From Lysinibacillus fusiformis (GTDB taxonomy: Bacteria; Bacillota; Bacilli; Bacillales_A; Planococcaceae), in contig NZ_PDFK01000003.1 of the NCBI RefSeq assembly GCF_002845985.1, positions 434,001 to 498,000 of the forward strand: a DNA stretch of 64,000 nt, in the 5' to 3' direction. Shown piece by piece: positions 1 through 64,000 of the stretch. Each line of letters begins with the position of its first letter. The first letter of the stretch is position 1. A program made the position numbers and the translations under genes. The notes beneath the pieces are model-generated. The model ran no database searches, had not been told where the DNA came from, and saw only the letters and a list, made by a program, of their open reading frames with translations.

Positions 1-133
1 GAGAAGGATTTTTTCACGTCCACTCTTATCTCTCAAAGGAAAAATCCTTCGCTGGAATTAGCACCTTTCTAACAATTGTTAGAGGTTGCTGAAGCGTCAT
101 CGGGCCAAATCCCTCAGCTTCTCTTGATAAGAT
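1..133 (-). promoter_or_regulatory. SAM (S-box) riboswitch, cut by window edge
   Basis: Read on the minus strand, the segment has the S-box core in order: a P1 strand CTTATC (125-130), the conserved GCTGAGGGA and GGCCCGATGA blocks, CAGCAACC, AAAGGTGCTAATTCC, a P4 hairpin, and the closing P1 strand GATAAG (25-30). GAAGGATTTTT after the core can pair with AAAAATCCTTC near the edge (4-14), which looks like the terminator/antiterminator switch. S-box elements turn off methionine or cysteine synthesis and uptake genes when S-adenosylmethionine is plentiful. The controlled gene lies beyond position 1 and cannot be named. Confidence 0.93.
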
Positions 134-336
134 TATTTAATTACATCGAATTGTAGCATGAATTAGTTAGAATATCAATAATTCATAGAATATTTTGTGA
201 TTCAAATGCATGTTCCTCGTTTATTTGATGTACACTAAGCTTGCTATAAGTAGTGTTTCTACATTTAAAATTTATGGTAAACATGCCGTATTTATGTTAC
301 CATATAACTTTAGTAACAGAGAGGAACGTGAATACT

Positions 337-708
337 TTGATTAAAATTGAATTTCCAAAACCTGATGTAGTCATCCGTCAACGTGAACAAGAAGTAAAAC
401 CTGGTGATGTGCCTATCACACCATACTTTGGTTTTATTGACTTCCATAAAATCACACGTGATAAAGGCGGCATTTTTTTATTCTATAATGACAAGAATGA
501 GCTATTATTTGTCGGCAAAGCACGTAAAATTCGTCAACGTATTAAAAAGCATTTCGAGGACAATGTATCTCCGATGAAAAATCATCGTGATGAAGTGTTC
601 AAAATTGAGGTCTATGAAGTAGAAGATCCAATGGAACGTGAAATTTACGAAACATATGCGATTAACACTTTCCGCTCCAAATACAATGTAGAGAAAGTCT
701 TTTATTAA
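337..708 (+). CDS. GIY-YIG domain nuclease-like protein (UvrC N-terminal type)
   Basis: Small protein of about 123 residues whose central part carries a GIY-YIG fold signature: GGIFLFYN is followed about 8 residues later by LFVGKARKIRQRIKKHF, then a conserved acidic stretch (EDPMEREIYETYAINTF) close to the C-terminus. This resembles the N-terminal catalytic module of UvrC without the rest of the protein; such stand-alone proteins are often named nucleotide excision repair endonuclease, but activity is unproven. The open frame extends to 253, but the only good Shine-Dalgarno (AGAGAGG, 318-324) favours a start at TTG 337 (12-nt gap) or GTG 328 (3-nt gap). It stands alone and ends in a strong terminator. 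Confidence 0.8.
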   Translation: MIKIEFPKPDVVIRQREQEVKPGDVPITPYFGFIDFHKITRDKGGIFLFYNDKNELLFVGKARKIRQRIKKHFEDNVSPMKNHRDEVFKIEVYEVEDPMEREIYETYAINTFRSKYNVEKVFY

Positions 709-722
709 GATATCTTGTAAAG

Positions 723-757
723 AAACCGAAATCTCATTTAATGGGATTTCGGTTTTT
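723..757. terminator. Intrinsic terminator, bidirectional
   Basis: Stem AAACCGAAATCTC / GGGATTTCGGTTT with a 7-base loop, flanked by T runs on the plus strand. It lies between the convergent GIY-YIG gene and the lipoprotein gene, so it probably serves both. Confidence 0.85.
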
Positions 758-760
758 GTC

Positions 761-1147
761 TTATATAGAGGTTACGCGATCTATTGGCGTACTCTCGCCG
801 TTTATTCGCAAATCAATCGTGTCTAGCTCAGGATCTTTGGTAATGATTTTATATACATAGGGTTGAGCCTCTTTTCGTTGCTCGCTACCTTCTTTCAGTT
901 GGATGACTTGACTGTTTTCTTCAGCCGCAATACTTGCCAGCACATTCCCTTTCGAATAATAAACAAGATAATACGTAGAGTCATCTTCATACAATAATTG
1001 AATCTTATCATTAGCCTCAATTTTTTGTTGAATATTGTCTGGAACGACAGTTAGCTCATGAATCATTAGTGATTTGGTAGGCGTTTTAGCGTTACATGCT
1101 CCTAACATTAATAAGCTCATTAAACCTAGCAACACGAATTTTTTCAC
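761..1147 (-). CDS. Small lipoprotein of unknown function
   Basis: A 128-residue protein with a classic lipoprotein signal: MKK, a hydrophobic run (VLLGLMSLLML) and the lipobox LGAC, so Cys18 should be lipidated and the rest exposed outside the membrane. I do not recognise the mature domain; it is polar and mixed in composition, with no repeats or obvious catalytic motif. It lies 21 bp after the TrmB-type regulator gene on the same strand, so the two are probably co-transcribed. It could sense or buffer something for that regulator, but nothing in the sequence shows this. Confidence 0.75.
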   Translation of the reverse strand: MKKFVLLGLMSLLMLGACNAKTPTKSLMIHELTVVPDNIQQKIEANDKIQLLYEDDSTYYLVYYSKGNVLASIAAEENSQVIQLKEGSEQRKEAQPYVYKIITKDPELDTIDLRINGESTPIDRVTSI

Positions 1148-1168
1148 GTTACTCCCCTTCCCTTATGA

Positions 1169-1951
1169 CTATTCTAAGAAAAAAGCTTTACGCTCCTTAG
1201 CAATCCAGTCTTCTAATTCCTGATCATCACGTTTTACCAATCGATTGATAAGGACGTCATGCCAAACATAATCCTCTAACAAATAAATATGGACAGGGTC
1301 ATTGGTGATAAAGGCCATTTCTTGCGTAGATGGAGAGTGACCATAAATCATTTCCTGACCATCTACCGATAAAATAAACCAATGTGGTGTAGACGTTTTT
1401 TTCGTGTAGTGTGTAGCTCTATGCTGGTCAATCGACTCTAGCTGTTCCCCTACATATAGGGTAATACCATGAATAGGAACATGCTGTGCCACTTCTTGAA
1501 TATCTCCCCTTAAAGTATCATACATATCTTCCCACATCGATAGAATCACTTTTTTCTTGGCTTTTTTTAAAAGTGACTGGCAATAGTTGATGATCGCCTC
1601 CTTGCCCTTTAGCATGACTACTTTTGGCTCCACTTCCTGCACTTTTTCCTCTAATTTTTCTAATTTCGCACTCATGGATGTAAAATTCGATTGCCAGCGC
1701 TGCTGCATCTGCTGTAAAAACACAGATACAGGCATAGCCGCATAGGTCGTTTGTTCAGCCGTTTCTTCTTTTAGCACAATTCCCTTTTCTACAAGGACGT
1801 TTAAAATATCATAAATTCTTGCGCGTGGTATACCAGAATTTTTACTGACCTGATAGGCACTAACATGACTTTGCTGCACAAGTGCCGTATAGGCCTTTGC
1901 TTCATATTCTGTAAAGCCCATGTCTTTCAACTGGGCGATTAATTCCTCCAT
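1169..1951 (-). CDS. TrmB-family transcriptional regulator
   Basis: The N-terminal ~80 residues form the TrmB winged helix: LKDMGFTEYEAKAYTALV, then VSAYQVSKNSGIPRARIYDIL, then a wing with EKGIVLKEE. A coiled linker (residues ~85-110) leads to a C-terminal domain (VVMLKGKEAIINYCQSLLKKAKKKVILSMW...) of the type seen in bacterial TrmB proteins, resembling a phospholipase-D-like sensor fold. Family members are usually ligand-responsive repressors. It is divergent from a TauE/SafE transporter, and a 13-bp perfect palindrome covers the transporter promoter, so local repression of the transporter is the simplest model (inference). The ligand is unknown. Confidence 0.88.
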   Translation of the reverse strand: MEELIAQLKDMGFTEYEAKAYTALVQQSHVSAYQVSKNSGIPRARIYDILNVLVEKGIVLKEETAEQTTYAAMPVSVFLQQMQQRWQSNFTSMSAKLEKLEEKVQEVEPKVVMLKGKEAIINYCQSLLKKAKKKVILSMWEDMYDTLRGDIQEVAQHVPIHGITLYVGEQLESIDQHRATHYTKKTSTPHWFILSVDGQEMIYGHSPSTQEMAFITNDPVHIYLLEDYVWHDVLINRLVKRDDQELEDWIAKERKAFFLE

Positions 1952-2016
1952 GTAATCCCTCCATTATCTTTATTATAGGCTACTGTTGTGAAGATTTGCC
2001 AATGAAAAAATGAGGG

Positions 2017-2063
2017 TTTACAGCGCAATTAAAATTAGTTACTATTTCAGTAGTAACTAATTT
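2017..2063 (+). promoter_or_regulatory. Promoter with overlapping palindromic operator
   Basis: A sigma-A-like promoter reads TTTACA (2017-2022), 17-bp spacer, TACTAT (2040-2045). Overlapping the -10 box is a perfect inverted repeat, AAATTAGTTACTA (2032-2044), 6-nt spacer, TAGTAACTAATTT (2051-2063). A protein bound there would block the transporter gene starting at 2078. The divergent TrmB-type regulator is the obvious candidate, by position only. Confidence 0.75.
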
Positions 2064-2077
2064 AAAAGAGGTGTATT

Positions 2078-2848
2078 ATGTTTTTTGAAGTCGATGTACA
2101 TATTCTTATCCTGTTAATTTCATTTGGATTTCTGGCGGCTTTTGTCGACTCTGTAGTGGGAGGGGGCGGTTTAATTTCATTGCCAGCTTTATTGTTTGCT
2201 GGTCTCAATCCAGCAGCTGCTGTTGCAACCAATAAACTTGCTGGGACAATGGGCTCACTGACATCTTCCATTTCCTTTTATCGTTCTGGTCAGCTTGAAA
2301 TACGATCCGTTCTCAAATATTTCCCGCTTGCCTTTGTCGGCTCCTTATTTGGTGCATGGACCGTGCATTTAATCAACCCAGCATTACTAAAGCCATTAAT
2401 GCTCGTGATGCTGGCAGCCGTTGCGGTTTATACAATTTTCAAAAAGGATTGGGGCGCTGTCTCTAGCGTAAAAACTCTCTCTAGAACCCACTTACTATTA
2501 TTTATGGGATTATTATTTGGCATTGGTTTTTATGATGGGTTTCTTGGACCTGGTACAGGCTCTTTTTTAATCTTTAGCTTCTTGTTGATAGGCTTTGATT
2601 TTTTAAAGGCGGCAGGAAATGCAAAGTTTTTAAATTTGGCAAGTAACGTGGCAGGCCTTTGTATGTTCGCCTACTTAGGTCAAATCCATTTTGTTTATGG
2701 CTTCGTGATGGGCATTGCTCAAATTGGTGGCGCTATGCTCGGCTCCCGAATGGCGATCAAAAAAGGAAGCGGTTTTGTTCGTATGCTTTTTATCGTAGTG
2801 ACAGTGACATTGCTTGCGAAAAATGCCTATGATTTTATGATTCATTAA
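2078..2848 (+). CDS. TSUP (TauE/SafE) family membrane transporter
   Basis: A 256-residue integral membrane protein with about eight hydrophobic segments and the two TauE/SafE half motifs: GFLAAFVDSVVGGGGLISLPALL with NKLAGT near the start, and GFYDGFLGPGTGSFLIF with GNAKFLNLASN in the second half. The family exports sulfite, sulfoacetate and related organic anions; the substrate here is not visible. The start ATG follows AAAAGAGG. Expression is probably controlled by the divergent TrmB-type regulator through the palindrome over its -10 box. It is a single-gene unit ending in a terminator at 2856-2888. Confidence 0.9.
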   Translation: MFFEVDVHILILLISFGFLAAFVDSVVGGGGLISLPALLFAGLNPAAAVATNKLAGTMGSLTSSISFYRSGQLEIRSVLKYFPLAFVGSLFGAWTVHLINPALLKPLMLVMLAAVAVYTIFKKDWGAVSSVKTLSRTHLLLFMGLLFGIGFYDGFLGPGTGSFLIFSFLLIGFDFLKAAGNAKFLNLASNVAGLCMFAYLGQIHFVYGFVMGIAQIGGAMLGSRMAIKKGSGFVRMLFIVVTVTLLAKNAYDFMIH

Positions 2849-2855
2849 ACACAAA

Positions 2856-2888
2856 AACGCCACAGACTTGTATCTGCGGCGTTCTTTG
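2856..2888. terminator. Intrinsic terminator between convergent genes
   Basis: AACGCCACAGA (2856-2866), 6-base loop, TCTGCGGCGTT, then TCTTTG on the plus strand; A-rich upstream sequence gives a T run on the minus strand. It serves the TSUP gene and panF. Confidence 0.8.
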
Positions 2889-2890
2889 AT

Positions 2891-4336
2891 TTAAATCATG
2901 AGTTGCTCATTTTTGAATTTATGACTTGTGGCTAAGCTAACGAGAATAAAAATAATGAAGGATACAACAATGGGAATCGTAACCGTGTGCATACCAAAGA
3001 CGGAAGGATAAAAGCGATCAATCATAATATACAAGGACATGCCTGTAATCATGGACGCCATCGCACCGTATTTATTGGCCTTTTTCCAATACAACCCTAA
3101 AACTACTGTCCAGATAAAGACAGCCTCTAGCCCACCAAAAGCAAATAAATTCAACCACACTAATAAATCGGGTGGGTTGAGCGCAAAGATAATAACAGCT
3201 AAGCCAATAACCGTGGTCACAACAAAGCTTGCACGTTTAATCTCTGCATCACTAGCTTGTGGCTTCATGTAATTTAAATAAATGTCTTTGACAACCGTGG
3301 AGCTGACCAGCATAAGCAGAGCATTGACAGTTGACATGGTAGCAGCCATTGGCGCAGCTAAGACGATCCCCGCTAAAAATGGTGGCAATACCTTTAATGT
3401 CAGAAGCGGCATTACTTTATCACCAATCTCAATGCCAGGTAAGACAGGTCGTGCTAATACGCCAATTAAATGCATGCCAAACATGATTGTCCCGATGGCA
3501 ATCGTACCAATAATGATGGCTAAGTGCATACTTTTAGAATCCTTATAGCTCATGGCACGGACAGCAATTTGCGGAAGCCCTACAACCCCTACGCCAATTA
3601 AAATCCAAAATGTCGAAACATACAGTGGTGTTAAATCTCCTTGCGCTCCAAATGGTGACACAAAATTAGGATTTTCAGCGACAAGTGAGGCCATAATATT
3701 ATCGATGCCACCACCTGCAATAATTGTGCCAATTAATAGAATAATTGTGCCAACGACCATAATCGAACCTTGCACAGTATCCGTTAAAGCAACAGCTCGA
3801 AAACCACCAATAATGACATACACTAGCACTGAAATCGCAAAAATAAATAGTGCCGTTGTGTATTTTAGGCCTGTTAATGACTCAATTAAGCGTGCACCAC
3901 CTACCCATTGCGCCATCATAGCCGAAAATAGAAAAACAATGATACTAATGGCTGATAAAATTACAATGACATGGCTTTTGTAGCGCTCTCGTAAAAAATC
4001 GATTAACGTAATAGCTTGGTAACGACGAGCGATAATAGCAAATTTCTTGCCTAAAATCATCAGTACAAAATAACCTGCAGGCAGCTGTGCCATTGCCAAT
4101 AACACCCAGCCAAGCCCTTTCGTATAGGCCACACCAGGTCCTCCGATAAAGCTGCTCGCACTGCCGTATGTAGCAATCATCGTCATCGCCAGGATAAAAC
4201 CACCCATTTCACGACCACCAAGAAAATACTCCTGTAAGAAAGAATTAGAGGACCGAATATGCTTATTGGACCAAACACCAATTCCGAAAATAATAATTAA
4301 AAATAATAGCAATGGAAATACAACTTGCCAATGCAT
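2891..4336 (-). CDS. panF: Sodium/pantothenate symporter
   Basis: A 481-residue solute:sodium symporter with 12-13 predicted membrane segments. The N-terminal half has FLGGREMGGFILAMTMIATY followed by GSASSFIGGPG, the SSS-family signature, and GGFRAVALTDTVQG later on. Length and overall sequence match PanF, which imports pantothenate with sodium for coenzyme A synthesis. The small membrane gene yhdT lies directly upstream and its stop codon overlaps this ATG by one base (TAATG), the usual yhdT-panF pairing, suggesting translational coupling. The next gene downstream is convergent, with a shared terminator. Confidence 0.93.
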   Translation of the reverse strand: MHWQVVFPLLLFLIIIFGIGVWSNKHIRSSNSFLQEYFLGGREMGGFILAMTMIATYGSASSFIGGPGVAYTKGLGWVLLAMAQLPAGYFVLMILGKKFAIIARRYQAITLIDFLRERYKSHVIVILSAISIIVFLFSAMMAQWVGGARLIESLTGLKYTTALFIFAISVLVYVIIGGFRAVALTDTVQGSIMVVGTIILLIGTIIAGGGIDNIMASLVAENPNFVSPFGAQGDLTPLYVSTFWILIGVGVVGLPQIAVRAMSYKDSKSMHLAIIIGTIAIGTIMFGMHLIGVLARPVLPGIEIGDKVMPLLTLKVLPPFLAGIVLAAPMAATMSTVNALLMLVSSTVVKDIYLNYMKPQASDAEIKRASFVVTTVIGLAVIIFALNPPDLLVWLNLFAFGGLEAVFIWTVVLGLYWKKANKYGAMASMITGMSLYIMIDRFYPSVFGMHTVTIPIVVSFIIFILVSLATSHKFKNEQLMI

Positions 4337-4605
4337 TAGCGATCCACCTCCTCATCATCAAATGGCACCTCTTTGAAGAAGAGCTTCATTACAACCCAGA
4401 TGAGTAGGATCATAAAGCCTGTCCCTGCAATACAGCTATAGAAAAACCAAGCAGGGAAACCAAAGACATATGAATAATTTTTGGGGTCTCCCGAACCTAA
4501 TCCATAGGCAAAGCCAAACCAAATCGCAAAGTTGACAAGGACTAGTCCTATCCCAATAAGCGCCTCTCGATGCGCTATTTTAAAGCGTTGATCTTTCACA
4601 TGCAA
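4336..4605 (-). CDS. yhdT: YhdT family small membrane protein
   Basis: An 89-residue protein with two hydrophobic spans (about residues 15-36 and 50-75) separated by a short loop with GLGSGDPKNYSYVFGFPAWFF, the hallmark of the YhdT/DUF997 family. Its function is unknown; it nearly always precedes panF, as here, and may assist the symporter. The stop codon shares one base with the panF start. Upstream is a 306-bp non-coding stretch holding two hairpins that belong to the neighbouring transcription unit. Confidence 0.9.
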   Translation of the reverse strand: MHVKDQRFKIAHREALIGIGLVLVNFAIWFGFAYGLGSGDPKNYSYVFGFPAWFFYSCIAGTGFMILLIWVVMKLFFKEVPFDDEEVDR

Positions 4606-4795
4606 TCCCCCTAACCTTCTCTATTTTACTGATATGTTGGTCTGATGGGAAGAGATGCGAAAAAATTAGGGTAAGCTTACAAGAAAAATCTGTCTAAGGA
4701 AATCAAAAGTAAGAGCCCTAAGATGAACATGCATTCTTCTAAAAGCTTAGTACGCCACTATTTGAATCAAAAACAATGCATTTTTTTGTGTAAAA

Positions 4796-4823
4796 ATATG
4801 GGATATTATTTTACATCCCATAT
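4796..4823 (-). terminator. Hairpin, possible second terminator
   Basis: Perfect 9-bp inverted repeat ATATGGGAT / ATCCCATAT with a 10-base loop. Read on the minus strand it is followed by a short T-rich stretch. It lies 70 bp beyond the stronger terminator at 4869-4905 and may back it up. Apart from these two hairpins I see no gene in 4606-4911. Confidence 0.5.
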
Positions 4824-4868
4824 GACATCTAAATGCTTTTCAACACAATCGTTTATGATGATAAAAAA

Positions 4869-4905
4869 TAATAACCTTCGTCACACTAGTTGGACGAAGG
4901 TTATT
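4869..4905 (-). terminator. Intrinsic terminator at end of long operon
   Basis: Perfect 13-bp stem AATAACCTTCGTC / GACGAAGGTTATT with a short loop; on the minus strand it is followed by ATTTTTTAT. It sits immediately after the stop codon of the short dehydrogenase gene, closing the minus-strand operon that starts near 14288. Confidence 0.88.
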
Positions 4906-4911
4906 TCCTAT

Positions 4912-5454
4912 TTATAACGGGCGTTGTTCCCAAGGCTGTAGCGTGCCAACGATATTGATAGATCGATCATGCTGAATAGCATCGATGACTCCTTGTGAAA
5001 TTTCCTTATGTGTAAGCCATCTTGACTGACCGTTTTCCATTATGAAACCTAGCTGGACTTGACGATAGTGAGTGATCTCAAGTAGATGGATTTTATCTTT
5101 GATTTCATTTAGATTAGCGCTGCTGCCTAATACATGAAACAGCTTCCATATTCCTGAAATTTCACTAGCTATGCTCTCTAATACAGTTTCAGCATAGGAG
5201 TGAATCCAAGCAATGACCAATTCAATGGGTCCATTATGCGCTATCGTTTCTTCTAGCTTCTCTTTTAATAAGGCTATATCAAGATAATCAACTAAAATTG
5301 GTGTGACACGTGATGGATTTGATGATTTACTTATGAAACATTCCATTCGATTGGCATTACGTCCAATTACCGAAACGTCATATCCGTTCTTCACTAACCA
5401 AAGGGTTGTATCAGCTAACATTCCTGTCCCACCAATAACTAATGCGTGTGCCAT
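4912..5454 (-). CDS. Short NAD(P)-binding dehydrogenase-like protein
   Basis: A 180-residue Rossmann-fold protein starting with the nucleotide-binding loop ALVIGGTGMLADTTLWL, then a second strand ending VSVIGRNANRM, which suggests NADP preference. It is shorter than classical SDRs and lacks a clear YxxxK catalytic pair, so it may be an atypical reductase or a binding protein. It follows the acyl-CoA ligase gene by 48 bp on the same strand with a modest Shine-Dalgarno (AGGAAC) and is followed by a strong terminator, so it is probably the last gene of the transporter-enzyme operon. Its substrate is unknown. Confidence 0.7.
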   Translation of the reverse strand: MAHALVIGGTGMLADTTLWLVKNGYDVSVIGRNANRMECFISKSSNPSRVTPILVDYLDIALLKEKLEETIAHNGPIELVIAWIHSYAETVLESIASEISGIWKLFHVLGSSANLNEIKDKIHLLEITHYRQVQLGFIMENGQSRWLTHKEISQGVIDAIQHDRSINIVGTLQPWEQRPL

Positions 5455-5502
5455 TCATTTGTTCCTCACTTTTAATTCTTATTTAAGAGAGACTCATCAT
5501 AC

Positions 5503-6975
5503 TTAGCAGGTGGAATCGACTAGCCTATGCAATGCCTTTTTATCAATTTTACCAACACTTGTTTTCGGTAGTTGGTCTAAAAAAATGATTTGTTTCGGAA
5601 TCTTATAACGTCCTAATTGTTGATGACACAGTTCGTTAAGTTCATCTAAGATAGTCGCTACTTGATGACAACAAACAATAAATGCGGTTACAATCTCACC
5701 CCAATAATCGTCTGCTACCCCAATCACGGCAACCTCCTGTACGTCTGGATGCTGCAGCATACATTGCTCCACTTCCTGAGGGTAGACATTTTCACCACCG
5801 GAGATAATCATCTCTTTTCTACGACCGACGATATAAAAATCACCATCCTCATCCATCGTCGCCAAATCACCTGTTTTTAACCAGCCGTCTTGTAGGATAT
5901 TGGCGGTTTCTTGCTTGTTATTCCAATAAAAACGGAACATATGCTTACCTCTTACCAGAAGCTCGCCCACTTCACGAGGTGCACAGCTTTGCCCAGCTTG
6001 ATTAATGATTTTCGCTTCATTAAACTGCATGCTTTTCCCAACAGCCCCTTTTTTCGCGTAAGCATCTTCTCTCGCAATATAAAAGTTATTAGGTCCCGCC
6101 TCTGTTAAGCCATAGCCCTCCTTAAAGAATAACCCCTTTTTATGAAAGACATCATAAATGGGATGTGGGCATGGGGCACCGCCAGATAAAAATACGTTCA
6201 TCGAGGGGAAATGATTTTCTCGAAAGTATTCCGTAGCAATCATCGCTTGATACATCGTTGGGACAAAAAGGGAAATTGTCGTTTGATATTGATTCGTTGC
6301 CCGCAGTGCGGCTTCCGCTTCAAACTTATCGCCAATGATGACGGTTCCTCCCACCATAAGAAGAGGTATGCATAAAGCATTTAAGCCACCTGTATGAAAC
6401 ATCGGCATATAATTTAATGTCCGATCTTTCTCCTGTAAACCCCAGCTAATAATTGTATTGATTGCGTTCCAATTGACCGACTGAAAGGATAGCACAACAC
6501 CCTTTGGACGACCTGTTGTGCCTCCGGTATAAATCATTAGCCATGGATCATTCAAGTCCACGTCTTGCCTACTTGGTAGCGTTGCCTTCTCGTGCTTAAT
6601 GAGATGAAGTGGAAACATTTTTTCTACCACCAAAGAACAATGACTCTCTTCTTCATACAAGAGAATGGAAGGGGTCGCATCCTCCAAAATTTGTATTAAT
6701 TCCTCTCTACTTAATCGCCAGTTTAATGGCACATAAATAAGCCCTCGTAGCCCACAGGCAAATAAAATAGCAAAAAGTTGGATATGATTTCTCGCAAAAA
6801 CTGCGACTCTACTGCCTTTTTTTAGCTGCTGACGCTCGAAAAATTGACTCCATTTGCCGATTTCCTCTGATAATTGCTGATAGGTCCATTGCTCCTCTGA
6901 CGCTAGATTAATCAAGGCGATGTGATGAGGCGTTAAGGCGGCACGTTTTAAAATCCATTCTTGCTCAACAAACAT
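5503..6975 (-). CDS. Acyl-CoA synthetase (AMP-binding, ANL superfamily)
   Basis: A 490-residue class I adenylate-forming enzyme. The P-loop-like motif YTGGTTGRPKG is at residues 149-159, the A5-type motif with EGYGLTEAGP near residue 290, the TGD hinge (GWLKTGDLA) and GRRKEMIISGGENVYPQEVE near the C-terminal domain, and the catalytic lysine in SVGKIDKK (about K476). It should activate a carboxylic acid to its acyl-AMP and then CoA thioester; chain type cannot be read from sequence. It starts 13 bp after the FabG-like gene in an operon with a LIV-type importer, so its substrate is plausibly the imported acid or a product of it (inference). Confidence 0.9.
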   Translation of the reverse strand: MFVEQEWILKRAALTPHHIALINLASEEQWTYQQLSEEIGKWSQFFERQQLKKGSRVAVFARNHIQLFAILFACGLRGLIYVPLNWRLSREELIQILEDATPSILLYEEESHCSLVVEKMFPLHLIKHEKATLPSRQDVDLNDPWLMIYTGGTTGRPKGVVLSFQSVNWNAINTIISWGLQEKDRTLNYMPMFHTGGLNALCIPLLMVGGTVIIGDKFEAEAALRATNQYQTTISLFVPTMYQAMIATEYFRENHFPSMNVFLSGGAPCPHPIYDVFHKKGLFFKEGYGLTEAGPNNFYIAREDAYAKKGAVGKSMQFNEAKIINQAGQSCAPREVGELLVRGKHMFRFYWNNKQETANILQDGWLKTGDLATMDEDGDFYIVGRRKEMIISGGENVYPQEVEQCMLQHPDVQEVAVIGVADDYWGEIVTAFIVCCHQVATILDELNELCHQQLGRYKIPKQIIFLDQLPKTSVGKIDKKALHRLVDSTC

Positions 6976-6988
6976 CTTGACACCCCCA

Positions 6989-7720
6989 TCACATCATAAT
7001 GGCGCCATCTACATGAAGCGTATGACCATGAACATACGATGCCTCATCAGATGCTAAAAACAAATAGGCATTGGCTATATCCCGTGGGGTTCCTAAACGT
7101 TGTAACGGCACGATTGCCCGCATTTGAGCCAAAATATTTTCAGGCATCTTTTTGACCATAGCTGTTTCTGTAAAGCCAGGTGCCACTGCATTGACATTGA
7201 TGCCTTTACGCCCTAATTCCTTTGCCCATGTTTTGGTCATCCCTACAATGGCAGCTTTCGTCGCTGCATAATTCGTTTGACCAACATTGCCATAGACCCC
7301 ACTAACCGATGATGTATTAATGATTTTGCCACCTCCAGCTGCCACCATATGGGGAATGACCTCCTGTGTGCAATGAAAAACGCCTGTCAAATTGACATCT
7401 AACACCTGCTGAAATTGGTCATCTGTCATCTTTGTTAGCATTGCATCTCTTGTAATACCTGCATTATTCACTAAAATATCAATGCGTCCAGCCTGTTCGA
7501 TCACTGCTGTCACCAGCTGGTTAACACTCTCTCTACTTGCCACATCCACCTGTATAAATATAGCGTTTCCTCCTAATTGTTGAGCTGCGAGATTCCCTGC
7601 CTTCTCATCGAAATCAGCGATAAACACCCATGCCCCTTCTTCGATGAAACGCTCGGCAGCCGCATAGCCGATGCCATTGGCTGCACCTGTAATAATGGCT
7701 ACTTTATTGTTTAAACGCAT
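6989..7720 (-). CDS. FabG-like 3-oxoacyl reductase (classical SDR)
   Basis: Classical 243-residue SDR: the cofactor loop GAANGIG, the structural NNAG, a catalytic Ser in SSVSG and the Tyr-Lys pair in YAATKAA, ending with GHTLHVDGAIMM. It is closest in layout to FabG-type 3-oxoacyl reductases or 3-hydroxyacyl dehydrogenases. The frame is open to 7735, but that upstream ATG lies on the Shine-Dalgarno itself (GGAGGA); the ATG at 7720 has ideal spacing and is preferred. The start overlaps the end of the alpha/beta hydrolase gene by 17 bp, implying coupled translation within the operon. It probably acts on a keto or hydroxy intermediate made by its neighbours. Confidence 0.88.
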   Translation of the reverse strand: MRLNNKVAIITGAANGIGYAAAERFIEEGAWVFIADFDEKAGNLAAQQLGGNAIFIQVDVASRESVNQLVTAVIEQAGRIDILVNNAGITRDAMLTKMTDDQFQQVLDVNLTGVFHCTQEVIPHMVAAGGGKIINTSSVSGVYGNVGQTNYAATKAAIVGMTKTWAKELGRKGINVNAVAPGFTETAMVKKMPENILAQMRAIVPLQRLGTPRDIANAYLFLASDEASYVHGHTLHVDGAIMM

Positions 7721-8615
7721 ACTGTCTTCCTCCAATTTCTAAAAAAGCCTCGATTTCAGCTGTTAATTGTGCTAAATCATCCATCAATGGTGAATGCCCA
7801 CAATCTTTTAAGCTAACAAACTGTGCCGTTTTGCCTAAGTCTTGCAGTAATTCCGCATTCATTTCCTCTGTAATAACTAAGTCACGATCCCCTCTCAGTA
7901 CTAAAATCGGTATCTGGAGTAGGAGAGCTTCGTGTGACCCTTTTGTCACATCATTGTCAACAGCACTTATATTAAATGTATTGAGTGCATGATACACCTC
8001 TGCTAAGTTGCGCTGTGTTAGCATATCCTCTATATATTCTTGGTATTTTTCCTCGTTTGGTTGCTGATGGGTATAAATTAAAGCATTCCATATCGACCGT
8101 AAACCTTCGCCGTTTTTTGTGTCATAAAAGCCTTGGATAAGCTTGGTTTTAGATGTATCCACAAGTACATCTTCATAGTTATAGGCTCGCTTAAAGCAGG
8201 CTGGATCGCCTGTTCCTAAATCCGTATAAAATGGATAGCCACGTGTAGAAGCGGAGGCCAGTAAGATTAATTGCTGGCAATAACCTGGATAATTGGCTGC
8301 AAACTGCATACAAACAGCTCCGCCAGTTGACCAGCCAATCATGTCAAAGCTTTGCAATTGCATCGCATCCACAAATAGCTTAACATCATCACTAAAATCT
8401 TTAATGGTATAGATTGGCTGATGATAGGATGAACCTCCAAAGCCTCGTAAATCGATTGCATAGATGGTGTATTTATCATCTAAAGCATCTATCAGCACAT
8501 CCCAATGCTTAGAGGAAGTCATATTGCCATGAACCAACACTAAAGGATGACTTCCTCCAGCTCTTTTGCGATATGCCATCGTCTCACCATTTGCTAGTTG
8601 AATTGTTTGTAACAT
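7704..8615 (-). CDS. Alpha/beta hydrolase
   Basis: A 303-residue alpha/beta hydrolase with the oxyanion-loop HGNMTSS at about residue 29, the nucleophile elbow GWSTGG (Ser96), a likely acidic residue in RGDRDLV and the catalytic histidine in CGHSP (about H274). The Ser nucleophile points to esterase, thioesterase or C-C hydrolase chemistry rather than dehalogenase-like OleB chemistry, which uses Asp. It sits between the KASIII-like gene (12-bp gap) and the FabG-like gene (17-bp overlap), so it is firmly part of the operon and may release or cleave an acyl intermediate. Confidence 0.88.
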   Translation of the reverse strand: MLQTIQLANGETMAYRKRAGGSHPLVLVHGNMTSSKHWDVLIDALDDKYTIYAIDLRGFGGSSYHQPIYTIKDFSDDVKLFVDAMQLQSFDMIGWSTGGAVCMQFAANYPGYCQQLILLASASTRGYPFYTDLGTGDPACFKRAYNYEDVLVDTSKTKLIQGFYDTKNGEGLRSIWNALIYTHQQPNEEKYQEYIEDMLTQRNLAEVYHALNTFNISAVDNDVTKGSHEALLLQIPILVLRGDRDLVITEEMNAELLQDLGKTAQFVSLKDCGHSPLMDDLAQLTAEIEAFLEIGGRQYAFKQ

Positions 8616-8627
8616 ACCATTTCCCCC

Positions 8628-9632
8628 TTATCCCCAACGTATTGTGATAGCCCCCCAAACATAGCCAATGCCTGCACTCACTAGCGTCACAAGAGCACCT
8701 GCTTGAATACGATTTTGCTCCTGAGCTAGCTGTAAGGACAATATTTGATCGATTTGCCCAATATGTCCATAGTCTTGTAAGTAAATAGACTGTTCCTGCT
8801 GTAAGCCAAGCTCTGCTAAAATATAATCATGTGCAGACCTTTTCATATGCAGCATCGCTAAGTAGTCGAGCTGTTCTTCACTGTATCCACTTTTCGCTAG
8901 AGAACAGCGAATAACCTTCAAAAAATGGCTTAATGATTTTTGTTCTAACCTCTCCTTCATCCCAATCGGGTCCAAAACGTCAAGCTGATATAAATTTTCT
9001 GTTAAATGGAATGGTGTTAACGGTGTTTTCGTACCTCCAACTGGTACAACTACATCCTCTGAGAAAGAACCATCTGTTATAATTTCCGCCTCTAAAAGCT
9101 GATTTTTTTCATAGTTTTTTTGTAGCAATATGGCACCTCCACCAGCCGCCAAATTGTACATAAAGCGCGTTCGTGGATTGCTGTAATCGATAAAATCCAC
9201 ATTGCGATAGCCACCTGCTAAAAGAATGGTATGAATTGTGTCATCTGATGCCATTAAACTTTTCGCTACTTTCAATGCCATGATCGTCGTGCCACAGCGC
9301 AATTGCACATCAAATGCCCATGCATTAACCGCACCAAGCTCCTCTTGCATTTTGATGGAGGCTGTCCATAGTGGGTATTCCTTATGCTCTTCACCCATAT
9401 AGATGATCACATCAATATCTTTCGGGTCCAGATTTGCTTTTTTTATCGCATCCTGTGCTGCCCATATGCCCATTTGCACGGTATGATCATGCTCACCAGG
9501 GATTGGCTTTTCATGAATACCCATTTTTTGACGGATAATGTCCTCTGGAATATTTGAAAGAGCAGCAATGTCCTGCGAAGTCATTTTATTTTGAGGTAGA
9601 TAGATACCTGTACTGACAATACCAACAGTCAT
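8628..9632 (-). CDS. KASIII-like (thiolase-fold) condensing enzyme
   Basis: A 334-residue protein of the FabH/KASIII group. Cys113 sits in the expected nucleophile context (VQLRCGTTIMA), equivalent to Cys112 of E. coli FabH, and His262 (LAMLHMKR) matches the first active-site histidine. At the usual Asn position the sequence reads YGHIGQ, giving His290 instead, so it is probably not a standard fatty-acid initiator. Thiolase-fold relatives condense, cleave or transfer acyl groups on CoA or ACP. The start overlaps the livM stop by 4 bp (ATGA), tying it to the importer. Best guess: condensation or its reverse on the imported, CoA-activated acid. Confidence 0.85.
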   Translation of the reverse strand: MTVGIVSTGIYLPQNKMTSQDIAALSNIPEDIIRQKMGIHEKPIPGEHDHTVQMGIWAAQDAIKKANLDPKDIDVIIYMGEEHKEYPLWTASIKMQEELGAVNAWAFDVQLRCGTTIMALKVAKSLMASDDTIHTILLAGGYRNVDFIDYSNPRTRFMYNLAAGGGAILLQKNYEKNQLLEAEIITDGSFSEDVVVPVGGTKTPLTPFHLTENLYQLDVLDPIGMKERLEQKSLSHFLKVIRCSLAKSGYSEEQLDYLAMLHMKRSAHDYILAELGLQQEQSIYLQDYGHIGQIDQILSLQLAQEQNRIQAGALVTLVSAGIGYVWGAITIRWG

Positions 9633-10645
9633 TCAAATCGCTCCTTTTCCTGGGGCAGAGCTACGGGCTTTTTTCTTTGCTTTAGCTTTGCTCGCCATTT
9701 CCAAAACAGCAGTCTTAGTGAGCCAATAATACCTTTCGGGAAAAAGATAACGGCTAAAATATAGAGAATCCCAAAGAAGATAATCCAGCGTTCAAAAATA
9801 GGGTAATCTCGTGCTAGCCCTGATAATGCATGCTGTGCATATTCAATCACTGCTGCCCCTAGTAATGGCCCTACTAAAGTGCCGACTCCACCAATAATCG
9901 TCATTAATAGCGCATCGAGTGTAATATCCATCGCCATCACACTTGTGTTAACAAAGCGTAAAGAAATCGCATATAAGGAGCCTGCAAAGCTCGCAACAAT
10001 GCCTGCAACAACGGAGGCAACCACTTTATAGTGCAAGGTATTAAAGCCTAATGATTTCGTCCGTTGTTCATTTTCCCGAACAGCAATTAGTAGTCGACCT
10101 GTCGGCGAGTTAACAAAACGGTGGAGCGCTAAAAAGATGACAACTAAGCTTGCTAACACAAAGAAATAGAAGGTCATCCGATCTCTAAAAATATCTGGTG
10201 CTCGAAAAGTAAAGCCATCATTGCCATACGTGACAGAGCGCCACTTTTCAGCTACTACTAAAAATAACCCCGAGAAGGCTAGTGTGAGCATCGCAAAAAA
10301 ATGACTTTTCAAGCGCAAGGTTAATAAACCTACTAAAAAACTAACAAAGCCTGCTATTACCATGCCTATCACGATGGACAGCACAAAGATGAATAGTGTG
10401 TTCTCCATTTGCTTGAGCATGACTGCTGTCGTGTAAGCGCCAATACCAAAAAACATAGCGTGTCCAAAGGAAACGATTCCTGTATAACCGAGCAAAATAT
10501 CATAGCTCATCGCCAGTATGCCAAAAATGAAAATTTGTGTCAGTAAAATAAGCAGCGTCCTTGAATCATTGACAAAAGGGAGCACGATAAAAATCGCCAA
10601 TAACAGGAAAAAAGCGATAGAGCGTAAGGACATTTTCTTGTTCAT
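9629..10645 (-). CDS. livM: Branched-chain amino acid-type ABC permease LivM
   Basis: A 338-residue membrane protein of the LivM family: about nine hydrophobic spans, the motif YDILLGYTGIVSFGHAMFFGIGAY near residue 50, and the coupling helix with EQRTKSLGF in the cytoplasmic loop, followed by GGVGTLVGPLLGA. The LIV/HAAT class imports amino acids and also many aromatic or short carboxylic acids. It overlaps livH by 4 bp and the KASIII-like gene by 4 bp, so permease and enzymes are made from one transcript. The basic C-terminal tail is typical. Confidence 0.92.
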   Translation of the reverse strand: MNKKMSLRSIAFFLLLAIFIVLPFVNDSRTLLILLTQIFIFGILAMSYDILLGYTGIVSFGHAMFFGIGAYTTAVMLKQMENTLFIFVLSIVIGMVIAGFVSFLVGLLTLRLKSHFFAMLTLAFSGLFLVVAEKWRSVTYGNDGFTFRAPDIFRDRMTFYFFVLASLVVIFLALHRFVNSPTGRLLIAVRENEQRTKSLGFNTLHYKVVASVVAGIVASFAGSLYAISLRFVNTSVMAMDITLDALLMTIIGGVGTLVGPLLGAAVIEYAQHALSGLARDYPIFERWIIFFGILYILAVIFFPKGIIGSLRLLFWKWRAKLKQRKKPVALPQEKERFE

Positions 10646-11514
10646 GATGTTCGCTCCTTTCGCATCGTAAACAGCCCCTGTGGACGGAAAATTAAAACGA
10701 TGGCCATTAAAATCATATTGACTGCTAGTGACAGCACAGGCACATAATAAGCCATAAAGCTACCTGCTAGCCCTACTAAAATAGCAGCCAACAATGAGCC
10801 TGAAAAACTACCCATTCCGCCAATGACGACGACAATAAATCCTAAAATGGCGTACTCCATGCCCATCTCCGCATAGATGACGCCCGAATACGGAGCCATC
10901 AACATTCCACTAAGTGCCGCAAGAGCCGCACCCACCATAAAGACATATAGAAATACACGCTTAATATGAATACCAAGAGCCTGTGCCATTTCCTTATCCT
11001 GCACACCAGCTCGAACGATCAACCCAATCTTCGTGCGTTTCAGCATATATTGAAAAACACCAAAAATCACAAACCCTATAACAATAATAAATAGGCGATA
11101 TTTGATGATAATCACGTCACCAAATTCCCAGCTTCCCGCTAAATAGCTCGGCGTTTTCACGGCCACACCATTTGGACCAAAAATCACCTTGATGAATTCC
11201 TGCAAAACGAGCATAAGCCCTAACGTAATTAAAATTTGCTGAATATGATTGCCGTAAACAGGCGTAATAATCAATTTCTCTGTAAGCAGTCCAAGTAACG
11301 CGCCCGTCACAAGCGCACCTATAATTCCTACGATAAAGCTTTCTGTCCACATATAGGTAAAGATTCCCGCATAGGCTCCCCAAACAAATAATCCACCATG
11401 TGCAAAATTCAACACATCCATTAAGCCAAAAATTAACGTCAAACCTGCCGCCAGCAGAAAGATCAGCATCCCTGTTGCTAAGCCATTAATGAGTAAATTG
11501 ATGAAAAGCTCCAA
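10642..11514 (-). CDS. livH: Branched-chain amino acid-type ABC permease LivH
   Basis: A 290-residue permease with eight or so membrane spans; the family motif GLTLIFGLMDVLNFAHGG is near residue 25, and the cytoplasmic coupling loop has VQDKEMAQALGI, followed by IVVVIGGMGSFSGSLLA. It pairs with LivM to form the membrane channel of the importer. Its start follows livF by 15 bp, and its stop overlaps livM by 4 bp. Confidence 0.92.
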   Translation of the reverse strand: MELFINLLINGLATGMLIFLLAAGLTLIFGLMDVLNFAHGGLFVWGAYAGIFTYMWTESFIVGIIGALVTGALLGLLTEKLIITPVYGNHIQQILITLGLMLVLQEFIKVIFGPNGVAVKTPSYLAGSWEFGDVIIIKYRLFIIVIGFVIFGVFQYMLKRTKIGLIVRAGVQDKEMAQALGIHIKRVFLYVFMVGAALAALSGMLMAPYSGVIYAEMGMEYAILGFIVVVIGGMGSFSGSLLAAILVGLAGSFMAYYVPVLSLAVNMILMAIVLIFRPQGLFTMRKERTS

Positions 11515-11529
11515 TGATGGTCACCTCCT

Positions 11530-12237
11530 TTATCCAATTCCTAAATACTTGCGTTTTAGTTCTTCATTGACAATCAGATCCTCCATCATGCCCGAATTTA
11601 CTGTTTTGCCATCATCGATCAAAGTATAGGTATCACCAATCCGGCTTGCCATCATAAAGTTTTGTTCAACAAGAACAATGGACGTTTTCTTTTTCATTTC
11701 CATAATCGCTTCCATCACCTTCTCCACCACTATGGGCGCAAGCCCCTTGGAAGGCTCGTCAATTAATATTAATTGGCTATCATTGATAAAGGCTCTTGCC
11801 ATGGACAGCATTTGCTTTTGCCCTCCTGATAAATGCCCGCCAGCCTTTTTCCAAAACTTCTTCAAATCGGGAAACAGCTCCAGCACATATTGCTGTCGCT
11901 CTAACGTGGCAGTATCCTCCCTATACATGGCTACCTTCATATTTTCCTCTACCGTTAAATCTGCAAAAATCCCTTGATTTTCAGGCACATAACCTATCCC
12001 TAATTTAGCCACCTTGTATGTTGGGCTTTTTTTAATGGAGTGGGAGCGAAAGGCGATTTCGCCATTTGTCGCAGGTGTTAATCCCATAATTGTTTTCAAG
12101 GTCGTTGTTTTACCTGCACCATTTCGTCCAAGCAGTACGCTAACCTGTCCCTCCCTCGCTTCAAAATTAACTCCCTGCAAAATGTGATATTGGCCGATAT
12201 GCGTGTGAACCTCATTTAATGTCAGTAAGGTGGTCAT
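11530..12237 (-). CDS. livF: ABC transporter ATP-binding protein LivF
   Basis: A 235-residue ATPase with Walker A GRNGAGKTT, the LivF-type Q-loop region GYVPENQGIFADLTVEEN, signature motif LSGGQKQ, Walker B LILIDEPSKG and the switch histidine position occupied within VLVEQNF. Length and VEQNF ending are typical of LivF rather than LivG. It overlaps the end of livG by 26 bp and drives the LIV-type importer with LivG. Confidence 0.93.
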   Translation of the reverse strand: MTTLLTLNEVHTHIGQYHILQGVNFEAREGQVSVLLGRNGAGKTTTLKTIMGLTPATNGEIAFRSHSIKKSPTYKVAKLGIGYVPENQGIFADLTVEENMKVAMYREDTATLERQQYVLELFPDLKKFWKKAGGHLSGGQKQMLSMARAFINDSQLILIDEPSKGLAPIVVEKVMEAIMEMKKKTSIVLVEQNFMMASRIGDTYTLIDDGKTVNSGMMEDLIVNEELKRKYLGIG

Positions 12238-12988
12238 CGTACAGCCCTCCTAAATATGCTTGTTGTACGGTATCATTATTCATAATTTCCACGGGTGAAC
12301 CATCTGCTAGTAGCTGACCATTAAATAACACCATAATGGAATCCGATAAATCTAAAATCATATCCATTTTATGTTCAATGAGCAGAATGGTTTTATTCCC
12401 TTGATTTTTAATGGTCCGAATGACCTCTAAAATCGTAGGTACTTCCTCTAAAGACATACCAGCTGTTGGTTCATCGAGTAGCAGAATTTCCGTATCCAAC
12501 GCAAGTAGCATGGCAATCTCAAGCTTTCTTTTCTCCCCGTGTGATAGGATCGTTGTCAGGGCGTCCCGTTTATTGTCGAGTAAAACGAGTGATAATAGCT
12601 CCTCCGCTTTGTCGGTAATCGCCTTATAGCTTTTGTAGTGTCGAAATAGCTGATAACGAATCTTTTCCTTTGACTGCACGGCTAAACGAACATTTTCGAG
12701 AACCGTTAAATTTGGAAACACATTCGTGATTTGAAAGGATCGACCCAACCCCATACGTGTTCTTTCGATGGCCGACTTTTGGGCAAGTGATTGCCCTTTA
12801 AAATAAACATCACCCGCAGTTGGTTTTAGCTCTCCACTAATCAAATTAAAGAATGTTGTTTTCCCAGCACCGTTCGGCCCTATAATGGACTTTAAATGCT
12901 TTTCAGGCATTTGAAAATTAACGCAATCCACCGCCGTATGTCCCCCAAACTGAATCGTTAAATTGTCTGTGTGTAGTATTGGCTCCAT
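12212..12988 (-). CDS. livG: ABC transporter ATP-binding protein LivG
   Basis: A 258-residue ATPase: Walker A GPNGAGKTT, the LivG-type sequence GRSFQITNVFPNLTVLENV, an unusual signature LSHGEKR in place of LSGGQ, Walker B ILLLDEPTAGMS and the switch region LLIEHKMD. The LSxGE(K/Q)R form of the signature is common in LivG. The coding region begins 61 bp after the binding-protein gene, with a small hairpin between them, and overlaps livF. Confidence 0.93.
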   Translation of the reverse strand: MEPILHTDNLTIQFGGHTAVDCVNFQMPEKHLKSIIGPNGAGKTTFFNLISGELKPTAGDVYFKGQSLAQKSAIERTRMGLGRSFQITNVFPNLTVLENVRLAVQSKEKIRYQLFRHYKSYKAITDKAEELLSLVLLDNKRDALTTILSHGEKRKLEIAMLLALDTEILLLDEPTAGMSLEEVPTILEVIRTIKNQGNKTILLIEHKMDMILDLSDSIMVLFNGQLLADGSPVEIMNNDTVQQAYLGGLYDDHLTDIK

Positions 12989-13022
12989 CCTCTACTCCCT
13001 TCTCCTCTAATAGTTATGTAGA

Positions 13023-13041
13023 AAGACAGCCATGCTGCCTC
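13023..13041 (-). promoter_or_regulatory. Intercistronic hairpin after the binding-protein gene
   Basis: On the minus-strand RNA, GAGGCAGC and GCUGUCUU can form an 8-bp stem (two or three G-U pairs) around a 3-base loop. It lies between the binding-protein gene and livG. Such hairpins often protect or thin out the message so the binding protein is made in excess; that role is inferred. Confidence 0.45.
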
Positions 13042-13049
13042 TCATTTGT

Positions 13050-14288
13050 TTAATTCATAACAGGTGGTGCTGTTTCCTCAGGACTTAACTCCCGAATAAG
13101 TACGGGTACTGGATAATCCACGCCATCCTGTTGCTCTAAGCGAATTGAATACATCGATTGAAGGGCTTGATGGTCCTCTTCACGGAACGTCATCGTACCT
13201 TTTGGTGTCTCAAATGACATCCCCTCCATTATGCCGATCAGCTTGTTGGCATCTGCATCTCCCTCCGATTTTTTCAATGCCTCCATAATGGCAATCGCCG
13301 CAGACATGCCGCCAGGTGTAAATAAGTCAGGTACTTTATTGAAACGTTTTTGATGTTCCTCAACTAACCATTTATTTACATCATTTTGCGGTAGTGTGTG
13401 GTAATACACCGAAAAACCTTCCATACCAACCAATGGATTCATAAATTGAAGCGCTATAATATCAGGTGCTCCCGTTGAAATTTTAATGCCCTTTTCTTGA
13501 ATTTTAAGATCTGCGATTTGATTCCATGGTGAATTTGCTCCTGCCCAGACAACGAATAAATAATCAGGCTTAGCATCTAGCACCTTTTGTAAATTAGACG
13601 TAAAGTCTGTTGCTGCTGGGTCTGCATACTCATCTAACACAATGTCAGCACCTAATTTCTCCGCTGCCGTTTTAAACGCATTCACCCCATCCCAGCCAAA
13701 CGAGTAATCTGGGGCAAATGTAGCAATCTTCACACCTTTACTAGCAATAGCCGCCGCGGCTGCATAGGCATCCTGTGATGAATTACGACCTGTACGGAAA
13801 ATATACTCATTAAACTCAGAACCTGTAATACTGTCAGCCACCGCAGGCTCCACCACCATAATTTTTTCATACTCCTCCGCCAGCGGTAGAACAGCAAGGG
13901 TATCACCAGAACTTGAAGAACCTACTAAAAAATCAACCTGGTCATCTTCTAATAGCTTTGTTGCTTTCTGCACGGCCACCTCCGGCTTCGTCTCCGTATC
14001 CTCATACACAACCTCGATTTTCTTACCATTGACCTCCATCGTCCCACCAGTCGCATACTCAATCCCTAAATCAAATCCCCGCTGCGTCTGCTTCCCATAT
14101 GATTCAAGCGCCCCCGTTAACGAAGCAAGCACCCCAATCTTAATCGTGCCTCCTTCCGCCGTCACCGCTTTTGTCTCACCATCGGAGGAATCTGCATCTG
14201 TTGCATCATCCTTCGTATCCTCCCCACTACAAGCTACCAACACCACAGCCAACATTACTAAAAGAAACCAATACCACCGCTTCTTCAT
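13050..14288 (-). CDS. LIV/HAAT-type ABC substrate-binding lipoprotein
   Basis: A 412-residue Peripla_BP_6-type binding protein. It starts with a lipoprotein signal (MKKRWYWFLL..., lipobox VLVAC, Cys20), then an acidic linker, then TIKIGVLASLTGALESYGKQ typical of LivJ/LivK relatives, and a middle region VGSSSSGDTLAVLPLAEEY that lines the ligand site in this family. It is the first gene of the operon, after a GGGGGG Shine-Dalgarno. It resembles the versions used for aromatic and other carboxylic acids more than true leucine binders (impression only), and the genes downstream, which look catabolic, support a non-amino-acid ligand. Confidence 0.9.
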   Translation of the reverse strand: MKKRWYWFLLVMLAVVLVACSGEDTKDDATDADSSDGETKAVTAEGGTIKIGVLASLTGALESYGKQTQRGFDLGIEYATGGTMEVNGKKIEVVYEDTETKPEVAVQKATKLLEDDQVDFLVGSSSSGDTLAVLPLAEEYEKIMVVEPAVADSITGSEFNEYIFRTGRNSSQDAYAAAAAIASKGVKIATFAPDYSFGWDGVNAFKTAAEKLGADIVLDEYADPAATDFTSNLQKVLDAKPDYLFVVWAGANSPWNQIADLKIQEKGIKISTGAPDIIALQFMNPLVGMEGFSVYYHTLPQNDVNKWLVEEHQKRFNKVPDLFTPGGMSAAIAIMEALKKSEGDADANKLIGIMEGMSFETPKGTMTFREEDHQALQSMYSIRLEQQDGVDYPVPVLIRELSPEETAPPVMN

Positions 14289-14317
14289 CCTATACCCCCC
14301 TTTAAAATAAGCTCCAT

Positions 14318-14331
14318 AGAAAGCGCTTTCT
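14318..14331 (-). promoter_or_regulatory. CcpA (cre)-like palindrome
   Basis: Perfect 14-bp palindrome AGAAAGCGCTTTCT in the leader between the likely transcription start and the binding-protein ATG. The AAAGCGCTTT core matches the catabolite-responsive element; the outer bases (AG...CT rather than TG...CA) deviate. Position downstream of the promoter fits a repressing cre. Confidence 0.65.
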
Positions 14332-14343
14332 TGCTATGACAAC

Positions 14344-14378
14344 ACTATACAAAAGTCCAGTTACAAATTAGTTACAAA
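14344..14378 (-). promoter_or_regulatory. Operon promoter with SARP-like direct repeats
   Basis: On the minus strand two copies of TTTGTAACT (complement of 14370-14378 and 14359-14367) lie exactly 11 bp apart, start to start, where the -35 box should be. Nine bases after the second copy is a good -10, TATAGT (complement of 14344-14349); a normal -35 is missing. Direct repeats at 11-bp spacing ending about 8 bp before the -10 are the known layout of SARP-activated promoters. The SARP/BTAD-type regulator encoded upstream at 15337-18522 is the natural activator (inference). Confidence 0.65.
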
Positions 14379-14410
14379 AAATGCTTTGCACAAAAGTACA
14401 AAGCATTTTT
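14377..14410 (-). terminator. Intrinsic terminator upstream of the operon promoter
   Basis: Perfect 12-bp stem AAAAATGCTTTG / CAAAGCATTTTT with a 10-base loop; on the minus strand its T run merges into the first SARP-like repeat. It stops transcription coming from the acetyltransferase gene and insulates the operon promoter. Confidence 0.8.
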
Positions 14411-14497
14411 CTGTATCGATGTTATGGAATTATTTATTAAAAATTTAAAAGTGTTAAAAGATTTATCGCTACGCTACTAATTACATCAGGTAAAAAG

Positions 14498-14535
14498 AAA
14501 GACAAAAACGTTGAATATACAACATTTTTGTCTTT
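14498..14535. terminator. Intrinsic terminator after the acetyltransferase gene
   Basis: Stem AAAGACAAAAACGTTG / CAACATTTTTGTCTTT (one mismatch), about 50 bp past the acetyltransferase stop codon, with T-rich flanks on both strands. Confidence 0.75.
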
Positions 14536-14585
14536 TGTATTAGGAACTATTTTTTAGTGTTTCAAACTGCATTCTGTAGTACGCT

Positions 14586-15119
14586 TCATGAAGACCATTC
14601 CTGCTTCAATACACTATACAAGAAGGAATCTCGCCAAATACCGTCTTTCATTAACATATTTTCACGTAATATTCCTTCTTTGGCCATTCCAACCTTTTCT
14701 AAAACCTTTGATGATCCAATGTTTCTTGGGTCACATGTTGCATAAATACGATGGAGCTTTAATGTGTCAAAACCGAAAGTGATCACTAATTTAGCACTCT
14801 GCGTTGCTACTCCCTTCCCCCAATAGTCAGGGTTAACAATATAGCCAATTTCCCCCACCTTATTCGTGAAATCCCTAATCATTATCTCAACCGAACCTAT
14901 TAAAGTTTCTTGATAAATAATAGCAAAAACATATCTTTCCCTTGGTGTTTGTCTTGCTTCATCGAGTGCATCCTGAATGAATTCTTTTGAATCCTCCTCT
15001 GTATTCGGTCCCCATGTTTGATACCTACAAACAATCTCCTGTGAGGCATATTTATGAACATCAATCCAGTCATGTGGCGTGAATTCCCTTAAAAATAATT
15101 TTTCATTTGCAAGTATCAC
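14586..15119 (-). CDS. GNAT acetyltransferase, RimJ/RimL type
   Basis: A 177-residue GNAT protein: LFLREFTPHDWIDVHKY at the start, the acetyl-CoA loop IGYIVNPDYWGKGVATQSAKL, and RNIGSSKVLEKVGMAKEGILRE near the end, as in ribosomal-protein or small-molecule N-acetyltransferases of the RimJ/RimL class. The start is GTG, 10 bp after AAGGAGAG. It lies between the large regulator and the operon it probably controls, but is closed off by two terminators, so it is likely transcribed separately or as read-through from the regulator. Substrate unknown. Confidence 0.85.
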   Translation of the reverse strand: MILANEKLFLREFTPHDWIDVHKYASQEIVCRYQTWGPNTEEDSKEFIQDALDEARQTPRERYVFAIIYQETLIGSVEIMIRDFTNKVGEIGYIVNPDYWGKGVATQSAKLVITFGFDTLKLHRIYATCDPRNIGSSKVLEKVGMAKEGILRENMLMKDGIWRDSFLYSVLKQEWSS

Positions 15120-15336
15120 TTTAATTCATCTCTCCTTCTACACGATTCAACCATTCACTCATCTTGTTCAATCTGCAAATTGTGGCCAGCCTTTTATTTG
15201 TCTGACAAAATGGCATTTAAATATGTTGCTTTTTTTAACTTGTTCATATAGTTCATTTCTACTTATGAGTGGCTCTCCCTACACTACAAAGTAGTACCAC
15301 CCGAATAAGATTCCCTCATTTAAACGACGGCACTAG

Positions 15337-18300
15337 CTATCCCATAATTAAATCATAGACAGCCATGGTCGACTCCATAGGGGTTGTATTTAATTCGCTC
15401 TGTAACTGCTGTACACATTTTTCGTACCATTTGTATGCTAGAGAACGGTTTTGGAGTTGGTAGTAGCTGTACATAAGCAGGCGATAGCCCTCCTCCCATA
15501 GTGCATCCTCTCCAATTATTTTCTCTGCATAGTGGATGGCTTTTTTATATTGCTGCTGCCTTGTGGCATTTTGTGCCAAACGTTCTAGAACTTCTATATA
15601 TAAAAATTGTAGCTTTTCGCGATCTTGAGTAAGCCAGTCGATTTGCTTTTTTTCTGCATATAAGGCGTCTGGATAACTCGCTTCCGCTAACAGTAGCCAT
15701 TCATCGGACAACTGTGGATCAAATTCCTCCATTCCTAGGTTGTAATAATAGTGAAATCGTTCCACGTCAATTTGGAGAAAGGCAATATTTTGCAACTGAT
15801 ACATATTATTCTTACGTTGAATAAAAAAGCTCTCCTGCCTTGCATGTCGTTGTGGCTCCAACACTTTTAATAATGTATTTAAGACCACTTTAAAATCCCG
15901 ATCTAAAGACTCGACAGTGCGGTCTGGCCATAATGCCTGCGCTATTTCTTCCTTTGGTGTAAAACGATTGCGATGACAATATAGATACACGAACAATTCC
16001 TTCGATTTATCACGTTGCCATTCTTTATCTTCGAGCTTTCTTTGTGCTCGAATTAAACTTAAACTCCCAAAAAGATTGATTTGTATTGCATCATGCGGAT
16101 AATTGATACTGTCCTCCACTTGAAAATAGCTTCGTAATGTAAGAATGGCTGCATGTTCCACACCTCCTGTTTGGCTAAAATGCAATAGCTCATAGAAAAT
16201 CATTCGATCACTTGGACCAAGTATCATTTTCCTTTGTAAAAAATAGTCATAGCCATTTGCCAAACATAATTGCGCAAACTGTTGAAAATACGGATGAAAT
16301 TGGTCTCTATTATTTTCTTGAAACGCGATAACGGATTGATAGAATAGAACATGCATCAAGCCATTGCGATCTCCGCATTCCTGAAATAGTTGTTGTGCCT
16401 TCCTTACTAATTGCTTCGCTCGTTCTGTTTCTTGCTGGGAGAGAATGATTTTCACTTCCGCTAAAAGAATGAGGCCTGTCATCCAAGCATCTTGTACTTG
16501 CTCGGTTTCTCGTAAGCCCAATGCCAAGTATTTCTTAGCCGCTACTATATCTCCTAAATAATGTTTAGCAATCGCTAGCCCCATATAAGGTTCGGCCTTA
16601 ACTCGAGAAATATTAATGGCATTCAATAAAGTCAACGCTTTTTCATAGGCTTGACATGCCCCTTGATAATCTGGGAAATCCATTAATAGTAGCGCATGTG
16701 CTTTTCTGATATAACCAACCGCCTCTATAAAAATAGACTTCTCTCTTAACCCCCTGCGTATCCCATGCTGGGCTGCATACCAAGCTTCCTTTCCTTGTCC
16801 TAACAATGCATAGACAAATGCTGCTAGTAGTTCACTTTCACGATGGGTTGCCACAAGCTGAGGTGGCAATTCAAGGCGCTGTGCTAATAATTCCTTCGCC
16901 TCTCGTAATTGCCCAGTCCGTAGTAAAACTCGGACATCCACATTCGCTCGTTGCATGACATCCGCTGGCAATGCCACGTCCTCCATAAATAACTGTGCAC
17001 CCTTGGCCTTCCCTAAGTTCACTAAGTTTTCAGCATATTGCCGTTGAAGTTCTAATAATTCCTCTTTTAGTAAGGGGGTATATTTGGCAAGCTCTAATGC
17101 TTTTTCTAAATAAGGCTCTGCTAATGCAGGCTGTATAGTGTCTAAGTAAATATGTGCCAAACCTGCTTGAGATTTTGTCATAAATAGGTGATCCTGCTGC
17201 TGCTGTGCGATCATTGCACACTTGTCGTAGGATTGTTTCGCCCTTTCATAATAAGCACGGTAGCGATGGCATTCGCCATCAAAATAATATAATCTATAAA
17301 ATGTATCTTTTTCTTGTACAGTAAATCGATTGATTTTTTCTAATAACCATTCAAATTGTCCAGCACGTACTAATGGCTCTGCATGACGCTGTAATAGCTC
17401 TCCACAAAAATCATGGTCATTCGTTTTAAAGGCATGATAAAGCACAGCTTGAATATTATGCCGTTCCATATAATAGAATGCCGCTTGTTTATGAAGGTCC
17501 GTATAGCAACTTGTATGCTGACGCCATTTCATTTCTAAAAACCGACTAAACAAAGCATGGAAGCGGTATAAACCATCTGTTGTCACTGGTTGAATAAATA
17601 AATGACGCTGTGATAAAGTATTCAACATTTGTGCCATCTCAAAGCCATAAAAATCTTCCAATAGCTCCGCTGAAAATGTAGGAAAAATAGCTAGTTTTAA
17701 AATGGTCTCTTGCTCCGTTGCAGTCATCCTACTATAAACCTCTTCTGACAAATAGGTGAAAAGATCATTCGGAGAAATCATTAGCCAATAATCTAAAGAA
17801 ACATGATGCCATTGCTCTGCTAACAAGGAAAGACTGATGGCCCAGCCTTCTGTGATCTCCAATATCTTGGCCATTTCAGCATCGGATAAATGCACGTCTA
17901 CATATTCTTCAAAAAAAACAGCAATTTCCTCAGTTGAAAAGGCCAGCTCGTCCTCGTTGATCACTAGCCACTTCTTTTGCAGCTTTAATTTTCTCATAAT
18001 ATCCCAATTCGGTAATGTTCTAGATGCGATAATAAAATGAATCGCTGGTGGAGCAAATTCAATAACTTTCTCCATAAAATAATTAATTGAAAAGACGTGA
18101 TCCACTAAATGAAAATCATCAATGACAATTAGAAATGGCTCCTCTATGCTACATAGGCAATTGACAAAAAGCTTATACCAGCGATTCAGCTCCTCCATTT
18201 TAGGGAAGCGTGACAATTGATTCCACTCATCGAATGTAGGACCAAAATTCGGCACAGCTCGCTGTATGCTAAAAAAAAGATGTCTTAAAAAGGGTAATAA

Positions 18301-18522
18301 ATTATCATCTTCTTCGGAAATACTATACCAAGAAAATTTATTCGCTTCGTTCGAGAGAAATTGTGTGAGGATGGTCGTTTTACCATACCCTGCACCACTA
18401 TGAATAAATGTACAAGTATGGTGATGACTCTTCTTTAATGTCTTCATAAGTGCGGCTCTATTGATACAATGAGTGGATGGACTTGGTGCCATACATTTTG
18501 ATTGAATAATAATATCTGTCAT
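15337..18522 (-). CDS. Large STAND ATPase/SARP-type transcriptional activator
   Basis: About 1061 residues in the MalT-like layout: a P-loop GAGYGKTTILTQFL close to the N-terminus, Walker B FLIVIDDFHLVD, helical repeats (TPR-like, AEPYLEKALELAKY and many others) through the middle, then an OmpR-type winged helix (INLFGSLSLI ... LFVYLYCHRNRFTPKEEIAQ) and a C-terminal BTAD region with YPDALYAEK and ALWEEGYRLLMYSY. Such proteins are ligand- and ATP-gated activators. The frame opens at TTG 18540, but that codon carries the Shine-Dalgarno GGAGG, so ATG 18522 is preferred. Its likely target is the operon beginning at 14288, whose promoter has SARP-like repeats. Confidence 0.88.
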   Translation of the reverse strand: MTDIIIQSKCMAPSPSTHCINRAALMKTLKKSHHHTCTFIHSGAGYGKTTILTQFLSNEANKFSWYSISEEDDNLLPFLRHLFFSIQRAVPNFGPTFDEWNQLSRFPKMEELNRWYKLFVNCLCSIEEPFLIVIDDFHLVDHVFSINYFMEKVIEFAPPAIHFIIASRTLPNWDIMRKLKLQKKWLVINEDELAFSTEEIAVFFEEYVDVHLSDAEMAKILEITEGWAISLSLLAEQWHHVSLDYWLMISPNDLFTYLSEEVYSRMTATEQETILKLAIFPTFSAELLEDFYGFEMAQMLNTLSQRHLFIQPVTTDGLYRFHALFSRFLEMKWRQHTSCYTDLHKQAAFYYMERHNIQAVLYHAFKTNDHDFCGELLQRHAEPLVRAGQFEWLLEKINRFTVQEKDTFYRLYYFDGECHRYRAYYERAKQSYDKCAMIAQQQQDHLFMTKSQAGLAHIYLDTIQPALAEPYLEKALELAKYTPLLKEELLELQRQYAENLVNLGKAKGAQLFMEDVALPADVMQRANVDVRVLLRTGQLREAKELLAQRLELPPQLVATHRESELLAAFVYALLGQGKEAWYAAQHGIRRGLREKSIFIEAVGYIRKAHALLLMDFPDYQGACQAYEKALTLLNAINISRVKAEPYMGLAIAKHYLGDIVAAKKYLALGLRETEQVQDAWMTGLILLAEVKIILSQQETERAKQLVRKAQQLFQECGDRNGLMHVLFYQSVIAFQENNRDQFHPYFQQFAQLCLANGYDYFLQRKMILGPSDRMIFYELLHFSQTGGVEHAAILTLRSYFQVEDSINYPHDAIQINLFGSLSLIRAQRKLEDKEWQRDKSKELFVYLYCHRNRFTPKEEIAQALWPDRTVESLDRDFKVVLNTLLKVLEPQRHARQESFFIQRKNNMYQLQNIAFLQIDVERFHYYYNLGMEEFDPQLSDEWLLLAEASYPDALYAEKKQIDWLTQDREKLQFLYIEVLERLAQNATRQQQYKKAIHYAEKIIGEDALWEEGYRLLMYSYYQLQNRSLAYKWYEKCVQQLQSELNTTPMESTMAVYDLIMG

Positions 18523-18640
18523 GTTAACGATAACCTCCAAATTTGTGTAAGGTTACAATAGCTCCATTTTTTCACAAAAATTCAGATTATTAAATTATTG
18601 ACAGTTTACCATATTTTATCGAATGAATGGCAAAAATAAA

Positions 18641-18671
18641 AAACCCGATAATCAAATGAATGATAATCGGG
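18641..18671 (-). terminator. Intrinsic terminator of ddh
   Basis: CCCGATAATCA (18644) and TGATAATCGGG (ending 18671) pair with one A-A mismatch; the minus strand continues with GGGTTTTTTATTTTTG. Confidence 0.85.
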
Positions 18672-18684
18672 TGATTTTCTATGA

Positions 18685-19665
18685 TTATAGTAATTCTTTA
18701 CGTAATTCAGCAGCTGATTTTGGTGAAAGCAGACTGAATGGAATATCAAATACTGTTTTCGCTCCTTTATCACCAGCTTGACTTAGACGATGCGCAGCAC
18801 GTGCATAAGCCACTAATATACTAGATGTGAAGTTTGGATTACTTTCAAGTTTTAATGAGAATTCGAGAATTTGTTTATCGTTTGCTCCACTGTCACCACT
18901 GCGAATGACAAAACCACCATGTGGCATACCTGTGTGGTTTGCTGTAAATTCATCTTCAGAGATGAAGTTAACTGTTGTGTTATATTCATCGAAATAGTTA
19001 GGCATTGTGACAATTTCTTGTTCCACTTTTGCAGCATCTGCACCGTCTTCTAACACAACCCAACATTCACGTGCATGTTTTTCACGTGTTGTTAATTCAG
19101 GGTTTTCACCATTACGTACACGTTCTACAGCTTCTTTAATTGGCAATGTGTATTGAACAGCATTTTTAACACCTTCGATACGACGTACTGCATCTGAGTG
19201 ACCTTGACTTAAACCATCGCCCCAGAATGTATATGTTGTACCAACTGGTAATACGGATTCTCCTAGTAGACGATTTAAGGAGAATAAACCTGGATCCCAT
19301 CCAACTGAGATAACAGACACTTTACCAGATTTTTGTGCCGCTGCGTCTACAGCATCGAAAAATTCAGGAATTTTCGCATGTGTATCGAAGCTATCAATTG
19401 TATTAAACCATTGTGCAAAATGTGGTCCTTGTTCTGGTAAATCCGTTGCAGAGCCACCACATAAAATCATGACATCAATGTCGTTTTGGAATTTTTCGGC
19501 GTCATCTACTAAATATACGCTCGCATTGCTTGCTACGTTTACTGTTGAAGGATCACGACGTGTGAACACCGCTACTACTTCCATATCTGGATTTTGTGAA
19601 ATAGCATACTCCACACCACGTCCTAAATTTCCATATCCTACAATACCTACTCGAATTGCACTCAT
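18685..19665 (-). CDS. ddh: meso-Diaminopimelate D-dehydrogenase
   Basis: A 326-residue protein matching Ddh over its length: IRVGIVGYGNLGRGVEYAI (NADP site), LCGGSATDLPEQGP, SVGWDPGLFSLNRLLGE, TFWGDGLSQGHSDAVRRI and the C-terminal HTGMPHGGF region. It converts tetrahydrodipicolinate, ammonia and NADPH directly to meso-diaminopimelate, a shortcut in lysine and peptidoglycan-precursor synthesis. It is monocistronic, with AGGAGG before ATG and a terminator after. The 283-bp upstream region holds a GTGAAA-AC-TTTCAC palindrome. The gene is typical of Lysinibacillus, so it supports the taxonomic guess. Confidence 0.96.
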   Translation of the reverse strand: MSAIRVGIVGYGNLGRGVEYAISQNPDMEVVAVFTRRDPSTVNVASNASVYLVDDAEKFQNDIDVMILCGGSATDLPEQGPHFAQWFNTIDSFDTHAKIPEFFDAVDAAAQKSGKVSVISVGWDPGLFSLNRLLGESVLPVGTTYTFWGDGLSQGHSDAVRRIEGVKNAVQYTLPIKEAVERVRNGENPELTTREKHARECWVVLEDGADAAKVEQEIVTMPNYFDEYNTTVNFISEDEFTANHTGMPHGGFVIRSGDSGANDKQILEFSLKLESNPNFTSSILVAYARAAHRLSQAGDKGAKTVFDIPFSLLSPKSAAELRKELL

Positions 19666-19695
19666 TAAAATTCCTCCTAACGATTTCGTGACTTT

Positions 19696-19709
19696 GTGAA
19701 AACTTTCAC
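19696..19709 (-). promoter_or_regulatory. Palindrome in the ddh leader
   Basis: GTGAAA-AC-TTTCAC lies 30 bp upstream of the ddh ATG, a plausible operator position. No known consensus was matched with confidence. The rest of 19666-19948 is AT-rich with no gene that I can support. Confidence 0.35.
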
Positions 19710-19948
19710 GTTAAATCTAATTACAATAATACTTTGTGTTAGAAAAATTCACAATAGTTTGAGTATGAGTTTTTCAAAAAGAATTTATATCAGTTTTCTA
19801 TGGTTTTTATCCAAAAACGGTATGAATGCGGTTACAAATTACTAAATATTCCATGAATCTTAAAGTTATTGTAAAAGCCTTGTAAATAACGGCTATTTTT
19901 CCAACCAGTCTTGTACAATAAATGTAACGACAAAAGGGGGCATGTTGA

Positions 19949-20266
19949 ATGAAAAGTACTGGTTACTCATCAAGCACGGCATTGGCACAAGGAGAACTAC
20001 TTGCATTCCATATGACACAAAATAATACGGCGAACAAGCACCTTGAAGCGAAACAAACTGTTCGTAAACCACATGAAAGTCTTTTACCAAACAATCCTTT
20101 ATGTATCGGTGTTTTACCTTTTGACGTTATGGAAAACACGCTAGACATCACCATCCAAAAAAATAAGGTGCATGAGGTAGACTTCTACCATAGTGGTAAG
20201 GACATCGCTCGCTGGTTCATTAAAAAAAGTGAATACAACAAGCCAAACCCAGACTTCTTTATATGA
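19949..20266 (+). CDS. Hypothetical protein, 105 residues
   Basis: I do not recognise this protein. It begins MKSTGYSSSTALAQGELL, has no signal peptide or membrane span, is rich in Asn and Lys, and ends with YNKPNPDFFI. A very good Shine-Dalgarno (AGGGGG, 8 bp before ATG) and normal codon use support it as real. It is divergent from ddh and convergent with the yeiL-like gene. It may be lineage-specific. I can infer no function. Confidence 0.65.
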   Translation: MKSTGYSSSTALAQGELLAFHMTQNNTANKHLEAKQTVRKPHESLLPNNPLCIGVLPFDVMENTLDITIQKNKVHEVDFYHSGKDIARWFIKKSEYNKPNPDFFI

Positions 20267-20346
20267 AGTCTGATATGGTACTTCGTAAGCGTTCTGCTAA
20301 CTTAATCGGGCGCTTCCTTCTAGCACGATCTCCTGCAAGTCCATCG

Positions 20347-21009
20347 CTATTGTATCTCCTGAGCCAACTGTGCAAGACGTTTTTCATCAATAATATGGTA
20401 GCCTGTCTTACGTTTTTCTAATATCTTCTCTTCACAAAACTGTGCCAATACATATAATAAATGGCGATAAGAAACCCCTAAATACTCACAGATTTCCGTA
20501 TGCTTTTCCTTATAGACACCTTGATCAGCAGATAATTGAATAAAGGCTGCTAAGCGATTCTCAAACGGATATGCTTGATTTTGTGTATATTTAGATGTCA
20601 TGTTCGTGGCTTTTTCCCCTAGAAACACACAAAGTCTACGTAAAAACAAGGCATCCACAAGTAACTTTTCCTTACATGCCTGTGTAATGGAGTAACAAAT
20701 TGTCTTGGTAACAGTTTGTATCCCCTTTGTATACCTCGCCTCATTAAGCAATTCAATTTCCCCCATAAAACGAGGAGCTTCCAAATATTCAATTAGTGAA
20801 ACCTTGCCATTTTTATGCGTCATATAGAGCTTCGCCTTGCCTTCTATCATGTAATACAATGTATCTGGAAAGGAGCCTTCCTGAAAAATCCACTCTCCTT
20901 TGTCAAATTGACACACTTCCAGATAAGGATCGATAGCAAATGAGAAAAAATCATTTATCGGATATTTTTCAAGATATTGGGTACGTGCTTCAGCTGTTAG
21001 AATATGCAT
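20347..21009 (-). CDS. yeiL: Crp/Fnr family regulator, YeiL-like
   Basis: A 220-residue Crp/Fnr protein: an N-terminal cyclic-nucleotide-type beta barrel (DKGEWIFQEGSFPDTLYYMIEGKAKL, then a helix containing FMGEIELL), a dimer helix, and a C-terminal HTH (HTEICEYLGVSYRHLLYVLAQF). Length and sequence resemble YeiL of enterobacteria, a regulator linked to nucleoside use and stationary phase; no Fnr-type N-terminal Cys cluster is present. It is divergent from an MFS transporter, with the palindrome TGAGATATCTCA (21035-21046) between them as a likely shared operator. Confidence 0.82.
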   Translation of the reverse strand: MHILTAEARTQYLEKYPINDFFSFAIDPYLEVCQFDKGEWIFQEGSFPDTLYYMIEGKAKLYMTHKNGKVSLIEYLEAPRFMGEIELLNEARYTKGIQTVTKTICYSITQACKEKLLVDALFLRRLCVFLGEKATNMTSKYTQNQAYPFENRLAAFIQLSADQGVYKEKHTEICEYLGVSYRHLLYVLAQFCEEKILEKRKTGYHIIDEKRLAQLAQEIQ

Positions 21010-21034
21010 TTTTTACTCTCCCCTCTAAAAAATA

Positions 21035-21046
21035 TGAGATATCTCA
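21035..21046. promoter_or_regulatory. Palindromic operator candidate in divergent promoter
   Basis: Perfect 12-bp palindrome TGAGATATCTCA between the yeiL-like and MFS start codons. Crp/Fnr proteins bind two-fold symmetric sites of similar form (TGTGA-N6-TCACA for Crp), so autoregulation plus control of the transporter is plausible. Confidence 0.5.
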
Positions 21047-21106
21047 CATTATTGTAGCGATGAACATGCTATTATTCAACTTAGTTAATGGAGGTACGGT
21101 AATTAT

Positions 21107-22258
21107 ATGAACAATCAACGATGGCTTTCTCAGAATTTCTTTACATTTTTCATCACCTGGGGCATTTTCTTACCCTACTGGACAGGTTGGCTTGTGGATG
21201 CAAAACATCTGACAGTATCGCAGGCAAGTGTTGTAATGGGCTGTGGGCTACTAGCTCGTGCCACGTCCAATCTTTTCTTCTTTCCAACCCTTGCAAAATA
21301 TGTACACAATAAACGTCTTATTACGATTTTAGCAGTAGGTGCTCTACTAACTGCATTACTTTATATTCCAAGCACTGGCTTTATCGCATTATTAATCGTG
21401 ACCATTTTATTTAGTGTCTTTTATCCAGCACTATTACCTGCTGTGGAAAGTAGTGCAGCAACGCTTGTCCAGCATGGCAATATTCACTACGGCAAAAGCC
21501 GTTCCTATGGTTCCTTCGGGTTTGTGATTGCTGTATTAATTATAAGTATGCTGACGGGCGTTTTCGGCAAAAACATCATCTTTTGGAGCATGATTATTGG
21601 GTTGATTGGCATGTTACTTATGCAACAATTAGCCACTCCAAAGGAATTACTTGTTGTGCCAACAAAAGAACAACGTGCGAAATCATTATCGATGAAGACT
21701 TTATGGACTATCAAGGGCTTCCCGATTGTCTTATTTATCGTAATTTTATTACAGGGTGCACATGCCTCTTATTATAGCTATGGTTATATTTATTTAGAAG
21801 ACTTACAGGTTGACCCATTCTATATGGGCATGATTATTAACATCGCAGTAATTTGCGAAATCCTATACTTTATGAAGGCCGATACATTATTGATGAAGTG
21901 GCGTTCATCGTCATTATTGCTCTTAGCAGCAAGCGGCTCTTCCCTGCGCTGGTTACTCATCTTTATGTTCCCGAATGTCTGGGTATTTATTGCTTCACAA
22001 ACCTTGCATGCATTATCCTTTGCACTAGCACATTTCGCTTTTATCCGCTACTTAACGAAAGCTCTACCAAAGGAACAAATTCCAAATGCGCAAGGTCTCT
22101 ATTCCGCATTAGCCATGGGCTTAAGTACAGCAATCCTTACGTTTTTAGGGGGATATTTATACGAAATATCTCCTGGCCTGTCCTTTGCAGCCATGCTTAT
22201 TTGTACAGTGCCTGCCATCGCTATTTTGCTGCTGACGCGCAAAAAATATCAATATTAA
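21107..22258 (+). CDS. MFS transporter, HcaT/phenylpropionate-type
   Basis: A 383-residue, 11-12-span major facilitator of the MFS_1-like group (HcaT, LacY-like): FFTFFITWGIFLPYWTGWL at the start, GLLARATSNLFFFP, a YGKSRSYGSFGFVIAVL motif after span 4, and QGLYSALAMGLSTAILTFLGGYLY near the end. HcaT-like proteins are named as 3-phenylpropionate transporters, but nucleoside or sugar substrates are possible. It has GGAGG before ATG and is divergent from the YeiL-like regulator, which probably controls it. A long, strong terminator follows at 22334. Confidence 0.85.
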   Translation: MNNQRWLSQNFFTFFITWGIFLPYWTGWLVDAKHLTVSQASVVMGCGLLARATSNLFFFPTLAKYVHNKRLITILAVGALLTALLYIPSTGFIALLIVTILFSVFYPALLPAVESSAATLVQHGNIHYGKSRSYGSFGFVIAVLIISMLTGVFGKNIIFWSMIIGLIGMLLMQQLATPKELLVVPTKEQRAKSLSMKTLWTIKGFPIVLFIVILLQGAHASYYSYGYIYLEDLQVDPFYMGMIINIAVICEILYFMKADTLLMKWRSSSLLLLAASGSSLRWLLIFMFPNVWVFIASQTLHALSFALAHFAFIRYLTKALPKEQIPNAQGLYSALAMGLSTAILTFLGGYLYEISPGLSFAAMLICTVPAIAILLLTRKKYQY

Positions 22259-22333
22259 CAAAAAGCAGGTGAGAATAAATATAGAACTTAATTATCATGT
22301 ATTTTATTAAAATATCACACATTATAGTGGGTA

Positions 22334-22384
22334 AAAAAAGGATAGATGAACAGGAATTATACCTGTTTACATCTATCCTTTTTG
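22334..22384 (+). terminator. Intrinsic terminator of MFS gene
   Basis: Long stem AAAAAGGATAGATG / CATCTATCCTTTTT with inner arms AACAGG / CCTGTT. Upstream of position 22585 this stretch holds only this hairpin and repeat copy A. Confidence 0.88.
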
Positions 22385-22448
22385 GACAACATATGAACCC
22401 ATTTACTACTACAACATCTACCACAATACTACAATAAATAATCATTGG

Positions 22449-22533
22449 CTTCTTCCATGATCGCGCCAGATTGTGGAAGATCGTTATTGAACTAAAGCAC
22501 TCCGTTAGTTTAAGTGAATTTTCTCACAAATTT
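22449..22533 (+). repeat. Dispersed intergenic repeat, copy A
   Basis: Contains motif 2 (GCGCCAGATTGTGGAAGA, 22463-22480) followed at once by motif 1 (GAACTAAAGCACTCCGTTAG, 22489-22508, then TTTAAGTG and TCACAAA). Both motifs recur at each gene boundary to 25.6 kb. It precedes the promoter of the 22585 gene. Confidence 0.7.
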
Positions 22534-22584
22534 ATGATATTATACAGTTGAATAGAAAGACAAATTAGAATTTGGAGGTTCACT

Positions 22585-22965
22585 ATGAAAAATGAAGATA
22601 AACAATATGCTTTAACTGTTATTACTAATATATTAAAAGTAATGCACAATAAAGAATATGAAAACATTTTAAATTATGTGGATGAATGTGAAGTGGATGA
22701 TATTGGTGAGTTATTCTATTATGTTCAAGAAACATTAAACTTAAATGGATTTGATTCATTTGATGAATATGGCGCTCCATGTAATTTCCACCCCAAATAC
22801 AAATATTCACAAATCAACTTCTATGAATTCAATGATAATAGTGGATTTGCTGTTGATTATGCTTTAACTTCAAATTCAAAATTGGCAGATATGTGTTTAC
22901 AAATGGAGTTTTTATATACGGATGACGGATTAAAAAGTGTTTTTATCACAGTTGACCCACAGTAA
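22585..22965 (+). CDS. Hypothetical protein, 126 residues
   Basis: Acidic, soluble protein starting MKNEDKQYALTVITNILKVM and containing LNYVDECEVDDIGELFYYV and FAVDYALTSNSKLADMCLQM. I cannot name a family with confidence; it resembles small immunity-like proteins in size and acidity. The start follows TTGGAGG at ideal spacing. It is 24 bp before the next small gene, so the two probably form a transcript. It lies in the low-GC accessory stretch bounded by the dispersed repeats. Confidence 0.7.
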   Translation: MKNEDKQYALTVITNILKVMHNKEYENILNYVDECEVDDIGELFYYVQETLNLNGFDSFDEYGAPCNFHPKYKYSQINFYEFNDNSGFAVDYALTSNSKLADMCLQMEFLYTDDGLKSVFITVDPQ

Positions 22966-22989
22966 AACAATATATTAAAAGGAGAACAT

Positions 22990-23298
22990 ATGGAAATATA
23001 CAATATTAATTTGAATATTCATTATTCTGCTCCACAAGAAGTTTGGGATAAGTTGGAGCGTTTATATAGAGAAATGCCTAACTGGAACAACTTTGTAAAC
23101 GGCTGTCCACAGTGGTATGGTTCAGATGATAAATTAATAGAAGTAAGTATTGAATCAAGTGGATTACAATTCTATGCTAAGTTACCATCAGAAGAATGGG
23201 ATGAATGGATTACAATATTTAAGAATAGAGCTACAAAATTATTGGGATATGAAGTTGGCGAACCAGAAGACGGTTTTGAATTTCACTATTATGATTAA
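22990..23298 (+). CDS. Hypothetical protein, 102 residues
   Basis: Acidic, aromatic-rich protein (MEIYNINLNIHYSAPQEVWD..., then LPSEEWDEWITIFKNRA, ending EDGFEFHYYD). No family recognised. AAAAGGAG stands before the ATG. It follows the previous small gene closely on the same strand, and this pair of small acidic proteins could be orphan immunity proteins without a toxin, which is a guess from size, charge and setting. Confidence 0.7.
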   Translation: MEIYNINLNIHYSAPQEVWDKLERLYREMPNWNNFVNGCPQWYGSDDKLIEVSIESSGLQFYAKLPSEEWDEWITIFKNRATKLLGYEVGEPEDGFEFHYYD

Positions 23299-23396
23299 CC
23301 CCACAAATTCCAAGTTGTCCATAAGCTTAATTTGAAAATACATATGACACTTCGGTGTTTTTTTATATCATCTCCAATTCTTCCAGTCACACCTAA

Positions 23397-23548
23397 TTGC
23401 TATTCAACTAAATGCATCGTTAGCTTAAGTACATTGTTTCACAAACTCAAATCAAGATTAACATAAAGCCCCATTTTTAATTCAATTAAATGGCCCTATT
23501 AATGAAAAAGGCACAATTCCTTTTCAAGAATTGCGCCCGATTATTTAA
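23397..23548 (+). repeat. Dispersed intergenic repeat, copy B
   Basis: Motif 1 (CAACTAAATGCATCGTTAGC then TTAAGT and TTTCACAAA, 23405-23445), a middle with GGCCCTATTAATGAAAAAGG and ATTCC, then motif 2 (TTGCGCCCGATTATTTAA, 23531-23548). Together with copy E it shows the full length of about 150-165 bp. Confidence 0.7.
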
Positions 23549-23665
23549 TATGTCTTCGAAATAGCGGTAATGAAAATAAATAAATATTATATAAAGGAAA
23601 TATCCGCTTGAAAGTAGAATATTACCCTACAACCATAATTAACTATTCCGATGAGGAGGATTCAT

Positions 23666-24175
23666 GTGCGTCCACGACCATTATTTATTGAAAATCCAGA
23701 GCATGATAGGTATGTTAGTCTTGTGCCAGATGGAGATATTGAAGAAATACTTAATAAGCAACAAGCTAAGACCCTTACCCTCTTAGGCAGCGTATCAGAG
23801 GAGTTAGCAAGTAAGACGTACGCACCAGGGAAATGGACTTTAAAAGAAGTGATTGGGCATATGACCGACTCGGAACGTGTGATGTCGTATCGAATACTTG
23901 CCATTGCACGAAATGAAATTGCACCACTCCCAGCAATGGATCAGGATCAATACGTTTCTGCGGCAAACTTCAACAAATTATCTTGGGAACAGTTACTAGC
24001 TGGTTTAGACACCGCACGCTCCAACACATTAAGCCTGATTTCAACTATTGATGAAGCTGCGTGGGTTCGTAAAGGAACTATAATGAACAGTCCAGTTTCA
24101 GTAGGAACCATTGTATATGGCATTGTCGGGCACGAGTTACACCATATGAAAGTGATTAGCGATAAATACTTATAA
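23666..24175 (+). CDS. DinB-like superfamily protein
   Basis: About 169 residues of the DinB/DUF664 four-helix fold: RPRPLFIENPEHDRYVSLV, then APGKWTLKEVIGHMTDSERVM (first metal histidine) and HELHHMKVI near the C-terminus (two further histidines). Members are metal-binding, damage-inducible or thiol-transferase-like proteins. Of the possible starts I prefer GTG 23666, which has GAGGAGG 6 bp upstream; an ATG at 23651 lies on that Shine-Dalgarno. It stands between repeat copies B and C with its own terminator. Confidence 0.85.
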   Translation: MRPRPLFIENPEHDRYVSLVPDGDIEEILNKQQAKTLTLLGSVSEELASKTYAPGKWTLKEVIGHMTDSERVMSYRILAIARNEIAPLPAMDQDQYVSAANFNKLSWEQLLAGLDTARSNTLSLISTIDEAAWVRKGTIMNSPVSVGTIVYGIVGHELHHMKVISDKYL

Positions 24176-24194
24176 ATCTCTTTCTATTATTGAA

Positions 24195-24233
24195 AAAACC
24201 TAATTTTTACTTCATACTGAGAAATTAGGTTTT
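24195..24233 (+). terminator. Intrinsic terminator of DinB gene
   Basis: AAAACCTAATTT / AAATTAGGTTTT with a 15-base loop, followed by TCTC. Confidence 0.8.
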
Positions 24234-24305
24234 CTCATAGTTGAACCTTACTTAGCGTTATAAATCCGCATTTTCCTGACGTTATCCCTATTTATACATT
24301 ATAAT

Positions 24306-24382
24306 TTCTTATTCAATTATATGTCCCTATAATGATCGAGCACTGATCCTTATTACAGAACCGCGCCCGATGGTGGAAGAAC
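24306..24382 (+). repeat. Dispersed intergenic repeat, copy C (partial)
   Basis: Holds the middle block (TTCAATTATATGTCCCTATA, then ATGATCGAGCACTGATCC) and motif 2 (CGCGCCCGATGGTGGAAGAA). Motif 1 is weak or lost. It ends two bases before the stop codon of the converging gene. Confidence 0.6.
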
Positions 24383-24383
24383 T

Positions 24384-24671
24384 TTATCTACTATATGAAG
24401 TCCAAATTCTATACATTTTTTTACAATCTACCTCAATCTTATCTCTATGCATTGTAACATATACATTCATGTATTCCGCCCATTGTGGTATTAGTTCCGT
24501 TAAACAATCAATGACCTTTATATCAGGAGTTGCATAACCGATATTTTCTTTTCTCAAAAAGCCATTGGAGAAATCTTGATATAATGAGTCCGTCCATTCA
24601 TAAACTTCAAACTGAGAATCAAAAATCCGCTCATCTTCTTGATATTGTCCGTTTACCCAGTATATTTCCAT
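24384..24671 (-). CDS. Hypothetical protein, 95 residues
   Basis: Small acidic protein (MEIYWVNGQYQEDERIFDSQ ... LIPQWAEYMNVYVTMHRDKI ...). No family recognised; the regular hydrophobic pattern suggests a compact alpha/beta fold. GGGGGG precedes the ATG. It is a single gene between repeat copies C and D. Like its neighbours at 22585 and 22990, it could be an immunity-type protein, but nothing shows this. Confidence 0.6.
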   Translation of the reverse strand: MEIYWVNGQYQEDERIFDSQFEVYEWTDSLYQDFSNGFLRKENIGYATPDIKVIDCLTELIPQWAEYMNVYVTMHRDKIEVDCKKMYRIWTSYSR

Positions 24672-24682
24672 AACAATGCCCC

Positions 24683-24824
24683 CCTAATTAAATGCAGCGT
24701 TCCATAACACTTTGTCCTATAAAGACACTTTCCTAGTTTTCCATGAAAGCGCCCGATTGCTGAATAGCAAGACGGTGATTTGTCTTTTGCCTGTTAAAGT
24801 AAAGCATACTGTTAGCTTAACAAG
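24683..24824 (-). repeat. Dispersed intergenic repeat, copy D
   Basis: A short motif 1-like block (TTAAATGCAGCGTT, 24688), the middle (TTTGTCCTATAAAGACACTT and TCC), motif 2 (AGCGCCCGATTGCTGAATAG, 24749-24768) and a second motif 1 (GTAAAGCATACTGTTAGCTT, 24799-24818). The order motif 2 then motif 1 matches copy A. The strand label is arbitrary. Confidence 0.65.
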
Positions 24825-24827
24825 AAA

Positions 24828-25355
24828 TTATTTCCTTTTCTCATAGATTCCTTTTACGAATTGTTCCTTATAATCTGTGTATTCATTGATCCCACCATTT
24901 TTCTCTTCTACAAATTTCATTTTCAGTTCTCTGTACTCTTCCCTTGCTGTTTCGTTTGAATTTAAGTAGTTCCTAAAAAAGATTAAATTTTTCCAGAGTT
25001 CTTTGTTGTATTCTACTAAGTGAATAAAGTGTGTCTTTTCCTCATAATGATCATCATTAAACTTCGCAAGCACAATTTCATTAGGGCGTTCCACTTTGAG
25101 CTTTAAAAAACCAACTTCCCTCAGCCCTTGAAATATCGATTTATCAACATTTTCAATATTATCAACACCAACGACTAAATCCAATATTGGTTTGGCAACG
25201 ATATTCTTTATGGCTGTGCTACCAATGTGTTCAATTCTATTCTCTTGAATTGGCGTTGCATTTAAAATATCCTGTTTCACCCTAAAAAACTCTTTTTTCC
25301 ACTCATCACAATGTGCTTCTAACCTTACCTCATCTCGTTTTAACCCTAATCTCAT
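24828..25355 (-). CDS. GrpB family protein (UPF0157, nucleotidyltransferase fold)
   Basis: A 175-residue GrpB protein with the family core RIEHIGSTAIKNIVAKPILD followed by LVVGV, equivalent to the GS...D-x-D active-site region of nucleotidyltransferases, then HFIHLVEYNKELWKNLIFFRNYL. The biological role is unknown; GrpB domains are found alone or fused to CoaE. It is a single gene between repeat copies D and E. Confidence 0.88.
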   Translation of the reverse strand: MRLGLKRDEVRLEAHCDEWKKEFFRVKQDILNATPIQENRIEHIGSTAIKNIVAKPILDLVVGVDNIENVDKSIFQGLREVGFLKLKVERPNEIVLAKFNDDHYEEKTHFIHLVEYNKELWKNLIFFRNYLNSNETAREEYRELKMKFVEEKNGGINEYTDYKEQFVKGIYEKRK

Positions 25356-25404
25356 TTAGTCACCTCATTTTCAATATAGTTAACTAATTCGTTCGATGAT
25401 TTCT

Positions 25405-25567
25405 TTATCCTTCTTAAACTCAACTGCAGTGTTAGTTTAAATACACTACTTCACAAGCTAAACTGAATTCTAATGTAATTTTGCCGAATTTCTTTACTAT
25501 TTTAATCGCCCTTTAGATGATGAAAGACGCATTCCCAACTTTAACAATTGCGCCCTATTGTTCAGTA
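25405..25567 (+). repeat. Dispersed intergenic repeat, copy E
   Basis: Motif 1 (CAACTGCAGTGTTAGTTTAA then TTCACAAGCT), middle (TTAATCGCCCTTTAGATGAT, GAAAGACGCATTCC), motif 2 (ATTGCGCCCTATTGTTC). Same order as copy B. The rest of 25568-25730 is AT-rich promoter region of the next gene. Confidence 0.7.
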
Positions 25568-25730
25568 CCTCATCATAAAACTTACCATAACGGAAGTACG
25601 ATTCCCACATGATTTTTAAATAATCATTTGAATAACAACAATAATATAATAAAAAACGAAATAAATATATTGATAAACGATAATAAATAGACTAATATCA
25701 TATTATCATTAAATCGGTGAGGTGCTTCAA

Positions 25731-26201
25731 ATGAATGTTAAACTAAGTTCAACTTTTTTCTTAAAGATCATTGCTTTTCTTATTGGAATTGCGGTACTTG
25801 TTGTGTGTATCTATTGGTTACCTCAAGCAGCTTTACGAGATGCCAAAGTGCGTCCAGGAGATTACTCGATATATCCATTGTTAATATGTGCCTATGGAGT
25901 ATGCATTACGTTTTCTGTTGCATTGTATCAAGCCTATAAACTATTGAGTTATATCAATATAAACAATGCTTTTTCTGAGCTATCCCTTAATTCCTTACAG
26001 ATTATAAAAAAATGCGCTTTGACAATTATTTTCTTCATTTTGTTTTTAATAGTTTACTTAAGGGTTTCTGCTCTGTTCACGGGTGAAGACGCAGCAGGTC
26101 CGATAGCACTTGGTCTAATAGGGATTTTAGTAACAGCTATCATCGCTGCCATTATAGACGTACTTCAAAAACCCATAAAAAATATCCTAGAAAATATGTA
26201 G
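25731..26201 (+). CDS. DUF2975 family membrane protein
   Basis: About 156 residues with four hydrophobic spans (near residues 8-28, 50-70, 95-115 and 128-150), the YkoF/DUF2975 pattern: KIIAFLIGIAVLVVCIYWLP at the start and GLIGILVTAIIAAIIDVLQK near the end. ATG 25731 is preferred over GTG 25722 because GGTGAGG lies at proper distance. In most genomes such genes are followed by a small Xre-type repressor; none is seen here, so the partner was lost or never came along. Confidence 0.75.
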   Translation: MNVKLSSTFFLKIIAFLIGIAVLVVCIYWLPQAALRDAKVRPGDYSIYPLLICAYGVCITFSVALYQAYKLLSYININNAFSELSLNSLQIIKKCALTIIFFILFLIVYLRVSALFTGEDAAGPIALGLIGILVTAIIAAIIDVLQKPIKNILENM

Positions 26202-26267
26202 GTGTTTCATAATAACCATTTTTATAAAACTCCCTTCGTTGTTGTAGTAATAAATGAGGTCTACTAA

Positions 26268-26303
26268 ATAAAAAAGTACACCACTACTATATAAGTGATG
26301 TAC
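26268..26303 (-). terminator. Intrinsic terminator, probably of the oxalate decarboxylase gene
   Basis: GTACACCACT / AGTGATGTAC (one mismatch) around an 8-base loop; on the minus strand it is followed by TTTTTTATTT. Confidence 0.6.
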
Positions 26304-26326
26304 CAACTATCCTATAATGTGTGACA

Positions 26327-26382
26327 TTAAAGATAAGTTACTGTTTTAAAATAAAAACATGCGTTCACTTATCTTTAATTTT
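26327..26382 (+). terminator. Possible terminator of the DUF2975 gene
   Basis: Perfect 12-bp arms TTAAAGATAAGT / ACTTATCTTTAA with a long (28-base) loop, followed by TTTTAC on the plus strand. Confidence 0.5.
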
Positions 26383-26403
26383 ACAAAGTATTCACCTGCA
26401 TTC

Positions 26404-27588
26404 TTATTTTGGATAATACGAAAAACCAGGGTACTTCACCACTGGCCATTTTTCCTTTCTAAGAGCCTGTAGCAACTCAGGGCCAACCTGCAAATTACTT
26501 TGCACCAATTCTGTTGGCGTTAAGGCCATCCATTGATTTAAAGATACATCCTGGAATCGGTCACTTTTAAACATTTCTAAAAACCATAATGGCTCTGTGC
26601 CAGTATTTTCAACGTAATGCCCCGTCGCAAACGGCACATAGCCAACATCACCTGCACGATAATCAAATGTTCGTGCTGTTCCATTCCCTGTGAAAACAGT
26701 CATTCGCCCTTTTCCTTGTAGATAATATTGCCATTCATCGTTGTTCGGATGCCAATGTAATTCGCGCATCGCCCCAGGCTCAATTTCTACCAGTGCCGCT
26801 GCGATATTTTGGGAAATCGGAAAATTAGTTGAATCCACAATACGCACACTGCCACCTGGTGTTTTCAGTGGTGGCTGTGCTAATAAGCGATGCTTAAAAG
26901 TTTGTGGAACCTGCCCATAAGGAGACTCCACTTTTTGTGAATTGATGGGACCAGGAACCTGATCCTGATAAATATACACTTGCTCATTCGGAATATGATC
27001 AAAAGCACTAATTGGAACCCCAAAATTGGCAGATAGCACATCCTTCGGGGTGTGCGCAAACCAATCTGAAATCGACAATGTATTCAGATCTGAGAAATTG
27101 CCATCATCAAACACTAATAAAAATTCACAGCCATCCTCTAACCCCTGAATTGAATGAGGAATGCCAGGTGGAAAATACCATAAATCACCTGGTCCTACAT
27201 CGGCAATAAAATTACAGCCATTTTGATCAACTGCCGTAATCCGAGCATGGCCGAGTAGCATATAAGACCACTCCGCCTGCTGATGCCAATGCAGTTCACG
27301 CACGCCTCCCGGTGTCAAGCTCATATTTACACCCGCCAATGTCGTAGCAATCGGTAATTCACGAACCGTAATTTCCCGTGACCACCCACCTTGATTTAAT
27401 GTCATATGCGTGTCTGAAAACGAGAATCGTAGGTTAGGGATCAAACCCGCATCTGTCGTTGGTGGCACCAGCATATCCGGATTTTCTAAATCCCTCATAA
27501 TATCGCGTGGCCCCTTATCCACCCCTCCAGCTCCATCATTCCGAATAGGCTGAGGCACTTGAAAATAACCCGGCGGCAAATTGTCCAA
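26404..27588 (-). CDS. oxdC: Oxalate decarboxylase-like bicupin
   Basis: A 394-residue two-cupin protein matching OxdC/OxdD. Domain 1 manganese ligands appear as His100, His102, Glu106 and His145 ([16 protein letters not shown]); domain 2 as His278, His280, Glu285 and His324, with the domain 2 glutamate at about Glu338 (WFLEMF). It should split oxalate to formate and CO2. The domain 1 lid, SENST in Bacillus subtilis, here reads SDLNT (166-170), so the key Glu is replaced by Asp. Start TTG after GAGGTG. No signal peptide. It stands alone and is convergent with a DUF2975 gene. Confidence 0.9.
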
Positions 27589-27813
27589 TCGTTCACCTCT
27601 TTATCGTAGAAATTTAAAAAATACTTTCATCCTTCTAAATGTATGGGCACACAGCTTGTACTATTCACTTGCTTTTCTGTTGGGCGAGTGCATGAGAATG
27701 GCTATTTGGTTACGAGGAATGATTACTTTTTTGACCGCTTTCCTCACATTATGGAGCGGAGGCATCACTCCTCTAAACGTAGAGCAAATTCATTCCCATG
27801 AAAACATAATCAG

Positions 27814-29247
27814 TCACTGTAGCAAAGCCTCCACTACACATTTATGCAAGATTTGGAGGCCTTCCTGCAATTCGTCATATGTTGCATAGGCATAAGATAG
27901 ACGAATATGATGATGATCTTGTGGGTCATAAATATAGCCAGGATTGATTAATACTTGTTGCTGCAATAGCTTCATAAAGAATTCTTTGTCTATAAGTGGC
28001 TCATGAAACTTGAGCCAAATATAAAAGCCTCCCTTTGGTTTGCTCCAAGTAGCAATGTCTTTAAATTTTCCCTGTAAAATTTGCTCAGTGAAATGGGCTC
28101 GATCCTGCAAGTGCTGACGTAAAGATGCAAGATGCGATTCATATTTTCCTGATTGTAGCCAATGTAGGACAATTTCTTGTGAGATAGCACTTGAGCCATA
28201 GTCCGTTTGCATTTTTATATCGGCTAATCGTTCGATGACGGTGGTTGGACCAATAAGCCAGCCAATGCGTAGCCCAGGGCTTAAGGTTTTGGAGACACTC
28301 CCAATATAAAGGACTTGTCCGCTGCTATCCATTGCTTTAATAGGAGGAGAGGTCGCTTCAAAAAGTAATTCATGATAGACATCATCCTCAATAATTGGAA
28401 TACGTGATGCCTGACAGGCTTCATAGAGCTGCTTTTTTTCCAGAGATGTCCATACTTGGCCCGTTGGATTATGTAAAGTTGGGATAGCGTAAAATACGGC
28501 TTGTTTTTTCCGTTTCCTTTGAGACAATGTTTGGGCAAGCTGTTCATCGCGGTGAATGCTCACCATTTGCATCCCTACTGATTGAAATGGATGGACAGAA
28601 TTTAAATAGGAGGTTGGCTCCTGAAATACAATAGACCCTTGTTCTAGTAAACCAACGGCAATTAACTGCAATGCCTGAAGTGCACCTGAGACAATGCAGA
28701 CCTGTTGAGGCTCAGCAACGATGCCTCTTTTTCGTACATAGTCACAGATAGCTGCACGAAGGTGATCATTACCCTGTGGTGAGGAATAGCCCAATGCTTT
28801 GGGCTGAAAAGATAGCTCCCTTAGTGAAGCTTCTATGGCCTCTGTGGGCAATAAGCTTGGTGCTAGCTCACCCGTTCCTAAACGAATGACATCCTCACGC
28901 TGCTCGTATTCATTAATTAATTGGATAGTGTGATAGTTTGGCTTATGGATACTTGTTTCGATATAGGTTTGCCAATTCGGCTGTGTTTGTTGAATTAATG
29001 CATGCCATGAATTATGCGTAACGTAAACCCCAGAGCCTACCTTTGATTCAAGGAGACCTATTGCTTTTAATTCCTCTAAAGCCTGTTGAACCGTGCTACG
29101 ATTGACGCCAAACTGCATGGCTAACTGTCTTTGGGTGGGCAGTTTTGTTCCTGCTACCCAGTCTCCTCGTTCCACCAGTGCTGTTATCCATTGCACAATT
29201 TGCTGTTGTAATGAGGTATCTCTTTGTCTATTTGGCTGCCAGTTCAT
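27814..29247 (-). CDS. MocR/PdxR-type regulator (GntR + aminotransferase fold)
   Basis: A 477-residue fusion: an N-terminal GntR winged helix (GTKLPTQRQLAMQFGVNRST ... EELKAIGLLESKVGSGVYV) and a fold-type I aminotransferase domain with YSSPQGNDHLR, the Asp of IIEDDVYHELL and the PLP lysine in GSVSKTLSPGLRIGW. MocR proteins sense PLP and often amino acids. It is divergent from a LysE-type exporter, so it likely controls that gene; an imperfect palindrome (29273-29304) lies between them. The 225-bp stretch downstream (27589-27813) has no gene I can support. Confidence 0.9.
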   Translation of the reverse strand: MNWQPNRQRDTSLQQQIVQWITALVERGDWVAGTKLPTQRQLAMQFGVNRSTVQQALEELKAIGLLESKVGSGVYVTHNSWHALIQQTQPNWQTYIETSIHKPNYHTIQLINEYEQREDVIRLGTGELAPSLLPTEAIEASLRELSFQPKALGYSSPQGNDHLRAAICDYVRKRGIVAEPQQVCIVSGALQALQLIAVGLLEQGSIVFQEPTSYLNSVHPFQSVGMQMVSIHRDEQLAQTLSQRKRKKQAVFYAIPTLHNPTGQVWTSLEKKQLYEACQASRIPIIEDDVYHELLFEATSPPIKAMDSSGQVLYIGSVSKTLSPGLRIGWLIGPTTVIERLADIKMQTDYGSSAISQEIVLHWLQSGKYESHLASLRQHLQDRAHFTEQILQGKFKDIATWSKPKGGFYIWLKFHEPLIDKEFFMKLLQQQVLINPGYIYDPQDHHHIRLSYAYATYDELQEGLQILHKCVVEALLQ

Positions 29248-29272
29248 TTATCCATCACCTTTCCTGCTAGAA

Positions 29273-29304
29273 AATTGGGTGGATAAAAAACCATCCAATT
29301 GGTC
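29273..29304. promoter_or_regulatory. Candidate MocR operator
   Basis: AATTGGGTGGAT and ATCCAATTGG form an imperfect inverted repeat (two-base bulge) around AAAAAACC between the MocR and LysE start codons. It is only a positional candidate. Confidence 0.35.
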
Positions 29305-29355
29305 GTTTTCTTTTAGTTATACCATATCTAAAATGAGTAGTGAAAGGAGGGATGA

Positions 29356-29961
29356 TTGTTGGAAGCTTTTCTTCATGGCATCATTTTAGCATTTGGACTC
29401 ATTTTACCTTTAGGTGTACAAAATGTTTTTGTTTTTTCTCAAGGTGCTACACAACCCAATTTATTACGCGCCCTGCCAGCAAGTGTAACAGCTGCCCTCT
29501 GTGATACAATGCTAATTGTGCTTGCGGTATTCGGACTATCCTTAATTGTTTTACAATTTGAGTGGCTACGTATCGCTTTAATGACTGTTGGTATTGTTTT
29601 TTTACTTTATATGGGCTATACCATCTGGCGCTCAAATCCGAGCACTACAAAAAAAAGTGAACCACTGCCCATAAAAAAACAAATTCTCTTTGCCCTCTCT
29701 GTGTCGTTACTTAATCCACATGCTATATTAGATACAATCGGCGTCATTGGTACGAGCGCATTAAAATATAGTGGTACAGAGCAAATGATTTTCACGGTAG
29801 CCTGCGTGCTAATTTCTTGGCTATGGTTTTTCGGTCTCACGTTGACTGGTGCCTCGTTCAAAAAACTTGATAGCTCTGGTAAGTTGATGGGCATCTTGAA
29901 TAAATGCTCAGCCATCTTTATTTGGGCAACAGCGTGTTATCTCGCAAGTGGCTTACTGTAG
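29356..29961 (+). CDS. LysE/ArgO family amino acid exporter
   Basis: A 201-residue membrane protein with six hydrophobic spans and the LysE signature at the start (HGIILAFGLILPLGVQNVFV) and SLLNPHAILDTIGVIG in the second half, closest to ArgO/LysE that export basic amino acids. The start is TTG (29356 or 29359) after AAAGGAGG. It is divergent from the MocR regulator, which probably induces it. A terminator hairpin follows 10 bp after the stop. Confidence 0.88.
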   Translation: MLEAFLHGIILAFGLILPLGVQNVFVFSQGATQPNLLRALPASVTAALCDTMLIVLAVFGLSLIVLQFEWLRIALMTVGIVFLLYMGYTIWRSNPSTTKKSEPLPIKKQILFALSVSLLNPHAILDTIGVIGTSALKYSGTEQMIFTVACVLISWLWFFGLTLTGASFKKLDSSGKLMGILNKCSAIFIWATACYLASGLL

Positions 29962-29971
29962 CCTACATAGA

Positions 29972-30000
29972 AAATGCTCAGGATTCCTCCTGAAGCATTT
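29972..30000. terminator. Terminator hairpin, left copy
   Basis: AAATGCTCAGGA / TCCTGAAGCATTT hairpin after lysE-like gene. Nearly identical (one extra A) to the hairpin at 30551-30578, so the two bound a 550-bp insert. Confidence 0.75.
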
Positions 30001-30057
30001 CATGTTGTTGAAAAAAGATGATGTCAACGGCAGAAAAAGCAAATTTGCAAGGTGAGA

Positions 30058-30191
30058 GGTTGATTTCCGTTCCGCCAGCGCCCTTTCCAGGGGGCGTCCG
30101 ATGAGCCGCTTCACTCACTTACGCTCGCTCCAGGGTCTCATCTGTGACGCTAAATCCCCTAGGAGTGACGCTGGCTCCACTCCAATCAACC
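30058..30191 (+). repeat. GC-rich REP-like element, unit 1
   Basis: 134 bp, clearly richer in G+C than its surroundings, bounded by GGTTGATT and AATCAACC. It carries internal hairpins (CGCCCTTTCC / AGGGGGCG) and the phrases GATTTCCGTT and GAGCCGCTT, shared with unit 2 in opposite orientation. Such elements recur in Bacillaceae intergenic regions; origin and function are not known to me. Confidence 0.6.
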
Positions 30192-30380
30192 ATTCTGCAA
30201 AGTGTCTTTACTTTTTTTCATAGTAGTATAGCGATCAAATAGCCCATTATCTGTATTCTTAGAGGGGATAGGCTCTTATTTTCAATGTGGAGAAGTGATG
30301 CGTGACAACACCTCTCCATAAAGAGAAGTGAACACCTTCACTTTATTTAAAAACCTTTGCTAAAAAGGTAACACTTTTGT

Positions 30381-30510
30381 GGGGTGGAGTGGAAGGCTAC
30401 TTGACTCCCGTGGGATAGCGAGACAGGCGAGCCTCTAAACGGAGCGGTAGCGGAGGAAGCGGCTCGGCGCTCGCCCACAGGAAAGCAAGTAGCCTGCAAC
30501 GGAAATCCAT
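30381..30510 (-). repeat. GC-rich REP-like element, unit 2
   Basis: About 130 bp, running from GGGTGGAGTGGAAGGCTACT to CAAGTAGCCTGCAACGGAAA; CTACTTG/CAAGTAG are its terminal inverted repeats. Read on the minus strand it shares GATTTCCGTT, GAGCCGCTT and CCACTCC with unit 1, so the two are inverted relative to each other. The AT-rich 30192-30380 between them has no gene. Confidence 0.6.
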
Positions 30511-30550
30511 TTCTCCCTTTCAATTGACTGTTTTGTTTTTCAACACTAAG

Positions 30551-30578
30551 AAATGCTCAGGATTCCTCCTGAGCATTT
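30551..30578. terminator. Terminator hairpin, right copy
   Basis: AAATGCTCAGGA / TCCTGAGCATTT just downstream of the ileS stop codon; duplicate of 29972-30000. Confidence 0.75.
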
Positions 30579-30581
30579 CTT

Positions 30582-33500
30582 TTAGAGTGAGACAAATACC
30601 GTGAGCTGTTCATTAAACAATGTTGTTTCAACGGATTTCGCTTTAGACCACGCTTCACCATAATGAATAGCCTTGACTAATACATTCGCTTGTAATATTG
30701 CTTCATGCTGTCGGATGATAGAAAGTACCTTTGTACTACCGTTAAAGGCAATCGACACATATTGGACCACTGGTAGCTGCCATTTTTTCCTTGCGTCTTG
30801 AATTGTGCGAATTAATTCTCGCATTTGCCCTTCTTGTAGCAAGCTTTCTGTTAGTTGAACATTCATCAATACACGACATGTGCTATCCTCAGCTAACCTA
30901 TAATACTCCTTCACAACCGCTTCAGCAACAACATGGGCTGCTAATAATGTTAGCTGTTGTCCTTCCATCTCAAAATTAATCGAACCATTATGCTGAAGCT
31001 TTTGCTTTTCTTCATTCGTTAATGCCATCACATATTCTTTTACTTGATTAACCTTTGCACCAAATGCAGCTCCAGCAGTTTTAAAATTCAGCTTATATTG
31101 GATGCTTTCATAGGCTGAAAAATCATGCGCCCACCTACAGGCTTTGATGTTTAACTCATCTTGAATGAGCTCACTATAGACTTGACAATCCATCAGGTCT
31201 CCTTTTACGGCAACAATGAGTTCACTTAAAGGTTGCTTAACCTTCATTCCCTGACTATTGCGAATGCTGCGTCCAAGTTCCACTACTGTTAAAACCATTG
31301 CCATTTCTTGTTCAAGCTTGACATCCACTAATTGTTCGTCACATGCTGGGTAGTTCTCCAGATGAACACTTTTCCCACATAATTGACGGTAGATGTCTTC
31401 AGCAATAAATGGCGTAAACGGTGCTACCAATTGACAAATAGATGTAAGCACTTCATAAAGCGTACTAAATGCACCTCGTTTATCTGCTGTCAGTCCATTT
31501 GCCCAAAATCTAGCTCGTGAACGGCGAATATACCAATTGCTTAACTCCTCTACCAACTGAGCAATTTCTCGTGTAGCCTGTGTAAATTGATAATCATCCA
31601 TGAACGTTGTGACAAGTTGGATAGTGTGATGGAGACGAGACAAAATCCAATGATCTAGAGGTGATCGACTCCCTTTATTTGTAGCATCATACGTAAAGCC
31701 ATCGATATGGGCATACATTGCATAAAATTTAAACGTATTGTCAAGTGTATCCACTAGTTTCGATTTCGCATCTAAGATAATTTTCTTAGAAAAACGCTTC
31801 GGATTCCAAGGGGAGCTGTCGACTAAAAATGCCCACCGTAAAGCATCCGCTCCATATTGCTCGATTAATTCAACAGGCTCTAAAGCATTACCTTTACTTT
31901 TTGACATCTTCTGCCCATGCTCATCTAAGACATGCCCTAACGATAGAACATTTTTATAAGGTGGCTTGCCTGTAAATAACGTCGATACCGCTAATAAGCT
32001 ATAGAAAAAGCCTCTTGTTTGGTCGATTCCCTCAATGACGACATCTGCAGGGAACTGCTGACGAAAAGTCGTGACATCTTCAAAAGGATAATGCTGCTGG
32101 GCAAATGGCATCGAGCCACTGTCAAACCAAACATCAATAACTTCTGGCGTCCGCTTCATGTCTCCTTGACAGACAGGACATGTACAGACAATGTCATCAA
32201 TAAATGGTTTATGAAGCTCTAAATTTTCATCGAAAGCCCCTTTAGCTAATTTTCTTAATGCTGCAACACTACTTGGAGCCACCTCATGAGCACACTCCCG
32301 ACAAACCCAGACATTCAATGGTGTACCCCAGTAACGATTACGGCTAATATTCCAATCCACTAAATTTTCTAGGAAGTTGCCAAATCGACCGTCCTTAATA
32401 TGACCTGGATACCATGTCACTTGCTGATTATTTTGTAAAAGCTGCTCCTTTAATGCTGACATCTTGATAAACCAGCTATCTGTTGCGTAGTACAGCAAAG
32501 GTGAATCACAGCGCCAGCAATGTGGGTAGCTATGCTCATATTTCTCTTTAGCAAATAGAAGTTTTTTTGCCGCTAGCATTTTAATGATATCAACATCACA
32601 ATCTTTTACAAAGCGTCCGACAAGCTCAGACACAGCTTCTATATAACAGCCTTTTAAATCAACTACATTGACAAAGGACAAACCATGGTACTGTACTGTT
32701 TTATAATCGTCCTCTCCATAGGCTGGAGCAATGTGCACAATTCCTGTTCCACTATGCTCCGTCACGTAATCCGCCATAACGACAACTTGCCCTTTTTCGA
32801 CCGTTACATAAGAAAATGGTGGTTGATAGGAAACACCCGCAAACTCTTGCCCATCATGCTCACTTAGTACTTCGATAGGCTCTGTAAAAACCTTTTCTAC
32901 CAGTGATTTAGCGAGGATGTATATGTTATTCTCATGCTTTACACGTACATATTGAAGAGATGGGTTCATAGCCAAGGCTACATTAGCAGGTAATGTCCAA
33001 GGCGTCGTTGTCCAGCCTAAGAAATATTCGTCGCGATCCCGAAGCTTAAACATCGCTGTAACGGATAAGTCTTTGACATCCTTATACCCCTGTGCTACCT
33101 CATGTGAACTTAAGGATGTTTGGCAGCTAGGGCAATAAGGTGAAACACGATGCCCTTTATATAAAAGTTGTTCCTTGTGTACATGGCTTAAAATATGCCA
33201 CACAGATTCGATATAATCATTGCTTAGTGTCAGATAAGGATTATCCATATCAAGCCAGTAGCCAAGCTGCTCGGTAAAGGTACGCCATTTTTGCTCATAG
33301 GTAAAAACGCTCTTTTTACATGCCTGAATAAATCGCTCTACCCCGTAATTCTCAATTTCCTGCTTCCCAGAGATGCCTAATGCCTTTTCTACTCCTAATT
33401 CCACAGGCAATCCATGTGTATCCCAGCCTGCTTTTCGTTCAACGAGATAGCCTTGCATCGTTTTATAGCGTGCCACAACATCTTTAATTGTTCTGCCAAA

Positions 33501-33674
33501 AGCATGACCAACATGTGGTAAACCATTCGCTGTTGGCGGTCCCTCGTAAAATACAAAGGGCTGCTGTCCAGCACGATTGTTGATGGACTTTGCCAAGGTT
33601 CCTTCTTGCGCCCACAACGCACGAATCCTTGTTTCTCGTTCAACCACTGTTTCCTTCTTTTGTTCTTCCTGCAT
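30582..33674 (-). CDS. ileS: Isoleucyl-tRNA synthetase, type 2 (IleS2)
   Basis: A 1030-residue class I synthetase of the eukaryote-like (type 2) IleRS group: [16 protein letters not shown] carries the HIGH-class motif as [12 protein letters not shown] is the second signature, and the editing and anticodon domains follow. Lengths and features such as [14 protein letters not shown] fit IleS2, which is less sensitive to mupirocin than the usual IleS1; a second ileS1 elsewhere is expected. The frame stays open to 33839, but those codons are T-box leader; ATG 33674 has AGGAGG at correct spacing. Expression is controlled by the T-box at 33715-33960. Confidence 0.93.
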
Positions 33675-33714
33675 ATGAGTTCCTCCTATACAATCCATTT
33701 TGTATAAAAGGCAT

Positions 33715-33960
33715 ACAAAAAACCCCGTCCCAAGGAAAGGGACGGGGTTAACCGCGAATACCACCCTAATTCTATTGACACAATGGTCAATAGCGCTCAG
33801 CAACGTACAATCATACGTGTTCTTTTTAACGGTAGACACCCGGATTGGCTTACTCTATTCAGCCAATCTTCTCAGAGAGGATTTTCATGTAACACCTGCA
33901 CACCGACTTCCACCAAATGTCGGCTCTCTGTAGAACAAAATGAAACACTACTCTTTCTCA
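33715..33960 (-). promoter_or_regulatory. Isoleucine T-box leader
   Basis: On the minus strand: Stem I region, a likely AUC specifier (complement of 33880-33882), the T-box AGGGTGGTATTCGCGG (complement of 33751-33766; TGGT pairs with a tRNA ending ACCA), and a strong terminator AACCCCGTCCC / GGGACGGGGTT followed by TTTTTT (33716-33749). Uncharged tRNA-Ile should prevent termination and raise ileS expression. From here to 34222 I see no other gene. Confidence 0.92.
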
Positions 33961-34222
33961 TCAACGAATTTGTATGCTTTTATTGTCACTCATCGTAACA
34001 AATTACCAATTGTCTGTCAACAGTGGACAACCTTAAAAAATTTCGTTGAGACAAGTGACAATACTTTGATGGAGAGTCATATATTAAGATTGCGGATTGG
34101 TTTGAATAAAGCTCTTCAGCAATATTTTGACATTAAATAGCCCGATATAAAAGTTTACTTCATCCAATTGCCCCTTTAATGTGGCTACTGTTGACAGTGT
34201 TTGCTGCAATATTTGGATGATT

Positions 34223-34845
34223 TCATTTTTCCAACATAGCGAAAATCAGGACTAACAACCTTTCCTCCTCATCATGAATAAATACATAAGCAGGTTGTAA
34301 ATAGAAAAACCAAAGTGCATGTAACATAGCGACATAGGCTGATCCATTCATTTTAGGATTTTTCACTAGTTCATCAATAGCATCCGATACATGTGCCACA
34401 CTATGTGCCCATCCTTTGCCAGGTACATAGCTTCTTACATCCTTTTCAGATGATATGTAAGTTCATAACTTCGTTTGACAAGCCTCATGCTATCCTTAGA
34501 TAAAAAAATATCTGTGTAGATCCCTAGCTAAAATAAGTACGAGCAATAAGATTGTAAACGAGTGAGTAAAAAACCCAATCAGATTCCTTTGAATAATAAA
34601 TGGTTTAAGCTTTAATCCCAAAGTTCAATGAAGCAACGATGATTCAGCAAATTTTTTCTAAAATCCATTCATAAAAGCTGCCCTAAATCCATGTATCTCG
34701 TAGCTCACTTCAGTAGAACCGATATGTGCTAGCATGGCATGCAAAACCTGCTGTTGATGCTCTTGCTGCCAAGTAGCCTGACCCTTTTTCAATGCCATTA
34801 ATCTAGCCTTTAATTCATCTTCCTTCAATACAACTGGCTAATTCC
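34223..34845 (-). pseudogene. Broken DUF2785 family gene
   Basis: Pieces of a DUF2785 protein appear in order in different frames: EDELKARLMALKKGQATWQE and MLAHIGSTE (from about 34837), FTHSFTILLLVLILARD (about 34550), then EKDVRSYVPGKGWAHSVAHV and HALWFFYLQPAYVF (34440-34280), with stop codons and frameshifts between. The family's function is unknown. It follows the membrane-protein gene on the same strand, so the two may once have formed an operon. Confidence 0.75.
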
Positions 34846-34852
34846 ACTTTGC

Positions 34853-35500
34853 TTATTCATTGTGATACTCCGTACTACTTTCTCGGTATAGCCCATCCAG
34901 CTTCCATCCATTATAAAAACGGACATAGGTCAATTCCTTTTGCCAATTATCTAGGTGCACAATCACCTTACTGCTCCAAGGGAAAGTGGCTGCATAAACC
35001 CGACCTCTGCGTACCTCAGCTATGTCATCCGCTACACCAAGAAGTGTAGAAGGTGCATTCGCATTATACATTAAATAATGCTGTCGATCTGAACTGATCT
35101 CAAGTTCTTCCATGACCTCCTGATGAAAAACAATTACTTGCTCATTTGCCTGATGAAGTGAATAGATGAGAGCTCCCCCAAATAGCACCATCAATGAAGC
35201 CACAATGAGTACATGCTTTTTCTTTAATCCTATGTAAAACGCCCACTGCTTTTCCTTATTGTATAAATGAATATATATTGCTAGACTTATTGGCCACAAA
35301 AATAATAACTGCCAACAAAGAACAACCCAAAAAATCTCGCCATCCGAGACAAAATATCGAATGACATTGTAATTCAACAACCATAAAGGCATCGACCACC
35401 GCCATAGGGATTCTTCCTGCGGTATACTTTTTAAATAAATCAGTAGAAGAGGTAAGCTTAGGAAAAAGGCTGTCGCATTATCTAATAGAGCAAATACCAA
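34853..35500 (-). CDS. Hypothetical membrane protein, 215 residues
   Basis: Four hydrophobic spans are visible (about residues 3-22, 37-52, 57-78 and 94-115), followed by a polar C-terminal part of 100 residues (HQANEQVIVFHQEVMEELEI ...) likely outside the membrane. No family recognised. Flanking genes on both sides are broken, so this one may be decaying too, though its own frame is intact. Confidence 0.6.
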   Translation of the reverse strand: MVFALLDNATAFFLSLPLLLIYLKSIPQEESLWRWSMPLWLLNYNVIRYFVSDGEIFWVVLCWQLLFLWPISLAIYIHLYNKEKQWAFYIGLKKKHVLIVASLMVLFGGALIYSLHQANEQVIVFHQEVMEELEISSDRQHYLMYNANAPSTLLGVADDIAEVRRGRVYAATFPWSSKVIVHLDNWQKELTYVRFYNGWKLDGLYRESSTEYHNE

Positions 35501-35678
35501 TACAACACCTCCTACGTAGAAAAATGTTACAACTATTGTATTTTAATCCAATTGTACAGGAAAGGCTAGACATTCTAAAACGTTGAATATCTAGCTTCCT
35601 TTTATTGATGTTCTTCCACTATTTTCATCTCTAGGAAAATCGATGAGAGGTTGAGAGGCATTGTTCCCAATCACCTGG

Positions 35679-36119
35679 CTATATTGTACTTTGATAGCGT
35701 TTTGGGACATCCACTAAAGGAAACCGTGTACCATTGCTATGTTTTTGCACCAATTCATCTACAGATAATTATATCCACCACAGACATTGTTTCAAAAATG
35801 ACCTCACGCTGCTTGAATAGGAGTGCTAGAATCACATTTTCAATCAAAATGCGTTCGTCTTGCTGTACAAGTATACCCTTCTAGTGGTAGTTTGCTTTGC
35901 AAAAAGCTTCTGTTGTACTTGAATTTTGCAATAGGCCCAACTGCGTAAATCTTTGCCTCGATGCTTCGATAAATAAGCCTTTAGCTCGCCACGTTCCTCA
36001 TAGTTTTGTTGGTTATCATAAAATTTAATTAAGACATCCTGCACGATATCTTCTGCACTTTGTCAATCTCTTCCATAGTAAAAGGCAAGACGAATAAGCC
36101 TCTCTGTATGCTGTTCCAT
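35679..36119 (-). pseudogene. Broken ECF-type sigma factor gene
   Basis: The minus strand encodes a sigma-70 region 2 start (HTERLIRLAFYYGRD), an in-frame TGA (36063-36065), then SAEDIVQDVLIKFYDNQQNY, ELKAYLSK and RSWAYCKIQVQQKLF in the same frame. Region 4-like pieces (ILIENVILALLFKQREVIF; SVDELVQKHSNG) are in shifted frames. It resembles ECF sigma factors of Bacillus but cannot make a full protein. Confidence 0.7.
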
Positions 36120-36198
36120 TATTCTTTCTAGTTCGTAAATGAGCCCTCTCTTTCCTATAAACGGTGCTCATAGCTTCGAGGTTTGCTTTTTTTGTCAT

Positions 36199-36642
36199 TT
36201 ATTCTAAATCATTGTCAGCAAACGGGCTAATAACCTTTTTTTCCGTTGAAGATAACACGATATTGGTAGAAGGTGTACCATAGGGCATAGCTGCATCAAT
36301 AAACTGCTCTAATGTTTCTACTGAATAAGTCGCTAGTTTGACAATATAGCTAATTTCCCCCGCCACTCGATAGCACGCCAAGACATCAGGATGAGCCTTA
36401 CAAAATGCAGAGAGGCTTTTACAATCAATGGATTTAAATAAAATAATGGCCTCGATAGTGCGCTCCATCTTTTTCAAATTCACCCTTGCATGATACCCTT
36501 CAATCACACCTTGTTCCTCCAGCTTTTTGACCCGTTCAATAACAGCGGGAGAAGATAAATGAACAATTGCTGCTAATTCCTTCATCGAGATTTTTGCATT
36601 GTGCTGTAATTGCTGTAATATTTGTATATCAATTTGATCCAT
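36199..36642 (-). CDS. Lrp/AsnC family regulator
   Basis: A 147-residue Lrp-type protein: N-terminal HTH (MDQIDIQILQQLQHNAKISM then ELAAIVHLSSPAVIERVKKL) and a RAM ligand-binding domain (YHARVNLKKM ... VLACYRVAGEISYIVKLATY). It probably senses an amino acid. It is divergent from the DJ-1/PfpI gene (141 bp apart), which is its most likely target besides itself. It starts ATG 36642. Confidence 0.9.
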   Translation of the reverse strand: MDQIDIQILQQLQHNAKISMKELAAIVHLSSPAVIERVKKLEEQGVIEGYHARVNLKKMERTIEAIILFKSIDCKSLSAFCKAHPDVLACYRVAGEISYIVKLATYSVETLEQFIDAAMPYGTPSTNIVLSSTEKKVISPFADNDLE

Positions 36643-36783
36643 GGTCCTTCACCTTTCTAAATCAATTATTTTTTCTATAATACCTTTTCAAATAAAGTTT
36701 TTTATCCAAAATACATTATACAGCTTCTGTTAACATTCAGCTCTTTTGATTACAATAAAAGCAATAAAGGAGGCAGAATCAAT

Positions 36784-37368
36784 ATGAAAAAAATATTATT
36801 ACTTTTAGCAAATGGCTTCGAGGCCGTGGAAGCCAGTGTTTTTACAGATGTGCTTGGCTGGAATAAATGGGAAGGCGATGAATCAACAGAAGTCATTACA
36901 GTCGGGTTACATAAACAATTGCAATGTACATGGAATTTTAGCGTCATTCCTGAAAAATTGCTGCATGAAATTGATTTAAAGGATTTTGATGCTTTAGCAA
37001 TCCCAGGGGGCTTTGAGGAAGCAGGCTTTTACGAAGATGCCTTTAGCGAGGAATTTCAAACAGTTGTGCGTCATTTTGATGAACAGAAAAAGCCTATTGC
37101 AACAATCTGTGTAGCCTCCCTAATATTAGGGCATAGCGGTATTCTACAAAATAAGAAGGCGACAACTTATAATCATCCAACAAGTAAACGATTAGAGCAG
37201 CTTCAATCCTATGGTGCAAATGTTGCTAATGAACGAATTGTCTACACAGAGCACATTATTACATCTTCGAACCCAGGCACTGCATTCGATGTCGCATTTG
37301 GCTTACTTGAAATGCTAACATCACCTGATAATACATTGAAAGTAAAGGATTTAATGGGCTTTAAATAA
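36784..37368 (+). CDS. DJ-1/PfpI family protein
   Basis: A 194-residue class I amidotransferase-like protein: MKKILLLLANGFEAVEASVF at the start with the conserved Glu, AIPGGFEEAGFYED, and the nucleophile elbow with Cys in ATICVASLIL, followed by a region similar to other DJ-1/PfpI proteins (YNHPTSKRLEQLQSYGANV). These proteins act as deglycases, chaperones or proteases; which applies here is unknown. AAGGAGG precedes ATG. Divergent from the Lrp-type regulator. Confidence 0.88.
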   Translation: MKKILLLLANGFEAVEASVFTDVLGWNKWEGDESTEVITVGLHKQLQCTWNFSVIPEKLLHEIDLKDFDALAIPGGFEEAGFYEDAFSEEFQTVVRHFDEQKKPIATICVASLILGHSGILQNKKATTYNHPTSKRLEQLQSYGANVANERIVYTEHIITSSNPGTAFDVAFGLLEMLTSPDNTLKVKDLMGFK

Positions 37369-37375
37369 TTTTATA

Positions 37376-37408
37376 AAGCTGTCCAAAAGAGTTCATTTTG
37401 GACAGCTT
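37376..37408 (+). terminator. Intrinsic terminator of DJ-1 gene
   Basis: AAGCTGTCCAAAA / TTTTGGACAGCTT stem with a 7-base loop; the T run is weak (CATTATG). Confidence 0.65.
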
Positions 37409-37590
37409 CATTATGTACATTTGTTTTCTGATATTGATTGTAATAACTTCACTCCTAACTCTTTACTTCTTGAAACTAATGATATAGTTCTGATTAAGGA
37501 TCAATATATAGGTGTCAATCACGAACCGCTAAGGCACTGGCTACCAGTTTTGAGTTAGTAAACATCGTTTAAACATGATTTACAGCAGGA

Positions 37591-37636
37591 TAAAAAGCAG
37601 GCTTACACCAAATATTATGATGTAACCCTACTTTTT
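37591..37636 (-). terminator. Intrinsic terminator of SLH protein gene
   Basis: AAAAAGCAGGCTTAC and GTAACCCTACTTTTT pair with two mismatches; T run on the minus strand. The stretch 37409-37590 holds no gene I can see. Confidence 0.6.
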
Positions 37637-37648
37637 ACTTTATTGCTA

Positions 37649-39139
37649 TTATTTTTCTAATGGTGCTGTTTCTGATGTGTTAAAATCCATTTCCTTCGCG
37701 TTGTCTAGCACATCTTTTGGAATCGTAATCGTTGTTACCGCATTGAAATCATGATATTTAATTGTAGTTTGCTGTCTTGTTTTGATCGAATTGCCTTCCA
37801 CTTTCATCTTTAAGGTCATATCCATAGCAATTTCTTCTACATCAAATGTTTCTTTATTAATCAATAATTTATATGTGAGACTATCAAAGGACATGTTACC
37901 TAATTGTGCCTCTAGATCAGCATCCATTCCTAAATTCATTGCGCCAAGCTGCTGCTTCACTAGCTCTGTGAATTTATCCCCAGCACCCTTTAGTGTTAAT
38001 TCATAACGGTTTGCTGTTTCAACTAATGTGAAATCTTCAGCAAATGCTTGTAGCATCTCCAATTGTTCTGTTGCATCTGGCTGTATCCCTGTTTGGCTAA
38101 GTACATCCTCAAATAATTGTTTCGGGAACTTTACCCAAGCCTTTTGCTCTGCCTCATACATATACATACCATCTTTAGCCGTCATATACATTTTAATCGG
38201 CAAATTAATCGCTTCACCACTTGTTGGATCTGTTAGCGACATTGTACCATCAGCAAAGAATTGCATCGGCTCTGTAACAATTTCCATCTTCATGTTGCCT
38301 TTAGAATCCATTTTCATGGTTTCCTTGCCATCGTTTGCCTCCACTGACTGAGAGATGGTCATGGTAGCCTTCATGCTTTTTAGCTCTTTTTGCTTGGCTA
38401 CTGTTTTAGTAAATACTTCCTCTAACAAAGCACTATTTTTTGTTGTAGTAGACTGTTCTTCCTTTACCTGCTCCCCTTTAGGGTCTTCCCCTTTTTCTTC
38501 CGGTATAGGCTGTGTATCCACAGGTAAGTCTAATGCGTTGACGATAAATGTTGCTAACTGACCACGCGTAACATTTTTATCTACACCAAATTCTGTGGCA
38601 GAAACCCCCTTCGCAACGCCTGCCTCATACAGTGCTGTTACTGCCTCTGCAAATGGACTATTTTGCTGTACATCAGTAAATGGGCTTTTGCCTTTCGCTG
38701 TTAAACCTGCTGCCTCTGCTACCATTATCGCCATTTGACCACGTGTAATCGTGTCATCTGGACGGAATGTATCATCCTCATAGCCTTGTACAACCCCAAG
38801 ATTTACTAGTGTAACTATCGCCTTATAGTATGGGCTAGATGAGTCAACATCCTTGAAATTCGGATTTTCTACAGTCAAATCCGTTGTTGTTAATTGAAAA
38901 GCACTTGCTATCATCTTTGCCGCCTGTCCACGTGTTACGTCCTGTGAGGGCTTAAATGTACCATCTGGAAAACCATGAATAATATCTGCTGCATGTAATG
39001 TGGAAATACCGTTAAAATATGCATGATCTTCGCTCACATCTGAAAATGGACTAGCAGCCGAAACAGGTACTACTGCAACAGCTGTAACCGCCATTGCAGC
39101 TGTTGCCGCCGTATAAAGCTTATGTTTTTTCTTTGTCAT
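37649..39139 (-). CDS. S-layer homology (SLH) domain protein with C-terminal DUF6612-like domain
   Basis: About 496 residues: a Sec signal (MTKKKHKLYTAATAAMAVTA to SAASPFSD), three SLH repeats (residues ~30-85, 90-150, 150-205; each with FxDVxxxxxY/FxxA and GFPDGTFKPSQDVTRGQ-type segments), a Glu/Lys linker, then a C-terminal domain (KTVAKQKELKSMKATMTISQ ... GKETMKMDSKGNM) resembling DUF6612 lipoprotein-like domains. SLH repeats hold it to pyruvylated cell-wall polymer. The frame opens at 39157, but that ATG lies in the G-rich Shine-Dalgarno; ATG 39139 is preferred. Its precise role is unknown. Confidence 0.88.
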   Translation of the reverse strand: MTKKKHKLYTAATAAMAVTAVAVVPVSAASPFSDVSEDHAYFNGISTLHAADIIHGFPDGTFKPSQDVTRGQAAKMIASAFQLTTTDLTVENPNFKDVDSSSPYYKAIVTLVNLGVVQGYEDDTFRPDDTITRGQMAIMVAEAAGLTAKGKSPFTDVQQNSPFAEAVTALYEAGVAKGVSATEFGVDKNVTRGQLATFIVNALDLPVDTQPIPEEKGEDPKGEQVKEEQSTTTKNSALLEEVFTKTVAKQKELKSMKATMTISQSVEANDGKETMKMDSKGNMKMEIVTEPMQFFADGTMSLTDPTSGEAINLPIKMYMTAKDGMYMYEAEQKAWVKFPKQLFEDVLSQTGIQPDATEQLEMLQAFAEDFTLVETANRYELTLKGAGDKFTELVKQQLGAMNLGMDADLEAQLGNMSFDSLTYKLLINKETFDVEEIAMDMTLKMKVEGNSIKTRQQTTIKYHDFNAVTTITIPKDVLDNAKEMDFNTSETAPLEK

Positions 39140-39290
39140 AATTAATCGTCCCCCCATTTATGTAAAATGTAATGCTTACATATTAATTTTATCTAAAGAT
39201 TTGGGAAAATGCTAGGTTAGTTGGAAATTAAAATATAATTATCCAATATATCCGTCATTTGGTTCGATCTAATTTTTATCCTCCATATAA

Positions 39291-39320
39291 AAAAACCGAC
39301 CTCCTAAGAGATCGGTTTTT
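39291..39320 (-). terminator. Intrinsic terminator of aconitase gene
   Basis: AAAAACCGACCTC / GAGATCGGTTTTT (one mismatch), 11 bp after the stop codon, with T runs on both strands. Confidence 0.85.
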
Positions 39321-39330
39321 ATGATGATGA

Positions 39331-42036
39331 TTACTCAGCAGCTTTTGCGCGTAGAACCATTTGTAGGATACCACCGTGACGGTAGTAGTCTACTTCTACT
39401 TCTGAGTCGAAACGAGCTAAAGCTTGGAAAGTTTTAACTGTGCCGTCTTCAGATTTAGCAGTTACTGTTAAGATTTCACGTGGTTTTACGTTGTCAGTAA
39501 TGTTAACAGAGATTTCTTCTTTACCAGTTAAGCCTAGTGTCTCAGCAGATTCACCTGGCATAAATTGAAGTGGAAGAACACCCATCATTACTAAGTTAGA
39601 ACGGTGGATACGCTCGTAAGATTGTGCGATAACAGTTTTCACGCCAAGTAGGAATGTACCTTTCGCAGCCCAGTCACGAGAAGAACCCATACCGTAGTCA
39701 TTACCAGCAAGTACGACTAAGCCAGTACCTTGCTCTTGGTATTTCATACATGCGTCATAGATATACTCTACTTCGCCTGTTGGCCAGTAAGTAGTGAATC
39801 CACCTTCTGTACCAGGAGCCACTTGGTTACGGATACGGATGTTTGCAAATGTACCACGCATCATTACTTCGTGGTTACCACGACGAGAACCGTAAGAGTT
39901 GAAGTCACGGATTGCAACACCGTTTTCAATTAAATATTTACCTGCAGGTGTATCTTTACCGATTGCACCAGCTGGAGAAATATGGTCAGTTGTGATTGAG
40001 TCACCGAACTTCGCCATAATGCGTAAGCCGTCTAAGCCTTGGATTGCTTCTGGCTCTTTTGCAAGACCTTGGAAGAATGGTGGGTTTTGGATGTAAGTTG
40101 ATTTATCATCAAATGTGTATAGAGACTCAGTTGATGTTTCAATTGCATTCCATTTTTCGTTCGCTGTGAATACTGTTTCGTATTCTTTTTGGAATAACTC
40201 ACGGTTAACAACAGTACTTAATACTGCATTAACTTCTTCTGTTGATGGCCAAATATCCGCGAAGAATACTTCATTCCCATCTTTGTCTTTACCGAATGAA
40301 TCTTTTTGTAGATCGATATCCACTGTACCAGCAAGTGCATAAGCAACAACAAGTGGTGGAGAAGCTAAGTAGTTAGCTTTTACAAGTGGGTGTACACGAC
40401 CTTCAAAGTTACGGTTACCAGAAAGTACAGAAGTTACGAATAAGTCATTTGCTTTAATTGCATCTTCGATTTCAGGAAGTAATGGACCTGAGTTACCGAT
40501 ACATGTTGTACAACCATAACCTACAGTGTTGAAGCCGATTGTATCAAGGTACGTTTGTAAACCTGAATCTTCAAGGTAACCAGTTACAACTTTAGAACCT
40601 GGTGCTAAAGAAGTTTTTACCCATTTAGGCACTGTTAGACCTTTTTCTACAGCTTTTTTCGCCACTAAGCCCGCAGCAATTAATACGTATGGGTTAGATG
40701 TATTTGTACAAGAAGTGATCGCTGCAATTGCAACAGCACCTGTTGGAATTTCTACATCGCCTTCAGCGAATTTCGCTACAGAAGTTTTTGCGAATTCATC
40801 TTCTGTTAAACCGAAACCTTGTGTACCTTGTGGTGCCACCACTGCTTCTTTGTAACGAGAACGCATTTGAGATAGTGGAATTAAGTCTTGTGGACGTTTT
40901 GGACCAGAAAGGTTTGGTTCGATTTCAGCTAAGTTTACTTCTAAAACATCAGTGTAAACTGGCTCTAATGCTGGATCGAAGAACATGTGGTTTGCTTTAA
41001 GGTAAGCTTCAACAACCGCGATGTGCTCTTCGTCACGACCAGTTAAACGCATGTAGTTTAATGATTCTTCGTCGATTGCGAAGTAACCACATGTAGCACC
41101 ATATTCAGGAGCCATGTTTGAGATTGTCGCACGGTCAGCTAGTGGTAATTTAGATACGCCAGGTCCGAAGAACTCAACGAATTTACCAACTACGCCACGT
41201 TGACGTAATACTTGTGTTACTTTTAATGCTAAGTCAGTAGCAGTTGTTCCGTTTGGAAGATCGCCAACTAATTTAACACCGATAACTTCTGGAATTGGGA
41301 AGTATGAAGGCTGACCAAGCATACCTGCTTCGGCTTCAATACCACCTACGCCCCATCCAAGAACACCGATACCGTTGATCATTGTTGTATGAGAGTCAGT
41401 ACCTACTACTGAATCTGGGAAAGTTTCGAATGTGCCGTCAGCATTTTCGTTTACGTGTACAACTGGAGCTAAGTACTCTAAGTTTACTTGGTGAACGATA
41501 CCTGTTGCTGGTGGTACAGCACGGAAGTTATTGTAAGCAGTTTGAGCCCATTTTAAGAAGTTATAACGCTCAGCGTTACGTTCAAACTCAAGGTCCATGT
41601 TTGCTTGCAGTGCAGATGCATTACCGTATTTGTCAACTTGTACTGAGTGGTCAATTACAAGGTCAACTGGAATAGCAGGGTTGATTTTGCTTGGGTCACC
41701 GCCCATTTCCTTCATTGCAGAACGAAGTGATGCAAGGTCAACAACTACTGGTACACCAGTAAAGTCTTGTAATACAACGCGAGATGGTTTGAATGGTACT
41801 TCTGCTTCAGGGTCAGCACCATTGCCCCATTTTGCTAATTCGTTTACATGTTCTTCTTTAATTACATACGCATCATATTGACGTAAAACAGATTCTAATA
41901 ACACTTTAATTGAGTAAGGAAGGTTTGAAACTTTTGCAACGCCAGCTTTTTCAATCGCAGCTAAGTCATAGTAATTGTAAGTTTTACCATTCACTTCGAA
42001 TGATGCACGGCTGTTGTGTAAATTACCTTGTGCCAT
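39331..42036 (-). CDS. acnA: Aconitate hydratase (AcnA/CitB)
   Basis: A 901-residue aconitase of the AcnA/IRP type. The three iron-sulphur cysteines are visible in TSCTNTSNP and [12 protein letters not shown]; the C-terminal swivel domain has [20 protein letters not shown] and the [10 protein letters not shown] loop. It converts citrate to isocitrate in the TCA cycle and in Bacillus also binds RNA when iron is short. It starts after a GGGGGATCC leader. Codon use is strongly biased, as for a highly expressed gene. A CcpC-like box (42159-42173) sits upstream, as for Bacillus subtilis citB. Confidence 0.97.
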
Positions 42037-42158
42037 TTGCGGATCCCCCTAAATATATCTTTTTGAAAAGGCTTTAAAAATGTGTAGCATCTTTTCTCCA
42101 ATACCCATGATAGCGCATTTATATTCATAAGTAAATTACATTAATATTATCTTTTTTG

Positions 42159-42173
42159 ATAAGCATAACTTAT
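42159..42173 (-). promoter_or_regulatory. CcpC-like box upstream of aconitase
   Basis: ATAA-N7-TTAT (ATAAGCATAACTTAT), the dyad known to bind CcpC at the Bacillus subtilis citB promoter, lies 123 bp before the start codon. Control by citrate through CcpC is inferred. Confidence 0.55.
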
Positions 42174-42286
42174 GACCTTGGTTTCTACCCTGATGTTTTT
42201 AATTTTTTGATGTGCATAATATCAAGGGTTTGTATTAATGTGGGTTTCTATACCTATCTAACGAAGCATATCTAAATGTATTTAAC

Positions 42287-42347
42287 TGTGGTACAGATTG
42301 CGGTACGAGCTGCGGTACACGAACTTTTTGTAAAAAGTGTACCGCAG
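42287..42347. repeat. Tandem 12-bp repeats joined to an 11-bp inverted repeat
   Basis: Three units TGTGGTACAGAT, TGCGGTACGAGC, TGCGGTACACGA run head to tail (42287-42322). The last overlaps CTGCGGTACAC (42310-42320), perfectly inverted at GTGTACCGCAG (42337-42347). It lies at the border between aconitase and the accessory block, in a 670-bp stretch without a gene until 42705. It may mark an old integration site or the end of a lost integrase gene. Confidence 0.55.
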
Positions 42348-42564
42348 GAATAAATAGTAAATAAAAATTCATCCGGACACGTATGAGTAGTAGAAAAAAT
42401 CAATACAACAACTTTTACTTTTAGATTATTAACTTCTTTATAATTAAACATTAAAGAAATGATGCAACTATTTTAATAACTATATAATATACATATACAC
42501 ATATGACAATACCTTACAATTTGTTTCTTTTTGGATAATCAGTTCTGCTTTAATAAAAAACAAA

Positions 42565-42588
42565 CCAGGTGCACATTTGAGCGTCTGG
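42565..42588. terminator. CCAGG-family hairpin, copy 1
   Basis: CCAGG...GTCTGG around CACATTTGAG; part of a family with copies at 42970 and 45585. This copy is degenerate and has an A-rich 5' flank. Confidence 0.45.
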
Positions 42589-42704
42589 TACCATTCATAT
42601 GATTAACCAACAGTTTTTCAACTTGTGTTTTTTAAATGTAAATTGGGGAAAAATTTAGGTACTTCTTTTTAAAGACATCGTACTATATTAAAGAGGAGGA
42701 TTTA

Positions 42705-42908
42705 ATGAAGAAAAATCCGCAGACTGAGGCGAATAAACGTTGGCAAGCGAAGAATAAAGAACGTGCTAAATATCTTAGTGCACGATCTGGAGCACGTAGC
42801 TTTATAAGAGACCACGCCTTAGAGGAAGATTTAGACGAGCTCATGGAATTAATATTAGAACGTAAACAAGTATTATTAGAAATGAAAATAAACCAAGATG
42901 GCATGTAG
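42705..42908 (+). CDS. Small phage/plasmid-type basic protein, 67 residues
   Basis: Begins MKKNPQTEANKRWQAKNKER, then YLSARSGARSFIRDHALEED and two helices DLDELMELILERKQVLLEM. The layout recalls small DNA-binding-like proteins found on Bacillus phages and plasmids, but I cannot name a family. Shine-Dalgarno GAGGAGG is ideal. Its 3' end is overlapped by its terminator. It opens the accessory region and stands alone. Confidence 0.75.
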   Translation: MKKNPQTEANKRWQAKNKERAKYLSARSGARSFIRDHALEEDLDELMELILERKQVLLEMKINQDGM

Positions 42909-42930
42909 CTGTCTTGGTTTATTTATTTTT
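42888..42930 (+). terminator. Terminator overlapping the 42705 gene stop
   Basis: ATAAACCAAGA (42888-42898, inside the CDS) pairs with TCTTGGTTTAT (42912-42922), followed by TTATTTTTG. Confidence 0.8.
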
Positions 42931-42969
42931 GTATTTTATTAAGTAATTAATTTGTGGAAATAAAAAAAA

Positions 42970-42999
42970 CCAGGTACTCATTGTTGAATGAGCGCCTGG
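42970..42999. terminator. CCAGG-family hairpin, copy 2
   Basis: CCAGGTACTCATT / AATGAGCGCCTGG with a 4-base loop, between convergent genes; A8 on the left side gives a T run for the minus strand, so it ends the toxin-immunity transcript. Confidence 0.75.
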
Positions 43000-43014
43000 C
43001 CTTTGCTTTAAATC

Positions 43015-43437
43015 CTAATCAAATTCTTTTTTTATCTGTAATGCAAATTGTTCAATAGATTTTCTATCTTGATAAATTGTAATACCAATACCGGAACGAG
43101 TAGCTCTATGAGAGTTATATTCTCCTGCATCAATCCAAAATTGGAATTGATAAATCTGTTCATCAATTAGGTCACTATTATTCGCTAAAATAGCAAATGA
43201 AAAAGATGGATCCGTTGAGTCCCATACTTCTGCTTCCAATAATTCGTCCCAATTATTTAATATCAGCGTATGCAGCATTATAAGATCACTTCGTAAAACC
43301 AAAAACTTAAAATCTAAATGATGTTCACCACAATTAAATTTAATCAAAATATTACTGGAAACAGTATCACTCTCTATATTAACCACTTCTAAACTTGTCT
43401 TTGATGCATCAAATGATCTATCGTATAAGGTTGCCAT
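43015..43437 (-). CDS. Probable immunity protein, 140 residues
   Basis: Soluble acidic protein (MATLYDRSFDASKTSLEVVN ... ILKLVLRS-like strand, AEVWDSTDPSFSFAILANNS ... RSGIGITIYQDRKSIEQFAL). I do not recognise the fold. It starts 9 bp after the stop of a secreted toxin-like gene and shares its terminator, which is the normal place and size for an immunity protein. A role in neutralising that toxin is inferred from position only. Confidence 0.6.
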   Translation of the reverse strand: MATLYDRSFDASKTSLEVVNIESDTVSSNILIKFNCGEHHLDFKFLVLRSDLIMLHTLILNNWDELLEAEVWDSTDPSFSFAILANNSDLIDEQIYQFQFWIDAGEYNSHRATRSGIGITIYQDRKSIEQFALQIKKEFD

Positions 43438-43446
43438 AATTAAATC

Positions 43447-44103
43447 TTACCATCCCCAGTTACTACTAATAAATTTCTTAGCGATTTCCCCACTATCAGG
43501 TTTGTAAACCGTTACAACCTCTTTTGAATTCCCTATAAACACTACATTAATATTTTGATCTTTATCATAAATAGCTCTAGCACGTGTATGTTTATCCATG
43601 AATTTTTTTCCATTTACAATTGCATCAGCAACTTGTTTGGAAGAAAGTTGACGTGCATTAGCCTGTATAACTGCGTGTGAAGAAAATTTCACTGTTGCTT
43701 TTGGAATTTGTTTTACAACTAGTTTAACACATGTAGCTGCAACGAACCATACAATCGGAGCGACCCTCGGAGCAACAATAAATTGTTCAGATTCCAGTGA
43801 ATTCATAAAAGGAGTTCGTGCAGTGTTAATAGAATCCCAAAAAAAATATTGTCTTTCAACATCGGTAAATGATTCATATAGTTCCTTAAATTCTGGATGC
43901 TCATTTATATAATTTTCAGTATCTAAAATGTATTTATTATATTCCTCTGTATCTAGTTGAGGAACTAATAATTCAGTTTCCGAATATAAACTTTCATTTT
44001 GATCATTATCTGTGAATTCCATTGCTGAGGCAGCTGATGGAAATACAATGCTAATTAATAAAGTAAATGTTAGTAAAATACTAATAATTTTTGTATGTTT
44101 CAT
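43447..44103 (-). CDS. Secreted SAR2788-like putative toxin
   Basis: A 218-residue protein with a Sec signal (MKHTKIISILLTFTLLISIV, cleavage near ASA), a middle region (YNKYILDTENYINEHPEFKE) and a C-terminal domain with KFSSHAVIQANARQ, DAIVNGKKFMDKHTRARA and INVVFIGNSKEVVTVYKP. This C-terminal pattern (HA...QA..R, then a strand ending in VTVY) is that of small BECR/DUF4258-type RNase toxins; the whole resembles proteins named SAR2788 family putative toxin. It is followed directly by a likely immunity gene. ATG at 44103; its upstream 400 bp is non-coding. Confidence 0.7.
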   Translation of the reverse strand: MKHTKIISILLTFTLLISIVFPSAASAMEFTDNDQNESLYSETELLVPQLDTEEYNKYILDTENYINEHPEFKELYESFTDVERQYFFWDSINTARTPFMNSLESEQFIVAPRVAPIVWFVAATCVKLVVKQIPKATVKFSSHAVIQANARQLSSKQVADAIVNGKKFMDKHTRARAIYDKDQNINVVFIGNSKEVVTVYKPDSGEIAKKFISSNWGW

Positions 44104-44465
44104 GATTTATCCCTTCAAACTTGTATTTGATTCACTAGCAAATCCTTACCTCGAGTTAATTATTATCCTATCATTGGTAACTTCCCCAATTCAATATTAT
44201 GTTCACGCCACTTTTTTGACGGTGTGAACGCCATTAATTTGGCGCTACTCAAAGGAAATTCGTCAAGTCCGCCAAATCACGCTACTTATTCCCATCTTTT
44301 TTTAGTGGTATCGATATTTTTTTAGTGCTATATATACATTTATAGCGTTAACTCCATTTTATGCTTGATATTTTCAATAAAAACAAAAAAATATTGCTAA
44401 TAACAAGTTCACTAATTTGACTATTGACATATTATTTACATTACTATTCTTATAATATTTTTATG
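44104..44465. other. Non-coding stretch upstream of toxin gene
   Basis: AT-rich, no supported gene. It contains an inverted repeat GTTCACGCC (44201-44209) / GGTGTGAAC (44221-44229), which could be an operator or hairpin, and T-rich runs. The toxin promoter is presumably here on the minus strand. Confidence 0.5.
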
Positions 44466-44499
44466 AAATGCCCATTACCGATTAAGGTAACAGGCATTT
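44466..44499 (-). terminator. Intrinsic terminator of endolysin remnant
   Basis: AAATGCCCATTACC / GGTAACAGGCATTT stem with one mismatch; on the minus strand it is followed by a T-rich run (CATAAAAATA complement). Confidence 0.75.
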
Positions 44500-44503
44500 G
44501 CTG

Positions 44504-45116
44504 TTAAACGCTACGTTGTGCAATGATAATCTTCAATCCTTCAAAATCACCACTTGTCATAGTTCCATTATCGAATTTTTCAAGCCATGACTTATCAATC
44601 ACCTTTTTGTCTACGGCTTGTTGAATGTAATCACGTACTGCAGCTTTTGCGGTTGTGCTTGTGAATTTCATAGTATCATCCTCCTTTTGTTTTTGTGTAT
44701 CCTCTACAATGAGTTGTACCTTTATGGCACTACTTGAGGGCACGATTACTTGTCCTTCAAATTTATAACCTGCAGGCATCTTCCATGTTGTAGGAATTTC
44801 AAAATGAGGTGCATCATACTGACCTACAGGCCAATAGCCTCCCCTAGTGATTCCTAGTTTTTTAGCTATTGCCCCAACCTTTGAAAGAGTAGAAATATCA
44901 TATAAATTTCTTGGCGGTGCTACAGCAATATCCCAAGCTCTACGCGATGTATGATTACTATTTCGTGTCCAGGTAACTACTTGCCCTGGTCTTGTTCTAC
45001 CTTGCTCATATAGATAGTTTTGGCGAGCTTGGCTACGATATTTCTGTGATGAAAACAAAGTCAATACCTGCCTTGTAGCACTCTTGAAAGAGTAGTCGGC
45101 AGGCTGTTTGTGCCAT
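44504..45116 (-). pseudogene. Frameshifted phage endolysin (M15C peptidase) remnant
   Basis: From about 45116 one frame encodes MAQTACRLLFQECYKAGIDF then VFITE, the N-terminal half of an L-Ala-D-Glu peptidase; it then shifts to a second frame with YRSQARQNYLYEQGRTRPGQ, the zinc-site regions NSNHTSRRAWDIA and APHFEIP. The second frame is open from TTG 45064 to 44504. An internal ATG at 44671 has a perfect GGAGG and would make the 55-residue C-terminal domain alone (MKFTSTTAKAAVRDYIQQAV...). PBSX/SPbeta-like lysins have this layout. The catalytic part looks dead. Confidence 0.65.
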
Positions 45117-45426
45117 CTTCTCCAGTGTCTTTATAACGCTTCAATAATTTACGGAAAATAGATGTATTGAAATAGAATGTGGCACTTTCTGGATACTCTG
45201 CACCTGTTGATCTATTCCCTTTAGCTACACGACCCATAATAGGGACTTGTGTTTTGGTTTTGTCCATACGTGCCTCTAGGTTGATTAGCTGTGCAAATAA
45301 ATAACGTTTTCCTTCAACCCTCACATACGCTTTCCCTTGTGCACCATGAATAGCATCACGAGCATGCATGGTTGTGTCTGCAAAGTACTGAAGATTCAAC
45401 GGAATCACTGGTTTCTTTTGTTCCAA
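45061..45426 (-). pseudogene. Truncated XkdM-like phage tail-tube gene
   Basis: A 121-residue frame that starts with a phage-like leader (PVIPLNLQYFADT) and continues as the N-terminal part of a PBSX XkdM/DUF2001 tail-tube protein: GKAYVRVEGKRYLFAQLINL, VPIMGRVAKGNRSTGAEYPE, SATFYFNTSIFRKLLKRYK. Normal tail-tube proteins go on about 30-60 residues; here the frame runs into endolysin sequence read in the wrong frame (GTNSLPTTLSRVLQGRY), so a deletion joined the two genes. Confidence 0.65.
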
Positions 45427-45584
45427 TTTATTGCCCTCCCCTCTGCTACTACCGTTGTGATATAGAGCTGAGATATAGCCCTGTTACGTTTACAACTTCG
45501 CTCGTAACAACAGATTTCAGACAACAGTAAAGTTGACGAATTTAATGTTTTGTTAAATGATTCTGTATTAAAATAGAAAAATAA

Positions 45585-45614
45585 CCAGGTACTCATTCGA
45601 GCGCCTGGTTTTTT
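45585..45614. terminator. CCAGG-family hairpin, copy 3
   Basis: CCAGGTACTC / GAGCGCCTGG with a 4-base loop followed by TTTTTT on the plus strand; A-rich left flank gives a T run on the minus strand, where it ends the geobacillin-like transcript. Confidence 0.75.
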
Positions 45615-45679
45615 ACGATAAGATGATACATTAAACAGTCATATTCAGTTAGTGCAGAGCTCTTAAAAATAAATGTTTC

Positions 45680-46447
45680 TTATCTCATAGGTTTATCTTG
45701 GAACCACCAATCGCCAACATTATCAACAGCAAAATCTATTTTCCAAGGTCCAATTGTTAGCGATGAATTAATATCTTGATAACGAAACTTGTATTGATAT
45801 TGATTTATAGAACCTGGGTACCCAGTATTAAATTTATCTTTTGTTCTGACCAAATCCGCTTTCCATGTGCCGCTCACCTGTCTTTCTACTATTAGAGCTG
45901 TAACACCAATTGCACCTAATGCTTTTGATACTTTATCAGATACTAATTTATTAGGAAGCTTTACTCCTAACCATGCACCTATAACAATTACACCTGTCAT
46001 TAAAGTGGCTACATCACTAAATGATGTAGCTACACCTTTAAAAGAAAGACTGGCTGGAGCTACATAAACATAATCAGTAGCATAAACTGACATATCTGAA
46101 TTTGTATCTGCATTAAAGTCAGGTTCAGTTATCTCAAGATTAATATCTTTACCATTTAAAGTAGCAATACCAGTAGAACTATTATAAATCAAAGTACTTT
46201 TTTCATTTCCGTTATTGAGTGAGTTTACTACAAAACCATCGTCAGTATATTCAACATTAATATCAATATTATTTAAAGAATTAACTAGATTAAAATTAAG
46301 CGAACTATCCGTAGTTACAGAATCTACTACCCTATACTCTGTTGGAGCAATTTCTGAGGCATATGCATTAGGAATACATACACTGCTACTTGCAAATAAC
46401 ATAGTTGAACAAAGAGCACTAGCAATTATTTTTTTTGAATTTAACAT
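45680..46447 (-). CDS. Secreted geobacillin-26-like protein
   Basis: A 255-residue protein with a clear signal peptide (MLNSKKIIASALCSTMLFAS, cleavage near AYASEI), an Asn-rich beta-strand region (VNSLNNIDINVEYTDDGFVV), a hydrophobic stretch SFSDVATLMTGVIVIGAWLG and a C-terminal region ending VGDWWFQDKPMR. The overall layout matches what I recall as geobacillin-26 family proteins, large heat-labile bacteriocins; I cannot check this. ATG follows ATGAGGTGATGA. A small membrane protein gene lies 66 bp upstream on the same strand and may protect the producer. Confidence 0.6.
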   Translation of the reverse strand: MLNSKKIIASALCSTMLFASSSVCIPNAYASEIAPTEYRVVDSVTTDSSLNFNLVNSLNNIDINVEYTDDGFVVNSLNNGNEKSTLIYNSSTGIATLNGKDINLEITEPDFNADTNSDMSVYATDYVYVAPASLSFKGVATSFSDVATLMTGVIVIGAWLGVKLPNKLVSDKVSKALGAIGVTALIVERQVSGTWKADLVRTKDKFNTGYPGSINQYQYKFRYQDINSSLTIGPWKIDFAVDNVGDWWFQDKPMR

Positions 46448-46513
46448 TTCATCACCTCATAATAGTATTTTTGGTACTATTTTACACCAACTTAATTAGG
46501 TATTTATGTAAAG

Positions 46514-46750
46514 TTATAATTTTCCGTCTCCTTTTTTTTCCTTTCTACTATAATAACTTCTAACAATTAAATTAAAGACAAAAGTCATGATTATCAAATA
46601 TGCTGGAACTCCCCAATGACCTGTCGTAAATCTATCATAAAACCCCCAAACTAGGACGGATGTAAATAAAAAGACTACTGTTAGTCTTTCTGATTTTGGA
46701 TAGATTTTATATTTATGCTTTTTTTCCACATCTTTAATATTGTTATTCAT
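46514..46750 (-). CDS. Small membrane protein, 78 residues
   Basis: Two hydrophobic spans (about residues 24-38 and 48-66) linked by a short loop (YDRFTTGHWGVPA), with basic ends (KKHKYKIYPKSER and YYSRKEKKGDGKL). No family recognised. It begins after AAAGGGGTG and is upstream of the geobacillin-like gene on the same strand. Small two-span proteins next to bacteriocin genes are often immunity proteins; that is a position-based guess. Confidence 0.6.
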   Translation of the reverse strand: MNNNIKDVEKKHKYKIYPKSERLTVVFLFTSVLVWGFYDRFTTGHWGVPAYLIIMTFVFNLIVRSYYSRKEKKGDGKL

Positions 46751-47010
46751 TTTTTCGTCACCCCTTTAAATTTTCTTATTAGTATTATATTCTCCAATTA
46801 GGGAAAAAATCCCTCTTTCATTTGTTTCTTAGTACTTGGATTCTTGTAGAAAAGCTTCACCCCGTGGATTTGCAACTAGTTATTCATTTATGCATTTTTA
46901 ATTCAAATGGGGACATACTCATTCAACAAAGGTAGCCCTTCATGTAATACATTTTGTAAGACTACGAATTGAGCTGAAACTCCCCCACCCCTTTGATATC
47001 ATAGAGTAAA

Positions 47011-47139
47011 TATTTAATAAATACACATACCGATGATGGCTATAGACCCTTTTCAGAAGGGGCATATCAATTAAATTGGAAAGAGCCCAATACATTGGTC
47101 ATAAGGTACGCGTTTGATTATACGTCTCTATACAGGTAG
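47011..47139 (+). pseudogene. C-terminal gene fragment
   Basis: A frame without a start codon reads INTHTDDGYRPFSEGAYQLN then WKEPNTLVIRYAFDYTSLYR and stops at 47137-47139. It looks like the end of a small secreted protein whose front is missing. The family is not identified. The rest of 46751-47499 shows nothing else I can support except the hairpin at 47193. Confidence 0.4.
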
Positions 47140-47192
47140 TTTCACTAAAATATAATTAGTACTTTTGAAGTTTGCACTAAAACTATGCTAGT

Positions 47193-47224
47193 AAAGGGTC
47201 ACTACTCGCAGCGTGACCCTTTAT
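47193..47224 (+). terminator. Intrinsic terminator-like hairpin
   Basis: AAAGGGTCAC / GTGACCCTTT with an 11-base loop, followed by ATTATTTT. It is unattached to an intact gene and probably belonged to the fragment ending at 47139. Similar stems appear at 50661 and 52726. Confidence 0.65.
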
Positions 47225-47499
47225 TATTTTCTAACCCCACCATGAAACCCATTTAATGTACAATTTCTTTCAAAAACGATGCCGTTCATGCAATAATTCG
47301 ATTTCATTATTAATTTTCATTCACATAGCCTGTTTTATCCTCAAAATGTGAAGTAACATAAAAGCTCTTAAATCGGAGAATATATTCAGTCCTTTGGGAT
47401 GAATAATAAAAAAATTTGTAACATTAACATTCGTAACACCAATCATTTCAACTCGTTATCACGTTGATATAACTATTTTTTATCTACGGGGGCTTGAAA

Positions 47500-47700
47500 A
47501 TGGAAATTTATATGCGTTTAGAATTGTTTGTACAAAATTTGAAAAGGTCTATTGACTTTTATAAAAATACAATTCATTTAGAGTTATATCCACAAAATGA
47601 GACTAGCTTTAAATAGAAAAACCTTAATGTACTTTTAACGCAATAAAATATTCTTTCAAAGGACCATTATTTCAGCAATATTAATACCTGGCGAAAAGGA
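47500..47700 (+). pseudogene. Truncated VOC/glyoxalase gene
   Basis: After GGGGG, ATG 47500 starts MEIYMRLELFVQNLKRSIDF and YKNTIHLEL, the first strand and helix of a VOC-fold protein, but TAG stops it at 47614. The same frame continues past the stop with NVLLTQ, a second stop, and NILSKDHYFSNINTWRKGY, matching the middle of such proteins. Only a 38-residue peptide can be made. Confidence 0.6.
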
Positions 47701-47849
47701 TATACGCGCTCTTTATATTTATTCTTTCCCAATTGCTCCTGTATCTTTTAAATCTTGCCATTCACTTTGGATTCAATGCCCTTAAAATCGCTAATACTCT
47801 AAGGACACTATTTAAATCAGTATCGGGACGTCAAAACAAACCGTGAAAG

Positions 47850-48701
47850 TTATTGGTGCTCAACAATTTTTTTCAAAAAATATTCCATCGATTTTGTCAT
47901 ATATGCATCTTTCCGTCGTATAAAGACGGTTGAAATAATGCCGTATTTATCTGGGATTGGATGACAATAAACCTTGCCTGTAGTAGAAAGATGTTCAACA
48001 GTTGATCGCGGAACAATCGTAACTCCTAGACCAATTGCAACACTTTTTAAAATGGTTTCTAATATGTTAAATTCAATGATCCTTTTAGGGAGTAAGCCCT
48101 CGTCTTTAAGCCACTGCTCTAGCTTCGCTCGATAACCGCAACCTTGGTTTGACATAAGAATTGGTGTAGTCATAAATTCCTCTATATGAAAAGTTTTTTT
48201 GGGGGTTATAAGAACGAGTTCTTCATTACATACATCGTATTGTTCTAAAAGTGGATGTTTAATGGGCCCGGTAATAAAAGCCCCGTCTAATTGGTGATCT
48301 GTAACTTCTTTAATGAGTTCTTCAGTTAAACCAGCTTGCAGTGTTAAATCGACATTGGGACACTCTTTGTAATAAGAAGCAAGAATATTTGGCAATATAT
48401 TCACCGTTTCAACTGTACCAATTTTTAAAGTACCTGCTGGTGAATCACTATCTAAAAATACTTGTTTCAATTCTTCGACATCCTGCAAAATTTTATTAAC
48501 ATATACTAGCATTTTTCTTCCTTCTGCATTTAATGTCATCCCCTTTTTATGGCGGTAAAAAAGCGATGTTTTGAGCTCCTTTTCTAATAGCTTTATACGC
48601 GCTGTTACATTAGATTGAACATAATTTAATTCCTTTGCTGCATGGCTCACACTTCCGTGATTTGCGACGCTCTTAAAAATCAACAAGTCTCGTAGTTCCA
48701 T
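47850..48701 (-). CDS. LysR family regulator
   Basis: A 283-residue LysR protein: N-terminal HTH ([20 protein letters not shown] then [16 protein letters not shown]) and a substrate-binding domain ([20 protein letters not shown] ... [12 protein letters not shown]). It resembles YofA/CitR-like regulators. It is divergent from an EamA transporter, with a T-N11-A palindrome (48723-48737) in between, so it most likely controls that transporter. Confidence 0.9.
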
Positions 48702-48722
48702 TAAGTGCTCCTCTTGTAAAAT

Positions 48723-48737
48723 ATCATTTTAAATGAT
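48723..48737. promoter_or_regulatory. LysR-type binding site
   Basis: ATCATTTTAAATGAT, a 7+1+7 palindrome fitting the LysR-box form T-N11-A, 22 bp upstream of the LysR start codon. Confidence 0.55.
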
Positions 48738-48835
48738 GTTATTAATCGTTTTCAATCATTATACATGATGCATATTCTTTTTTATAATGGCTATTGCGGA
48801 ATTTAAAAAGAATTGGGATATACGGAGTGATAAAT

Positions 48836-49804
48836 GTGAAAAATGTTCAATTATTAAAAGGCGCAGTGGCATGTTTAATAGCAAGTATGTCATGGGGAGC
48901 AATGTTTCCAGTCGCAGATCATGCTTTGGCCTACATAGATCCATTCTATTTTTCAACTATACGATATGGAGCTGTAGCTATTATACTAGTCATTTTCTTA
49001 TGGATAAAAGAAGGAAGACAGGCATTTCGTTTTGAAGGAAAAGGAAAGCTGCTAGTCTTCTACGGAACGATGGCTTTTACTGTATATAATGTGCTAATTT
49101 TCTATGGCCAAATGTTAATGGGAAAATCAGGTATTATGGTAGCTTCTATTATGGAGGCGCTCATGCCGATGATTTCAATTGGCGTTTTATGGGGATTTAA
49201 ACATGTGAAACCGAAGAAATACATGATGATCAGTATGGCTATTGCTTTTATTGGTGCAATTTTTGTCATTACAAAAGGTGATATAAGCTTCTTACTTACA
49301 CTTAAGCATAATCTGTTTTCACTCGCATTTATCCTCATTGGTGTTGTTGGATGGGTGATTTATACGATGGGTGGAGCATCATTTAGTGATTGGTCTACCC
49401 TTCGCTATTCAACATTGACATGTGTTTTTGGAACAATTGTAACAGGTTTCTTAACAGTGTTATTTACAATCCAAGGGCATGTGTCTATGCCAAACATAGG
49501 AACGATTTCTGTAGTTAAGTATGATTTATTATTCATGATGATATTACCAGGTTTTGTGGCATTACTTAGTTGGAACTATGGCGTAAAAATTTTATCGTCC
49601 GTAAATGCAATTTTATTCATTAACTTCGTCCCAATCACAACATTAGTCATTATGATGATCCAAGGATATAAAATAACAATTTTTGATGTTGCAGGGACAT
49701 TGCTTGTTATTATCGCCCTCATGCGAAACAATGTATATCAGCGTAAAGAAGAAAACGAGCATCAGAAGAATTTACTAAAGGAACAGTTGAGTAAGGTTAT
49801 TTGA
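48836..49804 (+). CDS. EamA/DMT family transporter
   Basis: About 322 residues with ten hydrophobic spans in two EamA halves: LKGAVACLIASMSWGAMFPV at the start and GVVGWVIYTMGGASFSDWST opening the second half. Such proteins export amino acids or other metabolites. The frame is open from 48794, but GTG 48836 has GGAG at ideal distance and is preferred. It ends in a basic tail (YQRKEENEHQKNLLKEQL) and is divergent from the LysR regulator. A small-protein gene follows after 23 bp, so they may be co-transcribed. Confidence 0.88.
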   Translation: MKNVQLLKGAVACLIASMSWGAMFPVADHALAYIDPFYFSTIRYGAVAIILVIFLWIKEGRQAFRFEGKGKLLVFYGTMAFTVYNVLIFYGQMLMGKSGIMVASIMEALMPMISIGVLWGFKHVKPKKYMMISMAIAFIGAIFVITKGDISFLLTLKHNLFSLAFILIGVVGWVIYTMGGASFSDWSTLRYSTLTCVFGTIVTGFLTVLFTIQGHVSMPNIGTISVVKYDLLFMMILPGFVALLSWNYGVKILSSVNAILFINFVPITTLVIMMIQGYKITIFDVAGTLLVIIALMRNNVYQRKEENEHQKNLLKEQLSKVI

Positions 49805-49827
49805 TTTAAACGTTTGGAGGTTTTTAT

Positions 49828-49962
49828 ATGTATGAAAGTTTATTATTCTTCTTTGCTGCTGCAATTGGCTTAGAGCTTGCTGCAATTAATCGAAATGGTC
49901 GTAAAAAAATAGAACAGCAGGCTGAAATGATACAGCTATTAAAAGATGTACTTAGAAAATAA
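49828..49962 (+). CDS. Small membrane-anchored protein, 44 residues
   Basis: GGAGG, 7 bp, then ATG. The peptide MYESLLFFFAAAIGLELAAI is hydrophobic and is followed by a charged helix, NRNGRKKIEQQAEMIQLLKD then VLRK. It looks like one membrane span plus a short coiled coil. It lies 23 bp after the EamA gene. A second protein of the same design is at 50192. No family is known to me. Confidence 0.65.
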   Translation: MYESLLFFFAAAIGLELAAINRNGRKKIEQQAEMIQLLKDVLRK

Positions 49963-50063
49963 TTAAGTTTAATAAAGGCATTATTAGGAATGTGATTACT
50001 ATGTATCTTCAATGTGTTATAGTGCGTATCTGACTAAGCCATCGACGGGCATAAACCAATTCG

Positions 50064-50096
50064 AGCTGTGGCGTATACAAACGCTGCGGCTTTTTC
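50064..50096 (+). terminator. Intrinsic terminator
   Basis: AGCTGTGGCGT / ACGCTGCGGCT pair over 11 bp with G-U pairs, followed by TTTTTC. Confidence 0.8.
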
Positions 50097-50191
50097 TTTA
50101 TTCATCGCCTTTAAACTATTTGAAACCTTTGCCAGTTTCATCCGTAAATTAATGCAGACAGTTTTCCTTTATCATTATTAGGAGGTTTCCG

Positions 50192-50314
50192 ATGAATACT
50201 TTTGCTTTAATAGCTTTTCTATTTGCAGCAGCTTCTTTTGCTTTTGCTTCATCAGCTGATGCTAAGATTAAAAAGCTAGAAAAACGTATCGAAGAACTTG
50301 AAAAACACAAGTAA
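50192..50314 (+). CDS. Small membrane-anchored protein, 40 residues
   Basis: AGGAGG, then ATG at 50192. MNTFALIAFLFAAASFAFAS is a single hydrophobic span and SADAKIKKLEKRIEELEKHK is a near-perfect heptad coiled coil. It copies the design of the 49828 protein, suggesting that both act as membrane-tethered coiled-coil partners. Function unknown. Confidence 0.7.
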   Translation: MNTFALIAFLFAAASFAFASSADAKIKKLEKRIEELEKHK

Positions 50315-50452
50315 TTACTTTAATACATAAATAGGTTAATAGAGTGATTAAATTATTTTTTTACGAAAGGAAGGAATGATTAATTAGATGAATAGCATCT
50401 CTCCTATCTATAACTCTACATATTCTAGATTATAGAAAGGGGGAGATTTAAT

Positions 50453-50569
50453 ATGGGAAATGAAGTTTATCATACAGACTATGGCAAACATGATAATTTA
50501 TCATTTGCACTAATCGTTGTCCTATTTATTCTTTTAATTATTGTTGGCGCTCGTTTTATGCATAAGTAA
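50453..50569 (+). CDS. YjcZ family sporulation-type peptide
   Basis: A 38-residue peptide after AAAGGGGGAG: MGNEVYHTDYGKHDNLSFAL then IVVLFILLIIVGARF, ending MHK. The FALIVVLFILLIIVG block is the YjcZ signature, one membrane span with a Gly/Tyr-rich N-terminal part. YjcZ peptides are made in spore formers during sporulation; exact role unknown. A terminator follows at 50661. Confidence 0.8.
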   Translation: MGNEVYHTDYGKHDNLSFALIVVLFILLIIVGARFMHK

Positions 50570-50660
50570 CACCTTTATTATTGGCTACATCCATAAACGC
50601 CTTCTTTAAGCTACCATAATCTAATGCTATCTAACATCCTTCTACACACATATTATGATC

Positions 50661-50692
50661 AAAGGGTCTTCCCCCACCCCAGTGACCCTTTT
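50661..50692 (+). terminator. Intrinsic terminator of yjcZ-like gene
   Basis: AAAGGGTC / GACCCTTT with a C-rich loop, followed by TTATTAATTT. Confidence 0.8.
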
Positions 50693-50889
50693 ATTAATTT
50701 CTTTTCTTCACCTGCATATATTGTCACAACTCGTTTACTGAACACTTCTTTCAACTATTTCCTTATCTCATTCCTATAGGCTTAACTTCCCTTTTGTCAG
50801 CACTGGCTTAGATAATACTTTCACTGTATTCAGCTTCCATGCATAACAACCACCCTTTAAATCACCAAGCGCTCTAATTATTTTCGAAT

Positions 50890-51310
50890 TCAATGACCAT
50901 TTAACTGATTCGGTACCCAATGATATTCAACTAATTTTGCAGTTGCAATGACAAGACCCATTGATAAATTTGCATTTCCAATTCCATACTTTTGAAGCGC
51001 TTTTTTAATTAGAGGACATTCACAATATCCTATGTCCATTGTTTTACCAGCTTGGATAGCAATTGGATCAAGGTGTTGTCCTACTACATGTTTCAATTTT
51101 TTCTCACCAAGAGTGATTAAGCTCACTCAAGGTTGCTTAATTGTGGTAGCCTTCATCAGACAATCCCCTTCTAAAGCAAGCTCAACTGCTCATATATTTT
51201 TCGACAGGTATGTCTCAAACATGCTATGCACTGTTTCTACCATTTCAAGCAGAACGAACAACTACTTCTGCTACTCCAAAGTGTTCTAACAGCTCTTTAC
51301 ACTACATTAA
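50890..51310 (-). pseudogene. Degenerate coding remnant of unknown family
   Basis: The minus strand has a 78-codon frame (from GTG 51126, no Shine-Dalgarno) with LGEKKLKHVVGQHLDPIAIQ then AGKTMDIGYCECPLIKKALQ, KYGIGNANLSMGL. Upstream in other frames are further protein-like pieces, VELALEGDCLMKATTIKQP and ELLEHFGVAEVVVRSA, separated by stops. Together they look like one enzyme gene broken by several frameshifts. I could not name the family. No other gene is seen in 50700-51597. Confidence 0.35.
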
Positions 51311-51597
51311 CCTTCATCATTTCGACAGTCTTTTATTTAAAAGATATCCATTAGCTTATGAATATCATTTAGACTGTCTCCAAAACAACATGCTACTACG
51401 CAAAAGAATGAAGAGTAAGATATCAAAAGAAAAAACTGTGACAAACATTGTATTTGCCACAGTCTAAAAGCCGCGAATTGAATTGTAGGTGCTATTATAA
51501 AATTTTATCCTTACAAATTTAATTATTATTGAATTGGACAGGAATGTACCAAAATTCCTCAAACTTGATGAATGTTCATCGTAACTGCTATACCCGA

Positions 51598-52473
51598 CTA
51601 TGCTTCCTTGGGTTCAACATGTACATGCACTTCATAAACGCCTTGTTCTTCAACCATATTTTTTTCAACAACAGACGCGACATCGTGAGCTTCCGTTATA
51701 TCTAAGTTTGCATCTACAAGAATGACGACGTCTATCACCTCGTTGTTACCATAATTTCTTCCTCTGATTTCTTTTAGCCCTTTGACTCCCTCTATTTTTA
51801 AAATAATATCTTTGTATGTTTGAAGAATTTTCTCATCAAATCCATCAGAAAGTTCATGAGAAGCTTCTTTAAAGATGTCCCAAGCTGTTTTACAAATGAT
51901 GAAACCTACCACTATAGCAGTTACCGTATCCAACCAAGGCATATGTAGTTGTGATCCTAAAATCCCTACAGCAGTGCCAATACTTACCCAAGCGTCTGAC
52001 AAATTATCTTTAGCGGCAGCCATGACTGCTTTACTGTTTATCTTGTCAGCCAATTTTTTATTGTAACGATAGACAGCATACATAACCACTGCTGATCCTA
52101 ACCCAACATAGGCTGCGATCATATCTGGAGATTCTTTTCCACCTTGAAAAATGGACGTAAAAGCACCCACTAATACTTGAATACCAACTGCCATCATAAT
52201 AAATGAAGCTACCATCGATGCAATGGTTTCACTTTTCCAATGACCGTATCGATGATCATGGTCTGCAGGTTTTTGAGAAAGCTTTAGCCCTATAAGTACT
52301 GCAATAGAAGCAATAATATCGGTCGTATTATTTAGCCCATCTGCCTTCAAAGCTTCTGAACCCGTCATGTATCCCATTACAACTTTTATAATGGACAAAA
52401 CTATATAGGCAATAATACTGATGATTGCACCACGCTCACCTAATTTAAGATTATTATATCTTTCTGCTTCCAA
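51598..52473 (-). CDS. Cation diffusion facilitator (CDF) transporter
   Basis: About 291 residues, six membrane spans and a cytoplasmic C-terminal domain. Span 2 has GSEALKADGLNNTTDIIASI, a histidine-rich loop follows (DHDHRYGHWKSET), and span 5 has AAKDNLSDAWVSIGT, together supplying the metal site; the tail ends VYEVHVHVEP. It should export Mn, Zn, Fe or Co in exchange for protons. The frame is open to 52521, but TTG 52473 lies 8 bp after GGAGG and matches the usual start (LEAERYNNLKLGERG). It stands alone; 52522-52827 holds only terminators. Confidence 0.9.
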   Translation of the reverse strand: MEAERYNNLKLGERGAIISIIAYIVLSIIKVVMGYMTGSEALKADGLNNTTDIIASIAVLIGLKLSQKPADHDHRYGHWKSETIASMVASFIMMAVGIQVLVGAFTSIFQGGKESPDMIAAYVGLGSAVVMYAVYRYNKKLADKINSKAVMAAAKDNLSDAWVSIGTAVGILGSQLHMPWLDTVTAIVVGFIICKTAWDIFKEASHELSDGFDEKILQTYKDIILKIEGVKGLKEIRGRNYGNNEVIDVVILVDANLDITEAHDVASVVEKNMVEEQGVYEVHVHVEPKEA

Positions 52474-52725
52474 TTCACTTACCTCCCACTTACGTACATT
52501 TTTATAATAACAACTCAACATCGAGTGGGTCTACAGCAACCTTTTTGCCTTACGATACATAAGTAGGAGGAGTATAAAAGTGTTGATTATGGGAAAAAAT
52601 ACAGCCTTGAGGAAGAAGCTTAGTCACTGGTTAAAAACCTAGAAATTATTATTTTAAACGAATAAAATAATATAGAATCTGTTCTTTAAGATTTTTTCCT
52701 CCAACGAACACACCTTACAAAACTT

Positions 52726-52758
52726 GGTCATTTCCATATTTGGGAGTGACCCTTTTTA
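52726..52758 (+). terminator. Intrinsic terminator-like hairpin
   Basis: GGTCATTTCC / GGGAGTGACC with a 6-base loop, followed by CTTTTT. No plus-strand gene ends here, so its source is unclear; it resembles the stems at 47193 and 50661. Confidence 0.5.
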
Positions 52759-52781
52759 TGTTAGGTCATTTGCTGACATAC

Positions 52782-52815
52782 AAAGAGCCTGCCCCAATGC
52801 CTAGCAAGACTCTTA
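52782..52815 (-). terminator. Probable terminator of SDR gene
   Basis: AAAGAGCCTGC / GCAAGACTCTT (one bulge); on the minus strand a weak T run follows. Confidence 0.55.
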
Positions 52816-52827
52816 ATCTCAACTTTT

Positions 52828-53574
52828 CTATCCTCGCAAAAACCCACCTTCTGAATGAATGATTTGTCCAGTTATCCAGGTAGCCTCTTCACTTGCAAGA
52901 AAGCTAATGGTTTTCGCCACGTCATCAGGCGTACCAATCCGACCCAGTGGAAATTTCGGTAACAGATGGGTTCTAATGCCGTCATTCATCCAAGTAGAAT
53001 CTGTTGGCCCTGGATTGACAGCATTTACGGTAATATCTAAGGGAGCGAGTTCTTGAGCTAAGGACCTTGTAAACGCTGAAATAGCTCCTTTCGTCGAGAC
53101 ATAGGCTAATTCCCCAACCATCGGACCTAAATCCTGACCTGATGTCATATTAATAATTCTGCCTGCTTTTAAATTGGCCTTTTTCCACAGTCGGGCAAAT
53201 TCAACAGAAAGAAGAAAGGTTGACCTCATATTGACTGCGTAATGTTGGTCGAGTGTTAGCGCATCTAACTTTAAATAGCCATCTTGTGCTGAATGAGCTG
53301 CATTATTTACTAGAATGGAAGGTACGCCTAGTTTTTCAACAACCTTCTGACATATCGTTTGTGCTGCCAGTGGATTTGATAAATCAATCGTCATATCTTC
53401 ACAAGAGACCCTCATACTCTCTATCTCCATTTGGAATTCATCAATCCAAGCAGGATCAGCTTGCCAGTGTGTGAAAAAAATATTTACCCCATCCGCAGCC
53501 AATCTTCTGCAAATAGCTGTACCAATATCTCTTGGATGACTTGCACCTGTAACGATAGCCATTTTATTCATCAT
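52828..53574 (-). CDS. SDR family oxidoreductase
   Basis: A 248-residue classical SDR: the cofactor loop reads TGASHPRDIGTAI, slightly longer than the usual TGxxxGIG because of the inserted HPRD, then NNAAHSAQ, catalytic Ser in NMTSG and the Tyr-Lys pair in YVSTKGAIS, with ITGQIIHSEGGF at the end. Enzymes of this type are often annotated 3-ketoacyl reductase; the substrate is unknown. GGAGG precedes two adjacent ATG codons. It is monocistronic. Confidence 0.88.
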   Translation of the reverse strand: MMNKMAIVTGASHPRDIGTAICRRLAADGVNIFFTHWQADPAWIDEFQMEIESMRVSCEDMTIDLSNPLAAQTICQKVVEKLGVPSILVNNAAHSAQDGYLKLDALTLDQHYAVNMRSTFLLSVEFARLWKKANLKAGRIINMTSGQDLGPMVGELAYVSTKGAISAFTRSLAQELAPLDITVNAVNPGPTDSTWMNDGIRTHLLPKFPLGRIGTPDDVAKTISFLASEEATWITGQIIHSEGGFLRG

Positions 53575-53809
53575 TCTTAACCTCCATTTTATAGGATATA
53601 GAGGTGTTCGTTGATATAAAAAAGGAGCATAACCAAACTGGTCTGCTCAGTCTTTAGTATTAACGTACAACCTCACCCTAAATAGGCTCTCCTCTCTATA
53701 TAAGTGGGATGTGCTACTATTTATTTCATAGATTGTTTATGCCAGAGTTTTTCTATACAGCTCTTTCCTAATCAATGATCTGCATTTAAAAAACTTTTGT
53801 CATAACCCT

Positions 53810-54466
53810 TTAATCTAAAATTTTGATATTATTTTGAACATCGATAGAAAATTGCTCTACATCATAATGATGTTTCTTAATCATGTCTTCCGCTAGCTGA
53901 TAAACCTGCTTTTGTATCATGTTATTTTTCTCTTGTGTTAAATTAATCCTTATCTGAATTTCCTCAGATGTAATACTATGATCGATACTGAAGATGCCAT
54001 AATTTTGGTCAATCATTTCTTCAAATAGATTGGCGAGGACATCATTATAGCTTAGTCGCGTTGAGCTAGGCTCTGCTGGTTCGTAAAGATTTTTTAACGT
54101 TAATTGAAAAAAAACGGGATTTAAATTATTTTCTTTCAACACATTCAACATAATTTCTTCTATTTTTTGTTTGGTGCTAGTATCAGCCTTGTCTGGTAAT
54201 GACACGAGAAGTTCGATTTTGTCATTAGGCAGAACCCCGTAATCTAATTGAAAGCTATAATTTTCTTTGCGCAAGGCATGGGAAATCTCACTGATTAAAA
54301 ATTGATATTGCTGAATATAACCCAATAATTCATTATTGCTGGGCTGTGGCACTGAAACATTGGATTTTTCAGCATATTGAATAGGTGCATTCGCCAAAAG
54401 GAAAAATCCACTACAAACAATAACAGCTAGTAGAAACCATAACGTAAATACCTTTTTGATAAACAT
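53810..54466 (-). CDS. Hypothetical membrane-anchored protein, 218 residues
   Basis: One N-terminal hydrophobic anchor (VFTLWFLLAVIVCSGFFLLA), then an extracytoplasmic domain of alternating charged helices and strands (ELLGYIQQYQFLISEISHAL, LPNDKIELLVSLPDKADTST, EEIMLNVLKENNLNP, EEIQIRINLTQ). A repeated pattern of strand-helix may be two similar halves. No family recognised. It follows the GNAT gene by 46 bp on the same strand and may share its transcript. The 235 bp downstream hold no gene. Confidence 0.7.
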   Translation of the reverse strand: MFIKKVFTLWFLLAVIVCSGFFLLANAPIQYAEKSNVSVPQPSNNELLGYIQQYQFLISEISHALRKENYSFQLDYGVLPNDKIELLVSLPDKADTSTKQKIEEIMLNVLKENNLNPVFFQLTLKNLYEPAEPSSTRLSYNDVLANLFEEMIDQNYGIFSIDHSITSEEIQIRINLTQEKNNMIQKQVYQLAEDMIKKHHYDVEQFSIDVQNNIKILD

Positions 54467-54512
54467 TTATAGCCCCCTTATTCGGGACTATATGCAAGTT
54501 CTGTAAAGCTAA

Positions 54513-54986
54513 TTACGGTAGAATCTTATAAAACAACACACGATCTTGATTTTCGCCACCGTAATTGCTGTGGACGGACACCTTATCCATCTCTTTGTCA
54601 CCCTTTTCCATTCTAAAGCCCATATTCGTATGAAAGGCTATCGAAATTTCGTTTATAGGTGACGTGACACATTTCACAATATTTCGATGATATTGCTTCA
54701 CTACATGAAAGAATACGTCGTATAACCTTTTTGCAATATTCTGTTTTCTGTAATCAGGATGGACCCCAACAAAATGGATAAATGCTTCATTTGAGTTAGC
54801 CTGCGATAAAAACCCTACAAGAAAGCCAATAATTTCGCCATCCTTTTCCATAATTAGGCTAGTATTCGTAAAATGATCAAAAAATAATTTGGGCAGCTTA
54901 TCTGACATATTCCTATCTCCCCACCACTCATTAATCAATGGAGATAAAATATAGTAATCTGAACTTTTTAAGCTACGAATGTTCAT
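54513..54986 (-). CDS. GNAT family acetyltransferase
   Basis: A 157-residue GNAT protein: IRSLKSSDYYILSPLINEWW at the start, the central beta strands (LIMEKDGEIIGFLVGFLSQA), the acetyl-CoA motif VHPDYRKQNIAKRLYDVFF, and a C-terminal region with NMGFRMEKG. GGAGGGATTCC precedes ATG. It is upstream of the 218-residue membrane protein on the same strand. Substrate unknown; similar proteins are annotated only as N-acetyltransferase. Confidence 0.88.
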   Translation of the reverse strand: MNIRSLKSSDYYILSPLINEWWGDRNMSDKLPKLFFDHFTNTSLIMEKDGEIIGFLVGFLSQANSNEAFIHFVGVHPDYRKQNIAKRLYDVFFHVVKQYHRNIVKCVTSPINEISIAFHTNMGFRMEKGDKEMDKVSVHSNYGGENQDRVLFYKILP

Positions 54987-55108
54987 GGAATCCCTCCTCT
55001 ATTTTCAACTCATCCTGTAACATTTGGCAACGGATCAGGTGCTACTGCAATTAAATAAAACGTTACAATCACCCTGGCAAACACGCTACCAATACGTATG
55101 AATTTGAT

Positions 55109-55241
55109 TTACAAATCAGATAACGTTGGCGTTTCTTTGTAGCGCCAACGTTCAAAAAATAAAACTTTCTTCTGGATCATATAAGCACCATATACAATAA
55201 CCATAAACAGGTATGGATAAAACAATGCTGATGAATAACAT
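55109..55241 (-). pseudogene. Small membrane protein gene with a one-base frameshift
   Basis: GGAGGG, 7 bp, ATG 55241 begins MLFISIVLSIPVYGYCIWCL then YDPEESFIF and stops. Removing one T from the T6 run (A6 at 55154-55159) restores one frame continuing ERWRYKETPTLSDL, a tail like that of DUF6199-type small membrane proteins. So the gene is either frameshifted by one base or uses slippage. The hairpin AACGTTGGCG/CGCCAACGTT lies in its 3' part. Confidence 0.55.
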
Positions 55242-55317
55242 CTATATACCCTCCATCTACAATGTTAAATCATATTCTCATTTTACCCTACCATTTATTT
55301 CAATTTCAATGATTCAA

Positions 55318-56793
55318 TCAAACCTTTGCCATCACTAATGATTTTAACGTATCACTTAACGTCTGAATGCGATTGGTCGTATCGGTCATCCTCACCAGTA
55401 GCTGATTTTCATCTTCCACTGAATGTAAAATATCGCCAGTGGACTCAGCATTTTGCTCAGTCATTTTATTAAGTCTTTCAATTTGCACTTGGATTGTCTC
55501 GAACTGTGAAATCGCACTGCTTAATTCATGCATTCCCCTAGTTAAATCTGTATTGGTTTGAGCAAATGAATCCTTCAAGACATTTAAGAAATGACTGACT
55601 TCCTGCAACAATTGTTCCCCATGCTGTAACGCTTTCTCACCATCGTCAGAACGTTGATGTGCTGCTGTTGATTTTTCAAACAAGGTTTTCGTCACATTTG
55701 TAATACTTACGGTAATCGCCGCGCTTTCCTCTGCTAGCTTGCGTACCTCATCTGCCACTACGGCAAATCCTTTACCATGCTCCCCTGCTCTGGCCGCCTC
55801 TATGGCCGCGTTCAATGCCAATAAATTGGTCTGCTCTGCAATATGCGTAATTCCCTTTAATAGGCTATCTACCGTTTGCAAGCTGTGCTGTAGCTCATTT
55901 ACAGTTTCTGCAGTTGAGCTCATCGCATCACTCATCACGCTCATCTGGGCCATCGCCTCCTGCATTTTGTTCCAACCTGCCAAAACCTCCTGCTGCAGCT
56001 CAGTTGATTTTCCTACGGTATCCTTTGATATGGTCAAAGTTTCATTCACGAAATGGACGGAATCGCCCATTGTGCCATGAATCACTTGCAGACTAGAGGC
56101 TTCCTGCTGAATACTTGCCGAAATAGCCTCTGTCGCTAGCAATATTTGTTTACTAGAGCCTGAAATCCTTTGCATCGTTTGCTGGAATTGCGTGACATGC
56201 TCATCCAAGGCCTGACTGCTTTTTTCGATTTCAAGAAAGGTATTTTGTAACTGATTGAAGGATGCTTGTACCTCATTTTGCTGCGCCTTTGCATGTTCAA
56301 TCAGCTCATTCCCCCATTTGGCTAGCAAATAAAAGACAATAATCACGCCATTCATAATCGCTAGAAGTGTTACAAAGACGATGATATCATCAAATGGGCC
56401 CAACAAGGATGACGAGTTGACCATATATAAAATGAAAAAGCTAAGATTTGTTAGAATACCAAAGAAGACAATTAATTCTTTTTTAAAATACAAGGCAATA
56501 ATGGCCACCGTGCATAGTAAAATATAATGCTTATTTAATGAAAAGCTATCAAGCAAAAATAGTGTAAAAACAACACTTGATGGAATTAAGCCAAAGATAA
56601 AACCTTTGACATACGTTTTGATGGGTAATAAATAATTACAAACTGCCAATGAAATGACAGCAAGCCCAATAAATAAAAAATGTATTCCTTTCGATAGAAT
56701 CATTGGTCCGCAAATTAAAATGGCTAAGATTGAGATGATAGCCAAATTGACACGGTGGACTTTCCGTGTGTCGTAACGAATTTTATTCTCCAT
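55318..56793 (-). CDS. Methyl-accepting chemotaxis-type transducer with multi-span membrane domain
   Basis: A 491-residue protein whose first ~170 residues form about six hydrophobic spans with no large external ligand domain; a coiled coil and the MCP signalling domain follow. The conserved hairpin tip is present ([20 protein letters not shown] then [19 protein letters not shown]). It should talk to CheA/CheW, perhaps sensing membrane state, energy or a membrane-dissolved signal. It is monocistronic, with GGGGG before ATG. The C-terminal end lacks a clear CheB/CheR-binding peptide. Confidence 0.88.
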
Positions 56794-56930
56794 TTTTATC
56801 CCCCTAAAAAATGAATGGACATTCAGTTTAATTTTCTATTATTATATAGTATAACTACTACTTTTTGTAGCTAAATATTGCATTCGAAAGCATATTTTAG
56901 TCATTTTTGAAATAAAAGGGGGAAATACAT

Positions 56931-57893
56931 TTGACTAATGTCCAACAAATCGCACCAAATTTCTATTGTATTGACACACATGATTTAAATCGTGTGCAGC
57001 GAACGAGCTCCTATTTATTAATGGATGAAAAAATTGCCTTGATCGAAACTTCTGCAAGCCCTTCCGTTCCTTATATTATGGCAGGATTAAAGGAATTAAA
57101 TATTGCATTAGAGGATATTCACTATGTAATCGTGACACATATCCATTTAGATCATGCTGGCGGCGCAGGTTTATTTTTACAAAGCTGTCCTAATGCCAAA
57201 TTAGTAGTCCATCCACGAGGGGCGGCTCACATGATTGATCCAAGTCGCCTTATTTCCAGTGCAAAGAGCGTTTATGGTGCTGAATTTGATAAACTCTTTG
57301 ATCCAATTGTGCCTATCGATGCTACGCGAATTATTGAGGTTAGCCATGAACAGCGTCTATCTTTAGGACAACATCATTTAACGTTCTTTCATACAGAAGG
57401 TCATGCTAAACATCATGTTTCAATGCTTTATTCTGCTACAAATGGCTTGTTTGTCGGGGATACAACAGGCGTTCGTTACCCAGAAATGGATGGTGAAGCG
57501 ATTGATTTAATCATTCCGTCGACTTCTCCAAACCAGTACGACCCAGAAACAATGGAGCTATCTCTTCAATTGTATGAAAAGCTCCATGCAAGTGAACTAT
57601 ATTTCGGCCATTACGGTGCGTATAAAAATCCAACAGAGGCTTATCGTCAGGTGCGCTATTGGACACCTCTCTTTCTAGCAGAGGGTAGAAACGCACAAGC
57701 AACATCAAGCGACTTCCAGCAGCAAGTTCGCTATCTAGATGATCGCTTAAAGGCTCTTTTATTCAGCTATTTACAGGAAAACGACATTCCCACAGATCAT
57801 CCAGTCTATCAAACAATCCCGTTCGATACGATTGTGTCATCAATGGGCATACTGGACTACTTAGAAAAAGTAAATACCCAGGCGTCACGCTAA
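56931..57893 (+). CDS. MBL-fold metallo-hydrolase
   Basis: A 320-residue metallo-beta-lactamase-fold protein. The metal motif THIHLDHAGG is near residue 65, followed by the second site (HTEGHAKHHVSML) and VGDTTGV; later GHYGA. The form is that of flavin-free MBL hydrolases such as lactonases, glyoxalase II-like or persulfide dioxygenase-like enzymes; the true substrate is unclear. It starts at TTG after AAAGGGGG and is divergent from the chemoreceptor. A strong terminator follows. Confidence 0.88.
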   Translation: MTNVQQIAPNFYCIDTHDLNRVQRTSSYLLMDEKIALIETSASPSVPYIMAGLKELNIALEDIHYVIVTHIHLDHAGGAGLFLQSCPNAKLVVHPRGAAHMIDPSRLISSAKSVYGAEFDKLFDPIVPIDATRIIEVSHEQRLSLGQHHLTFFHTEGHAKHHVSMLYSATNGLFVGDTTGVRYPEMDGEAIDLIIPSTSPNQYDPETMELSLQLYEKLHASELYFGHYGAYKNPTEAYRQVRYWTPLFLAEGRNAQATSSDFQQQVRYLDDRLKALLFSYLQENDIPTDHPVYQTIPFDTIVSSMGILDYLEKVNTQASR

Positions 57894-57897
57894 CAGT

Positions 57898-57937
57898 AAA
57901 AAGAGGTGTCTCTAGTGATTTTGGAGACACCTCTTTT
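57898..57937. terminator. Intrinsic terminator
   Basis: AAAAAGAGGTGTCTC / GAGACACCTCTTTT with an 11-base loop; T runs on both strands, so it may serve both the MBL gene and, 190 bp further on, ligD. The stretch 57938-58129 has no gene I can support. Confidence 0.85.
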
Positions 57938-58129
57938 CGGGGCCACAAGGAAACTTGCGAAACGCTTAGCTTCTCCACTTGCATCCCTATAAAGGGGACT
58001 GCTGCTAATGTAGTCAAAACTAGCCTGTTTTTCAGTAGGATTGCTTTTTTCCTACTAGCTGATGCTTGCTTATTCTTTTTACTAGGTTTAGAAGGGCCAT
58101 GTATTCACCTAGATAAATTTGAAAAGGAA

Positions 58130-59947
58130 TCATTCTTTTAAACGATCCAAAGCAGCTTGAAAATCCTGTTGCTCCCCCACCTCACGAAATGATTGAAAGG
58201 GGTTACTCCCTTTTTTCATACGTTCCATGACAGCAGGAATCGTGAAGAACTCTGGTGATAGACTCTCATGAACTTCCCCCCAATGCAGAGGTGTTGCGAC
58301 TAAGCCCTGTACATTGCCACGAGTGGAATAGGGAGCAATAATGGTTTTACCCTCAGCATGCTGTAAATAATCTAAATATAATTTTTCATGACGATTCTTT
58401 TTTAAACGCTCCATTGTATATAAATTCGGTTTTTGCTGACATAAAAAACGACAAACAAATTCAGTAAACACACGCACCTCTTCATAGCTAAAAGTATTTT
58501 CGGGTAATGGAATATAAAGCTGTAAGCCTTTCCCGCCCGATGTTTTGACAAAAGATTGTAGATTAAAAAAGTCAATAATGTCCTTTAAATCAAGTGCACC
58601 TGTAATAGCTAATGAAAAATGCTGTGCTGAGGGAGGATCCAAATCGAAAACAATTTCTGTTGGATAAATGGAATGCTGTGTCTGAAATGGAATGTGCAGC
58701 TCTATAGCCAGTTGATTTCCTAACCACAAAAGGGTTTCCATATTGTTACATATTATAGTATCAATATGATCCATCGCCGTCGTTGCCACAAAATCAGGCA
58801 GTTTTTCTGGTCTACTTTTTTGATAAAAGCTTTCTCCTGGAACACCATGTGGAAATCGTATTAATGTAAGTGGACGATCCTTTAGAAAAGGTAATAAATA
58901 GGGCGCGATGCTTTGTAAATAGGATAAATAATAATCCTTTGTTATACCCATTGCAGGCCACACTGGTTTCTCTGGATGGGTAATGGGTACTGATTCGGGG
59001 ATTGGAAAAAGCTGCCGCTGCATATGCTGCCATTGACAATCTTCTGGTGATAGCTCTAATCGGAAAGCATGAAATCTAGGCTCTCGAAGCTTACTGCCGT
59101 CGAAATCTATACATGCGATATCGACACAAATAGAAGGCTCTAACTGCCATAGTCCTTTATGGCGCTGCCCATTTGCCTGAAAGAATGCGACAAGTGTTTG
59201 CTGTTCTTCTTCAGCCATGCCATGCTTAAATGTAACGACTTCTCGTATTTGTCCCTCATCATAAATTGAGCCATGAAAATAGCCATTGACCTGATCATAC
59301 TGCGTTACTATGACCGTCACATAACGCCAATTTTTAATTTTTAACCAATGACTAGAACGGGTGTTATCCAGCCATTTACTTGTTTTCTTCTTCGCCACCA
59401 TGCCCTCACCATTGTAAACCTTGATGGCTTGCCATACATTCTCTCTGTCCTCATCACCTTGGATCATTTGTATAGACCTTGGATCCTCATAGTCGACGCT
59501 TGGCAGTTTTAATCTTGTTGCAAGCTTGGACAATTGCTCTTTACGTGTTTTTAAATAGCGGTTTTGCAGTGACACCCCTTTGAAAACTAGCACGTCAAAC
59601 ACAAGATAGCGAAAAGGAAAAGCTTTTGCATGTGTCTCAATGGCATCTTGATTTTGCATTCTCCCTCTTTTTTGAACAATGGCAAATTCGCTTTTGTATT
59701 GATTGCGTAAATAAACTAACTCCCCATCTAAGGTTAGTGGTAAAAATGCTTGAATGGACGCATGTATTTGCTGACAAAAAGCCAAAATTTCAGGAAACAA
59801 GTGGTTTAAATTTCGACCATTACGGCTAATGAGCAGCGGCTCTTCATCCCAAACTAATATACAGCGAAAACCGTCATATTTCGTTTCAAATAACCATTCA
59901 CCGCCACTAGGAATATCATTTGTTTCCGTTAAAAGCATTGGTTTCAT
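58130..59947 (-). CDS. ligD: ATP-dependent DNA ligase LigD (ligase-polymerase)
   Basis: About 605 residues: an N-terminal ATP-dependent ligase domain with the active-site lysine in ETKYDGFR (Lys23), DGELV, NGEGMVAKKKTSKW and an OB-fold region, then a C-terminal AEP polymerase domain (PVWPAMGITKDYYLSYLQSI, EIVFDLDPPS with the metal aspartates, and KTSGGKGLQLYIPLP). The nuclease domain found in some LigD is absent, as in Bacillus. It joins broken DNA ends with Ku, chiefly in spores. The frame is open to 60019, but ATG 59947 (MKPMLL) fits family starts better. It is divergent from ku, with starts 107 bp apart. Confidence 0.9.
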   Translation of the reverse strand: MKPMLLTETNDIPSGGEWLFETKYDGFRCILVWDEEPLLISRNGRNLNHLFPEILAFCQQIHASIQAFLPLTLDGELVYLRNQYKSEFAIVQKRGRMQNQDAIETHAKAFPFRYLVFDVLVFKGVSLQNRYLKTRKEQLSKLATRLKLPSVDYEDPRSIQMIQGDEDRENVWQAIKVYNGEGMVAKKKTSKWLDNTRSSHWLKIKNWRYVTVIVTQYDQVNGYFHGSIYDEGQIREVVTFKHGMAEEEQQTLVAFFQANGQRHKGLWQLEPSICVDIACIDFDGSKLREPRFHAFRLELSPEDCQWQHMQRQLFPIPESVPITHPEKPVWPAMGITKDYYLSYLQSIAPYLLPFLKDRPLTLIRFPHGVPGESFYQKSRPEKLPDFVATTAMDHIDTIICNNMETLLWLGNQLAIELHIPFQTQHSIYPTEIVFDLDPPSAQHFSLAITGALDLKDIIDFFNLQSFVKTSGGKGLQLYIPLPENTFSYEEVRVFTEFVCRFLCQQKPNLYTMERLKKNRHEKLYLDYLQHAEGKTIIAPYSTRGNVQGLVATPLHWGEVHESLSPEFFTIPAVMERMKKGSNPFQSFREVGEQQDFQAALDRLKE

Positions 59948-60054
59948 TTCACCATACCTACTTTGCTTTTTATTTTCAGTGTTTGATGATTTCAATTTAA
60001 GATACATAAAAAGCATCAAAATATATCATAGTAAGAAAAACGAGGTGACAAACA

Positions 60055-60876
60055 ATGCATACAGTGTGGAAAGGCAGTATTTCCTTTGGACTGGTTAATA
60101 TCCCTGTGAAACTACATGCCGCTACTGAAAATAAAGATGTTAAATTGCGACAGCTTCACAAGGAGTGCCATACGCCGATTAGCTACAAAAAGGTTTGCGA
60201 GGGCTGTAACCAAGAAGTAAAAGATGAAGAGATCGTCAAAGCTTATGAATATGCCAAAAATAAATTTGTCGTGTTGGATCAAGAGGATTTAGAAAACTTG
60301 CGTAAGGAAAATGAAGATAAAGCTGTGGAAATTATTGATTTTGTGCAATTAACTGAAATTGACCCCATTTATTTTGAGCGCACTTATTTCCTCTCTCCTG
60401 ATGCAACCGGAGCTAAGGCCTATTCCTTATTACTTAAAACATTAGAGCAATCAGGAAAAATTGGCATTGCTAAAATTATTATTCGATCTAAGGAACAGCT
60501 TGCCATCGTGCGCGTTTATCAAAATGCCCTCGTGATGGAAACCATTCACTATCCAGATGAAGTGAGAAGTGTTGGGGATGTTCCAAATATTCCAAGTGAA
60601 CAGGATGTTGTACCAAAGGAGCTTGAAACAGCTCTATTGCTGGTAGACCAATTGACGACTACATTCAACCCTGAAAAATATACGGACGATTACCGCAATG
60701 CTTTACTAGAATTAATCGAGGAAAAGAAAGGTACGAATACGATAGCGACCAGTGATAAACAACGTCCAATTCCTGATAATGTCACAGATTTAATGACAGC
60801 ACTACAGGCTTCCTTAGATAAAACAAAAAAGCCAGCTACAAGAAAGCGTACTACACGCACAAAGAAAAATGCTTAA
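60055..60876 (+). CDS. ku: Ku protein (NHEJ)
   Basis: A 273-residue bacterial Ku homodimer subunit: MHTVWKGSISFGLVNIPVKL at the start, KLRQLHKECHTPISYKKVCE with GCNQEVKDEEIVKAYEY, YYLE-type core (YFLSPDATGAKAYSLLLKTL) and a lysine-rich C-terminal tail (KKPATRKRTTRTKKNA) that probably aids DNA binding and threading. It loads on DNA ends and recruits LigD. It is divergent from ligD; AGGTGACAA precedes ATG. A terminator overlaps the stop region of the convergent gene. Confidence 0.95.
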   Translation: MHTVWKGSISFGLVNIPVKLHAATENKDVKLRQLHKECHTPISYKKVCEGCNQEVKDEEIVKAYEYAKNKFVVLDQEDLENLRKENEDKAVEIIDFVQLTEIDPIYFERTYFLSPDATGAKAYSLLLKTLEQSGKIGIAKIIIRSKEQLAIVRVYQNALVMETIHYPDEVRSVGDVPNIPSEQDVVPKELETALLLVDQLTTTFNPEKYTDDYRNALLELIEEKKGTNTIATSDKQRPIPDNVTDLMTALQASLDKTKKPATRKRTTRTKKNA

Positions 60877-60878
60877 AA

Positions 60879-60908
60879 AAAGCGTATCCTTTTATCGGGA
60901 TACGCTTT
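60879..60908. terminator. Shared terminator of ku and the convergent P-loop gene
   Basis: AAAGCGTATCC / GGATACGCTTT with an 8-base loop, 2 bp after the ku stop, reaching into the stop codon of the convergent gene. Confidence 0.85.
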
Positions 60909-61428
60909 AGAATTGTTGAAGGAAGTGATGCAAATCCTTTTTATGCTGAACTACTAAAATTTTATTTAACAGATCGCTTTGTTGTTTAAAAAATTTAGGT
61001 TTCCCCTTCTGCTCAAAGCGTTTATTCCAACGAAACATTTTAAAGAAAATCGAAAATGTTGGCTGATAATGGGCTTTTTCGATACCGATTTTTTGTTTCA
61101 TAAACCGCTTCATAATACGGAAGACACGAATAGGATAAGGCGTATTGAGAAAGATGATGCAGTCAGCTTGTTGGAAGCTTTCAACAACCCACTCCTCTTG
61201 ATGAATTCCTTCAATAATCCAAGTGTTCGTTTGGAGAATGCTTTGTAAGTGCTCCTTTTTTTCTTCATCTGTTCGCCTAATATCCCCTGAATCCTTTCGA
61301 ATCCATGCCACATTATCTAATTCATAAAAAGGAATCTGATAGGTTTTAGATAATTCCCTCGCTAATGTCGTTTTCCCACTGCCAACGGATCCAATAATAT
61401 GTATTCTTTGTGGAAATCCTATCGTCAC
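60907..61428 (-). CDS. P-loop kinase-like protein (topology-modulation/FlaR-like)
   Basis: About 173 residues: the Walker A motif in IHIIGSVGSGKTTLAREL, ELDNVAWIRKDSGDIRRTDE, then NTWIIEGIHQEEWV and DCIIFLNTPYPIRVFRIMKR, as in small adenylate-kinase-like proteins often labelled DNA topology modulation protein FlaR. The real substrate is unknown. The frame opens at 61482, but GTG 61428 with GGGAG 8 bp upstream is the better start. Convergent with ku. Confidence 0.8.
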   Translation of the reverse strand: MTIGFPQRIHIIGSVGSGKTTLARELSKTYQIPFYELDNVAWIRKDSGDIRRTDEEKKEHLQSILQTNTWIIEGIHQEEWVVESFQQADCIIFLNTPYPIRVFRIMKRFMKQKIGIEKAHYQPTFSIFFKMFRWNKRFEQKGKPKFFKQQSDLLNKILVVQHKKDLHHFLQQF

Positions 61429-61515
61429 CGAATCATCTCCCATCTTATGTATCTTTGTAGAAATATTCCCTTTATTATACAATAATTTTAATAATGGTAA
61501 AGAGGAGGTTCATAC

Positions 61516-61617
61516 ATGTATCAACATAAATTCGAAAAGAATCTACAAAAATATAATTATCCGACTGAATATGATTACCTTTACGAACACTATCAAGATG
61601 ATCTTCACTATATTTAG
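61516..61617 (+). CDS. Tyrosine-rich 33-residue peptide
   Basis: AGAGGAGG, 8 bp, ATG: MYQHKFEKNLQKYNYPTEYD then YLYEHYQDDLHYI. Eight tyrosines in 33 residues, mixed charges, no membrane span. No family is known to me. It is divergent from the P-loop gene. The Shine-Dalgarno is excellent, so it is probably translated; spore-associated small proteins have similar make-up. Confidence 0.55.
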   Translation: MYQHKFEKNLQKYNYPTEYDYLYEHYQDDLHYI

Positions 61618-61718
61618 CATTATTTTGGTAAATGTATGCTAATTTCTTACCTCCATTTAGAAAGAGACTTTATCATCATATTTGATACAGTCGAATGTAA
61701 ATTCTCGCATCTTCGGAT

Positions 61719-61747
61719 AAAGAGGCTCGATTTAAGCCTCTTTTCTC
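61719..61747 (-). terminator. Terminator overlapping the reductase stop
   Basis: AAAGAGGCT / AGCCTCTTT with a 7-base loop covering the last codons of the reductase gene. Confidence 0.75.
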
Positions 61748-62262
61748 ACCTGATAATGCATTTGCACCATTTGACCATATCGCTTTGTCTCCAGTAGCCT
61801 TAAATTTTCGAACGGACGTGGAGATTTAAACAAAGATATCCCTGCACCTAGCAAATGGGGAGTAATGGTAATAATCCATTCATCAATTAACTGTTCCTGT
61901 AAAAAGGCGTCTAGAATCCCCGCACCACCAACCATCCAAATTTTTGCACCTTGTTGTTCTTTTAATTGCTTAGTAAATGCGACAACATCCTCTTGAACAA
62001 ACGTCACATGTTTATCTTTCCCAGATTGAGATGTTGTAAACACATAGCACCTTTTATCAGGATATGGGAACGTATCGCTATGCGCTAAAATATAATCGTA
62101 TGTTCGTTTGCCCATAATAACAGTATCAATAGTTTGATACATATCGGAGTAGCCATTATCTCCTTCCCCTTCTGTTTCTTCAAGCCACTGTAAATCATCA
62201 TTTTCCTTGGCAATAAATCCATCTACACTTAATCCGATAAATACCACTATTTCTCGTGACAT
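61732..62262 (-). CDS. Dihydrofolate reductase-family (RibD C-terminal) protein
   Basis: About 176 residues of the RibD_C/DHFR-like fold: EIVVFIGLSVDGFIAKENDD with LQWL at the start, TVIMGKRTYDYILAHSDTFP, then IWMVGGAGILDAFLQEQLID and TPHLLGAGISLF. It is similar to YyaP/YwjB-type reductases, not to true DHFR. The frame is open to 62328, but ATG 62262 with AGGAG 8 bp upstream is the proper start. It is divergent from the WYL-domain regulator, which likely controls it. Confidence 0.88.
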   Translation of the reverse strand: MSREIVVFIGLSVDGFIAKENDDLQWLEETEGEGDNGYSDMYQTIDTVIMGKRTYDYILAHSDTFPYPDKRCYVFTTSQSGKDKHVTFVQEDVVAFTKQLKEQQGAKIWMVGGAGILDAFLQEQLIDEWIITITPHLLGAGISLFKSPRPFENLRLLETKRYGQMVQMHYQVRKEA

Positions 62263-62320
62263 CTCGTCAACTCCTGTTCTTTTGAAAATCTCTTGTACAA
62301 TCTCTATACTAGATATAAAA

Positions 62321-62339
62321 CATGACAACTATTGGCATG
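62321..62339. promoter_or_regulatory. Candidate operator between reductase and WYL regulator
   Basis: CATGACAACTATTGGCATG: outer CATG/CATG and inner CAA/TTG are symmetric around a 3-bp centre, with one mismatch pair. It lies 23 bp before the regulator ATG, where a binding protein could act on both promoters. Confidence 0.4.
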
Positions 62340-62362
62340 ATTAAATAAAAAGGTGAAAAAAT

Positions 62363-63313
62363 ATGTCCAAAGCCAAACGATTAATTGATATTTTGTTATT
62401 TGTCAGTGCTAAAAAGAAATTTACAGCGCAGGAAATTGCCGACACATTCAATATTTCGGTGCGAACGGTGCATCGTTACCTTTTAGATTTAAGTGACATG
62501 GGGCTACCTATCTATGCGGAGCAGGGCAGACATGGCGGCTATACAGTATTGTCAAATGCGATTCTCCCCCCTATCTTATTTACTGAGGAAGAAGCGGTCT
62601 CTATTTTCTTTGCGTTCCAATCTTTGCATTATTATCGTGACTTACCTTTTAATACCGAAATGAAGTCTGTTTCTCAAAAGCTTTATGATTCCTTACAGAA
62701 GGAGGCCAAGAAAAAGGTGGATACGCTGCAATCCTATATGGCCTTTTGGAATCCTAAAAGGGCCATTACAACACCACTCTTAACAGACGTTTTAGAGGCA
62801 ATCATCAAGCAATCACAATTGCATATCCAATATGAATCAAAGTCTGGTATCACTTCAAAGCATGTCCAGCCTATTGGTGTGTACGCTCATGATGGCTTAT
62901 GGTATATGCCTGCGTTACTATTATCAAACGAAAAAATTTTACTCTTTCGTGTTGATCGTATCCATGCCATTGAAGCCAGCGATGAAAGCCATAAGACGAC
63001 TATGAATTTGCAGCAATGGCTCGAAAGTGCCTATGAACCTCAACATCCTATTCGCTTATATGTAGAATTATCAAGTGAAGGGGTTCGTCAATGTTTAAGT
63101 GAGCCACATCTTGAAAAAGCTGTTGTCCTACTTAGTGATGGTACAGGCTATATTGATACGATAATCGATCAAGGTGAACTTCAATTTAATAGCTCCCTTT
63201 TCTTTCGCCTCGGTCCACATGCGATTGTCAAAGAACCCCAAGCATTAATTCAACTATTGCGTCAGCATGCACACGAGCTATTAGAGATATATCCAGAGCC
63301 AAATGAAAGCTAA
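62363..63313 (+). CDS. WYL-domain transcriptional regulator (YafY type)
   Basis: A 316-residue protein: N-terminal HTH_11 (RLIDILLFVSAKKKFTAQEI, ADTFNISVRTVHRYLLDLSD), the GRHGGYTVL linker and a WYL domain (HIQYESKSGITSKHVQPIGV then YAHDGLWYMPALLL with FRVDRIHAIE), with a C-terminal WCX-like part. WYL regulators bind nucleic acids or small nucleotides. The start follows AAAGGTG. It is divergent from the RibD-like reductase. Confidence 0.9.
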   Translation: MSKAKRLIDILLFVSAKKKFTAQEIADTFNISVRTVHRYLLDLSDMGLPIYAEQGRHGGYTVLSNAILPPILFTEEEAVSIFFAFQSLHYYRDLPFNTEMKSVSQKLYDSLQKEAKKKVDTLQSYMAFWNPKRAITTPLLTDVLEAIIKQSQLHIQYESKSGITSKHVQPIGVYAHDGLWYMPALLLSNEKILLFRVDRIHAIEASDESHKTTMNLQQWLESAYEPQHPIRLYVELSSEGVRQCLSEPHLEKAVVLLSDGTGYIDTIIDQGELQFNSSLFFRLGPHAIVKEPQALIQLLRQHAHELLEIYPEPNES

Positions 63314-63410
63314 TCTGTTAGATGACAATTTCGTCAGATTCGTGTAACCTTCATCGTTACTACTTTTTAGTAAACTATCTTATACTTGGCTTTGAAGGAG
63401 GAGATGACCG

Positions 63411-64000
63411 TTGCAACCAACCGACAACAACAAACGAATTGATACATTAGATTATTTAAGAGGATTCGCTCTACTTGGCATTATTTTAGTTAATATTCCC
63501 GCATTAATGTGGATTGAACCCCCTACATTAACGAGCGATATCGCCTATAGTCGCTTTTTAACTCTTTTTATAGAGGGTAAATTTTTCATCATTTTTTCAT
63601 TTTTATTTGGTATAGGATTCTATCTTTTTATTTCTCGTGCCCTTGCAAGAAATGAAAAAGCTTATTCCTTATTTAGTCGCAGACTTTTGATGTTATTACT
63701 TATGGGGATTGTCCATTTCTATTTCCAACCAGGTGAAGCCTTAACGGTCTATGCCATTTTTGGCTTTGTAGCCTTGCCATTTTATAAAATACGCAAACAA
63801 TTCAATCTAATCATTGGATTAATCCTATTAGCTATTACTGCTTATTGGGGCCTTAAAATTTTGATGCCCTTTCCACTGATTTTGCTAGGTCTAACTGCTG
63901 GTCAATATCGCTTATTTGAAAATATCTCAATTCATCGACATAAAATCATACTAGTAACGATTGTTATGGGCTGTATAAGTATTGCTAGCTGGATTTATCA
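63411..64000 (+). CDS. DUF418 family membrane protein, cut by window edge
   Basis: The first ~196 residues of a multi-span protein starting at TTG after AAGGAGGAG: NNKRIDTLDYLRGFALLGII with LVNIPALM, EGKFFIIFSFLFGIGFYLF, RRLLMLLLMGIVHFYF then GEALTVYAIFGFVALPFYKI, as in DUF418/DUF2306-like membrane proteins (YeiB group). The frame stays open to the right edge. Function unknown. Confidence 0.85.
   Translation, partial: MQPTDNNKRIDTLDYLRGFALLGIILVNIPALMWIEPPTLTSDIAYSRFLTLFIEGKFFIIFSFLFGIGFYLFISRALARNEKAYSLFSRRLLMLLLMGIVHFYFQPGEALTVYAIFGFVALPFYKIRKQFNLIIGLILLAITAYWGLKILMPFPLILLGLTAGQYRLFENISIHRHKIILVTIVMGCISIASWIY

Follow-up and report, generated by a model that had tools for sequence, protein, structure and literature searches.

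A conserved LIV-type importer operon of Lysinibacillus fusiformis that probably takes up and catabolises products of extracellular PHB breakdown

Layout and conservation of the operon

The window analysed is a stretch of 64,000 nucleotides from Lysinibacillus fusiformis. The interval 4912..18522 holds twelve genes: a single same-strand run of ten minus-strand genes, from 14288 down to 4912, and, upstream of it, genes for a GNAT acetyltransferase and a MalT/BTAD regulator (Table 1). The gene order of the run is SBP-livG-livF-livH-livM-KASIII-like-hydrolase-FabG-like-ligase-short SDR, with gene families verified by Pfam and NCBIfam profiles. The successive intergenic gaps measure 61, -26, 15, -4, -4, 12, -32, 13 and 48 bp, negative values being overlaps. 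The 32-bp overlap of the hydrolase and FabG-like genes rests on a TTG start of the latter, and a downstream in-frame ATG gives a shorter overlap. The original prediction counted eleven genes from the livK-like gene to the short dehydrogenase, where ten are found; its view of the genes as one unit is borne out by the same-strand run with short gaps and overlaps and by the conserved gene set.

Table 1. Genes and regulatory features of the locus (window coordinates)
Feature	Position	Strand	Evidence or remark
Short SDR PRK08309, peripheral	4912..5454	-	NF006168 222 bits
Acyl-CoA ligase	5503..6975	-	AMP-binding 248.5 bits
FabG-like SDR	6989..7735	-	NF004198 304.8 bits (cut-off 296); NF005559 and NF009466 also exceeded
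Alpha/beta hydrolase, intracellular scl-PHA depolymerase family	7704..8615	-	NF050089 436 bits (cut-off 300); PDB 8ynv 269 bits
KASIII-like enzyme, PRK06840 family, Cys113-His262-His290	8628..9632	-	522.2 bits (cut-off 315)
LivM-type permease	9629..10645	-	Pfam and NCBIfam
LivH-type permease	10642..11514	-	Pfam and NCBIfam
LivF-type ATPase	11530..12237	-	Pfam and NCBIfam
LivG-type ATPase	12212..12988	-	Pfam and NCBIfam
Substrate-binding lipoprotein (SBP, Peripla_BP_6)	13050..14288	-	Pfam 213.8 bits
cre-like palindrome GAAAGCGCTTTC	14319..14330	-	just after the -10
-10 element TATAGT	14344..14349	-	promoter comparison
Operator, SARP-type direct repeat TGTAACT-N4-TGTAACT	14359..14376	-	upstream of SBP
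Terminator-like hairpin, 16-pair stem	14498..14535	-	between GNAT and SBP promoter
GNAT acetyltransferase	14586..15119		upstream of SBP
Regulator, MalT-like ATPase/TPR with C-terminal BTAD (SARP-LAL-like)	15337..18540	-	BTAD 48.4 bits (cut-off 22.1); ATG at 18522 possible start

The operon proved to be genuine and strongly conserved. The gene set was found again in 130 loci (140 minus ten duplicates), which indicates that the arrangement is not due to chance; these loci were sampled via the KASIII-like gene, the count of which is itself no evidence of conservation. Among the 100 distinct loci with the window's type of SBP, the hydrolase is present in 89 and the regulator in 90. The import-and-process pathway proposed originally implied that enzymes and importer are conserved together, and a check across the loci found them so. 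One distant set of loci (L104 and L108) has no adjacent LIV genes of the module type. Across Bacillota the module is widespread, and haloarchaea carry related gene sets. A plasmid search with the KASIII-like protein returned ten records, which are haloarchaeal, and one with the hydrolase returned none at an E-value of 1e-30.

The short SDR was rejected as a module member, being present in only 7 of the 140 loci (one of the 7 a duplicate), and it probably lies outside the module; neither it nor the GNAT gene is a conserved part. One of the nine phaC loci examined (L270) has a relative of the short SDR nearby, which was taken as coincidence.

Promoter, operator and regulator

The exact operator lies upstream of SBP in 81 of the 100 distinct loci (19 are without it), and its pattern, TGTAACYNNNNTGTAACY, occurs as a single copy in the own genome. 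In 87 of 88 SBP promoters the repeat is followed, at a distance of 6-9 nt, by a T(A/T)NNNT element, and 41 of the 88 have a cre-like core, AnCGCTT, after the operator. The cre-like palindrome of the window surfaced on comparing promoters and was missed by the strict cre scan, whose one match in the window (1.5 expected by chance) lies at 19823-19837. The cre site of the original prediction is thus retained in a weaker form, and not as a strict-consensus site. The promoter scan was near chance (46 matches against 40.8 +/- 7.3), and its match at 14457-14429 was left unused. Because the hairpin at 14535-14498 separates GNAT from the SBP promoter, the GNAT and regulator genes are probably transcribed apart from the operon; the terminator scan overall gave 9 sites against 10.3 in shuffles, i.e. 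not above chance.

Residues 11-482 of the regulator match the MalT model with 205.6 bits (cut-off 537), and a weak Trans_reg_C match at residues 846-898 (13.9 bits, cut-off 26.2) may correspond to an OmpR-type winged helix before the BTAD domain. The operator fits the SARP-LAL pattern of heptamer direct repeats with an 11-bp period near the -10. Judging from these features, the MalT/SARP-type regulator would contact the TGTAACT repeats and activate the operon, and CcpA would probably repress it through the cre-like site. The earlier suggestion of catabolic control through a BTAD regulator and a cre site agrees with this picture.

The operator also occurs away from the module. In G129 and G117, two genomes of one genus, it stands directly upstream of secreted Esterase_PHB genes that lie far from the operon, and this is the only off-module site in each. 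An exact copy also precedes the linked Esterase_PHB gene of L167. No operator was found at one of the three unlinked TIGR01840 depolymerases (G037) or at any of nine phaC loci, and six off-module sites (G024, G144 twice, G109, G582 and G020; L262-L267) have no PHB link.

Importer, hydrolase and KASIII-like enzyme

The importer parts score below the cut-offs of all LIV and Urt NCBIfam models listed, and no amino-acid or urea equivalog was assigned. A PDB comparison gave 3n0x as the closest solved chain to SBP (363 bits). The closest chains are R. palustris proteins without assigned function, followed by 4ey3 and its kin, which we take to be aromatic-acid binders.

The hydrolase reaches 435.7 bits against NF050089 in the genome-wide search and matches the PHB depolymerase 8ynv over its full length. 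Its lipase-box serine lies in GWSTG (GWSMG in 8ynv), and at the sequence level its Asp and His regions also line up with those of 8ynv; it is a probable hydrolase of (R)-3-hydroxybutyrate (3HB) oligomers. Members of the family over the cut-off are also found in four distant clusters (L091, L092, L102 and L106). The FabG-like SDR is a probable (R)-3-hydroxyacyl-CoA dehydrogenase. The acyl-CoA ligase has no model over its cut-off among the 25 NCBIfam matches listed, and no model-assigned substrate. Cluster partners in relatives comprise MaoC, thiolase, CoA-transferase and butyrate kinase, which fit (R)-3HB chemistry, and no aromatic or amino-acid breakdown enzymes were recognised among the partners scanned. 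The CoA activation and cleavage foreseen earlier are in line with this enzyme set.

The KASIII-like enzyme has the KASIII fold, which belongs to the thiolase superfamily, but scores only 125.8 bits against the FabH cut-off of 292. The Cys-His-Asn triad of KASIII (FabH) is not present. In a difference from KASIII/FabH and BioZ, His290 occupies the column of the catalytic Asn and is invariant in 16 aligned members, as are Lys264 and Ser266. Chain extension by this enzyme, as in the original prediction, is unsupported because the triad Asn is replaced by His and the context is degradative; neither context nor triad supports a biosynthetic enzyme. A role as a thiolase replacement that cleaves acetoacetyl-CoA is somewhat doubtful. 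The superfamily fold and the lack of a thiolase in the window's operon by Pfam and NCBIfam are in its favour, but seven Bacilli loci with a true thiolase between the FabG and ligase genes (one of the seven typed by Pfam) retain the KASIII-like gene. A bolder, combined reading seems unlikely to us: that an ABC importer and regulon devoted to PHB oligomers allow bacteria which themselves can neither produce nor degrade PHB to feed on fragments set free by other organisms and that, at the same time, the Cys-His-His enzyme is a new catalyst for CoA thiolysis of the 3HB ester, yielding 3HB-CoA without ATP cost. The operon raises a KASIII-like chemistry without an assigned reaction.

Proposed substrate and comparison with known systems

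The PHB-synthase model TIGR01836 has no match in the own genome (99.97% complete) and is passed by only 12 of 80 carrier genomes, so the substrate of the operon is probably exogenous; none of 15 Lysinibacillus genomes has a PHB synthase over the cut-off. The secreted depolymerase model TIGR01840 reaches at best 20.5 in the own genome (cut-off 107.85), from which the L097-type secreted lipase-like enzyme is absent. Among the 80 carriers, a TIGR01840 depolymerase is found in only 4 and the lipase-like enzyme in 6, in all 6 less than 10 kb from the KASIII-like gene; the lipase-like family is closer to ordinary lipases than to PhaZ7. Esterase_PHB genes lie within clusters L194, L098 and L167, and the secreted enzyme of G129 matches PDB 8daj, 'Esterase, PHB depolymerase family', with 392 bits.

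According to the original prediction, the sequence does not reveal the substrate. PHB breakdown products are now suggested by the family of the hydrolase, by the operator that the module has in common with secreted PHB depolymerases, and by the partner genes in the clusters. We regard it as likely that the operon imports and catabolises soluble products of extracellular PHB breakdown, either 3HB oligomers or the monomer; we infer the ligand and the order and direction of the reactions from sequence. Secreted depolymerases, the bacterium's own in some relatives and probably those of neighbours for the window's Lysinibacillus, would release 3HB monomers and short oligomers, to be bound by SBP and imported by the LIV-type ABC transporter. 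The PhaZ-family hydrolase would convert oligomers to 3HB, and the ligase, or a CoA-transferase in anaerobic relatives, would form the CoA esters. The FabG-like enzyme would then convert (R)-3HB-CoA to acetoacetyl-CoA, which would be cleaved to acetyl-CoA.

The usual cargo of LIV-type transporters is amino acids or aromatic acids, and the PDB relatives of SBP would suit such a cargo. That the importer carries these compounds and is joined to enzymes for an unrelated acid nevertheless seems quite unlikely in view of the sub-threshold importer scores, the partners recognised, and the PHB links of hydrolase, operator and clusters. It is highly improbable that the hydrolase serves to mobilise endogenous PHB granules beside an importer of unrelated use. 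The family name points that way, a B. thuringiensis member reportedly acts at PHB granules, stand-alone members occur together with PhaC in three genomes, and a Lysinibacillus strain is said to produce PHA. Endogenous mobilisation was set aside because PhaC is missing; its absence over the cut-off from the 15 Lysinibacillus genomes, its rarity among carriers, and an operator placed at secreted depolymerases and not at phaC loci, also count against it.

A possibility that we take seriously, though we do not favour it, is that in the same setting the importer takes up only the (R)-3HB monomer or a mixture of short 3-hydroxy acids, derived from other polyesters as well, with the hydrolase acting on another ester or CoA ester. 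According to the review PMC11893044, many depolymerases yield the monomer as a main product, and the 8daj enzyme is also active on other polyesters; ligase, CoA-transferase and FabG suit monomers. An oligomer-type hydrolase would, however, be superfluous for such a diet, and yet it accompanies the window's SBP type in most loci.

Uptake of PHB products by this operon would close a gap: for this natural bioplastic, secreted depolymerases and the catabolism of 3HB have both been studied well, bacterial import of the fragments hardly at all. Searches of an open-access library turned up neither a transporter for PHB fragments nor a description of such a system, and the excerpts of PMC7236355 hold nothing on such an operon. 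With its binding protein, operator and gene set, the system is open to direct testing, the operator being a possible DNA marker for bioplastic-degradation regulons. For bacteria that lack a PHB synthase, the finding also offers a new reading of the 'intracellular PHB depolymerase' family.

The operon shares with LIV/HAAT-type ABC importers the SBP, two BPD_transp_2 permeases and two ABC ATPases, which are here fixed to PHB-type enzymes. Its hydrolase belongs to the family of the B. thuringiensis intracellular scl-PHA depolymerase PhaZ (NF050089; PDB 8ynv/8ynw), but that class is stand-alone in 8 of the 13 regions examined, whereas the window's member shares an operon with an importer and its genome has no PhaC match. 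To extracellular PHB degradation by secreted depolymerases of the Esterase_PHB type, whose genes lie inside some relatives' clusters or behind a window-type operator, the operon would add uptake and catabolism. SARP-LAL regulators such as PimR, as portrayed in the excerpts of PMC5930380, likewise combine BTAD and a large ATPase with heptamer direct repeats and 4-nt spacers; in the window's regulator, by contrast, the DNA-binding part is C-terminal, the heptamer is TGTAACT instead of CGGCAAG, and the target would be catabolism.

Organization and conservation of the operon

The host Lysinibacillus genome (4.58 Mb, 99.97% complete) carries ten minus-strand genes in series, from the SBP lipoprotein to the short SDR, separated by gaps that are short or overlapping (see the table). 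Pfam and NCBIfam models identified the five parts of a LIV-type importer and an α/β-hydrolase. By NCBIfam, the KASIII-like protein belongs to the PRK06840 family (522 bits against a cut-off of 315; best named match L. cavernae, 94%), the FabG-like SDR reaches 304.8 bits against a cut-off of 296, and none of the 25 models shown for the AMP-binding ligase reached its cut-off. Upstream of the operon lie a GNAT acetyltransferase gene and the MalT/BTAD regulator gene.

Features of the operon, its promoter and its surroundings in the window
Feature	Position	Strand	Context
Operon	14288-4912	minus	SBP lipoprotein to short SDR
Operator	14359-14376	minus	promoter of SBP
-10	14344-14349	minus	promoter of SBP
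cre-like palindrome	14319-14330	minus	promoter of SBP
Hairpin	14535-14498		between GNAT and operon promoter
GNAT acetyltransferase	14586-15119		between regulator and operon
PanF sodium/pantothenate symporter	2891-4336		downstream neighbour
Diaminopimelate dehydrogenase	18685-19665		
Strict cre match	19823-19837		upstream of diaminopimelate dehydrogenase
YeiL-type regulator and MFS transporter	20347-22258		
LigD primase-polymerase/DNA ligase fusion	58130-60019		

The GNAT gene occurs only in some close relatives and is followed by a long terminator-like hairpin with a stem of 16 pairs, from a scan whose total was not above that of shuffled sequences. PanF (720.6 bits against a cut-off of 328) is a downstream neighbour in many Lysinibacillus loci. 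Elsewhere in the window are a diaminopimelate dehydrogenase (582.9 bits), a YeiL-type Crp-family regulator adjoining a 3-phenylpropionate-like MFS transporter (251 against a cut-off of 259), and a LigD primase-polymerase domain fused with an ATP-dependent DNA ligase domain. The sole strict match in the window to cre, the site bound by CcpA, is at chance level.

Among 200 family genomes 86 have PRK06840 over its cut-off, as do 38 of 398 phylum genomes, with a clear score gap below. The locus sample comprised 60 hand-picked for diversity together with the best 80 from 590 confirmed named loci; ten of these 140 repeat another locus, and in two of the remaining 130 (L173 and L209) the ORF caller used found no KASIII-like ORF. 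The 100 distinct loci with the SBP type of the window contain livG in 97, livF in 85, livH in 98, livM in 93, the KASIII-like gene in 96, hydrolase and FabG in 89 each, ligase in 95 and the regulator in 90, counts that reflect selection by the KASIII-like gene, loci that stop at contig edges, a crude ORF caller and non-independent genera. The common order in Planococcaceae, Bacillaceae and their kin is regulator-SBP-livGFHM-KASIII-like-hydrolase-FabG-ligase; in Paenibacillus the ligase lies on the opposite side of the regulator, and in seven Bacilli loci, one typed by Pfam, a thiolase gene is placed between FabG and ligase. L086-L090, L100, L142, L144, L152, L155, L169, L190 and L192 carry a further KASIII-like paralogue next to the SBP or ahead of the module, with 40-44% identity where aligned and the Cys-column motif NVSS(C/S)FP; MaoC, a TetR regulator and a second ligase often accompany it.

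Of the 20 loci of a distant set (L091-L110; 18 from outside the class), 15 hold livG-like genes, 14 a butyryl-CoA:acetate-type CoA-transferase, 12 FabG and 8 the regulator; 6 have the window-type hydrolase and 2 the ligase. In Thermoanaerobacter wiegelii (L195; L092 is similar), a single strand encodes a sigma-54 activator and a LIV importer of a different subtype along with a MaoC hydratase, a CoA-transferase, butyrate kinase, a secreted lipase-like enzyme, and two each of the hydrolases and KASIII-like proteins. Two haloarchaeal plasmids (L227, Salarchaeum; L228, Halobaculum) have the order MaoC, hydrolase, ligase, HTH, SBP, LIV, KASIII-like; KASIII-like identity is 36-39% across the ten haloarchaeal records with a match.

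The hydrolase family and the source of its substrate

With the NCBIfam model of intracellular short-chain PHA depolymerases the hydrolase scores 436 against a cut-off of 300, and its closest solved relatives, 8ynv and 8ynw (aligned over residues 3-293 of 303), are named poly(3-hydroxybutyrate) depolymerase. Granules made by the organism itself are nevertheless an unlikely substrate here, because the PHB synthase model TIGR01836 has no match in the host genome and its cut-off is passed by only 12 of 80 carriers of the KASIII-like gene (19 if every match at E 0.001 is counted), including none of the 15 from the genus of the window. Counting against a genus without PHB, the title of a paper in a reference list speaks of PHA produced by a Lysinibacillus strain. 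The family passes its cut-off in 14 of 121 class genomes, and 13 regions were fetched from 11 of these (one, L220, is a 5.9-kb contig). The KASIII-like gene and the importer lie beside the hydrolase in four (L214-L217); in L222 the hydrolase has just a ligase, a regulator and a secreted enzyme beside it, and eight (L218-L221, L223-L226), from six genomes of which three have PhaC over the cut-off and three do not, lack the KASIII-like gene. One hydrolase family thus occurs in two settings, and the stand-alone type may act on granules. In B. thuringiensis, PHB was still degraded by most phaZ-deleted cells, according to PMC4908106.

With a query from L097 at E 1e-10, a family of secreted lipase-like enzymes turned up in 6 of the 80 carriers, each time at most 10 kb from the KASIII-like gene. 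These proteins are only putative PHB depolymerases, as they resemble PhaZ7 weakly (E 4.8e-7) and ordinary lipases score above it. Esterase_PHB genes lie within clusters L194, L098 and L167, and a BLAST comparison with the L194 protein adds L217 and L216; the two types are adjacent in G588 (L269). Neither was found in the window organism with TIGR01840 and the L097 query, and it therefore probably lives on PHB fragments released by others.

The most economical reading is that (R)-3HB oligomers and monomer would be imported, the oligomers hydrolysed after import, the products activated with CoA by the ligase (in anaerobes by the CoA-transferase) and oxidized by the FabG-like enzyme. The R-isomer is the form handled by FabG enzymes. 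Depolymerases release monomers, dimers and trimers according to PMC11893044, whose main text lacks the words 'uptake' and 'transport'. The open-access literature on 3HB-oligomer transport, on LIV importers paired with PHB depolymerases and on PHB in Lysinibacillus yielded no description of this system, which is weak evidence of its absence as subscription papers and preprints fall outside this coverage.

Operator and regulon

The SBP upstream regions share TGTAACT-N4-TGTAACT, followed after 6-9 nt by the -10. Of 100 distinct loci, 81 have TGTAAC-N5-TGTAAC upstream of the SBP, and it precedes the ligase in 39 of 95; the 140 loci hold 139 copies of the operator pattern, against 0 in each of five order-1 Markov surrogates. 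An AnCGCTT core follows the operator in 41 of 88 promoters.

Across 80 whole genomes, TGTAACYNNNNTGTAACY gave 56 sites and the reversed control pattern 16; comparison with gene positions placed 48 of the 56 at the module. The host genome has exactly one site, and 38 of 45 family carriers have one, against 1 of 20 family non-carriers. Two of the eight off-module sites (G129 and G117, not independent, as both bear the same genus label, probably Psychrobacillus) are directly upstream of genes for secreted enzymes far from the module. These genes were picked out independently by TIGR01840, which has a match in 4 of 80 carriers, and encode Esterase_PHB proteins (124 and 127 bits); that of G129 matches PDB 8daj, 'Esterase, PHB depolymerase family', with 392 bits. 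A third unlinked TIGR01840 gene (G037) has no operator even with one mismatch allowed, and G588 has the fourth, some 7 kb away from its KASIII-like gene. Linked Esterase_PHB genes are preceded by an exact operator in Tumebacillus (L167) and by a one-mismatch copy in Paenibacillus (L194). No PHB link was found for the other six off-module sites, and the exact operator is absent from the nine phaC loci examined.

SARP regulators sit near the -10. According to PMC5930380, SARP-LAL operators are heptamer direct repeats with four-nucleotide spacers and an 11-bp period, and the operator of the module resembles them in each of these respects.
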